Source: an uncultured Caryophanales bacterium
GTDB lineage: Bacteria > Bacillota_I > Bacilli_A > RF39 > UBA660
Length of the DNA: 35,920 nucleotides
Direction of reading: 5' to 3'
Assembly (NCBI GenBank): GCA_949948745.1
Contig: CATLHA010000013.1
Location: 1-35,920 of the forward strand
Shown here: one piece after another, positions 1 through 35,920 of the stretch
Numbering within the stretch: the stretch's first letter is position 1
Layout of the letters: every line of letters begins with the position of its first letter
Notes under the pieces: generated by a model
What the model saw: the letters and a program-made list of their open reading frames with translations, nothing else
Database searches by the model: none
Told to the model about the DNA's origin: nothing
Made by a program: the position numbers and the translations under genes

Positions 1-97
1 TAAGCTTAAAATTGTTGAGATAATAAGCAACCTTACAAATTAATTATATAACACTTTATAAAAAAAGAAAAGAGTATTGAACTTTGTCAACACTCTG

Positions 98-123
98 AGG
101 AAAGAGAATAATCTTTCCTTTTC
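98..123 (+). terminator. Rho-independent terminator of a gene upstream of the window
   Basis: An 8-bp perfect stem, AGGAAAGA (98-105) with TCTTTCCT (112-119) around a 6-nt loop, runs into a T-rich tail. A second hairpin lies just before it (72-80 with 87-95, one A/C mismatch) with an A-rich 5' flank, so it could work on the other strand. The first 138 bases hold no recognisable gene. The upstream gene is outside the window. Confidence 0.6.
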
Positions 124-150
124 TGTTTCATTCTATTAGTGGTGAATCTT

Positions 151-927
151 ATGAATATCTTAATTACTGGAGCAACAAGTGGGCTTGGTTTTGATACTGG
201 TTGTCGTTTATTAAAATGCGGGCATTTTGTTTATTTTACATGTCACTTTGATGAACAGGTTGAAGTATTGGAAAATAAATTAAAGAAATCTGGATATTTT
301 GATCATTATCAGTGTTTTTCTTTGGATATTACCAAAGCTAGTGATCGAAAGAAAATATATAGTCTTTCCATTGATTGTTTATTTTGTCATGCATCTAGTG
401 GACTTGGAGGTACTTTGTTTGATTTAGGTATGAGTGAAATAAAAAATAATTTTAATACAAATGTTTTTTCTAATCTTTCTCTTATTCAAGAATATTTAAA
501 ATATTCTATGGAAAATAATCATTTTGCTAAAGTGGTTTTGACAACTTCTATTGCTGGTCTTATGCCAGTACCATTTATGGATAGTTACTCTGCAACTAAG
601 GCATCTTTAATTAGTTTTGCTACTACTTTATATTACGAACAAATCATTTTTTCTTTACCATTTTCTATTAAAGTTATAGAACCTGGTATCTATGAAACAG
701 GATTTAATCAGTATATGTTTTCTACTGCAAAAGAAAATAAATTTTTTTCCCATCAATCATTTTTAGAATTTTTAAGTAGTTTCTTTCATGTTTTTTCTAA
801 GAAAAAATATTCTAGTATTACTAAGAAGATGGTGAGGGCTATTGAATCTGATTCTAAAAAATTTATATATAGAGCACCATTTAGTCAAGTTCTCTTTTTA
901 AAACTTTATTTACTGTTCTTTAAATAA
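151..927 (+). CDS. Short-chain dehydrogenase/reductase (SDR) family oxidoreductase
   Basis: This is a classical SDR of about 258 residues that should bind NAD(P)(H) in a Rossmann fold and oxidise or reduce a carbonyl or alcohol; the substrate cannot be read from sequence. The cofactor motif TGATSGLG lies at residues 6-13, the active-site Ser near 133 (TTS), and the YxxxK pair at Tyr146 and Lys150 in YSATK. The length is normal for the family. The start is placed at ATG 151 because an AGTGGTGA ribosome site lies 5-8 bases upstream; an in-frame GTG at 139 is less likely. The C-terminus is rich in Phe and Leu and may touch the membrane. The gene stands alone, between a terminator and the promoter of the next gene. 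The fold is secure, the substrate unknown. Confidence 0.85.
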   Translation: MNILITGATSGLGFDTGCRLLKCGHFVYFTCHFDEQVEVLENKLKKSGYFDHYQCFSLDITKASDRKKIYSLSIDCLFCHASSGLGGTLFDLGMSEIKNNFNTNVFSNLSLIQEYLKYSMENNHFAKVVLTTSIAGLMPVPFMDSYSATKASLISFATTLYYEQIIFSLPFSIKVIEPGIYETGFNQYMFSTAKENKFFSHQSFLEFLSSFFHVFSKKKYSSITKKMVRAIESDSKKFIYRAPFSQVLFLKLYLLFFK

Positions 928-929
928 TA

Positions 930-958
930 TTGAAATAATTCTTTTAAAGTGCTATAAT
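930..958 (+). promoter_or_regulatory. Sigma-A-like promoter for the membrane protein at 981
   Basis: TTGAAA (930-935), a 17-nt spacer and a perfect TATAAT (953-958), followed by the ribosome site AGGGGGA (970-976), 4 bases before the ATG at 981. The -35 begins just after the stop codon of the preceding SDR gene. Confidence 0.8.
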
Positions 959-980
959 AAAGGCATTTTAGGGGGATACT

Positions 981-1850
981 ATGAATTTATTTACAATTTT
1001 TATTTATATTATTTCTTCAATTGTTTTATTTTACATTTTAAATTATTTTGATAAGGCAGAAAAAGAAAATAATATTATTCACGCAGTTGTACCGATTATT
1101 TACGAAATAGTACTTGCAGGTATATTTACTAATTTTAATATTAATGATGTCAATTCTAATATATTTCTAATTGTTGTTTTTGAACTTATTATTCGTTTAT
1201 ATTATGTTAAAAATATATTAAAAAGGGAAGATTTAATGAATCCATCTTTTTATTTACAAATATATACTATTTCTATTTTAGGATGTTACTTTGTAAATCG
1301 TTGTTTTATATCTCAGGTAATTTCTGTATTTCCATCTGCTGAAGAGATGAAAGTTGGTATTTGGTTATTAATTATTTTATTCTTATATTTCTTAGCAAAG
1401 AAGCATATTCATATTCAATATAGGGAACAAGTATCTACTTTTGGAGAAAGAAAACAAGAATATATTGTTGTACAATATACACGTTTTAAGAATATGTATC
1501 ATAAGGAAATTAGATTAAAAGAAAAAGAACTTAATTTAATTTTATATGCGATTATGATTTATGAAAATTATAAAAGACCAAAACTATTTAGAAAAATAGA
1601 TACTATTTTTTATAGATTTACAGGTAGTGAAAGAAAACTTGGAATTATGCAAATTCCATCTAGAGTAGAATTGGATGATGTTGCTAGTATAAAACTTGCT
1701 TCTCGTAGGATTGATAAAATATTTGGTTCTTTAAAGTCAACAAAGAAAAATTTAGTTGTTGATATATTAAATGAATACTATGAAAATGAAAATGTTGTAA
1801 AAGAAGTAAATGAAATATATCAACAGATTATAAAGTTTAATGAGTTATAA
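981..1850 (+). CDS. Membrane protein with a cytosol- or surface-exposed C-terminal domain holding a GIMQI motif
   Basis: A 289-residue protein with about four predicted membrane segments in the first half (roughly 1-21, 33-50, 59-75 and 122-140; a further hydrophobic stretch near 90-110 is less clear), then a charged soluble domain from about 145 to the end. The soluble part contains Glu195 in IYENYKRP and GIMQI at 221-225. This faintly recalls lysozyme-like transglycosylases, which have a catalytic Glu followed about 20-30 residues later by a GxMQ motif. The resemblance is short and unproven, so no function is assigned. The gene is monocistronic, with a strong promoter upstream and a terminator overlapping its stop codon. 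Confidence 0.7.
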   Translation: MNLFTIFIYIISSIVLFYILNYFDKAEKENNIIHAVVPIIYEIVLAGIFTNFNINDVNSNIFLIVVFELIIRLYYVKNILKREDLMNPSFYLQIYTISILGCYFVNRCFISQVISVFPSAEEMKVGIWLLIILFLYFLAKKHIHIQYREQVSTFGERKQEYIVVQYTRFKNMYHKEIRLKEKELNLILYAIMIYENYKRPKLFRKIDTIFYRFTGSERKLGIMQIPSRVELDDVASIKLASRRIDKIFGSLKSTKKNLVVDILNEYYENENVVKEVNEIYQQIIKFNEL

Positions 1851-1881
1851 GAAGGATTTTATCTTTCTTATTTTTCTTTTT
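1849..1881 (+). terminator. Rho-independent terminator after the 981 gene
   Basis: AAGAAGG (1849-1855) pairs with CTTTCTT (1863-1869) with one G-U pair, followed by a T-rich tail. It starts inside the stop codon, and its tail contains the -35 of the next promoter. Confidence 0.7.
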
Positions 1882-1906
1882 ACAAAATCATTATTTATGG
1901 TATAAT
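1879..1906 (+). promoter_or_regulatory. Sigma-A-like promoter for the 1933 gene
   Basis: TTTACA (1879-1884), 16-nt spacer, TATAAT (1901-1906), then ribosome site GGAGGT (1921-1926) 6 bases before the ATG. Confidence 0.7.
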
Positions 1907-1932
1907 TTATTTATAATATAGGAGGTTTAATT

Positions 1933-2943
1933 ATGAATGTAAAGGAATTAAAGAAAACGAAGCTCAGTGATTGTTTTAAAATTACAACACGTGTTTATGT
2001 AGTAGCTATTATTTTTCTTTTAATTACTATTGTCTTTTTTGGATGGGCATTTGTTTTAGAAGATACAAATAAGAGTGATGCAAAGGATTTTTTAGAATCT
2101 CGTATTGGAATGCAAACAAAAGAAAAAGAATATGTAAGCCTAGATGTAACTATGGGCCCAACATTGTTTGCAGAATATGATACGATGATAACATCTGATA
2201 AATATTATTTTGTTTGGAGTGGGGATGCTTTAAATATTGCGTACTTAGATTATGGTACTTATCAAGAAGTAACTACTAAAACTAGTAATGAAGAGAGTAT
2301 AAAAATTTATGGAGTTACTAAAACAATTCCAACAGATGTTTTAGAAATTGCTATTGATGTTGCTAACGATATTGTTGGAGAGGATTTCTTAACGATGGAT
2401 AATTATCAAGATTATATAAGTACTATGTATATTGATGCTGTAAATCCACTTCATGATAATTCTATTCAAATAGTAGCAGGTATCATTTTTGCTCTTTTAT
2501 CTATTGCATTTTTCATTCTTGCAATTGTTCGTCAAAGATTGACTAAGAAAAGTATTCAGTCAAGAACTGAGAGTGAGTGGCAAAAAATATTAACTGAGCT
2601 AGATGATGAAAATGTAAAATATTATAAGAAAATCAATTTATATTTAACTGATAATTATATTATCGATTTATCTAATGGTCTTCGCGTTATTGAATATAAG
2701 GATATTGTTTGGATGTATCAGTACCAATTAAAGCAATATGGAATGACTACAAATAAAAATATTGTAATTGCTACTAAAAATGGAAAAAAAGTATCTATAG
2801 CTAATATGGATAATTTTATGAAACGTTCTAAAAAGGCTTATACTGAAATCATGGATTTCATTATTTCTAAGAATTCATCAATTGCTTTAGGCTATACAAA
2901 AGAAAATAAAAAAGAAATGAAAAACTTATATGGAATTAAGTAG
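1933..2943 (+). CDS. Two-pass membrane protein of unknown function
   Basis: A 336-residue protein. A short N-terminal cytosolic stretch is followed by a membrane segment (about 22-43), an exported domain of about 135 residues rich in acidic and aromatic residues, a second membrane segment (about 180-200) and a C-terminal domain of about 130 residues. The C-terminal part alternates short beta-like segments (INLYLTDNYIID, IVIATKNGKKVSI) before a closing helix, which resembles bacterial PH-like domains; this is a weak inference. No catalytic motif is visible. The start is fixed by a perfect GGAGGT ribosome site. The gene has its own promoter and a strong hairpin terminator, so it is probably monocistronic. 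Confidence 0.75.
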   Translation: MNVKELKKTKLSDCFKITTRVYVVAIIFLLITIVFFGWAFVLEDTNKSDAKDFLESRIGMQTKEKEYVSLDVTMGPTLFAEYDTMITSDKYYFVWSGDALNIAYLDYGTYQEVTTKTSNEESIKIYGVTKTIPTDVLEIAIDVANDIVGEDFLTMDNYQDYISTMYIDAVNPLHDNSIQIVAGIIFALLSIAFFILAIVRQRLTKKSIQSRTESEWQKILTELDDENVKYYKKINLYLTDNYIIDLSNGLRVIEYKDIVWMYQYQLKQYGMTTNKNIVIATKNGKKVSIANMDNFMKRSKKAYTEIMDFIISKNSSIALGYTKENKKEMKNLYGIK

Positions 2944-2944
2944 T

Positions 2945-2976
2945 AAATAAAGAGAAGCATTAGTTTCTCTTTATTT
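2945..2976 (+). terminator. Rho-independent terminator after the 1933 gene
   Basis: A perfect 12-bp stem, AAATAAAGAGAA (2945-2956) with TTCTCTTTATTT (2965-2976) around an 8-nt loop. Its distal arm overlaps the -35 box of the next gene. Confidence 0.75.
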
Positions 2977-3003
2977 GACTTTTGGGAGTATCTAGTATAG
3001 AAT
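2975..3003 (+). promoter_or_regulatory. Sigma-A-like promoter for the thioredoxin-like gene
   Basis: TTGACT (2975-2980), 17-nt spacer, TAGAAT (2998-3003), ribosome site AGGAGAG (3014-3020), ATG 3027. Confidence 0.7.
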
Positions 3004-3026
3004 TTAGAATATGAGGAGAGCAAAAT

Positions 3027-3746
3027 ATGACAAATAAAAGAGACATAATAAAGAGAAAAAAGGGAGAAGTTATTAAAGAAGCTAAAATATCTAACTCTAA
3101 AAAATCTTTAAGAAATCAAATATCTTCTAGGAAAAGTGCTGCTATTGTTATTGGAATTTCAGTTTTAATTATTCTAATGATTGCTTTAGTTACTCTTTGG
3201 TTAGATCAAGAAATTCCAACTTATATTAAGGAAGAAACTTTTAAAGAACAATTTGAAAAATATAATGGTAAAAAGAATGCAAATGATGAAGAATATCCAA
3301 AAGTAAAGATAGATAAGGATAATATTGTACAATATGTAGATTATGATAAAATCTTTTCTATTTTGGATAAAGGAACAGGAGTTTTTTATTTTGGAAATCC
3401 AGAATCTATTTCTGATCGACGTATTCTTCCAAATTTATTAGAGTCTTCTGATGAAGTAGGATTAGATGTTATTTATTATAAAGATATTTCTAAGGATAAA
3501 GAAAAAAATACAAAGGATTATCAAAAATTATTAAAATATTTTGATTTACTTTCAGTAGATTGTTTAGAGATAGAAATAGATTGTATTGGAATAGAAAATA
3601 ATTATATACCAACGATTGTATTTGTAAAGGAAGGAAATATTATATTTACATATGATTCTAATTCTTTTATCGAATATGCTGATTCTGTTAAGAAAATATT
3701 GTTATCTAAAATGAATGAACTTATCACTTGTAATGATGCATGTTAA
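3027..3746 (+). CDS. Membrane-anchored thioredoxin-fold protein lacking the CxxC motif
   Basis: A 239-residue protein: a basic cytosolic tail, one membrane segment (about 36-58), a linker, and from about residue 100 a thioredoxin-like domain facing outward. The fold is suggested by the strand-turn-helix VFYFGNPESISDRRILPNL (119-137), a second strand DVIYYKDIS, and the cis-proline region IPTIVFVKEGNI at 194-205, the usual order in PedC/BrcD-type accessory thioredoxins. Where active family members have CPxC, this protein has PESISD, so it cannot perform thiol-disulfide exchange at that site. It may be a binding or scaffold member. The last six residues (TCNDAC) carry two cysteines. It has its own promoter and a terminator at 3806. 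Confidence 0.75.
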   Translation: MTNKRDIIKRKKGEVIKEAKISNSKKSLRNQISSRKSAAIVIGISVLIILMIALVTLWLDQEIPTYIKEETFKEQFEKYNGKKNANDEEYPKVKIDKDNIVQYVDYDKIFSILDKGTGVFYFGNPESISDRRILPNLLESSDEVGLDVIYYKDISKDKEKNTKDYQKLLKYFDLLSVDCLEIEIDCIGIENNYIPTIVFVKEGNIIFTYDSNSFIEYADSVKKILLSKMNELITCNDAC

Positions 3747-3805
3747 AATTCTAAACGAATAATTATTTTTCTTTTTTAGAACTATTATTACTTTAATTTA
3801 TAACT

Positions 3806-3828
3806 AAGAGCTTAGGCTCTTTTTTTTA
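3806..3828 (+). terminator. Rho-independent terminator after the thioredoxin-like gene
   Basis: AAGAGC (3806-3811), TTAG loop, GCTCTT (3816-3821), then a run of T. The same hairpin sequence recurs at 21253-21268. Confidence 0.8.
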
Positions 3829-3889
3829 ATTTATTTAATAAAAAATAATCAAAAAGTTAACTCTTTTGCTTTCTCTTTCATATTAAACG

Positions 3890-3898
3890 TGTTATACT
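3890..3898 (+). promoter_or_regulatory. Extended -10 promoter of the fucO operon
   Basis: TG at 3890-3891, one base, then TATACT (3893-3898). No good -35 is visible at 17 nt, which fits an extended -10 promoter. The ribosome site AGGAGG (3915-3920) precedes ATG 3928. Confidence 0.5.
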
Positions 3899-3927
3899 TT
3901 TACTATAGAATAATAGGAGGTAGAAGT

Positions 3928-5082
3928 ATGGCTATAAATAGAATGGTTTTAAATGAAACATCGTATTTTGGACCAAATGCTAGAAGCGTTCTTGCAAATG
4001 AATTTGTATCTCGTGGATATACAAAAGCTTTGGTTGTTACTGATAAAACTTTAGTAAAAGTAGGTATTACTGATAAGGTATTAGAGGTTTTAGATTCAGA
4101 ATTTATTCCTTATCAAATATTTTCTGATATCAAGCAAAATCCAACTGTTTCTAATGTAAAATCTGGTATTGAAAAATTCAAAAAAACAAAAGCAGATTGT
4201 ATTATTGCTATTGGTGGTGGTAGTGTAATTGATACTGCAAAGGCTATTGGAATTATTATAAATAATCCTGAATATTCTGATGTAGTTTCTTTAGCTGGTG
4301 TACAAAATACAAAAAATAAATCAGTTCCAATTATTGCGTTACCAACAACTGCTGGTACTGCGGCAGAAGTAACTATTAATTATGTAATCACTGATGAAGA
4401 AAGTGTTAATAAATTGGTTTGTGTCGATCCACATGATATTCCGGTATTATCAATTATCGACTCTGAACTTATGGCAGGAATGCCAGAAAATATTGCAGCT
4501 TGGACTGGATTAGATGCTCTAACTCATGCAATTGAAGGATATATTACAAGTGGTGCTTGGGCTATGACGGATATGATGCATTTAAAAGCAATTCAAATGA
4601 TTTTTGAAAATATAGTGTCTGCTGTAAAAAACAAAGACATGGAAGCAATTAATAATATGGGAATTGCCCAATATATTGCTGGAATGGGATTTTCTAATGT
4701 AGGACTTGGTATTGTTCACTCTATGGCACACCCACTTGGAGCTGTTTATGATACTCCTCACGGGCTTGCTAATGCACTATTATTACCATATGTTATGGAA
4801 TTTAATGGGGAAGAATGTATTTCTAAATTTGAAGAAATTGGTCGTGCAATTGGGCTTGATATGGATGCATTAACAAGAAAAGAAATTATTCAAAAAGTAG
4901 TAGATGCGGTTCGCAGTTTGGCAGTTCAGTTAGGAGTTCCACAACATTTAAGTGAAATTGGTGTTCGTAAGGAAGACTTAAAAATGTTATCTAAAAAGGC
5001 TCTAGTTGATCCTTGTACTGGAGGTAATCCAAGAAGGGTGACAATAGATGACATTTTGGAGATATATAAGAAAGCTTTTTAA
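3928..5082 (+). CDS. fucO: Iron-dependent alcohol dehydrogenase, lactaldehyde reductase (FucO) type
   Basis: A 384-residue group III (iron-containing) alcohol dehydrogenase that resembles E. coli FucO along its whole length, including the N-terminus (NRMVLNETSYFG) and the end of the protein (GGNPRRVTIDDILEIY). FucO reduces L-lactaldehyde to L-1,2-propanediol with NADH and also acts on glycolaldehyde. The NAD-binding GGGS lies at 96-99. The metal ligands are conserved as Asp196, His200, His264 and His278. The start at ATG 3928 is chosen because an AGGAGG lies 7 bases upstream; a longer in-frame reading to 3889 lacks a ribosome site. It is first in an operon with a FIST protein (18-base gap) and an aldehyde dehydrogenase, which suggests aldehyde/diol metabolism. 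Substrate preference is inferred from similarity. Confidence 0.92.
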   Translation: MAINRMVLNETSYFGPNARSVLANEFVSRGYTKALVVTDKTLVKVGITDKVLEVLDSEFIPYQIFSDIKQNPTVSNVKSGIEKFKKTKADCIIAIGGGSVIDTAKAIGIIINNPEYSDVVSLAGVQNTKNKSVPIIALPTTAGTAAEVTINYVITDEESVNKLVCVDPHDIPVLSIIDSELMAGMPENIAAWTGLDALTHAIEGYITSGAWAMTDMMHLKAIQMIFENIVSAVKNKDMEAINNMGIAQYIAGMGFSNVGLGIVHSMAHPLGAVYDTPHGLANALLLPYVMEFNGEECISKFEEIGRAIGLDMDALTRKEIIQKVVDAVRSLAVQLGVPQHLSEIGVRKEDLKMLSKKALVDPCTGGNPRRVTIDDILEIYKKAF

Positions 5083-5100
5083 TTTAGGAGGTATTTAAGA

Positions 5101-6267
5101 ATGAAAGCAAAGGTTGGTTATAGTGTAGATTCTGATAGTTTTTTATCTGGTAGTGAAACTGCTAGAAAAGCTACAGAAGGCACTAATGCAAAAGTTGGTC
5201 TATTATTTACATCTTGCGTATTAGATCAAAAGAAAATTGTAGAAGGAATTAAAAGTGTAACAAATGTTCCTTTTATTGGATGTACTTCAAGTGCAGCCAT
5301 TGTAGTACCAGAAGCAGGTTATATTGATAATGAAACTGGTTATACTGGTATGTTATCTTTTGAGGGAGAAGATTTAACAGTAGGTGTTGCTGGATCTCCT
5401 CGTAATGAAGAACCTAGGGAAGTAGGAAAAAGAATTGCCAGAGAGGCTATTAAAAATGCTGGTGTAAGTAAAATTCCTTCTTATTTCTGTATGATTGCTT
5501 CTCCAAAAGAAGAGGAAGAATATTTAAAAGGAATTCAAGATGTCATTGGACGTGTACCTATGTTTGGTGGTTCTGCTGCTGATAACGAAGTAGCTGGTAA
5601 ATGGTCAATTATTTGTAATGATCAAATTTTTGATGATGGTTGTGCTGTTGCTTTCTTCTTCGCTAATAATGAAATTCGTAATGTGTATACTGGAGATTAT
5701 GAGGAAACTGAAAATGTTGGTATTATTACAAAAGTAAGTGGTAAGAGAACTCTTGTTGAAATTGATCATGTACCTGCAGTTCAAAAGTATGCTGAATGGA
5801 CTGGTAAAGATATTGAATCTTTAAAAGGTGGAAATTTATTAGTTGAAACTATTACAGCTCCTCTTGGTGTCAAAGATGTTTTAGGAGATGTTACAGCTGT
5901 TCGTCATCCAATGAATGGTAATGATGATTTATCTATGGAAATTGGTGCGAATCTAGAAGTTGGTACTGCTGTTATTCAATTAAAAGGATCTGTTGATCAA
6001 TTAGTTGCTTCTGCTAAACGTGCTGTTGAAAGAGTAAACCGTGAAATGAAGAAGGAACCAGTTGCTTATTACTTTATTTACTGTGGTGGAAGAAGACTAG
6101 GTTGTGCATTAGCTCATAGAGAAAAAGAGTTATATGATGCAATTAAAGATGTTGTTGGTAATAAACCATTCCTAATGGGATTTACTTTCGGTGAATATGG
6201 TTCAAATAATCATAGTGCAAATACTACTGGTGGTTTATCAATTTCATTTACTGGTTTTTCAGAGTAA
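5101..6267 (+). CDS. FIST-domain protein (FIST_N plus FIST_C)
   Basis: A 388-residue soluble protein with the layout of FIST proteins. The N-terminal half contains the GCTSSAAI motif (about residues 60-67) and the GGSAADN segment (about 156-162) typical of FIST_N. The C-terminal half ends in a FIST_C-like stretch (YYFIYCGGRR to GFTFGEYGS). FIST domains are sensory modules thought to bind small ligands such as amino acids, and usually occur attached to signalling domains. Here the protein is free-standing, with no kinase, PAS or methyl-accepting part. It lies between fucO and an aldehyde dehydrogenase with gaps of 18 and 17 bases and good ribosome sites (AGGAGG before it), so it is almost certainly co-transcribed and may sense or bind an intermediate of that pathway (inference). 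Confidence 0.88.
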   Translation: MKAKVGYSVDSDSFLSGSETARKATEGTNAKVGLLFTSCVLDQKKIVEGIKSVTNVPFIGCTSSAAIVVPEAGYIDNETGYTGMLSFEGEDLTVGVAGSPRNEEPREVGKRIAREAIKNAGVSKIPSYFCMIASPKEEEEYLKGIQDVIGRVPMFGGSAADNEVAGKWSIICNDQIFDDGCAVAFFFANNEIRNVYTGDYEETENVGIITKVSGKRTLVEIDHVPAVQKYAEWTGKDIESLKGGNLLVETITAPLGVKDVLGDVTAVRHPMNGNDDLSMEIGANLEVGTAVIQLKGSVDQLVASAKRAVERVNREMKKEPVAYYFIYCGGRRLGCALAHREKELYDAIKDVVGNKPFLMGFTFGEYGSNNHSANTTGGLSISFTGFSE

Positions 6268-6284
6268 TATAAAGGGGAGAATGT

Positions 6285-7718
6285 ATGAGAAATTTAATTG
6301 GTAATAAATGGAGAGATGCAGAAAACGGAAAAACTGTTGATGTATTAAATCCAGCAAGTAAAAAACTTATTGATACAGTTCCAGATTCTACTTTGGAAGA
6401 TGTAGATTTTGCAGTTCAAACTGCAATAGAAGGTCAAAAAGAATGGGCAAAAGTTTCTATCGCTGAAAGAGGAAGAATACTTCTTAAGTTTGCAGAACTA
6501 GTAAAAGATGATGATGAAAATTTAGCGCAATTGCTTAGTCAAGAAACAGGAAAACCTATTAAAGAAGCAAGAGCAGAAATCGCTAATGTTCAAATTTCTG
6601 TTCCTGCCTTTGTAGAACAAGCAAAACATTTATATGGAAATGTTATTCCTGCTGGTAGTGAATTTGGTCAAGAGAAAACAGTTCAACTTACGGAAAGACA
6701 ACCAATTGGTGTTGTTGCAGCTATTATTCCATTTAACTTCCCAGTAGATTTATTTGGACAAAAAGTACCACCTGCATTGATGATGGGAAATTCAATTATC
6801 GTAAAACCGTCTACTAGTAATCCGCTAACACTTACAAAGCTTGTTTATTTACTTAGAAAAGCTGGTGTTCCTAGTGGAGCTGTTGGAATTATTCATGGAT
6901 CTGGAAAAGTAGTAGGACAAGCTTTAGCGAAACATAAAGGTGTTCATTTAGTCAGTTTAACTGGATCTACTGCTGCAGGTATTGAAACGATGAAAACTTG
7001 TAGTGAAAATTTATCTCACGTAATGCTTGAACTTGGTGGAAATGATGCATTTATTGTTTTAGAAGATGCAGATATCGATTTAGCTGTTGAAGAAGTAATG
7101 TGGGGAAGAATGTATAATACTGGTCAAGTTTGTTGTGCTAGTAAAAGATTTTTAATTCATAATAGTGTGAAGGCTGAATTTATTAAGAAATTAACTGCTA
7201 GATTAAAGAAAATTAAACAGGGAGATCCACAAGAAGAAGATACTGAAATGGGATGCTTAATTAATGAAAAGGCAGCCAAAACAGTAGAACAGCAGGTAAA
7301 TGCTACAGTGGAAGCTGGAGCTAAACTTGTTCTTGGTGGAGAAAGAACTGGTGCTTTCTATACTCCAACTATTCTTACAAATTGTAAAAAGGATATGGAT
7401 GTTATGAAAGATATGGAAATTTTCGGACCAGTAGTCTCTATTATGGGATTTGATACTGTAGAAGAAGCAATTGAGGTTGCAAATCAATCTAGTTTTGGTC
7501 TTTGTGGAAATGTTTTTACAAGGGATATGAAAGTGGCAGCAAGAGTTGCACAAGAACTAGAATGTGGTGGAGTAGTTATTAATGGAGCTAGTTTCTATCG
7601 TTCATTTGAAATGCCATTTGGTGGATGGAAACATTCAGGAATTGGTAATGAAGGAGTTATGACTACATTACAAGAAATGTCTAGAATTAAGACAGTTGTA
7701 TTAAAAAATATATTTTAA
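6285..7718 (+). CDS. NAD(P)-dependent aldehyde dehydrogenase, lactaldehyde/semialdehyde type
   Basis: A 477-residue aldehyde dehydrogenase superfamily enzyme that oxidises an aldehyde to the acid. Landmarks are in the family order: PFNFP with Asn151, the cofactor-binding Lys174 (VKPST), GSTAAG near 227-232, the general base Glu249 in LELGGND, and the catalytic Cys283 in NTGQVCCASK. The C-terminal PFGGWKHSGIGNEG segment is also present. The length is normal. It closes the fucO operon; together with FucO it would link lactaldehyde or glycolaldehyde to both the diol and the acid. The exact substrate (lactaldehyde, succinic semialdehyde, glycolaldehyde) cannot be settled from sequence, so no symbol is given. 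Confidence 0.9.
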   Translation: MRNLIGNKWRDAENGKTVDVLNPASKKLIDTVPDSTLEDVDFAVQTAIEGQKEWAKVSIAERGRILLKFAELVKDDDENLAQLLSQETGKPIKEARAEIANVQISVPAFVEQAKHLYGNVIPAGSEFGQEKTVQLTERQPIGVVAAIIPFNFPVDLFGQKVPPALMMGNSIIVKPSTSNPLTLTKLVYLLRKAGVPSGAVGIIHGSGKVVGQALAKHKGVHLVSLTGSTAAGIETMKTCSENLSHVMLELGGNDAFIVLEDADIDLAVEEVMWGRMYNTGQVCCASKRFLIHNSVKAEFIKKLTARLKKIKQGDPQEEDTEMGCLINEKAAKTVEQQVNATVEAGAKLVLGGERTGAFYTPTILTNCKKDMDVMKDMEIFGPVVSIMGFDTVEEAIEVANQSSFGLCGNVFTRDMKVAARVAQELECGGVVINGASFYRSFEMPFGGWKHSGIGNEGVMTTLQEMSRIKTVVLKNIF

Positions 7719-7729
7719 TAAAGAATTTT

Positions 7730-7756
7730 AAAGGATGCAAATATTGCATCTTTTTC
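7730..7756 (+). terminator. Rho-independent terminator of the fucO operon
   Basis: GATGCAA (7734-7740), a 3-nt loop and TTGCATC (7744-7750), extended by A-T pairs on both sides and followed by TTTTTC. Confidence 0.85.
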
Positions 7757-7814
7757 TTTTTAGTAAAATTGTGTCAGAATTTTTCTAAAAATGTACTAAA
7801 TTTATTCATTGTTG

Positions 7815-7823
7815 TGATAGAAT
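7815..7823 (+). promoter_or_regulatory. Candidate extended -10 promoter of ezrA
   Basis: TG (7815-7816), one base, TAGAAT (7818-7823). No convincing -35 is visible. The AGGTGAAG ribosome site follows shortly before ATG 7859. Confidence 0.4.
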
Positions 7824-7858
7824 AGATATAGAATATAAAATAGGTTAGGTGAAGATCA

Positions 7859-9568
7859 ATGGATGGAGCTATTTTGTTAGTTGTAACTTTTATAATTGTT
7901 GCTGTCATTTTGATCACTATTGTTTTGGTTGTACTTCAAAAACATAAGATGACTAAATTAAGAAATGAAATCAGTGAGCTTGATAAAGAAAAAAATATTA
8001 TTGCATCTACTCCAGTTTTATCTGAACTTTCTAAAGTGGAACCTATTATTAAAAATGATAAAATGGGAGAGAAATATAAATCTTGGCAACGTCGCTTTGA
8101 GGTGATTCGAGATGATAGAATTACACAAATTAATGATATGCTTATTGAACTTGATATGGAGATTAATAGTAAAAATTTAAAATCTTTTCATAAAAAACTT
8201 GCTAAGACTGAAATTGAAATTTATAAAGCTAGAGAAAGTGCTAATGAGTTATTAGATGAAATTAAAGAAATTACTTTAAGTGAAGAAAAGTATAGAAGTA
8301 TTGTTACAAAATTAAAAGCAAAATATCGTGAGTTATCTAAAGAATTTAAAGATCATATGTCTGATTATGAAGATATTTCTGATGTTATTGAATTGCAGTT
8401 TGAGAATATAGAAAAAAGATTTACTGATTTTGATAGTACAATGGATAACAATGAATATGATGAAGTTGTTCATATTGTAAAGGCTTTGGATACAATGATT
8501 GATCATATGTCTATTGTTATTGAGGAAGTTCCTAATTTAGTATTACTTGCAGAAAAATTGATTCCTAGACGTATCGAAGAAATTGAAAATATTTCCAAAG
8601 ATATGGAAGAAAAAGGATATCCAATTGGATATTTAAAAATTTCTTATAATATGGAGGAGTCAAGAAAAAATGTAAATACAATTCTAGATCGCATTCGTGT
8701 TTTGAATTTAGAAGATTGTATGTTTGAACTTAAGACAATGCTTGATTATTTAGATTCTATTTTTAATGAATTTGAAAAAGAAAAGTTGGCTAGAAAGCAA
8801 TATGATGAAGAAACTTCTACATTTGAGAAGAAATTTAGAAAGACTACTAAAATTATTAGAGATATTTATGATCAATTGGACGATATTAAAAGCATGTATG
8901 ATTTGAAAGACGATGATATCATTGTTTTAGATAATATTAGTCGTAGGCTTCGTCAAATTAATGATGAATATAAGGAAATGAAAAAGAATTTAGAAGAGAA
9001 AAAAAGTCCTTATTCTATAGTTGTTGGAGAGATTACAGTGCGTAATCAATTATTATGTACATTAGAAGAGGATTTGGATAACTCCTTAAAATCTCTTGGA
9101 AGTATGTATGATGATGAGGTTAGAGCAAAGGAACAATTAGAAGAGATTCAGGAACTATTAAGGCAATGTAAGAGTAAGATACGTAGTTATAAATTACCTA
9201 TTATTATGAATAATTATTTTATTGAGCTTTCTGAGGCAAACGAAGCAATTCAAGAAATCATTAAGGAATTACGAAAGAAGCCTATTGTTATTAAAACATT
9301 GAATATGAGAGTGGATACTGCACGCGATTTGATTTTAAAACTTTATCATACAACGAATGAAATGGTTAAGACAGCACAGATGGCGGAAATGGCAATTGTT
9401 TATGGTAATAAGTTTCGTAGTAGTATGACTGAAATACAGGTTGGTCTTTCTAATGCTGAGATGTTATTTCTTAAAGGAAATTATAAAGAAGCTTTGGAAG
9501 TTTCTATTGATACAATTAAATTGGTTGAACCAGATATTTATGAAAAGTTATTAAAATATTATGGTTAA
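7859..9568 (+). CDS. ezrA: Septation ring formation regulator EzrA
   Basis: A 569-residue protein, close to the roughly 560 residues of EzrA in Bacillus. One N-terminal membrane segment (about 4-26) with a very short outside part is followed by a long cytosolic region made almost wholly of alpha-helical, coiled-coil (spectrin-like) repeats. Recognisable EzrA stretches include the region around RRIEEIENISKDMEEKGYPI. EzrA binds FtsZ at the membrane and restricts Z-ring assembly away from midcell, and it links division with cell-wall enzymes. EzrA is confined to Bacillota, chiefly Bacilli, so it is a useful taxonomic marker here. The gene is monocistronic, with a terminator on each side. Confidence 0.92.
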   Translation: MDGAILLVVTFIIVAVILITIVLVVLQKHKMTKLRNEISELDKEKNIIASTPVLSELSKVEPIIKNDKMGEKYKSWQRRFEVIRDDRITQINDMLIELDMEINSKNLKSFHKKLAKTEIEIYKARESANELLDEIKEITLSEEKYRSIVTKLKAKYRELSKEFKDHMSDYEDISDVIELQFENIEKRFTDFDSTMDNNEYDEVVHIVKALDTMIDHMSIVIEEVPNLVLLAEKLIPRRIEEIENISKDMEEKGYPIGYLKISYNMEESRKNVNTILDRIRVLNLEDCMFELKTMLDYLDSIFNEFEKEKLARKQYDEETSTFEKKFRKTTKIIRDIYDQLDDIKSMYDLKDDDIIVLDNISRRLRQINDEYKEMKKNLEEKKSPYSIVVGEITVRNQLLCTLEEDLDNSLKSLGSMYDDEVRAKEQLEEIQELLRQCKSKIRSYKLPIIMNNYFIELSEANEAIQEIIKELRKKPIVIKTLNMRVDTARDLILKLYHTTNEMVKTAQMAEMAIVYGNKFRSSMTEIQVGLSNAEMLFLKGNYKEALEVSIDTIKLVEPDIYEKLLKYYG

Positions 9569-9591
9569 ATAAAATAAAGTTATTTGTAACT

Positions 9592-9630
9592 AAAAATCAT
9601 TTTTCTTTTATTGAAAAGTGATTTTTTTTT
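9592..9630 (+). terminator. Rho-independent terminator of ezrA
   Basis: AAATCATTTTTC (9594-9605) pairs with GAAAAGTGATTT (9613-9624) with one wobble, extended by two A-T pairs, and is followed by T residues. The loop and right arm hold the -35 of the next gene. Confidence 0.8.
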
Positions 9631-9639
9631 GGTTATAAT
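9611..9639 (+). promoter_or_regulatory. Sigma-A-like promoter for the 9663 gene, nested in the ezrA terminator
   Basis: TTGAAA (9611-9616), 17-nt spacer, TATAAT (9634-9639), ribosome site GGGAGG (9649-9654), ATG 9663. Confidence 0.7.
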
Positions 9640-9662
9640 TAAATAGTCGGGAGGTTTTTGAG

Positions 9663-10397
9663 ATGTATAGAAGTACCACATCTTTTGAAAAAAGAAAAAT
9701 TTTAACTGTTGAAGAATTAAGCAAGGAATTAGAGCAATATAGAAAGTTATTTAATCATGATACTTTTGATTATTTGAATTCTTTACTTATGCTTAATGAT
9801 AATATATTGTGTTCAGGAAATGTTGACATGGATTTTATGGCTATGCTATCTAAAATGGATATCTATAAAAATATAGCTAGTTATAATATTTATAATAAAT
9901 CTTTAGAAATTTTGAAACGTGAACAGGAAACTAGAAACTTTAAAATAGAAGGGGACCCTAATTTAAATAGAATTAATGCTTATAGTATTCGTGATGTTTC
10001 TATAGGTAATATTTCTTTATTTCATTATCATTTTGATCATGATGGATTTCATATAGGAACATTTGAAATAGAAAATAACCCTACAATGAGGAACTTAGAG
10101 ATAGAACGTTTGGATTGTATATGTGCGTCAGCATATAGTGCAAATCTTAGACCTAGTGCTTTTGAATACTATGAAGAAAACTTAGAAAAGTTACTAAATT
10201 TTACTGGTTTAAGTGATTTTCAAAAAGAACAGGCAAAAATACAAGAAAGTATTAGAAATGCTATTTTGGATTCTTATGGTATTTGTTTGGATGAGTTTAC
10301 TGAACAAAAGGAAAAGACTTCTTGTGGATATCTTAATAAACAGTATGTTAAGAAATTTCCTAGTGTTGAATTTGTTCATAATATTCAATATTATTAG
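9663..10397 (+). CDS. Conserved-looking cytosolic protein of unknown function
   Basis: A 244-residue protein with no signal peptide, membrane segment or family motif that I recognise. The N-terminal half is helical (residues 10-95); a central part (about 105-150) has short beta-like segments and a histidine-rich patch, HYHFDHDGFH (about 121-130), that could bind metal; the C-terminal part is helical again and ends in aromatic residues. A good ribosome site and promoter support the start. It is flanked by terminators and so is monocistronic. The function is unknown. Confidence 0.7.
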   Translation: MYRSTTSFEKRKILTVEELSKELEQYRKLFNHDTFDYLNSLLMLNDNILCSGNVDMDFMAMLSKMDIYKNIASYNIYNKSLEILKREQETRNFKIEGDPNLNRINAYSIRDVSIGNISLFHYHFDHDGFHIGTFEIENNPTMRNLEIERLDCICASAYSANLRPSAFEYYEENLEKLLNFTGLSDFQKEQAKIQESIRNAILDSYGICLDEFTEQKEKTSCGYLNKQYVKKFPSVEFVHNIQYY

Positions 10398-10406
10398 TAA
10401 AATAAA

Positions 10407-10440
10407 AAGAGGTACTAAATTTAGTGCTTCTTATTTTTTT
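10407..10440 (+). terminator. Rho-independent terminator after the 9663 gene
   Basis: A hairpin spanning 10407-10432 (AAGAGGTACTAAA with TTTAGTGCTTCTT, two wobbles) followed by ATTTTTTT. Confidence 0.75.
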
Positions 10441-10450
10441 GTATATTATT

Positions 10451-10488
10451 AAAAAAATAAAAAACTTACGAATTTTTATTCGTAAGTT
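10451..10488 (-). terminator. Minus-strand terminator after tRNA-Ala
   Basis: A perfect 10-bp stem, AACTTACGAA (10463-10472) with TTCGTAAGTT (10479-10488). Read on the minus strand it is followed by a long T run, 11 bases beyond the tRNA CCA end. Confidence 0.8.
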
Positions 10489-10499
10489 AATCTTCTCAA

Positions 10500-10575
10500 T
10501 GGTGGAGCATAGCGGGATCGAACCGCTGACCTCCACGGTGCAAACGTGGCGCTCTCCCAGCTGAGCTAATGCCCC
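10500..10575 (-). tRNA. tRNA-Ala(UGC)
   Basis: A 76-nt cloverleaf on the minus strand: acceptor GGGGCAT/ATGCTCC, D arm, anticodon stem CCACG/CGTGG with loop TTTGCAC (anticodon TGC), T arm with GGTTCGATCC, and an encoded CCA end. It is the second tRNA of a minus-strand pair with tRNA-Gln. Confidence 0.95.
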
Positions 10576-10706
10576 ATTGTACTAAACACAGTCATAATAG
10601 GCACTAATAACTGCATCAGTGATTTAATATTATCATTAAGAAATAAAAAAATCAATAGAAAAATGAAAAAAATTAAAAAAAGTTTTAGAATGAAAAATTT
10701 TGGAAT

Positions 10707-10732
10707 GAAAAAAAGTCCTATTTCTAAGACTT
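10707..10732 (-). terminator. Minus-strand terminator after tRNA-Gln
   Basis: AAGTCCTA (10713-10720) with TAAGACTT (10725-10732), a TTTC loop, and an A run on the + strand that reads as T residues on the minus strand. It implies that tRNA-Gln and tRNA-Ala are at least partly separate transcripts. No strong promoter for tRNA-Ala was found in the 167-base gap. Confidence 0.6.
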
Positions 10733-10742
10733 GATTATCTAT

Positions 10743-10817
10743 TGGCTGCCCCAGTTAGATTCGAACTAACGCATGGCAGATTCAGAGTCTGCAGCCTTAC
10801 CGCTTGGCTATGGGGCA
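10743..10817 (-). tRNA. tRNA-Gln(CUG)
   Basis: A 75-nt cloverleaf: acceptor TGCCCCA/TGGGGCA with the U1-A72 pair typical of bacterial tRNA-Gln, anticodon stem GCAGA/TCTGC with loop CTCTGAA giving anticodon CTG, T arm GTTAG/CTAAC and encoded CCA. CUG is the less common Gln isoacceptor; a UUG species is expected elsewhere in the genome. It is transcribed away from gltX, whose product, if non-discriminating, would charge it with Glu. Confidence 0.93.
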
Positions 10818-10829
10818 ATAACAATGTTA

Positions 10830-10858
10830 ATATTATCATATTACAAGCAATTTTTCAA
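10830..10858 (-). promoter_or_regulatory. Minus-strand promoter of tRNA-Gln
   Basis: On the minus strand: TTGAAA (10858-10853), 17-nt spacer, TAATAT (10835-10830). The expected transcript start falls a few bases before the mature tRNA at 10817. Confidence 0.7.
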
Positions 10859-10991
10859 TAATAGAAAAAAATTAATTATAAAAATCACTAAAATATCTTC
10901 AAATACAAACTATTAAAAAGTAAAATTCTATCAAATATTAAAAAATTCTAAAGATTTTTTTCATTTTATTTTTAACTTTCTTTGTAAATTA

Positions 10992-11020
10992 TTGATAAAA
11001 ACTTTGTTTTTTGATATTAT
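10992..11020 (+). promoter_or_regulatory. Sigma-A-like promoter of gltX
   Basis: TTGATA (10992-10997), 17-nt spacer, TATTAT (11015-11020). The stretch 10859-10991 before it is AT-rich and holds nothing I can identify. Confidence 0.65.
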
Positions 11021-11048
11021 ATGTTTATGTTTAAAGGGTGTGATTTAT

Positions 11049-12704
11049 ATGACAAATAAAGAGTTAGCAGATTTAATATTTCCTAATGTTACAAAAACAA
11101 TTGAGGATTATGAAAAAATATATCCAAAAAGAGATTTACCTGAAGGAGCAGTAGTATCTCGTTTTGCACCAAGTCCAACAGGATTTGTTCATATGGGTAG
11201 TTTGCGTTCTGCTTTTATTGCAAAAAAAGTTCCAAAGGATACAAATGGTGTTTTCTTTTTACGTATTGAAGATACAGATGGAGCTAGAACTGTTGAGAAT
11301 GGTATCCAAGGAATTATTGATGATTTAAAAAATTTTGATATTACGATTGATGAAGGTGTTATTTCACAAGAAGAACAAATTGGTTCTTATGGTCCTTATA
11401 TTCAAAGTGAGAGGAAAGAAATTTATGAAACTTTCGCGAAATATCTAATTGAACAAGGTCTTGCTTATCCATGCTTTTGTAGTGCGGAAGAGATTGATGA
11501 AATTAGAAAAATGCAAGAACTAAATAAGGAACGTATTGGATATTATGGTAGTTATGCTAAATGTCGTTTTTTAACGAATGAGGAAAGAGCAGAGAGAATC
11601 AAACGTGGAGATCCATATATTATTCGTTTAAAATCTCCAGGGGATTTCAATAAAAAAATAGTATTAAATGATTTAGTTCGTGGAAAAATTGAATTTCCAG
11701 AAAATGATTTAGACATTGTTATTATTAAAAGTGATGGATTACCATTATATCATTTTGCTCATTTAGTAGATGATCATTTAATGAGAACAACTCATGTTAT
11801 TCGTGGAGATGAGTGGATTTCTTCTACTCCCGTTCATTTACAGTTATTTCAAGTATTTGGATTTGAACCTCCAAAATATGCACATTTAGGTACAGTTATG
11901 AAGGTAGATGAAAATGGTACACGTCGTAAATTGTCTAAGAGAAAAGATCCAGAAGCTGCAGTTAGTTATTATCATCAAAAGGGAATTCCAGTAGAAGCTG
12001 TTAACTTATATTTAATGACAATTGCAAATACCAATTTTGAAGCTTGGTGGGATCAAAATCCAACTTTAGGGATTGATGACTTTAAATTTGATTTTAAGAA
12101 AATGAGTGTTTCAGGAAGTTTATTTGATTTAGAAAAGCTTCTTAATATTTCTAAAACTTATATTAGTCGTTTGGCAGCTACTGAAGTATATAATAGGTTA
12201 TTGGTATGGGCTAAAGAATATGATAGTGAATTTGCATCTATCTTAGAAAAATATAAAGATTATACAATTTCAATTTTAAATATTGAAAGAGAGCAAAAAA
12301 AGCCAAGAAAAGATTATGAATCATTCTCTACTATTAAAAATTATATTTGGTATATGTATGATGAATATTTTACAGGTGATTTAGAATATCAATTTGGTAA
12401 GATTCAAGATAGTGAAGAAATTAGTCGTATTCTAAAAACTTATATTGAAAAATATTATGATTATAATGACGATAAAGAGACTTGGTTTAACAAAGTAAAA
12501 GAGTTATCTAAAGAACTTGGATATTGTACAGATATGAAAGAATATAGGGCTAACCCAGATAATTATCCTGGAAGTGTTGCAGATATTTCTACTGTAATTC
12601 GTGTTGCGACAACAACTAGTTCTATGACTCCAGATTTATTTGAGATTTTGAGATTATTAGGAAAAGATAGAATTCAGAAACGATTTGAGAAATTTATAAA
12701 ATAA
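11049..12704 (+). CDS. gltX: Glutamate--tRNA ligase (GluRS)
   Basis: A 551-residue class I aminoacyl-tRNA synthetase that attaches glutamate to tRNA-Glu and, in bacteria lacking GlnRS, also to tRNA-Gln for later amidation by GatCAB. The signature FAPSPTGFVHMGS (39-51) is the HIGH motif, with HMGS, and KLSKRK (294-299) is the KMSKS motif. The Cys-containing PCFCSAEEI segment (141-149) and the anticodon-binding C-terminal half follow. The start at ATG 11049 has an AAAGGGTG ribosome site; reading further upstream would run into the promoter. The length is above the usual 480-500 residues but matches a longer GluRS form seen in some Bacillota. It is monocistronic, divergent from tRNA-Gln. Confidence 0.93.
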   Translation: MTNKELADLIFPNVTKTIEDYEKIYPKRDLPEGAVVSRFAPSPTGFVHMGSLRSAFIAKKVPKDTNGVFFLRIEDTDGARTVENGIQGIIDDLKNFDITIDEGVISQEEQIGSYGPYIQSERKEIYETFAKYLIEQGLAYPCFCSAEEIDEIRKMQELNKERIGYYGSYAKCRFLTNEERAERIKRGDPYIIRLKSPGDFNKKIVLNDLVRGKIEFPENDLDIVIIKSDGLPLYHFAHLVDDHLMRTTHVIRGDEWISSTPVHLQLFQVFGFEPPKYAHLGTVMKVDENGTRRKLSKRKDPEAAVSYYHQKGIPVEAVNLYLMTIANTNFEAWWDQNPTLGIDDFKFDFKKMSVSGSLFDLEKLLNISKTYISRLAATEVYNRLLVWAKEYDSEFASILEKYKDYTISILNIEREQKKPRKDYESFSTIKNYIWYMYDEYFTGDLEYQFGKIQDSEEISRILKTYIEKYYDYNDDKETWFNKVKELSKELGYCTDMKEYRANPDNYPGSVADISTVIRVATTTSSMTPDLFEILRLLGKDRIQKRFEKFIK

Positions 12705-12730
12705 GAAGGAACTCCTTCTTTTTTCTTTTC
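12703..12730 (+). terminator. Rho-independent terminator of gltX
   Basis: AAGAAGG (12703-12709), AACT loop, CCTTCTT (12714-12720), then TTTTCTTTTC. It overlaps the gltX stop codon. Confidence 0.8.
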
Positions 12731-12745
12731 TAGCAAAAAAACTTA

Positions 12746-12754
12746 TGTTATAAT
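12746..12754 (+). promoter_or_regulatory. Extended -10 promoter of the metallopeptidase-like gene
   Basis: TG (12746-12747), one base, TATAAT (12749-12754); the -35 is poor. The ribosome site GGTGGTG precedes ATG 12787. Confidence 0.55.
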
Positions 12755-12786
12755 AGAAAACAGTTTAATCATTTGGTGGTGTACAT

Positions 12787-14181
12787 ATGGATAGAATTAG
12801 AGAAAAAATTGATGAGGTTACGAAGATGCAGATTTCTTGGCTTGAGGAGTTTTTGTATTTTTTAGGTTTTTTAGAAGAATATACAGATGAATCTAATATT
12901 GAACAGATATTAGGTGATAATGTTTTTTCTAATCCACAATATAAAGAAGTTATAAACCTTATTTCTCTTAGCTGTCCAGAAGATTTATCAAAAGACAAAG
13001 TGAAATTGTTTGAGAATGGTAGTTTTGAAGAAAAGTTGAATGTTTTTAGAACGGCATGTGATATTATGTTACGTGATCTTGGGGAAGATGCAATTAATCA
13101 TACCTATGCAGAACTAATTAATGATTTGCAAGATTTAGAGCCATTTGCATATGCTCAAGTTGAACCATTAAATCATATATTAGGTTGTCATTTACCTAAG
13201 TTCTCTAATCCTATTATATTTAATGAAGAAACTTTATTAAGTGGTCCTCGTATATCAATAGAAGATCTTTTAAAGCTAGTATCTGATTTTTTTGATTATA
13301 TGGATTCTACTGGTGATTTTTCGGAAAGGTTTTTCAAAATGTTAGAAGAAAAACGTATTGTTATGTGGAATTCTTTAGAGGAACCTCCAATTTCTGTTAT
13401 TGATCGTTTTGGTATTCCTGGATTTGAAGAGTGGAGTATTTGTACCTATGAAGATGGAAAACAATATATTAATGCGCCACTTACTGGAACATTAAAGGAT
13501 GCTTTTTTCTTGTCTCATGAAGTTACACATAGTATTTTTAGACAAAATGATGATACAGAGGCTTATTTCTTAAGTGAATTTTTTCCTATTTTAACTGAGT
13601 ACTTTCTTTATGATTATTTAGTTCAGTGTGGTTATTCATCAGAAGAATTGGATAAAGTATATGTTTTTAGAGCTTATGAAGAGCGAGAATTAATGATTTC
13701 TGTATCTAAAATTATTTCTTTAATGGATAAAAAAATAAATGGAGAAAGAATTATTGAGGAGGACTTTATCCAAAACTATACGAAAGAGGAGTTATTAGAA
13801 AAAACAAAAGGAAAAGTTTCTCTTGATGAAATTGGGGATTTTGATAAATTTGTAGAAGAAACAAATAGTATATTATTAGATACAGGGAGTCATTTATTAA
13901 AATATCAAATTAGTAGTTTAAATGTAGATGATTTTATAGAAGAATATGTATACATTTTCGCTAAGTTGTTTTCTAGAGATCTTTATACTCAATCAAAGGA
14001 TAAAAAGGTTTTATTTGCTAAAGTAAGATTCCTTATTTCTGTGATAGCTAATTCTGAGATGTCTTTTTGTTATTATTTAGGCTACTTAGAACTTTGGAAT
14101 TATTATTTTATGTTTAATAAAAATTTTGATCAATATACGTTTCCACCAAGAATTGAGGATAAGCAAATGATAAAAAAATAG
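12787..14181 (+). CDS. Putative zinc metallopeptidase with HEXXH motif (M3-like)
   Basis: A 464-residue cytosolic, helix-rich protein. It contains HEVTH at 244-248 (His244, Glu245, His248) in a hydrophobic helix, and 27 residues after the first His a Glu271 in ILTEYF. The same spacing class (28-29) gives the third zinc ligand in M3 peptidases such as PepF and thimet oligopeptidase, and the helical character also fits. It is shorter than PepF (about 600 residues) and shares little else by eye. I infer a gluzincin-type metallopeptidase; substrate and partners are unknown. The promoter has an extended -10 and the gene ends in a strong bidirectional terminator shared with the convergent gene at 14207. 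Confidence 0.7.
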   Translation: MDRIREKIDEVTKMQISWLEEFLYFLGFLEEYTDESNIEQILGDNVFSNPQYKEVINLISLSCPEDLSKDKVKLFENGSFEEKLNVFRTACDIMLRDLGEDAINHTYAELINDLQDLEPFAYAQVEPLNHILGCHLPKFSNPIIFNEETLLSGPRISIEDLLKLVSDFFDYMDSTGDFSERFFKMLEEKRIVMWNSLEEPPISVIDRFGIPGFEEWSICTYEDGKQYINAPLTGTLKDAFFLSHEVTHSIFRQNDDTEAYFLSEFFPILTEYFLYDYLVQCGYSSEELDKVYVFRAYEERELMISVSKIISLMDKKINGERIIEEDFIQNYTKEELLEKTKGKVSLDEIGDFDKFVEETNSILLDTGSHLLKYQISSLNVDDFIEEYVYIFAKLFSRDLYTQSKDKKVLFAKVRFLISVIANSEMSFCYYLGYLELWNYYFMFNKNFDQYTFPPRIEDKQMIKK

Positions 14182-14204
14182 TACACGAAAGTGTACTATT
14201 TTTT
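14173..14204. terminator. Bidirectional terminator between convergent genes
   Basis: A perfect 14-bp stem, AAAAAATAGTACAC (14173-14186) with GTGTACTATTTTTT (14191-14204), with a GAAA tetraloop. It has A and T runs on both sides, so it works for both the + gene ending at 14181 and the minus gene ending at 14207. Confidence 0.9.
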
Positions 14205-14206
14205 GC

Positions 14207-14710
14207 TTATTTTATAAAATACTTAGTAATTGTTGATTTTCCGATTTCTCTTTTTGTTGTTTGATTATAGAAGGCTTCTAAATTAAAACATTTTTCTAAT
14301 TCTTCTGGTTTTGTTGATGTTGTATATAAAGATACCATTCTTGAAGAATCTTTATAATAGAAATCTTTTCCTTTTATTTCAAAGAATAAATCTTTTCCGC
14401 ATCGTTTTTCGAATTTTATTTCAAAGTCTTTTATGGTATTTTCTTCCCAAATGCCATCGTTACAAACAGAAATATGAAGTTTACCGATATCTCCTTTATG
14501 TTCTTTTCCAATTAAATCATCAATGCTTTTTATTTCAGTTAAATCAATTTTAATATCAACAGCGCCATATATTATACTTTCCTTTACTAGGGAAGGGAAG
14601 AACTCACTAGTAATGTTTATTGTGATATAGCTTTGATTATTATAATTTCTTTGCCTAAAATTTGTTTCTGAGAATTTGATATCAAATTCATAATTATTAA
14701 TTTTTAACAT
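14207..14710 (-). CDS. Small beta-rich protein of unknown function
   Basis: A 167-residue cytosolic protein with alternating beta-like segments (IKINNYEFDIKF-type N-terminus, SYITINITSEF, GKLHISVCNDGIW, DLFFEIKGKDFYY) and no signal peptide or catalytic motif that I recognise. The pattern suggests a beta sandwich or barrel. A GGTGATG ribosome site precedes the ATG at 14710. It is transcribed divergently from the TasA-like secretion cluster and convergently with the metallopeptidase gene. The function is unknown. Confidence 0.65.
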   Translation of the reverse strand: MLKINNYEFDIKFSETNFRQRNYNNQSYITINITSEFFPSLVKESIIYGAVDIKIDLTEIKSIDDLIGKEHKGDIGKLHISVCNDGIWEENTIKDFEIKFEKRCGKDLFFEIKGKDFYYKDSSRMVSLYTTSTKPEELEKCFNLEAFYNQTTKREIGKSTITKYFIK

Positions 14711-14731
14711 TTTTTCATCACCATAGGCTAT

Positions 14732-14760
14732 ATTCTATCACATTTTTAGATATATTTCAT
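14732..14760 (-). promoter_or_regulatory. Minus-strand promoter of the 14710 gene
   Basis: On the minus strand: ATGAAA (14760-14755), 17-nt spacer, TAGAAT (14737-14732) with a TG extension. Confidence 0.5.
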
Positions 14761-14793
14761 ACTTTTCAATAAAAATTATGTCGAAAAAATATA

Positions 14794-14843
14794 AGTTTAC
14801 TTATAGTTTACTCTTGAAATTTACCTGGGGGAGAGGTTATAAT
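14794..14843 (+). promoter_or_regulatory. Promoter of the TasA-like cluster with an upstream 8-bp direct repeat
   Basis: TTGAAA (14814-14819), 18-nt spacer, TATAAT (14838-14843). AGTTTACT occurs twice (14794-14801 and 14805-14812), 11 bases apart and touching the -35 region, as expected for a regulator bound on one face of the helix (inference). Two Shine-Dalgarno-like sites (14855-14860 and 14863-14868) precede ATG 14869. Confidence 0.65.
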
Positions 14844-14868
14844 GTATATATGATAGGAGGATAGGAGA

Positions 14869-15414
14869 ATGAAGAATAACAGAACAGTAAAGACAGGAAT
14901 GTTAGTTGCTATTGCATTCTTGGCAGTAGGTTTTGCTGCTGTTACAACTACTTTAAATATTAATGGTACTGCAACAATCGGTTCTAATAGCGATGAATTT
15001 GATTCTAATGTTGTTTTTTCTACAGCTGAAGGAAAAGCTCCAACATTAGCTGACAGTGCTTCAAAAGAAGTTACAGCGCCAACTGTTTCTGCAGATGGAA
15101 AAACTATTACATTCCAAACACCAGTAATGGATACTATTGGTGAAACTGTTACTTTATCTTACAATGTTACGAACAACAGTAGTGAATATAATGCTACTTT
15201 AGGTTCTATGACTTGTAACGTTGAAGGTACTGATGCAGCTGATTATATTTTAGTAACACCAGCTGACGGTTTCAAAGACACAAAAGTTGCTGCTGGAGCT
15301 ACTACTGCAACTGCAGATAAAGTTGAAGTTAAAATGCTTAAGTCTTATGTTGGTGATGAAAACACATCATTTACTATTAAGTGTTCTATGACTGCAACAG
15401 CAGAAGCAAAATAG
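14869..15414 (+). CDS. TasA/CalY (camelysin)-like secreted protein
   Basis: A 181-residue exported protein: basic start (KNNRTVKTG), hydrophobic signal segment (about 10-27), and a beta-rich mature part rich in Thr, Ser and Ala with almost no basic residues early on. This is the layout of TasA/camelysin proteins, whose signal peptides are cut by SipW-type peptidases and which can form surface fibres. The motif region around TIGETVTLSYNVTNNS resembles the corresponding part of the paralogue at 17836. It is followed 42 bases later by a SipW-like signal peptidase, which supports the assignment. Codon use is slightly richer in GC than the neighbours and there are two overlapping ribosome sites, consistent with high expression. 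Confidence 0.8.
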   Translation: MKNNRTVKTGMLVAIAFLAVGFAAVTTTLNINGTATIGSNSDEFDSNVVFSTAEGKAPTLADSASKEVTAPTVSADGKTITFQTPVMDTIGETVTLSYNVTNNSSEYNATLGSMTCNVEGTDAADYILVTPADGFKDTKVAAGATTATADKVEVKMLKSYVGDENTSFTIKCSMTATAEAK

Positions 15415-15456
15415 TCGATTTTAATAGAAAATAGTTAAAGAGTGGTGAAGATAGTA

Positions 15457-16599
15457 GTGAAATTTTTTATTCAATTGATTTTAGAATTACTTTTACTAGT
15501 AGTATCATTCTTTAGCGTTTTTGTATTAAAAACCCCAGATATTAAAATGTATTTTTTAATATTGTTTGCTTTTTTAGTACTATTATTCACTATAGTTAAA
15601 TGGAAAAGACCAGTAAAGGACAGAAATTTTCATACAGTAATTTTAATAGTTACTAGTTTATGTTTGTTGATAATGACTTTTATTTATATGACTGGGCTAA
15701 TAAAAGGATTTCAAATTAGTTATAGTGCTATATACAAAAAATATATTTCTACTGAAACATGGATTATGACGTTTTTTATTGTTATTGCAACTGAAGTTAT
15801 CCGTTATGTTTTATCGTTAGTTAGAACGAATAAGGAAAAAAAGTATTGGATTTTATATTTAGCTATGCTAATTAATTTTGTACTTATTGATTTAATAATT
15901 TCGACAAGAGTAACTAGCTATTATAATTTTGGTCAGTTCTATGAGTTTTTCTTTATCGTTGCTGTTCAAAGTTTGGCAAAAAATATTTTCTTGATGTATT
16001 TGAGCGGTAGATTTGGAATTATTCCTTGTTTAAGTTATCGGGTTATTATGGATTTGTATATCTATTTTTTACCTGTTGTTCCTAAGATAAATATATTTAT
16101 ACAAGCGGTTTTATTGGTTATATTTCCATATATTCTATATTTAGTAATAAAAAAATATACAGCTAAGAGAAAAATAGAACCTATACGTAAGAATAAAGTT
16201 TTTAATCGAATTGTGACAGTAATTCTTTCTATGTCATTATTAACATTAATTATGTTAGTTTCTCGTGAATTTAAGTATTCAATGATAGCTGTTGGAAGTA
16301 AATCTATGACAGGTTCTATCAACAAGGGAGATGCTGTTATATATGAGAAATATATTTCTAAAGAAATGAAACTGAAAAATGGTGATATTATTGTATTTAG
16401 TAAAAATGATATGATAGTAGTTCATAGAATTGTTGAGGTATTTGAATTAGATGAGGGAGAGTTTGTTTACCGCACTAAAGGAGATGCTAATACAAGTGAT
16501 GATAATTGGTTAGTTTCAGAAAAAGAAATTTTTGGTAGAGTGAATATTAGAGTATTATTGATTGCTTGGCCATCTGTATTACTGAATGAGTTGTTTTAA
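15457..16599 (+). CDS. SipW-like (ER-type) signal peptidase I with large multi-pass N-terminal region
   Basis: A protein of about 380 residues. The last ~110 residues are a type I signal peptidase: SKSM with catalytic Ser283, IVVHRIVE with His323 in place of the bacterial Lys, and TKGDANTSDDN with Asp343. The Ser-His-Asp set marks the ER/SipW class. Typical SipW is about 190 residues; here about 260 residues with seven or eight membrane segments precede the catalytic domain. The start is set at GTG 15457, with GGTGAAG six bases upstream; in-frame GTG codons at 15442 and 15445 are alternatives. The likely substrates are the TasA-like proteins at 14869 and 17836. The next gene starts 16 bases downstream. 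Confidence 0.85.
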   Translation: MKFFIQLILELLLLVVSFFSVFVLKTPDIKMYFLILFAFLVLLFTIVKWKRPVKDRNFHTVILIVTSLCLLIMTFIYMTGLIKGFQISYSAIYKKYISTETWIMTFFIVIATEVIRYVLSLVRTNKEKKYWILYLAMLINFVLIDLIISTRVTSYYNFGQFYEFFFIVAVQSLAKNIFLMYLSGRFGIIPCLSYRVIMDLYIYFLPVVPKINIFIQAVLLVIFPYILYLVIKKYTAKRKIEPIRKNKVFNRIVTVILSMSLLTLIMLVSREFKYSMIAVGSKSMTGSINKGDAVIYEKYISKEMKLKNGDIIVFSKNDMIVVHRIVEVFELDEGEFVYRTKGDANTSDDNWLVSEKEIFGRVNIRVLLIAWPSVLLNELF

Positions 16600-16615
16600 G
16601 GTATGGTGATTTATT

Positions 16616-17716
16616 ATGAAAAGTAAGGAAAAAGAGCTTCCCTTTTTAGAGGAAAAAGATCGAGAAAAGGCTATTCCGATTGCACTTATTTATGGTGTAG
16701 TTGGAATGTTAATTATTCTTTTAATAGCTAGTTTGTCTTTAACATTTAAAAAAGAATATGTATTACGTTATACTGAACATAGTGATTTGGATTATAATGT
16801 ATATCTTAAAGATAATAATTTTTATGGAACAAAGTTTTTACCTAAAGATAAAAACTATATTTCTACTTTAATCAATTATATTGATGCAGATTTTTCTTAT
16901 GATTTTACTAGTGAAGAAAATATAGATCTAGAATATTCTTATTATATAAAAGCAACTCTTCTTGTAGATACTTCTACAGGTAAAAATATTTATAAAAAAG
17001 AGGATACTATTTTAGAAAGACAAAGTTTTAATAAAACTAATAATACGAAATTTGAAATTGCAGAAAATGTTAAGATTGATTATAGCAAATATAATACTAT
17101 GGCTAGTAATTTTATTAATCAATATGATATTAGTGCTAATTCTAAGGTTGTTGTTTCATTATATGTTGACATTGACGGAAAACATTCTAATTTTAATAAA
17201 AGTATTCATGATAAAGCAGTTGTTAGTTTAGAGATTCCATTAACAAATAAAACAGTGGATATTAATATGAATTATGAATTATCTAATAATGTAAATGCAA
17301 TTTTACAATATCGTTCTACTAGAATTAGTCATCCAGTGTTATTTATTATTTCAATTGCACTAGCTGTGTTAGATATTGTTGTGATTGTAGGTATTATTTA
17401 TTATGTTACTTCTAATCGTGATAATAAAGTTCTATATGCTCGAAAACTTAATAAAATATTGAGAGATTATAGTAGATGCTTGAGCCAGGTAATTGGCACT
17501 GGAGATGCAGAAGAGTTAATTCATACGAAAACTATGGAAGTTGAAAATGTTATAAGTTTTGATGATTTAGTTAATATTCGTGATATATTGGAGAAACCTA
17601 TTTTATATCGTGAGACTATTCCTAATAAAGAAACAGTATTTTATATTGTTGAAAATAATATTTGTTATTTGTATGTGATGCGTGTTGAGGATATGAAACG
17701 TAAAAAAATTAAATAA
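16616..17716 (+). CDS. DUF5305-like membrane protein of the secretion cluster
   Basis: A 366-residue protein with membrane segments at about 23-45 and 240-265, an exported domain of about 190 residues between them, and a cytosolic C-terminal domain of about 95 residues. The exported part begins YVLRYTEHSDLDYNVYLKDNNFYG, with KFLPKDKNYISTLINYIDADFSY next. This pattern fits DUF5305, a family found in archaea and Bacillota near SipW-type signal peptidases. The cytosolic tail (SFDDLVNIRDILEKPILY) is also typical of the family. Its function is not known; the context suggests a role in processing or assembly of the secreted TasA-like proteins. It is co-transcribed with the peptidase gene and ends before a terminator. 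Confidence 0.75.
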   Translation: MKSKEKELPFLEEKDREKAIPIALIYGVVGMLIILLIASLSLTFKKEYVLRYTEHSDLDYNVYLKDNNFYGTKFLPKDKNYISTLINYIDADFSYDFTSEENIDLEYSYYIKATLLVDTSTGKNIYKKEDTILERQSFNKTNNTKFEIAENVKIDYSKYNTMASNFINQYDISANSKVVVSLYVDIDGKHSNFNKSIHDKAVVSLEIPLTNKTVDINMNYELSNNVNAILQYRSTRISHPVLFIISIALAVLDIVVIVGIIYYVTSNRDNKVLYARKLNKILRDYSRCLSQVIGTGDAEELIHTKTMEVENVISFDDLVNIRDILEKPILYRETIPNKETVFYIVENNICYLYVMRVEDMKRKKIK

Positions 17717-17730
17717 TTTTGAGTATTCCT

Positions 17731-17756
17731 AAAAAGTGTATAATTACACTTTTTTC
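17731..17756 (+). terminator. Rho-independent terminator of the TasA-like cluster
   Basis: AAAAAGTGTA (17731-17740), TAAT loop, TACACTTTTT (17745-17754), then more T. Confidence 0.85.
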
Positions 17757-17773
17757 TTTTTTGAAAGTTTTAA

Positions 17774-17802
17774 TTTACTATTTTTGGAAATAATGTTATT
17801 AT
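17774..17802 (+). promoter_or_regulatory. Promoter of the second TasA-like gene
   Basis: TTTACT (17774-17779), 17-nt spacer, TATTAT (17797-17802); GAGGGG ribosome site before ATG 17836. Confidence 0.55.
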
Positions 17803-17835
17803 AGGGAGTAATTATTTTGAAGAGGGGTCATTATT

Positions 17836-18342
17836 ATGGGAAAAATAGTTATTTGGTTGAAACTTTCTTTATATTCATCTTTCGCTTCTATTGCAATTAT
17901 TGTATCTCTTGTAGAAGGTGCTTTTAATTTTGGGAGTGCTTCTGGTTTTGATGTTGAGATTACAAATGCTAAACTGGATAATATTGAAGTATCTGAGCAA
18001 GCTATAAAAAATCATGGGACTACATTATCATTTACTACTAAGGAGTTAAAGAGTATAGGGGATACTTCTGTGTTAGAATATGAGATTAGTAATTATAGTA
18101 AAAATTTTGATGCATCTGTACGCATAGATTGTACTCAAAATAGTAATGAATATTATACAATTCATAATAATTTTCCAGTTATTATTAAAGCAAATAGTAA
18201 GGAAAGTGGGAATTTAGTTGTGGTTTTAAAGAAATCTAGTGATTTTGCAATTACAGATGATTTTTCTTGCCTTTTAAATATATCTGCAGTTAATGAGCAT
18301 GATTTTGAAAATTATGAGTACATTGCATTAAGAAATAAATAA
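17836..18342 (+). CDS. Second TasA/CalY-like exported protein
   Basis: A 168-residue protein with an N-terminal hydrophobic segment (about 5-30) and a beta-rich exterior part. The stretch TLSFTTKELKSIGDTSVLEYEI (62-83) lines up with TITFQTPVMDTIGETVTLSYNV of the TasA-like protein at 14869. The following NYSKNFDASVRIDC matches its NNSSEYNATLGSMTC, including a shared Cys. I infer a paralogue and a second substrate of the SipW-like peptidase. It has its own promoter, so it may be expressed differently from the first cluster. It could be a minor fibre component, as TapA is for TasA in Bacillus, but that is speculation. Confidence 0.7.
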   Translation: MGKIVIWLKLSLYSSFASIAIIVSLVEGAFNFGSASGFDVEITNAKLDNIEVSEQAIKNHGTTLSFTTKELKSIGDTSVLEYEISNYSKNFDASVRIDCTQNSNEYYTIHNNFPVIIKANSKESGNLVVVLKKSSDFAITDDFSCLLNISAVNEHDFENYEYIALRNK

Positions 18343-18427
18343 TTTGTTATAGATTTTTATAGAACTTTTATTATTTATTATTAGTCTTTCAATTATAAAA
18401 ATTTAATCTTTTAATTATTTGAAATTA

Positions 18428-18436
18428 TGCTATAAT
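18428..18436 (+). promoter_or_regulatory. Extended -10 promoter of the HD-GYP-like gene
   Basis: TGC then TATAAT (18431-18436), with no clear -35. GGAGG (18481-18485) precedes ATG 18493. The preceding 18343-18427 is AT-rich with no clear terminator. Confidence 0.5.
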
Positions 18437-18492
18437 AGTTATTATAAGGAGCATAGTAAATTTAAAATTACTATTATTTTGGAGGTTTTATT

Positions 18493-19710
18493 ATGAAAAT
18501 TGATATAGGTCAAGTAGTTCCAGGAATGATTGTAAATTCTGATGTACAATATAATGATTCTGTTTTAGTTAGTAAAGGAAATACTTTAACTCCTAGGTAT
18601 ATTGAAAGATTAAAAGCATTTGGTATTACTTCTTTAGATATTATTACTGATAAAGTAGAGAAGTCTGATGAAAATAATAATTCTAATACAAAATATACTG
18701 TAAGTAAAAACATGTTTGATAGTATACGTATGTCATTTGGAGAAAAAAATTATGATAAAATAGTTGGGAAAGCAGATTTATTAGTATCTACTATTTTACG
18801 TGATTTAGATTTGAAGAGCGATTTTACAGACTTAACTTATGATTTGAGAACATTTGAAAGTACAGATGATACAATAAATCATTCTATTAGAGTTGCTATT
18901 TATTCTATTGTTTTAGCTCATTTATATAATAAAAGTATAAGAGAGAAAACATATGTCCAAAGTGTTATAGATGCTAAATCAATTGATTTAAGAGAAATTG
19001 CTGTTGCTGCACTTTTACATGATCGTGGACGAAATTGCAATGGAAATGCAGTTTTAGAAAGAATTGGGAAATTGGTTAAAAATCCTGATTTAACATCTCA
19101 AATGCCAGGTCTTATGGAGGTTCCTAGGGATTATTATGATGAGAAATATACTTCTTTATATTCTTATTGTCTTGCAAGTGATGTTCCAGAAATTTCACAA
19201 CATTCTAAGTATATGATGTTATTTTCTTCTGAAACTGAGAATGGTACTGGTCCTTTACGACCAAAAGGCTTTGAGGTTGAGAAAAAAAATAGTACAGTTA
19301 TGGCTTCTAAAATTATACATCTTTGTAGTTTATATGATAATATGCTATCTCACTGTTTATATAGTGGTGAAACATTTGAAAATATTGTTAGTGTTCTAGG
19401 ACAGGCTGCAAGTGCAAAACTAGTAAATGAGGAATTGGCTAATTTATTTTTATCTAGTGTACCTATTTATCCTGTAGGGACTAGAGTAATCTTATCTAAT
19501 GGAGAAAAAGCAGAAGTAGTTAAAACATTTGTTGAGTATACTTATGCGACAAGACCTGTTGTTAAAATTTTATCAACAAATCAGTTGATTAATTTAAGGG
19601 ATCATCAATCTCTTACAATCGATAAGGTTTACTTAGATGAAGTTACTATTTCTGATGTTATTGATAATCAAATAAATGAAATGGATGGTCGTCCTAAAGG
19701 AAGGTTATAG
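18493..19710 (+). CDS. Degenerate HD-GYP domain protein
   Basis: A 405-residue cytosolic protein. The N-terminal part (1-60) resembles the domain often found before HD-GYP (PGMIVNSDV, KGNTLTPRYIERLKAFGI). The HD-GYP core has His130 (NHSIRVAIYS) and HD at 176-177 (LLHDRGR). The signature HHExxDGSGYP is reduced to SSETENGTGP (245-254): both metal-binding His are Ser, and the Tyr of GYP is lost. The helix ASKIIHLCSLYDNM and the C-terminal VPIYPVGTRVILSNGEKAEVV are as in HD-GYP enzymes. Active members hydrolyse cyclic di-GMP; this one has lost part of its metal site and may bind nucleotide or a partner without catalysis (inference). It is monocistronic. Confidence 0.85.
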   Translation: MKIDIGQVVPGMIVNSDVQYNDSVLVSKGNTLTPRYIERLKAFGITSLDIITDKVEKSDENNNSNTKYTVSKNMFDSIRMSFGEKNYDKIVGKADLLVSTILRDLDLKSDFTDLTYDLRTFESTDDTINHSIRVAIYSIVLAHLYNKSIREKTYVQSVIDAKSIDLREIAVAALLHDRGRNCNGNAVLERIGKLVKNPDLTSQMPGLMEVPRDYYDEKYTSLYSYCLASDVPEISQHSKYMMLFSSETENGTGPLRPKGFEVEKKNSTVMASKIIHLCSLYDNMLSHCLYSGETFENIVSVLGQAASAKLVNEELANLFLSSVPIYPVGTRVILSNGEKAEVVKTFVEYTYATRPVVKILSTNQLINLRDHQSLTIDKVYLDEVTISDVIDNQINEMDGRPKGRL

Positions 19711-19749
19711 GAATTTTCTTTTCATTTGATATAAAGTGTTTCTAAAGTA

Positions 19750-19778
19750 TTGTAAAAATAGATATTTTATGATAGGAT
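19750..19778 (+). promoter_or_regulatory. Promoter of tRNA-Glu
   Basis: TTGTAA (19750-19755), 17-nt spacer, TAGGAT (19773-19778). The -10 runs into the palindrome at 19777-19810. Confidence 0.5.
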
Positions 19779-19810
19779 AATAATGTCTTTATAAAGAAAG
19801 ACATTATTAT
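19777..19810 (+). repeat. Perfect 14-bp inverted repeat directly before tRNA-Glu
   Basis: ATAATAATGTCTTT (19777-19790) and AAAGACATTATTAT (19797-19810) are perfect reverse complements around a 6-nt loop. The right arm ends at the base before the mature tRNA. No T run follows, so it is not a terminator of the preceding gene. Confidence 0.75.
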
Positions 19811-19887
19811 GGTCTGTTGGTGAAGGGGTTTAACACATCACCCTCTCAAGGTGACATTCACGGGTCCGAATCCCGTACAGACTACCA
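19811..19887 (+). tRNA. tRNA-Glu(CUC)
   Basis: A 77-nt cloverleaf: acceptor GGTCTGT/ACAGACT (closing G-U pair), D arm with GGTTTAA, anticodon stem TCACC/GGTGA with loop CTCTCAA giving anticodon CTC, T arm CGGGTCCGAATCCCG and encoded CCA. The body resembles bacterial tRNA-Glu. CUC is the rarer isoacceptor; a UUC species is expected elsewhere. Confidence 0.92.
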
Positions 19888-19896
19888 TAAAGTATT

Positions 19897-19925
19897 AAAA
19901 TCACTACATTGTAGTGATTTTTTTT
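19897..19925. terminator. Terminator after tRNA-Glu, possibly bidirectional
   Basis: AAAATCACTAC (19897-19907), ATT loop, GTAGTGATTTT (19911-19921), followed by T residues on the + strand. It lies just before the stop codon of the convergent minus gene ending at 19928 and could serve both. Confidence 0.85.
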
Positions 19926-19927
19926 CT

Positions 19928-20488
19928 TTATCTAGTTCTTATGTATTCTTTAATATTAGATGGATCAATTTGTATTTTTTTCTCTATATCAACAAATGGA
20001 AAGTATGTATTCGTATCTTTCATTACATATAAGAAAAAATCTATGTATTGATTTCTTCCAATGTAATAATTTCCTCGTTTACTAGGAATTTTAATTCCTA
20101 ATACCTTATTTATAGAAATTGGTTTTCTTGTTTGATATTCATCTTTCCAATTAGAAAATCTAATTGGTAAAAACATTCTTAATAATTGTGTATTTGAAAA
20201 TAAATTGTTAGATTCCATGTGATGTGTTTTGATAGTCGAAATATTATCTATAATAAATGCATATTGATCCCTGATAAAATAGTTATAACTACTATCATAT
20301 AATGTGTCTGTTTTTTTCGCTAAGGAAATATAGAAGGGACCATTTGCTGTTTCTATATCTATTTCACTGAATGGTTTTATTTGTATTGGTGGTTTAATTT
20401 TACCACTTGTAATAATCTCCTTAAAATTTTCTGTATTAGCCTGATGAAAAAGCCAATTTTTATTTATTTCTATGTTTGTAATTCTCAT
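19928..20488 (-). CDS. Unknown protein with weak ADP-ribosyltransferase-like features
   Basis: A 186-residue cytosolic protein. The N-terminal WLFHQANTENFKEIITSGKI (His15) recalls the H-x-T-x-x-N-x-x-I-x-x-x-G pattern of ART-fold proteins. GPFYISLAKKTD (Tyr53, Ser55) could be the second conserved strand, and WKDEYQTRKPISINKVLGI (Glu117) resembles the acidic strand 'E..i....I.gi'. These three positions would make an H-Y-E type active site, but I recognise no named family and the resemblance is by eye. A RES or DarT-like toxin, or an unrelated fold, remains possible; no antitoxin gene is next to it. An AGGAG ribosome site and extended -10 promoter support the start. It is divergent from 20595. 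Confidence 0.6.
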   Translation of the reverse strand: MRITNIEINKNWLFHQANTENFKEIITSGKIKPPIQIKPFSEIDIETANGPFYISLAKKTDTLYDSSYNYFIRDQYAFIIDNISTIKTHHMESNNLFSNTQLLRMFLPIRFSNWKDEYQTRKPISINKVLGIKIPSKRGNYYIGRNQYIDFFLYVMKDTNTYFPFVDIEKKIQIDPSNIKEYIRTR

Positions 20489-20511
20489 AACTAACTCCTA
20501 AATTATTTTTT

Positions 20512-20540
20512 ATTTTAGCATGGTGGAATTTTATTGTAAA
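20512..20540 (-). promoter_or_regulatory. Minus-strand promoter of the 20488 gene
   Basis: On the minus strand: TTTACA (20540-20535), 17-nt spacer, TAAAAT (20517-20512) with a TG extension. Its -35 overlaps the -35 of the divergent promoter. Confidence 0.7.
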
Positions 20541-20561
20541 TCATTTTTTTTCTGATATAAT
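20534..20561 (+). promoter_or_regulatory. Plus-strand promoter of the 20595 gene
   Basis: TTGTAA (20534-20539), 16-nt spacer, TATAAT (20556-20561) with TG at 20553-20554. The two divergent -35 boxes share five bases, so RNA polymerase can hardly occupy both at once. Confidence 0.65.
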
Positions 20562-20594
20562 ATGAATTATATTTTTTAGAAAAGTTGTGGTTTT

Positions 20595-21251
20595 ATGGAA
20601 GATACTTTATTTTATTTGAACTTAAAGAAGAATCCCCAGAAAATTGAAATTTTTCAGAATGCTTTTGAGCAAGGATTAATTCAATTTTTTGATCCAGATG
20701 TATTAACAAAACTTAGAAAAATGTACTATGGATGTTATTCTGGTTTATTATATTTATATACAATGCCGACAGATTCTTCTTCTATTGGTTCTAAATTAGA
20801 AATTCTATCTCATGTTTTTTCTGACTTAAATTATGTGATTGTTCATGGACATACTGATTCTACTCGTGAAATTTGTTTTTCTGACTATAACAGTAGTCCT
20901 TTGGATTATAATTCTTGGATTGAAGTGGCTAGTGGATTAAAAATCTGGGTATATGATGTATTTTCTATGTTAAAATTTGAGAGAGATACTTATTATCAAT
21001 TAGAAAATCCTTTTATTACAAAAAAAGTTCCTTTTGCTGTTATTCGTAGTTTTCCTGAATATTATGATACTGATTTTTCTCATTTGAGGGATCCTTTTAT
21101 TTTGATTAGTTTAATGAGGGATATTGAGCGTAATGTAAAATTAAGCCCTTATAGGAGTTTTTTAGAGGCGGAACTTGAAAAGTTTAAAATTGTAAATCAC
21201 TATCAAGATATTTTATTACAATGGGAAAAAGAAAAAAAGATGATAAAATAA
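20595..21251 (+). CDS. Unknown protein, possibly transglutaminase-like without the catalytic His
   Basis: A 218-residue cytosolic protein with no signal peptide. Residues 42-57 (KMYYGCYSGLLYLYTM, Cys47) and 103-121 (LDYNSWIEVASGLKIWVYD) resemble the cysteine and the H-x-W-x-E...Y-D strands of transglutaminase-like cysteine enzymes. Here the expected His position is Asn106, followed by SW, with Asp121 in VYD. If related, it would lack a full Cys-His-Asp triad. The similarity is by eye and weak; no function is assigned. It is divergent from the 20488 gene and convergent with the LRR gene, sharing a terminator. Confidence 0.6.
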   Translation: MEDTLFYLNLKKNPQKIEIFQNAFEQGLIQFFDPDVLTKLRKMYYGCYSGLLYLYTMPTDSSSIGSKLEILSHVFSDLNYVIVHGHTDSTREICFSDYNSSPLDYNSWIEVASGLKIWVYDVFSMLKFERDTYYQLENPFITKKVPFAVIRSFPEYYDTDFSHLRDPFILISLMRDIERNVKLSPYRSFLEAELEKFKIVNHYQDILLQWEKEKKMIK

Positions 21252-21274
21252 AAAGAGCTTAGGCTCTTTTTATT
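21251..21274. terminator. Bidirectional terminator between convergent genes
   Basis: AAAAGAGC (21251-21258), TTAG loop, GCTCTTTT (21263-21270), with T residues on both strands. The stop codon of the minus-strand LRR gene lies across the loop (21261-21259). The hairpin core equals the terminator at 3806. Confidence 0.85.
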
Positions 21275-24258
21275 AAGATTGGAATTTGTCCTTCACTGTT
21301 ATCTCCACTATATGTACCAACCATATTGTTTCCTAGTTGATAACTGTAATTAGCATAATCTGGTATTGTTATATTTGGCATTTCTTCCATAGTATTATCT
21401 CTATTCATATATTTCTTTAAGACATTTCCATGTCTTCCAATGGAAACATTTTGAAGTGTTTTTTCTTTGTTGTTTTCATTATATTTTTGAACAAATGCTT
21501 TGGTTCCTCTCATAAATGCTTCATAAATTTCTTGAAAATCGTTATCTTCTTTAATTTCTAAGCTAACTTCTGCTGTATTAAAACTTGCACTTTGTTCTTC
21601 TTTATTTACCCATATCGTCATTTTCGCAATAATTCTATCTTCTTTATTTCTAATTGCTAAATTTTGACAATTATTAAGAATCATACTGGCTCTCATAATT
21701 CCAGCTCCAGCTCCATTGATATGAGCGCAACAATTACAATATTTTCCAAGAATTAAATTATCCCATGATTGTTTTGGTAGCCATTCGTAATGAAAATTAT
21801 TTTCATTTGATTCTCTTAAATCATCTTTTTCATCTAGTTTACTTGTAAAAATATTTCTAGGAGCATTTTTAGATTCTCTTAAAATTTTACATGCAATATC
21901 TACAACTTCTCTTTCTGAATAATATTTTGCGAGTAATTTTGCTAATTCTTCATTTTCCTTTGTAATTCCGTTAAAATTTTGCATTAAGAAAAATGTTTTA
22001 CATTTATCGATGGTAACTTTTAAATGTCTTTGTCTACCTTTGTTTGATGTAGAACACTTAGAAATTTCTTCAAAACAATTATAAACACTGGCAATAAATC
22101 CAGAATCCTTCTTTTCAGTTTCAATTAATTCTTTATAATTTTCAATGAAAAAAATGATGAATTCTTTATTTATTTCATTTTTTGGTCTTAGGGTATCAAA
22201 AATTCTGTGAATATTATTTCCAACTACTTGGTATTCATTTTTATTCCCTATAGAATTTGTTTCTTCAAATAGTTTTTCTGTAATGAAAGTAGATACCTTT
22301 TGGCTTAATTGTTCATTATCATTAAATACCCCTAATATCATCATCAATTTTAACAAATCCTTTAAATTACAATCTTTGTAATCTTGTGTTTCTAAAACAC
22401 CACTTTTTTGAATTAGTCTTTTTAAGTTTTTATTATAATGACTTAGTATTAATTCTATTTCTTCTGGTGTTAGGTTTACATAGAATTTTGTGTTATATAA
22501 AAATCTATCGTATAATTTATACTTTTCTAACAGGTTACAATAAGTTGTTATTTTGTGGATATTTTTTAATAGTTTTTCTAAATTTACTGTTTCATTTAAT
22601 ACTTTTTTTGGATCAGAAAATCCATGATACTTTAAAAAATTTTGAAGAGAAGGGGACATGTTCTGAATGATATTTAGTACTTCTTGGTGATTTAATTTTC
22701 TCATTATAATTCCATTAAATAATAGTTCATCATCAATATGATTTACTTTTAATAGTTCTCTTATTATTTTATTATTTTTCTTTTTTGCAATTTGCTCTAC
22801 ATAATCCATATCAGAAGCGAATTTATCAAATATCTTTACTAATTCTTGATTTGTTAATCCACTAGCAAATATATCATGATATGTTGCATTTATTGAAAGT
22901 AGGGAATATATATAATCAATAAATCTATCAGGGTCATTTTCTAGGAGACTACTACCATTTGATATTTTACTAATTTCTTCTTTTGTAATACTAACTATAT
23001 CATAATCATCAATTTTAACATAATAGGTTCCATTTTTTAATGAGAAAATTTTAATATTATCCTTTTGCATCATATTCTCAAAATAATCTTCTGATGTTTT
23101 TGTTTCTAGCATGTCAAATTCATTTCCTAAAATACTACCAAAAATTTCAAAATCAAGTGTAATATCCGTAGTAAAATTTTTTGGCGCTACCATTTTTAAA
23201 GATGCAGGAAGGTGTAAATATTTTAAATCTTTAGATTCTGTAAAAACCTGATTTCCAATATGTTCTAAGGTGTTAGGTAATCGGATACTTTTTACATTTT
23301 TGAAGAGACTACTCATGTTATCACCAATTGTTGTAATACCATCTTCCAAGAAAATATTTTCAAATGGTGAATAAGTTTCCTCTTTTAGTTTTCCATAGGT
23401 TTGAATTAACAAAACTTTTCCATAGTATGTAAAATATACAACTAGGTTTTTTAGTTGATTACAATTATAAAATGTCTTTTTTCCGATACTTTCTATTTCT
23501 GATGGAATTTCAATTGTTTCTAGATTATTGGCATCCATAAATGCATATTCCCCAATATTATAGATTAAATGAGAAGATTTTACTCCATTATCATATTCTA
23601 TTTCATAATATCCAATCGTAAATTCTTTTTTCTTAGATGCAGGGGCATATTGTATAAATATTCCATCTTTTTTGTTAATTATAGCTATATCTTCTATACT
23701 AAGGTATTTCTTATTATTATCATCTACTGTAATTTTAGATAGGCTAGACATATGTGCTAGTGCACCTAAATCTATAGTATCTAAATTTTGGGGAATATGA
23801 ATTTCTTTGATACTTTGGCATCCATATAGAGATTTTATACCTAGTGCTTGTATTTTTTTTGGTAAAGTGAAATTTGTTAAATTTGTACAATTATATAAGC
23901 CTAAATCATTAATATACATAATTTCGTCATGACAGTTTATGGTTTTTAAGTTTTGGCAATTTTTGAAAACTCCAGTATCTATATAATGAAGGGATTCTGG
24001 TATTGTTACTTCTTCAAGAGATATACAATTTTCAAAAGCATATGCTTCTAATAATTCTAGATTTTTTGAAAGTTTTATTTTTTTAAGATTTTTACAATTA
24101 CGAAAAGCACCTTGTTTAATAATCACAACGGTATCTGGAATGATTACTTCCTCTAGATTTTCAAAATCTTGAAATTGTTCTGACAAAATAGTTGTTGTTC
24201 CTTCAGGAATTTTGATTATTTTATCTTCCTTATTGTATTCTATTCCTTCCTTACTCAT
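21259..24258 (-). CDS. Intracellular LRR_5 (BspA-type) protein, 999 residues, with C-terminal CxCCxH domain
   Basis: The start is the ATG at 24258, with AGGAG nine bases upstream; it overlaps the TGA of the preceding gene as ATGA. The protein has no signal peptide or membrane segment. Residues about 18-185 and 235-375 are LRR_5 repeats of roughly 23 residues (AF.NC..L..I.IP). A helical region (about 420-800) follows, then a domain at about 820-960 with CNCCAH (Cys841, Cys843, Cys844, His846), GAGIMRASMI and NVSIGRHGN. From about 630 onward it is clearly homologous to the 24255-28157 product (SxSNKGxQRxLKVT, NAPRNIFT, YEWLPKQ). The C-terminal domain is unknown to me; the strand/helix order recalls GNAT folds (weak). 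Likely a partner of the MoxR-VWA operon across the divergent promoter. Confidence 0.85.
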   Translation of the reverse strand: MSKEGIEYNKEDKIIKIPEGTTTILSEQFQDFENLEEVIIPDTVVIIKQGAFRNCKNLKKIKLSKNLELLEAYAFENCISLEEVTIPESLHYIDTGVFKNCQNLKTINCHDEIMYINDLGLYNCTNLTNFTLPKKIQALGIKSLYGCQSIKEIHIPQNLDTIDLGALAHMSSLSKITVDDNNKKYLSIEDIAIINKKDGIFIQYAPASKKKEFTIGYYEIEYDNGVKSSHLIYNIGEYAFMDANNLETIEIPSEIESIGKKTFYNCNQLKNLVVYFTYYGKVLLIQTYGKLKEETYSPFENIFLEDGITTIGDNMSSLFKNVKSIRLPNTLEHIGNQVFTESKDLKYLHLPASLKMVAPKNFTTDITLDFEIFGSILGNEFDMLETKTSEDYFENMMQKDNIKIFSLKNGTYYVKIDDYDIVSITKEEISKISNGSSLLENDPDRFIDYIYSLLSINATYHDIFASGLTNQELVKIFDKFASDMDYVEQIAKKKNNKIIRELLKVNHIDDELLFNGIIMRKLNHQEVLNIIQNMSPSLQNFLKYHGFSDPKKVLNETVNLEKLLKNIHKITTYCNLLEKYKLYDRFLYNTKFYVNLTPEEIELILSHYNKNLKRLIQKSGVLETQDYKDCNLKDLLKLMMILGVFNDNEQLSQKVSTFITEKLFEETNSIGNKNEYQVVGNNIHRIFDTLRPKNEINKEFIIFFIENYKELIETEKKDSGFIASVYNCFEEISKCSTSNKGRQRHLKVTIDKCKTFFLMQNFNGITKENEELAKLLAKYYSEREVVDIACKILRESKNAPRNIFTSKLDEKDDLRESNENNFHYEWLPKQSWDNLILGKYCNCCAHINGAGAGIMRASMILNNCQNLAIRNKEDRIIAKMTIWVNKEEQSASFNTAEVSLEIKEDNDFQEIYEAFMRGTKAFVQKYNENNKEKTLQNVSIGRHGNVLKKYMNRDNTMEEMPNITIPDYANYSYQLGNNMVGTYSGDNSEGQIPILIKRA

Positions 24259-27200
24259 TTTCTTTCTCCTATTGTTTTTACTACTAATCTTTGTTTTGTT
24301 CTCCAATCTCCATTATATCCATGATATGAATCAAGTGCATAAGAGCCAAAGTGTAATGATTCTTGAACTTCTACTATAGGGTGATTATCATCGTCTAAGT
24401 AATCTATAATTTTATTTCTGTTTGCTCCAATAGAAATATTAGATAGTGGATTTTCTGGATTATTTTCATTGTATGTTTTAAAGAAAGCTTCTGCTCCTCT
24501 CATAAAAGCATGATAGATATTCTCTTTATCTTTTTCACTAGAATAATTTAAGGAACCTTCTACATTATTGAATACAGCATACTTTTCTACTTTGTTTACA
24601 TATATCGTAGCCTTTGCGATAATTTCACCAAATCCATTTCTAATAACTAGATTTTGACAATTATCTAGAATCATACTAGCTCTCATAATTCCTTGACCAG
24701 CTCCATTAATATGAGCACAACAGCTACAATATTTTCCTAAAATTAAGTTTTCATATGCTTGTTTTGGTAACCATTCATAAGAATAATTTTCATTATTTTC
24801 TTCTTTTAAATCTAAATCAGGATCATTATCATATATTGGTTTATTTTTCTTGTTATATTCTACTTTTGTAAAGATATTTCTAGGTGCATTTAAGGATTCA
24901 TTGTATACTTTTAATGCATTTATCCAATCTTCGTTTCGATCATACCATTGTCCAATTAAATTAGCTAATTGTCTATTTTTCTCGATATTATCAAATTTAA
25001 CTGTTAGAAGATAATCCAAACATTTTTTCATAGTTACTTTTAATTTTCTTTGGGAACCCTTATTTGAAGTGGAAGTTTTTGAAATACCTCTGAAATTTAT
25101 ATAAATTCTTTGAGTAATACCTGAAAATACTTTTTCATTTTCTATTAATTCTTTAAAATTTTCTAAGAAAAATTGAGCAAATTCTTGATCAAATTCATCT
25201 CTTGTTTCAATATTAAAGACTCTATGAATATCATCTCCAATAATTCTTGTAGAGTTTACATTTCCATTATCTAATTTTTTAGCAAATATTTTTTCTGTAA
25301 TCAGTGTTGTTGCTTTTTGACTTAAAATAGGGTCATTAGATAAAGCACCAGAAATGAATAGAAGGGTTAATAAGTCATTCATATTTATGACTAATGAAGA
25401 ATCATTTTCAAGAATTTTACTTTCTTTTAATAATCTCTTTGTATTCGCATTATATGTTTTAAAAAAGTCATCAGCTAGAGGATTATCTACAATAGTAATG
25501 AAAGCTTTATTCAATAAAAAAGAATCTTTTATATTGTTTTTTCTTATGTGTTTTATAAAATATTTCAATTTATTGTCAGTTAAAATATTTTCTATGATAG
25601 AAGAATTCTCACTATTTACATTTTCTAATAACTTATGTAGAGTTTGGGTTAGTAGTGGACAATCTAATTCATATAATTCTTTTAAATCATCTATATCATA
25701 GTAAGCTAATAAATATCTATTATAAAATATTTTGTCTTCTATGTTTTTTTCTTTTATAAAGTTTACGTAGTCAATTACCTTTTCAAAAGAATTAATTTCT
25801 AATATTTTTTTTGTAGTATTATCGTCATTTTCTAAAATACCGCTATCTGTTAGAACTTTTAGATAAGTATCATCTTCTTTATCCAATGAATCTAGTAATA
25901 TTTCTCTATTTTCTAATGAGATATTTTTCATTAAGATGCCATTTAATAATTTCTTTATTACCAAATCATGATTTACTAAGTCGTTCATAAAATCTAGAAA
26001 TAGAACTGGATTATCTCTAACTAGTTTTGAATTTGTGCACTTATCATCAATATAGTCTTTGTTGATGGTAGTTATTTTTCCACTTTGTTCAATATGATAA
26101 GTTCCATCCTTTAGTGTATATATTCTATAGGGTAATTTGTAACAACTTATTGTATCCAAATTATCTAAGTTATCTAAAGTTAATCCGCTTTTAAATTTTA
26201 ATTTTGTCGATTTAGGAAAAGCTTCAGATTCTATTCTATATACAGATTCAGGTATTTCTACTTCTTGTAATTCTATACAATCAAGAAAAGCACCACTACT
26301 TATATAATAACTATTTTCATCTTCTAAATTTAATTTTTTAACTTTTCTAAATTCTTGTAGTGCGTTCATAGATATGTTTACTAAGTTTCCTGTGAAAGTT
26401 ATTTCTTCAAATGGAACACTTATTTTTTTTCTTTTATCTTCTTTAAATATCATCCATCCGTTTTCTTCGACATGGATTACAGGACAACTACAAAATGAAA
26501 TTCCTTCTAAATTTAATTTTTTTAAATTATCACAACCTTCAAATGTATTAAATTCTATAGAACGTGTGCAACCACATAGGGTTAATTCTTCTAGATTTTT
26601 GGCATTAGAAAAGGCATGAGGAGCTAATCTTCTAATTGGTCTTATGCATTCTGTTCCATCATCTAATATTGTTAAGTTATAATCCTTTAGTGAATAATAT
26701 TTATCTTTATTTCCAACTGCATATAAAATAACTGCTTCCTGAAGAAGTTGGATTAAGATTTTATGATCATGTGTTGTATAAAATTTATTATTTTCATCTA
26801 CATCAATTCTTTTTAAAGAATCCATTCTATAAAATGCATCATTTCCAATTGTTTTTAATTCTCTTGGAATCGTAATTTCTTCTAGGCTACTACAACCTGA
26901 AAATGCTTCTTTATTAATTGTAGTTACACACATTGGTATTTCAATATCTACTAAACTTGTACAATTATAGAAAGCTCTGGTTCCAATTCTATTGATGAAT
27001 GGGCTTATTTTTATTTTTTTTAAGGCTTTACAATTACTAAATGCTTCTGCTGGGATATCAACAATGACATTTCGAAGATTTATTTCACTTAATTTACTAC
27101 AGCCAGAAAAAGCAAAACTTTCTAATGTTTTTATTGCTTCTTGGTGATTTATAGTTGTTAAATTTTTACATCCTCTAAAGCATTTAGATGGAATATTATA

Positions 27201-28157
27201 ATCGACAATATTAATTTCTGTAAGAGATTCACAACTTTCAAAAGCAGAGTCATTATATTTTGTAACAAAAGATGGTACTTCTCTTAAGCTTTTACAATTT
27301 TTAAAACACTTTTTTCCGATAGAAATTGGTTTATTATTTATTGAAGTGATTTTTTGTAAATTGATACATTCTTCAAATGCTTCTTCTGGAAGTTCATTGA
27401 TATTTGGTCCTAATTCTATTTCTTTTAGACTTTTACAATTCTTAAAACATCCAGTACCTAATTTTTCTATATGTTTTGGAAACGTTCTTAGGTTTCTACA
27501 ACCTTCAAATGTATATTGCCCTAATTCTTTAATATTTTTATTTAAAGTAATATCTAATTTTTCACATCCAGAAAACAATTGATCTGGAAGAGAGGTTAAA
27601 TGATTTGGTAATGTAACTCTTTTTAGATTTTTACAATTCATGAAAATTTGCTTATTTAATACTCTAACACTATTTGGGATGACAATTTCTTCTAAGGCTT
27701 GACAATCCGTAAACGCAGCCCAATCAATTTCTTCGATACCATCTTCTAATATTATTTTTTTAAGTCTTTTACAATTGGCAAAAGCTCTATAATTTATTTT
27801 TTTAACACCTTTTGGGATAGTGATTTCTTCTAGATTTTCACAACCACAAAAGGCACTATTTCCAATATAGGTTAAATTTTTAGGAAGAATTATTTTTTTA
27901 AGATTTTTATTGGATGCAAAGGCACGTTCTTTAATTGCAGAAAGTGATTCTGGTAAAACGATTTCTTCTACACCTTCAGATTGATAAAATGCATAATCTT
28001 CGATTACAGATACTCCTTCAGGAATGACTACTTTTTTAGATTTTAGATTATGACAAGCATAATTTCCAATTATTTTAATTCCTGTTGGGATATTTAAAAT
28101 CTCACTAGTATAATCTTTTTCATTTAAATCAATTAATTTTTCATTTTGTATTTTCAT
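24255..28157 (-). CDS. Giant intracellular LRR_5 (BspA-type) protein, 1300 residues, with C-terminal CxCCxH domain
   Basis: First gene of the minus-strand pair. The ribosome site AGGGGGAAG and a TTGATT/TATAAT promoter fix the start. There is no signal peptide, unlike surface BspA proteins. About 20 LRR_5 repeats fill residues 20-455, and more lie at 505-655. A helical part (700-1090) precedes the C-terminal domain (about 1125-1290), with CSCCAH (Cys1144, Cys1146, Cys1147, His1149), GQGIMRASMI and NISIGANRN. It shares the whole rear half with the downstream gene, so the pair arose by duplication, with the LRR array longer here. BspA-type repeats bind proteins; the cytosolic location suggests a scaffold or recognition role. 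Coupling to the next gene is by ATGA. Confidence 0.87.
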   Translation of the reverse strand: MKIQNEKLIDLNEKDYTSEILNIPTGIKIIGNYACHNLKSKKVVIPEGVSVIEDYAFYQSEGVEEIVLPESLSAIKERAFASNKNLKKIILPKNLTYIGNSAFCGCENLEEITIPKGVKKINYRAFANCKRLKKIILEDGIEEIDWAAFTDCQALEEIVIPNSVRVLNKQIFMNCKNLKRVTLPNHLTSLPDQLFSGCEKLDITLNKNIKELGQYTFEGCRNLRTFPKHIEKLGTGCFKNCKSLKEIELGPNINELPEEAFEECINLQKITSINNKPISIGKKCFKNCKSLREVPSFVTKYNDSAFESCESLTEINIVDYNIPSKCFRGCKNLTTINHQEAIKTLESFAFSGCSKLSEINLRNVIVDIPAEAFSNCKALKKIKISPFINRIGTRAFYNCTSLVDIEIPMCVTTINKEAFSGCSSLEEITIPRELKTIGNDAFYRMDSLKRIDVDENNKFYTTHDHKILIQLLQEAVILYAVGNKDKYYSLKDYNLTILDDGTECIRPIRRLAPHAFSNAKNLEELTLCGCTRSIEFNTFEGCDNLKKLNLEGISFCSCPVIHVEENGWMIFKEDKRKKISVPFEEITFTGNLVNISMNALQEFRKVKKLNLEDENSYYISSGAFLDCIELQEVEIPESVYRIESEAFPKSTKLKFKSGLTLDNLDNLDTISCYKLPYRIYTLKDGTYHIEQSGKITTINKDYIDDKCTNSKLVRDNPVLFLDFMNDLVNHDLVIKKLLNGILMKNISLENREILLDSLDKEDDTYLKVLTDSGILENDDNTTKKILEINSFEKVIDYVNFIKEKNIEDKIFYNRYLLAYYDIDDLKELYELDCPLLTQTLHKLLENVNSENSSIIENILTDNKLKYFIKHIRKNNIKDSFLLNKAFITIVDNPLADDFFKTYNANTKRLLKESKILENDSSLVINMNDLLTLLFISGALSNDPILSQKATTLITEKIFAKKLDNGNVNSTRIIGDDIHRVFNIETRDEFDQEFAQFFLENFKELIENEKVFSGITQRIYINFRGISKTSTSNKGSQRKLKVTMKKCLDYLLTVKFDNIEKNRQLANLIGQWYDRNEDWINALKVYNESLNAPRNIFTKVEYNKKNKPIYDNDPDLDLKEENNENYSYEWLPKQAYENLILGKYCSCCAHINGAGQGIMRASMILDNCQNLVIRNGFGEIIAKATIYVNKVEKYAVFNNVEGSLNYSSEKDKENIYHAFMRGAEAFFKTYNENNPENPLSNISIGANRNKIIDYLDDDNHPIVEVQESLHFGSYALDSYHGYNGDWRTKQRLVVKTIGERK

Positions 28158-28184
28158 AAATTGCTTCCCCCTAAGTAGTAATAT

Positions 28185-28212
28185 ATTATATATATATTTA
28201 TTTAAAAATCAA
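28185..28212 (-). promoter_or_regulatory. Minus-strand promoter of the LRR gene pair
   Basis: On the minus strand: TTGATT (28212-28207), 16-nt spacer, TATAAT (28190-28185). It faces away from the plus-strand promoter at 28251. Confidence 0.7.
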
Positions 28213-28230
28213 TGACTATAGGTATTTTAG

Positions 28231-28250
28231 TGTATATTTATGTATATTTA
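28231..28250 (+). repeat. 10-bp tandem direct repeat beside the divergent promoter
   Basis: TGTATATTTA occurs twice without a gap (28231-28240, 28241-28250) and abuts the -35 box of the plus promoter. The spacing of about one helical turn suits a dimeric or cooperative regulator (inference). Confidence 0.7.
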
Positions 28251-28279
28251 TTGAAACTTAAATTTTTCCATGTTAGTAT
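28251..28279 (+). promoter_or_regulatory. Promoter of the duplicated-domain/VWA/MoxR/ankyrin operon
   Basis: TTGAAA (28251-28256), 17-nt spacer, TAGTAT (28274-28279), ribosome site GGAGG (28291-28295), ATG 28303. Confidence 0.75.
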
Positions 28280-28302
28280 ATTAAATTACAGGAGGTTATG
28301 CT

Positions 28303-29001
28303 ATGTTGTACAATGAAGGTAGAGTAGAAAATCCTATTTGTATTAAGATTCAAAAAAATGAGAAAATATTATTATTTGGTGAATCTGGTGAGATTATTTA
28401 TCCTTTAGATCCAGGTATCGCTTTAGGAAAAGGTCATTTTGGATTTACTTTGATTGTTGAAAAGAATAGTTTACAAGAAGAGAAAGTGTATCCAACTGAA
28501 TCCGATATTAGTGCTGCTTATATGTATAATGGTGAAATTAAAATTTATGAAAATGGAAAAAAATTTCCTTGGATTTTTAGTATAGATGGAAAAGTTATTC
28601 GTTCTATTACAGGTGATTTTATTTCTAATGGGAATGATGAAGACGAAATTGAAGAAGAAAGCGATTATCCAGTTATGAGAAATCCAATTACGATTGATAT
28701 AGAAAAAGGTGTTTCTAAAGGAAAAATTATTATTAATAATGAGAGTTTTCCTGTACATCCAGGAGTTATGTTAGGAAGAGTACACTATGGGTTTATTGTT
28801 AGGATGAAATCCAGTGATGATGTAAAAATATTCTCGTATCCTACTAAAAATCGAATTGATGCTGTAGGATCTGATATGGTTGGAGAATCAGTTAAAGTCT
28901 ATGAATTTGGGAAAAAAATTCCATATATTGTAGATGAATCATTTCATAGTACAAATTTAGAAAATAGCGTACCTATTGATGATAAAGTTAAAAAAATTTA
29001 G
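28303..29001 (+). CDS. Protein with an internally duplicated unknown domain, first gene of the MoxR-VWA operon
   Basis: A 232-residue cytosolic protein made of two copies of a domain of about 84 residues: residues 9-92 and 126-210. They match in NPI.I.I, HPG or DPG followed by LG..H.GF, YPT...I.A and K(I/V)YE.GKK.P.I. An acidic linker (about 103-122) joins them. I recognise no named family; the spacing of short strands suggests a small beta domain. As first gene of the operon it may be an adaptor for the AAA+ or VWA protein (inference). The VWA gene follows after 12 bases. Confidence 0.75.
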   Translation: MLYNEGRVENPICIKIQKNEKILLFGESGEIIYPLDPGIALGKGHFGFTLIVEKNSLQEEKVYPTESDISAAYMYNGEIKIYENGKKFPWIFSIDGKVIRSITGDFISNGNDEDEIEEESDYPVMRNPITIDIEKGVSKGKIIINNESFPVHPGVMLGRVHYGFIVRMKSSDDVKIFSYPTKNRIDAVGSDMVGESVKVYEFGKKIPYIVDESFHSTNLENSVPIDDKVKKI

Positions 29002-29013
29002 AGTGTGAGTATT

Positions 29014-30735
29014 ATGAGAATTTGGAAATATGTAGCTACAAAAATAAGTAATTCAGATCAAAACCAGGATAGTAGTTTGAATGATGACCAAAGTGAAAAT
29101 CAATTGGATGAAAATTCTGGTGATGAAGAAAATAGTTCTGATACAGAAGGTGTAGGAAATGATTATGATAGTGGGCAAGATTCTGGTAACGAAGACGATT
29201 CTAATTTAGAAGAAGATTCTAAAGGGAATGGTTCCGATAGTCAGGAATCTTCTGATATGGAAAATGATATGAATGATTCTAATAGTGGGCAAGATTCTGG
29301 TAACGAAGACGATTCTAATTTAGAAGAAGATTCTAAAGAAAATGATTTTGATAAGCAGGAATCTTCTGATATGGAAAGTGATGAGAATGATTCTAATAGT
29401 GGGCAAGATTTTGGTAACGAAGACGATTCTAATTTAGAAGAAGATTCTAAAGGGAATGGTTCCGATAGTCAGGAATCTAGTTCTGATATGGGAAATGATA
29501 TGAATGATTCTAATAGTGGACAGGGTTCTAGTAATGAGGCTGATTCTAATTTAGAAGAAGATTCTAAAGGGAATGGTTCCGATAGTCAGAAATCTAGTTC
29601 TGATATGGAAAGTCAAAATAGTGAGCAAAATTCTCATAATGTGAATGGTTCTAATAGTCAAGAGATTAGTCTAGAAATAGAAAATCCGGATGCTGACTCT
29701 AATAATGAACAAGGGTTAGATCAAGAAACTGATTTAAACTCTCAAAAAGAAGAATTACGGGCTATGAAGAATATGCTTGAAGAAATGATTGAACAAGAAG
29801 ATCAATTAGCAGAAGAAAATACTTCAGAATATACAGATGATTATTCCAATCAATTTTTGAAAAGATTAGAAGAAATACCATCTTTTGAGCAAAGACAAAC
29901 GAGTGATGGTTATTCTATAGATACACAGAGTAATACAGAAATACCTGATAGTTTGGTTCGTACTTTAATTACTAAATTTTTAAATCAAAGATTTTGTATA
30001 CGAACTACTGATTTAAATGTTCGTAGTAATTCTTTAGAAAAAAGTTATGGCTTTTATAAATGGAATGTAAAAGATGTTATTGTAGATTCTAAAACACACC
30101 AATTAAATAAAGTTTTGCATGATAAATATGGATATGATTATGCAGATGGTAAAAATGAAAATGTTCCTTTATCTTTTTATTTTGATATGTCTAGTAGTAT
30201 GAGTAAATATACAAATATGCTCGCTGTTATATCGATTGAACTGTTAAAAAAGGGAGTTAAAGTATTAATTGGTTTTAATTCTAAAGTAAATGTACAAATT
30301 GATAGTATTGCTTCTAATATAGATGTTTCTGATCTTGTTTCTTTTTTGAAAAAAGCAGGGGAATCCGATGCTTCATTTAGTACTAACTATATAAAGCAAA
30401 AAAAGGATCAATTTACTTTTAAAACAATAAAAAGAGAATTAGATACATATCTAATTGATAAACGTGCTGAAAAGTGTGTTATATTTTCTGATTTTGATCC
30501 AAGAATTAAAGTTATTAATTTATCAAATCATTCTCAAGTATATTGGTTTTGCTTTGAAAAAAATTTTAGTTTATCTAGTTTATCTACTTATGGTAAAAAA
30601 TTCCAAGGTTTTCTTTATCCAGTACAAAATCAAGAAGATTTAGCACTTGGTTTAGTGAAAATAAATGAAAAACGATTTGAAGCATTATGTTATGTTGATA
30701 ATATAAAAGTATTACAAAAGGAGTATTCAAAATGA
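29014..30735 (+). CDS. VWA-domain protein with a long acidic Ser/Asp repeat region
   Basis: About 573 residues. The first 200 are low-complexity, rich in Asp, Glu, Ser and Asn, and include four copies of a 38-residue unit (core SNLEEDSKGNGSDSQESS). A helical stretch (about 240-290) follows. The C-terminal VWA domain starts near 385 with the MIDAS motif DMSSSMS (Asp391, Ser393, Ser395), and IFSDFDP gives a later acidic strand. VWA proteins with MIDAS bind a metal-dependent partner and typically pair with MoxR ATPases, as ViaA does with RavA. The ATG at 29014 is preferred; an in-frame GTG at 29005 is possible. The end overlaps the AAA+ gene as ATGA, which supports joint function. Confidence 0.85.
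   Translation: MRIWKYVATKISNSDQNQDSSLNDDQSENQLDENSGDEENSSDTEGVGNDYDSGQDSGNEDDSNLEEDSKGNGSDSQESSDMENDMNDSNSGQDSGNEDDSNLEEDSKENDFDKQESSDMESDENDSNSGQDFGNEDDSNLEEDSKGNGSDSQESSSDMGNDMNDSNSGQGSSNEADSNLEEDSKGNGSDSQKSSSDMESQNSEQNSHNVNGSNSQEISLEIENPDADSNNEQGLDQETDLNSQKEELRAMKNMLEEMIEQEDQLAEENTSEYTDDYSNQFLKRLEEIPSFEQRQTSDGYSIDTQSNTEIPDSLVRTLITKFLNQRFCIRTTDLNVRSNSLEKSYGFYKWNVKDVIVDSKTHQLNKVLHDKYGYDYADGKNENVPLSFYFDMSSSMSKYTNMLAVISIELLKKGVKVLIGFNSKVNVQIDSIASNIDVSDLVSFLKKAGESDASFSTNYIKQKKDQFTFKTIKRELDTYLIDKRAEKCVIFSDFDPRIKVINLSNHSQVYWFCFEKNFSLSSLSTYGKKFQGFLYPVQNQEDLALGLVKINEKRFEALCYVDNIKVLQKEYSK
29171..29625 (+). repeat. Four 114-bp tandem repeats inside the VWA gene
   Basis: Copies starting at 29171, 29285, 29399 and 29516 (spacing 114, 114 and 117 bases, in frame) are near-identical at DNA level; the core AATTTAGAAGAAGATTCTAA is unchanged in all four. 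The extra codon in the last interval adds one Ser. High DNA identity implies recent expansion by slippage or recombination. Confidence 0.85.
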
Positions 30736-32564
30736 AAATAGAAAAAGAAAAAATAAAAGAATTGTTTGAACAAAAGGGGTATTATATTTCAGACTATCTT
30801 TTATCTAAAACTTGTTTAGGTTTATATTATATTAGTGAGGGACAATCTGTTGGACAAGAAGTATTTTCTATGTGTTTAGATGGTCCAAGTGGAGCAGGAA
30901 AAACCTTCTTTGTAGAAACCTATTGTAAAGCCGCATCTGATATTTTAGGAAAAAAAGTGAAGTTTATTAATTTTCAATTAGATGCAGAAACTGGTAAAGG
31001 TGATTTATACGAAGATATCGATGTTGTCGCTACATTTGAAGGAGATACTAGTAAAATTAGAATTCCTGGTAAAATTATAGAAGCTTTTCAAGCAGTCAAT
31101 GATGGAAATTATGTCATCTTAAAAATGGATGAGTATGATAAAGCTAGAGATGTTACTGATACTTTCTTTAATAACTGTTTACAAGAAGGATTGATTAATA
31201 CAGTACAACATGGAAATATTGAAATTAAGCCAGAAAATCGTGGAATGTTACAAGTGTTTTTATGTAAAAATGATATTCGTGCTGAACTGTCAGAGCCAAT
31301 GATGCGTCGTAATAGAATTGTTCGTCTTGATTATATGCCACCAGAACGTTTATTTTTAATATTGAATAAGTTTGTGGAACAACAAAAATGCAGCAATGGA
31401 TTATTAAATCTAGTCACTTTAATTTATGAACAATTATATAATGATCGTGATATGTATCAAAAACTACCTTCTTGTTCAGAATGTGAACAAGCAATTATGG
31501 ATGCTCATATTTTAATGAAAATTGGTAATTTTACACAAAATGATATTTATACTAATATTATTGAGGATATGCTTAAAATGTCTGATGATATTAAAACATT
31601 TGAATCTAGAACTAATGCTTCTAGTTCAGAAAACAGTAAGAAATTAGCAAATCTGATTAAAGATATGAAGAATGAAGAATCAAATCAAACTCCCCCAAGT
31701 ATTAATAATTTAATTGCTAAAAATATATTTGATGATCAGATTAAAGAATTACAATTAAAAACAGATCAGATGCAGAAATTAATTGATGAATATAAGATAA
31801 AATTTGCAGAATTAGAACAGCAAAAAATTTCAGAAATGGAAGAAGAAAAGAAAAAAATACAATTGGAAAATGGAAATTTAGTACCTTCTTTAGATATTCC
31901 AAATATTATTAAAAATTTTGAAGATGATTCTGTTTTTGTAAAACGTGGATATAATATTTTTGATATTTCAAAAACAGAATGGACAGATGTTGGATTTGTT
32001 CAGATTCCTAGATTATCTCATCATATTTATATTACAAAATTGATGGAATTTGCGAGTGAACTTGGAATTAAAATTTATGAAAATGGTGTTTTAATTCAAG
32101 ATACTGGTGAACAAAAACTAATTGTAATTAATGATTTAGATGAACAGGGTGTTCCTAGATTTCGATTTATGTCTAACTATCCAGTGATTCCAGCCACTTA
32201 TTTACAGGATATGATTAATTTTATTAAATTCGGTTTAAAAGCTTTAGAATATCAAAAAAAGATTTGTGAACAAGTAGTAGATCAGGCTGTGAAAACGAAG
32301 GATCAATTAACTCAAGAATATGGACTTAATGAGAATGATTCTCTTACTTATTCTATTGATGCATTAGCTTATAGTGATACAATATTAGATTTTAAACAGG
32401 AAAGAGAAAATGTTTATTGTTTAAATGTTTTAGGTATGATTAATACTTTAAGTGAACTTGAAAGATTATCTTCTACTTGTAGTTGTGTTGATTCTAATAT
32501 GGTACTTCAGGTTTCTAAAGATATTATGAATGGTAAAGGAAAAGTGTTGAATTATGAACAATAA
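30732..32564 (+). CDS. MoxR-like AAA+ ATPase with C-terminal extension
   Basis: A 610-residue cytosolic AAA+ protein. Walker A is GPSGAGKT (51-58), Walker B VILKMDE (128-134), a sensor-1-like Asn lies near 180 (LCKN), and an arginine-finger candidate is in MMRRNRIV (about 191-198). This is the MoxR type, which forms hexamers and remodels proteins, usually with a VWA partner. After a lid region (to about 320), a coiled coil (about 335-380) and a further domain of about 200 residues (400-610) of unknown fold extend it well beyond the 300-330 residues of plain MoxR. It overlaps the VWA gene by 4 bases and the ankyrin gene by 11, so all are translated together. Confidence 0.88.
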   Translation: MKIEKEKIKELFEQKGYYISDYLLSKTCLGLYYISEGQSVGQEVFSMCLDGPSGAGKTFFVETYCKAASDILGKKVKFINFQLDAETGKGDLYEDIDVVATFEGDTSKIRIPGKIIEAFQAVNDGNYVILKMDEYDKARDVTDTFFNNCLQEGLINTVQHGNIEIKPENRGMLQVFLCKNDIRAELSEPMMRRNRIVRLDYMPPERLFLILNKFVEQQKCSNGLLNLVTLIYEQLYNDRDMYQKLPSCSECEQAIMDAHILMKIGNFTQNDIYTNIIEDMLKMSDDIKTFESRTNASSSENSKKLANLIKDMKNEESNQTPPSINNLIAKNIFDDQIKELQLKTDQMQKLIDEYKIKFAELEQQKISEMEEEKKKIQLENGNLVPSLDIPNIIKNFEDDSVFVKRGYNIFDISKTEWTDVGFVQIPRLSHHIYITKLMEFASELGIKIYENGVLIQDTGEQKLIVINDLDEQGVPRFRFMSNYPVIPATYLQDMINFIKFGLKALEYQKKICEQVVDQAVKTKDQLTQEYGLNENDSLTYSIDALAYSDTILDFKQERENVYCLNVLGMINTLSELERLSSTCSCVDSNMVLQVSKDIMNGKGKVLNYEQ

Positions 32565-33306
32565 AGATTTAGATGTTTTAATAGAAGAAGGAGAAAAGAT
32601 TTTAAAAGAAAATGGCTTGGATAAAGATAGTATTAATCAATATCGTAGTGGAATAAAACAAATCTCTATAGAAGAAAGCAATGAATTGGGAAAACAACTA
32701 TTTGAAATTATTTCACAAAAAGATTATAGAGATGACACTAGTAAAATTGAACAACTTTTGTTAGATGGTGCGAATCCTAACTATCAGGATACAGCAAAAG
32801 GAGAATTTTGTTTAAGAAGGTGTGCTAGAAAGAAATATGTTAAAACTTTTATTCTTTTATTAAAGGCTGGTGCAAATATCAATTTGGCAAATAATTTTGG
32901 TACAACTTCAATTATTACAGCTGCACGATTTGGTAGTGATAAAATATTAGATATTGGCATTCATATGGGTGGTGATGTCAATGCTAGACCATTAGATGGA
33001 GATACTGCAATTATGGGAGCTAAAAATCATTCTAATATTAAATGTTTTGATTTATTAGCAGCAAGTCATGCTCATTTAAATACTACAAATCTATCTAATA
33101 AAACAATTTTTGATAGTTCCAGCGATTCTTCTTTTTTTGAAAGAAGTACTTATTCAACAGAACTTTTAGAACAGAGTTTAGATACAGAAGAAGATTCCTT
33201 ATTGGAAAAAAAGTTGATGGAAGAAGCAATTGAGAAAATGACTAGAATAATTGAAGATGTAGATATGATAAAACCTCCAAAACAAATGATAAAAATAGAT
33301 AATTAA
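32554..33306 (+). CDS. Ankyrin-repeat protein
   Basis: A 250-residue cytosolic protein. About three ankyrin repeats lie at residues 60-175, with typical fragments: IEQLLLDGANPNYQD, FILLLKAGANINLANNFGTTSIITAARFG and GGDVNARPLDGDTAIMGAK. Flanking parts are helical and acidic. Ankyrin repeats bind other proteins; here the gene is last in the operon and starts within the end of the MoxR gene (11-base overlap). This suggests a specificity or recognition subunit for the ATPase complex, parallel to the LRR proteins on the other side of the promoter (inference). Confidence 0.87.
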   Translation: MNNKDLDVLIEEGEKILKENGLDKDSINQYRSGIKQISIEESNELGKQLFEIISQKDYRDDTSKIEQLLLDGANPNYQDTAKGEFCLRRCARKKYVKTFILLLKAGANINLANNFGTTSIITAARFGSDKILDIGIHMGGDVNARPLDGDTAIMGAKNHSNIKCFDLLAASHAHLNTTNLSNKTIFDSSSDSSFFERSTYSTELLEQSLDTEEDSLLEKKLMEEAIEKMTRIIEDVDMIKPPKQMIKIDN

Positions 33307-33324
33307 TAAAATCTAAGAGAAGTA

Positions 33325-33347
33325 TGGTATACTATAAATATAGTATA
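33325..33347 (+). promoter_or_regulatory. Extended -10 promoter with palindrome before rbfA
   Basis: TG (33325-33326), one base, TATACT (33328-33333). The -10 lies in an 8-bp inverted repeat TATACTAT (33328-33335)/ATAGTATA (33340-33347), which could be an operator. There is no clear -35. Confidence 0.5.
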
Positions 33348-33357
33348 TGAGAAAGGT

Positions 33358-33395
33358 GGGAGGAAGAATCAAAGATTATCCTTTGATTTAATTCT
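33358..33395 (+). promoter_or_regulatory. Shine-Dalgarno and hairpin in the rbfA leader
   Basis: GGGAGGAAG (33358-33366) is a strong ribosome site, but about 30 bases lie between it and ATG 33396. The gap contains a perfect 8-bp hairpin AATCAAAG (33367-33374)/CTTTGATT (33381-33388). Folded, it would leave about nine unpaired bases between site and start codon. Confidence 0.65.
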
Positions 33396-33755
33396 ATGAA
33401 CGTAAAAATAGAGAGATTAAATAGTCAATTTGAAAAAGAAATTAGTATGATTTTACAAACAGAAGTAAAAGATTCAGATATTAAATTTGTTACGATTACA
33501 GGTTGTGAAATTACATCAGATTTAAGTTTTTGTAAAGTTTATTTTACAGTCTTAGATGATGATAAAAAAGAAAGAGTAATAGAGTCTTTGAATAAAGCAG
33601 CTTCTTTTATTCGAGGTCAACTTAGTCAAAGAGTAGAGATTCGTCATACACCAGAATTAAAATTTATTTATGATGAATCTATTGCCTATGGAAATCATAT
33701 AGAAAAATTAATTCAAAAAGTACATGAAAAAGAAGAAACTGATTTTAATAATTAG
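33396..33755 (+). CDS. rbfA: Ribosome-binding factor A
   Basis: A 119-residue KH-like protein of normal RbfA length that binds the 30S subunit late in assembly and aids maturation of the 5' end of 16S rRNA, notably in the cold. The family markers are the helical start (MNVKIERLNSQFEKEISMIL), the CEITSDLSFCKVYFTVL strand pair, and the ELKFIYDESIAYGNHIEKLI end. In many bacteria rbfA follows infB; here it stands alone downstream of the ankyrin gene with its own promoter. The start is fixed by homology to the family and needs the unusual leader described at 33358. A terminator overlaps the end. Confidence 0.93.
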   Translation: MNVKIERLNSQFEKEISMILQTEVKDSDIKFVTITGCEITSDLSFCKVYFTVLDDDKKERVIESLNKAASFIRGQLSQRVEIRHTPELKFIYDESIAYGNHIEKLIQKVHEKEETDFNN

Positions 33756-33766
33756 TTTCTTCTTTT
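33728..33766 (+). terminator. Terminator overlapping the end of rbfA
   Basis: A perfect 13-bp stem, AAAAGAAGAAACT (33728-33740) with AGTTTCTTCTTTT (33754-33766), contains the stop codon region. The T run is within the stem, so it is a moderately convincing terminator. Confidence 0.6.
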
Positions 33767-33842
33767 GTCAACATTTGTAAATGAAAGTGTTAAATTATGA
33801 TGTCAACTTTTTTTCATGATATGATTAATATGGTGAAAACAT

Positions 33843-34607
33843 ATGAAGTTTTTAATATATTTAGCAATCTTACCTAGTATTGTGATTGGTTTTTTAATTT
33901 ATCGTTCTGATAAACGTGAGCGTGAGCCATTTCGTCAATTGTTGAAATCATTTTTTTATGGTGTCTTGTCTGCAATTTTGGTGATTTTTTTATCTTCCCT
34001 TTTAGGAATTTCACAAATAGATGTTACTGAAATATCTTCTTATTTTGGAATTTTCCTATATTCGTTTTTTTGTGTTGCATTACTAGAAGAAAGTTGTAAG
34101 TTTCTTTTTTCTGTATTATTTTTAAAAAATAATAAAAATTTTGATTATTTTTTTGATGGAATTGTATATAGTACTTTTGTTTCTTTAGGTTTTGCAACAA
34201 TAGAAAACATTCTTTATGCGATTGTAGGAGGATTTCAAGCAGTTATTGTTCGAGCTATATTTACTGTGCCAGCGCATGCTTTTTTTGGAATTTCTATGGG
34301 GATAAATTTATCTTTGGCAAAAGAAGCAAAATTAAAGAAAAATAAACATTCCTTTATTACTTCTATTATTTTTAGTTTATTTGTTCCAACATTACTTCAT
34401 GCATTATTTGACTTTTTATTATTTACTCAAGAAATAATCTTTATAGTAATTTTTCTTCTTTTTGTTTTATTCTTATATATATACTTTATTTTAAAAATTA
34501 AAAAGCTGATAATTACAGAACATCCATTTTTGCAAAAGAAGTACTGTAGTCAGTGTGGTAATAAGATTCAAGGAAATTTTTGTAGTTATTGTGGAAAAAA
34601 ATCATGA
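33843..34607 (+). CDS. PrsW-family intramembrane metalloprotease with C-terminal zinc ribbon
   Basis: A 254-residue polytopic protein with the PrsW motif set in order: LLEESCKF (ExxK type, about 80-87), FDGIVYSTFVSLGFATIEN (about 104-122), VPAHAFFG (about 140-147) and LLHALFDF (about 180-187), which together supply the metal ligands. PrsW of Bacillus cuts the anti-sigma factor RsiW at site 1. In addition, the last 21 residues (YCSQCGNKIQGNFCSYCGKK) form a CxxC-CxxC zinc ribbon, which is not part of ordinary PrsW. No sigma/anti-sigma pair is seen nearby. A GGTGAAAA ribosome site precedes the ATG. The dedA gene follows after a leader region with a hairpin. Confidence 0.88.
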   Translation: MKFLIYLAILPSIVIGFLIYRSDKREREPFRQLLKSFFYGVLSAILVIFLSSLLGISQIDVTEISSYFGIFLYSFFCVALLEESCKFLFSVLFLKNNKNFDYFFDGIVYSTFVSLGFATIENILYAIVGGFQAVIVRAIFTVPAHAFFGISMGINLSLAKEAKLKKNKHSFITSIIFSLFVPTLLHALFDFLLFTQEIIFIVIFLLFVLFLYIYFILKIKKLIITEHPFLQKKYCSQCGNKIQGNFCSYCGKKS

Positions 34608-34635
34608 GAGGTAGAGAAATATTCATGAGATTAAA

Positions 34636-34674
34636 GGCATAAAATATAGTGGTGATTTTATGTCTTCTTTTTTT
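34636..34674 (+). promoter_or_regulatory. Terminator-like hairpin containing the ribosome site and start of dedA
   Basis: GGCATAAAAT (34636-34645) pairs with ATTTTATGTC (34655-34664, one G-U) and is followed by TTCTTTTTTT. The loop holds AGTGGTG, the ribosome site, and the right arm holds ATG 34660. A 12-codon reading frame (34604-34642) that starts at the prsW stop runs into the left arm. Confidence 0.55.
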
Positions 34675-35256
34675 GTACAATGGATTGGCAGTTATGGTTA
34701 TATAGGAATGTTTTTTGCGATGATTTTGGAAGCTGTTATTATTGTGATTCCCAGTGAATTAATTTTAGCAACGTCAGGTATTTTAGCTTCTCAAGGGATT
34801 TTTACATTTCCTTTTGCTTTTTTGACTGGACTTTTAGGAAGTGTTTTTTGTGCGATTGTTTTATATGCTATGGGATATTATGGTGGACGTCCATTTGTTG
34901 AAAAGTATGGAAAATATTTTTTTATGAAAAAAGAGGATTTAGAAAAGGCTGATCTTTGGTTTTCTAAATATGGAATGTTGGCTGCCTTTTTTGGACGAAA
35001 TTTTCCTATTATTCGAACTTTAATTTCTATTCCTATTGGCCTTACAAGATTATCCTTTATTAAATTTGTTTTTTATACAACATTAGGGAGTATTCCTTGG
35101 ACTTATGCTTTTGTTTATGTAGGATATCATTTAGGTGACCATTGGACTGTATTAAGTGAATTTACATCTAAATTTAAAGTGCCAATTTATCTATTATTAA
35201 TATTTTTAATAATTCGTCATCTTTATAAAAAAATTAAAATGAAAAGAAAAAAGTAA
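34660..35256 (+). CDS. DedA-family (VTT domain) membrane protein
   Basis: A 198-residue integral membrane protein of about the usual DedA length. Family markers are the conserved acidic and Pro positions in EAVIIVIPSELILATSG (about 24-40), GRPFVEKYGKY, and the re-entrant motif FFGRNFPIIRTLISIPIG (about 110-127). DedA proteins are flippases for lipid carriers (undecaprenyl phosphate or phosphatidylethanolamine) and help membrane homeostasis; the substrate of this copy cannot be told from sequence. A second VTT-type protein is encoded 72 bases downstream. Its ribosome site and start lie within a hairpin (see 34636). Confidence 0.9.
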   Translation: MSSFFVQWIGSYGYIGMFFAMILEAVIIVIPSELILATSGILASQGIFTFPFAFLTGLLGSVFCAIVLYAMGYYGGRPFVEKYGKYFFMKKEDLEKADLWFSKYGMLAAFFGRNFPIIRTLISIPIGLTRLSFIKFVFYTTLGSIPWTYAFVYVGYHLGDHWTVLSEFTSKFKVPIYLLLIFLIIRHLYKKIKMKRKK

Positions 35257-35328
35257 AATTTTAGGAATTGTTAGAAAAAATGATAAAAAAGCAAGAAAAA
35301 GTATTATACTAAGTAATAGGGTGACGAG

Positions 35329-35910
35329 ATGATAGAATTTATAGAACAATTTGTAGATAATATTACATTATATTTGACTTCTCTTGGACCAATATCTGGT
35401 GTAATACTTATTTTATTAGAATCCATGTTTCCAATATTGCCACTTGCTGTTTTTATTTCTTTAAATATTTTAGCTTTTGGAAATCTATTCGGTTATGGTA
35501 TATCTTTGGCATCTACTATTTTTGGATGTCTTTGTTCCTTTTTTCTTTTTAGAAGTTGTTTTCGAAAGAAATTTTATAACTTTATTAAGAAAAAGGAAGC
35601 AGTAGGTTTAGATAAAATGATGAAAACTATTTCTAATATTTCCTTTTCTAATTTGGTTTTGTTAATTGCAATTCCATTTTCCCCTGCCTTTTTAATTAAT
35701 ATTGCGGCGGGATTATCTAAGATTACAAAAGAAAAATTTTTCTTTGCTTTATTAATAGGAAAAAGTGTTATGGTATATTTCTGGGGATATATTGGTACTA
35801 GTTTGTTAGAAAGTTTAACGGATATTACTATTTTAATTCGTGTTTCAGTCTTATTATTAGTATCTTTGATAATTTCTAGAATTGTTGAGAAAAAATTGAG
35901 GGTTAGGTGA
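35329..35910 (+). CDS. VTT-domain (TVP38/DedA-like) membrane protein
   Basis: A 193-residue protein with about five hydrophobic segments and a VTT-type layout: an early LESMFPILPLAVFISLNILAFG (about 30-51) with acidic and Pro residues, and a later IAIPFSPAFLINIAAGLSKITKEKF (about 122-146) matching the PxxP...AG signature of TVP38/TMEM64 proteins. It differs clearly from the DedA neighbour, so the two are not recent duplicates. Family proteins are linked to lipid scrambling or flipping. The ribosome site GGTGACGAG precedes the ATG. The stop TGA overlaps the start of the next gene by one base. Confidence 0.8.
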   Translation: MIEFIEQFVDNITLYLTSLGPISGVILILLESMFPILPLAVFISLNILAFGNLFGYGISLASTIFGCLCSFFLFRSCFRKKFYNFIKKKEAVGLDKMMKTISNISFSNLVLLIAIPFSPAFLINIAAGLSKITKEKFFFALLIGKSVMVYFWGYIGTSLLESLTDITILIRVSVLLLVSLIISRIVEKKLRVR

Positions 35911-35920
35911 TGAAAAGTGG
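35910..35920 (+). CDS. Start of a further gene, cut by the window edge
   Basis: ATG at 35910 overlaps the TGA of the VTT gene (TGATG), with AGGTGA just upstream. Only the first three codons (Met-Lys-Ser) are present, so no product can be named. Confidence 0.4.

What the first reader, a model, noticed from the sequence alone, without database searches (positions are those of the whole stretch)
21259..33306. Divergent locus pairing intracellular LRR proteins with a MoxR-VWA-ankyrin operon: candidate undescribed system
The sequence shows two giant LRR_5 proteins without signal peptides (minus strand, ATGA-coupled) and, across a 145-base divergent promoter, an operon for a duplicated-domain protein, a VWA protein, a MoxR-like AAA+ ATPase and an ankyrin protein, with 4- and 11-base overlaps. 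MoxR plus VWA pairs (for example RavA-ViaA) are known chaperone-like modules, and vWA-MoxR ternary systems have been proposed as conflict systems. The combination with protein-binding repeats on both sides and a shared novel C-terminal domain is not one I know. I infer a regulated protein-remodelling or recognition complex, possibly for defence or a surface or ribosomal target.
Basis: partly seen in the sequence, partly recalled or inferred. Interest (0 to 1): 0.85.

Follow-up and report, generated by a model that had tools for sequence, protein, structure and literature searches.

The report
AAA-vWA-ankyrin operon with LRR-acyltransferase partners
This gut bacterium carries a conserved cluster in which a molecular motor and its adaptors sit back-to-back with giant intracellular leucine-rich-repeat proteins ending in an acyltransferase-like domain; it is probably a protein recognition-and-remodelling machine, possibly for defence, but its function is untested.

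Summary
Coordinates, overlaps, the 145-base divergent gap and the shared LRR C-terminus all check out. The layout is not a one-off: LRR genes face a [P5]-vWA-AAA+-ankyrin operon in 7 of 10 distinct relatives where it can be tested, in mostly different surroundings; the 3 exceptions are one genus. LRR C-terminus and AAA+ co-occur in 5 of 6 LRR-positive genomes of 193 (p about 3.5e-7). The invariant core is vWA-AAA+-ankyrin; the LRR proteins are the usual partner, and one relative fuses LRR to ankyrin. The LRR C-terminus, unknown to Pfam, is predicted to be a GNAT (Gcn5-like) fold with invariant Cys, His, Arg and Glu but no canonical acetyl-CoA loop. The vWA protein has a conserved N-terminal peptide, a long acidic linker and a C-terminal MIDAS-bearing domain, like NorD. 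Two near relatives share a nearly identical motor but a swapped-looking LRR segment. I read it as a NorQD/RavA-like remodelling motor serving LRR-GNAT and ankyrin recognition proteins: a new variant related to vWA-MoxR 'ternary' systems, not a VMAP member. Defence is plausible but unshown; a ribosomal role suggested by neighbouring rbfA is not supported.

The parts
21259..24258 (-). LRR-B, 999 aa intracellular protein: LRR_5 repeats (about 24216-23167), helical middle, C-terminal GNAT-like domain
   Evidence: ORF; Pfam LRR_5 2e-63; ATGA start; GNAT fold
21262..21786 (-). GNAT-like domain of LRR-B, C-x-[CS]-C-A-H motif at 21738-21721
24255..28157 (-). LRR-A, 1300 aa: LRR_5 repeats (about 28037-26196), helical middle, GNAT-like C-terminus
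   Evidence: Pfam LRR_5 4e-116
24258..24776 (-). GNAT-like domain of LRR-A, CSCCAH motif at 24728-24711
28158..28302 (.). 145-base A+T-rich divergent intergenic region; promoter-like matches on both strands and a GGAGG ribosome site before P5
   Evidence: promoter-like count in the region not above shuffles
28303..29001 (+). P5, 232 aa, two related all-beta halves; present in 5 loci, absent in 3 of the LRR loci
   Evidence: no family match; no confident fold match
29014..30735 (+). vWA protein: conserved N-terminal peptide MRIWKYV, D/E/S/N-rich linker of about 240 aa, C-terminal vWA-like domain
30184..30198 (+). MIDAS DxSxS motif (DMSSS)
   Evidence: invariant D and S in 11 of 11 relatives; coordinates
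30732..32564 (+). MoxR/midasin-like AAA+ ATPase, 610 aa: AAA domain, coiled coil, C-terminal domain
   Evidence: paralogue AAA2 best PDB match Midasin
30882..30905 (+). Walker A GPSGAGKT
31113..31145 (+). Walker B VILKMDEYDKA
32554..33306 (+). ankyrin-repeat protein, 250 aa, 11-base overlap with the AAA+ gene
   Evidence: Pfam Ank 3.8e-9, Ank_2 2.4e-8; found with the AAA+ gene in relatives

Best explanation
The locus encodes an ATP-driven protein-remodelling machine. The AAA+ protein is expected to form a MoxR/midasin-type ring. The C-terminal vWA domain plugs the ring and grips a partner through its MIDAS metal site, while the conserved N-terminal peptide anchors the far end of a long acidic linker; ATP turnover twists and stretches the partner, as shown for NorQD. 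The partners are the ankyrin protein, encoded next to the motor, and the divergent LRR proteins, whose LRR arrays recognise a protein and whose C-terminal GNAT-like domain acts as an acyl- or aminoacyl-transferase-type effector. I think it most likely works as an accessory recognition-and-response module (conflict type), with the motor keeping LRR-GNAT proteins off or releasing them when the target is bound. Shown: gene content, conserved layout, motifs, predicted GNAT fold, patchy distribution, excess divergence of the LRR segment in one pair. Inferred: the complex, MIDAS binding to LRR or ankyrin, enzymatic activity, the defence role.
For: Same divergent layout in G190, L063, G114, L059, L061 and L062/L065 besides the window. 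LRR C-term and AAA+ co-occur in 5 of 6 LRR-positive genomes out of 193. AAA+ tree: 7 of 7 testable members of the window's clade have the LRR genes, and a member of another clade (G114) too. An internally deleted remnant in G186 keeps both ends together. LRR-ankyrin fusion directly after AAA+ in G081. Ankyrin genes doubled or more in G190, G025 and L061. vWA DxSxS and AAA+ Walker motifs invariant or nearly so; NorD-like order of anchor, disordered linker and vWA (PMC13036017, PMC9976466). GNAT fold of the LRR C-terminus (Z about 10). Accessory nature: AAA+ in 9 of 193 family genomes, the site between rbfA and its usual upstream gene not shared with congeners. Recognition part diverges fastest: between G190 and L063 dS is 0.62 in the LRR, 0.27 in the GNAT domain, 0.07 in AAA+ and 0.06 in ankyrin.
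Against: No function, interaction or expression data. LRR genes are absent in one genus with the core operon. dN/dS of the LRR is about 0.2, so no positive selection is seen, and the excess dS rests on one pair. AAA+ and LRR-A distances do not correlate significantly (r 0.29, p 0.16). No catalogued defence genes among the ten flanking proteins scanned except PDC-S05 in one genus and one weak hit each elsewhere. GNAT domain lacks the canonical Q/RxxGxG loop, so it may be catalytically dead. The vWA assignment is motif-based; profile searches of Pfam and PDB give almost nothing.
Confidence: 0.42

Rival explanations
1. A dedicated maturation chaperone: the AAA+/vWA pair activates or repairs the LRR-GNAT enzymes (or a complex of them with the ankyrin protein) for an ordinary cellular job, as NorQD does for nitric oxide reductase or CbbQO for RuBisCO; no conflict role.
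For: The characterised MoxR/vWA pairs read about here serve specific clients (PMC9976466, PMC13036017). Purifying selection on every part (dN/dS about 0.2 for most). No defence-island context.
Against: Patchy presence (9 of 193), different genomic sites, variable copy number of ankyrin and LRR genes and excess divergence of the LRR segment fit an accessory recognition system better.
Confidence: 0.33
2. LRR-GNAT genes and the vWA-AAA+-ankyrin operon are independent accessory cassettes that share a hot spot or a divergent promoter.
For: LRR-GNAT relatives are abundant elsewhere (18 domain copies in this genome, about 9 in tandem on contig C11); the core operon occurs without them in one genus; G175 has an LRR-B homologue without the operon.
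Against: The LRRs at the operon form a distinct subfamily, with 5 of 6 carriers also having the AAA+ (p 3.5e-7), the same divergent orientation in mostly different surroundings, and an LRR-ankyrin fusion.
Confidence: 0.17
3. The module acts on the ribosome or its assembly, being encoded next to rbfA.
For: Adjacent to rbfA in the window and in L058; midasin, the nearest solved relative of the paralogous AAA2, is a ribosome assembly factor.
Against: Other loci are not next to rbfA; congeners have rbfA behind a 705-711 aa protein of infB length and no module; most of the family lacks it.
Confidence: 0.03

Closest known systems
vWA-MoxR 'ternary' conflict systems (VMAP, iSTAND and others; PMC7159879)
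   Same: MoxR-type AAA+ plus vWA protein with a further partner set, patchy distribution, repeat superstructure domains, and a GCN5-like acetyltransferase among the listed effector types
   Different: Partners are an ankyrin protein and divergent LRR-GNAT proteins; no VMAP or STAND component recognised; vWA is C-terminal with an N-terminal acidic linker rather than carrying C-terminal effectors; host is a small-genome gut Bacilli lineage
NorQ/NorD, RavA/ViaA, CbbQ/CbbO chaperone pairs
   Same: AAA+ and vWA encoded side by side; N-terminal anchor, disordered linker, C-terminal MIDAS vWA as in NorD (PMC13036017, PMC9976466)
   Different: No sequence relation demonstrated; anchor is a short peptide; extra ankyrin, P5 and LRR-GNAT genes; client unknown
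Midasin/Rea1
   Same: AAA_5-type ATPase, acidic linker, terminal MIDAS domain; best PDB match of paralogue AAA2
   Different: Two polypeptides in this bacterium instead of one giant chain
GNAT (Gcn5-like) acyltransferases
   Same: Predicted fold of the LRR C-terminus, Z 10.3 to yeast Gcn5 and GNAT hits throughout the list
   Different: No detectable sequence similarity to solved structures, no canonical acetyl-CoA loop; own invariant Cys/His/Arg/Glu set
PcfJ-like phage/plasmid proteins (PF14284)
   Same: Fold-level match of helical region plus GNAT-like domain: Lactobacillus phage LP65 Orf137 E 5.8e-4 and several PcfJ-like entries
   Different: No Pfam PcfJ match and no profile-profile similarity
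Microcystis phage MaMV-DC ORF68L
   Same: Carries the same CC...DN.E GNAT-like domain as the C59 paralogue (27% identity, E 2e-8)
   Different: No LRR annotated and no motor operon examined; uncharacterised phage protein

Membership tests
VMAP-type vWA-MoxR ternary system | MoxR-type AAA+ ATPase | tested here: inconclusive
   AAA_5 in 11 of 12 relatives, window just under cut-off; no MoxR-specific model matched
VMAP-type vWA-MoxR ternary system | vWA partner encoded next to the AAA+ | tested here: inconclusive
   Adjacent in every relative where the neighbour is on the contig; DxSxS invariant; Pfam vWA only in 1 of 11 at E 0.011
VMAP-type vWA-MoxR ternary system | third component VMAP protein | tested here: inconclusive
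   No locus protein matched a VMAP model in Pfam, NCBIfam or PADLOC scans; whether these libraries hold a VMAP-C model was not checked
VMAP-type vWA-MoxR ternary system | effector domains fused to the C-terminus of the vWA protein | tested here: not met
   vWA is the C-terminal domain; a low-complexity linker lies N-terminal
NorQ/NorD-like MoxR/vWA chaperone pair | anchor - disordered linker - C-terminal MIDAS vWA with a pore-inserting finger | tested here: inconclusive
   Anchor peptide, linker and MIDAS seen; finger not modelled
GNAT superfamily | GNAT fold | tested here: met
   Predicted beta-beta-beta-alpha-beta core, GNAT structures fill the Foldseek and VIA lists, Z up to 10.3; best Foldseek E-value only 5.7e-3
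GNAT superfamily | Q/RxxGxG/A acetyl-CoA loop | tested here: not met
   Absent in the conserved segment after strand 4
PcfJ family | PF14284 sequence signature | tested here: not met
   No Pfam hit up to E 10; hhalign against a 9-member phage PcfJ profile gives nothing
NLR/STAND immune receptors | NTPase domain fused to the LRR | tested here: not met
   Pfam finds only LRR families in LRR-A/B above cut-off; the middle region is all-helical in the model

The most novel reading that the evidence does not exclude
A previously undescribed bacterial intracellular immune-type system in which cytosolic LRR proteins with an atypical GNAT effector domain are controlled by a MoxR-vWA-ankyrin machine, and whose LRR alleles are exchanged between strains while the motor stays constant.
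Probability: 0.25. Interest if true: 0.85.

Novelty: new variant of a known kind. Interest (0 to 1): 0.6.

Why it matters
It links the MoxR-vWA remodelling machines, whose clients are mostly unknown, to a defined and testable set of partners, and it defines a domain family (the CC-type GNAT-like domain) that Pfam does not recognise. If the LRR-GNAT proteins are the clients, the locus gives a compact model for how an AAA+ twisting motor controls repeat-protein receptors; if it is defensive, it would be a bacterial LRR-based intracellular recognition system outside the STAND/NLR architecture.

Tried and rejected
Ribosome link through rbfA: rejected by synteny. Secreted or surface LRR (BspA/HupY-like): no signal peptide or membrane segment, NCBIfam HupY far below cut-off. 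PcfJ membership: suggested by viral fold search, rejected by Pfam and profile comparison. Carriage by phages, plasmids or viral contigs: none found in the searches made (AAA+ in phages and viral contigs; LRR C-term in viral contigs and phages; vWA in viral contigs and plasmids). Co-divergence (mirror tree) of AAA+ and LRR-A: not significant. Positive selection on LRR: not seen, dN/dS about 0.2. P5 fold: model pLDDT 69, best PDB matches are beta-propellers at TM about 0.25, uninformative. A formylglycine-enzyme-like (FGS/DUF6273) reading of the extra domain of the G025 ankyrin proteins: no Pfam support. Extra AAA2 operon as part of the same system: separate, different third gene. The helical middle of the LRR proteins was not searched alone, so its fold is not judged.
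Full report
Observation. LRR-A and LRR-B are strong LRR_5 proteins without signal peptide or membrane segment. P5 has two related beta-rich halves. The AAA+ protein has Walker A GPSGAGKT and Walker B VILKMDEYDKA; the vWA protein has DxSxS in its C-terminal part. Pfam itself sees AAA_5 only just below cut-off in the window and no vWA at all, but scanning relatives finds AAA_5 in 11 of 12 and one weak VWA_CoxE, and a paralogous AAA2 elsewhere in the genome has Midasin as best solved match. So 'MoxR/midasin-like AAA+ with a vWA-like partner' is a fair but not watertight label.

Conservation. Of 193 genomes of the bacterial family, 9 carry the AAA+ and 6 a close homologue of the LRR C-terminus; five genomes carry both, one as a remnant (hypergeometric p 3.5e-7). 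Fetching the neighbourhoods shows LRR genes on one strand facing [P5]-vWA-AAA+-ankyrin on the other in G190, L063, G114, L059, L061 and L062/L065. P5 is missing in G190, L063 and L061. Flanks mostly differ; only L058 (the same locus as G821) shares the rbfA-PrsW flank. In one genus (G195, G291, G368 testable) the operon has no LRR genes next to it. Wherever the downstream neighbour is on the contig, an ankyrin gene follows the AAA+ gene, except that in L061 two degenerate ankyrin-like genes come first and in G081 the next genes are LRR-ankyrin fusions. The AAA+ tree shows the window's clade carrying the LRR genes throughout where testable. Searches of order, class and phylum samples find the full-length AAA+ and the vWA family only in this family of bacteria, and the searches of phages, plasmids and viral contigs found none.

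Setting. In most congeners tested, rbfA follows a gene of infB length (705-711 aa), as in the usual nusA-infB-rbfA order (infB identity inferred from length and place); in the window and L058 the module sits directly upstream of rbfA instead. This marks an insertion or rearrangement and removes the reason to suspect a ribosomal role.

The LRR C-terminus. Across 12 relatives, W-L-P-K-Q ... C-x-[CS]-C-A-H ... G-x-G ... R ... Q-N-L ... F-N-x-x-E are invariant or nearly so. AlphaFold2 on LRR-B 425-1015 gives a helical region and a confident C-terminal alpha/beta domain. Foldseek returns GNAT enzymes throughout the list shown, though with modest E-values (best 5.7e-3); VIA-align gives Z 10.3 to Gcn5 over 149 residues, with GNAT proteins down the whole list. 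The usual acetyl-CoA loop is missing. A broader family shares only G, two Cys, Glu and Gly. It includes the tandem giant LRR proteins of contig C11 (hhalign E 1.1e-11), two non-LRR proteins of the same genome, and a Microcystis phage protein. It occurs in 33 of 145 family genomes, 18 copies in this one, and in a phylum sample only in members of this family. Viral structure search suggested PcfJ-like proteins, but sequence profiles do not support homology.

The vWA protein. Twelve of twelve relatives with an intact start begin with the pattern x-[FI]-W-[KRH]-[FY] next to a Met, so the window start is probably 29014. A linker of roughly 240-490 residues rich in Asp, Glu, Ser and Asn follows, then the most conserved stretch of the locus. 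This order of anchor, flexible linker and C-terminal MIDAS domain is that of NorD, where the vWA finger enters the AAA+ pore and ATP turnover twists it against the anchored N-terminus (PMC13036017, PMC9976466).

Evolution within a pair. Between G190 and L063 the AAA+ is 96% and the ankyrin 98% identical, but the LRR and neighbouring part of LRR-A is 70-78%, with dS 0.6 against 0.06-0.07; dN/dS stays near 0.2-0.3. Nucleotide identity drops to 76-85% in a block covering the LRR and adjacent helical region and recovers on both sides. This looks like allele exchange of the recognition part under functional constraint, but it is one pair.

Interpretation. The best-supported mechanism is a NorQD/midasin-like motor acting on recognition proteins. 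The conflict-system reading draws on patchiness, variable copy number of LRR and ankyrin genes, an LRR-ankyrin fusion, LRR block divergence and the analogy to vWA-MoxR ternary systems (PMC7159879). It lacks any functional evidence. The module is not filed as a VMAP system, since effectors are not fused to the vWA C-terminus and no VMAP protein was recognised.

Noticed in passing
L055 (G000:C10) 10019-14836; also L087, L088: A second AAA+/vWA pair in the same genome with a third gene encoding an HExxH-type (HEVRH) protein, 64-73% identical trios in two other genomes; acidic linker in VWA2 too.
   Followed up: partly
G000:C11 (L009, L010) and C5 (L011): About nine tandem giant intracellular LRR_5 proteins with the same GNAT-like domain plus a further conserved C-terminal extension (GEDWYLIYE...).
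   Followed up: partly
L134 (Microcystis phage MaMV-DC ORF68L): A cyanophage protein carries the same CC...DN.E GNAT-like domain, so the domain is not confined to gut Bacilli.
   Followed up: partly
L043 9490-11489 versus L063: Block of low nucleotide identity (76-85%) over the LRR region, flanked by mostly 87-99%: possible allele exchange.
   Followed up: yes
L051 (G186:C31) 2439-3034: Remnant with the AAA+ C-terminus directly abutting an LRR C-terminal fragment in the canonical orientation, as if the middle of the locus was deleted (or a misassembly).
   Followed up: no
L048 3894-6986: Two tandem ankyrin proteins with an extra about 290 aa C-terminal domain that matches no Pfam family.
   Followed up: partly
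L061 12325-16971: Six tandem 234-257 aa genes after the AAA+: two degenerate ankyrin-like, one clear ankyrin, then three related unknown proteins.
   Followed up: partly
L082 5594-6496 (also L083, L084): In the genus without LRR genes the neighbour of vWA is a PADLOC candidate defence protein (PDC-S05).
   Followed up: no
window 19928-20488 and 20595-21251: Two small genes next to the locus without recognisable families (186 and 218 aa).
   Followed up: no
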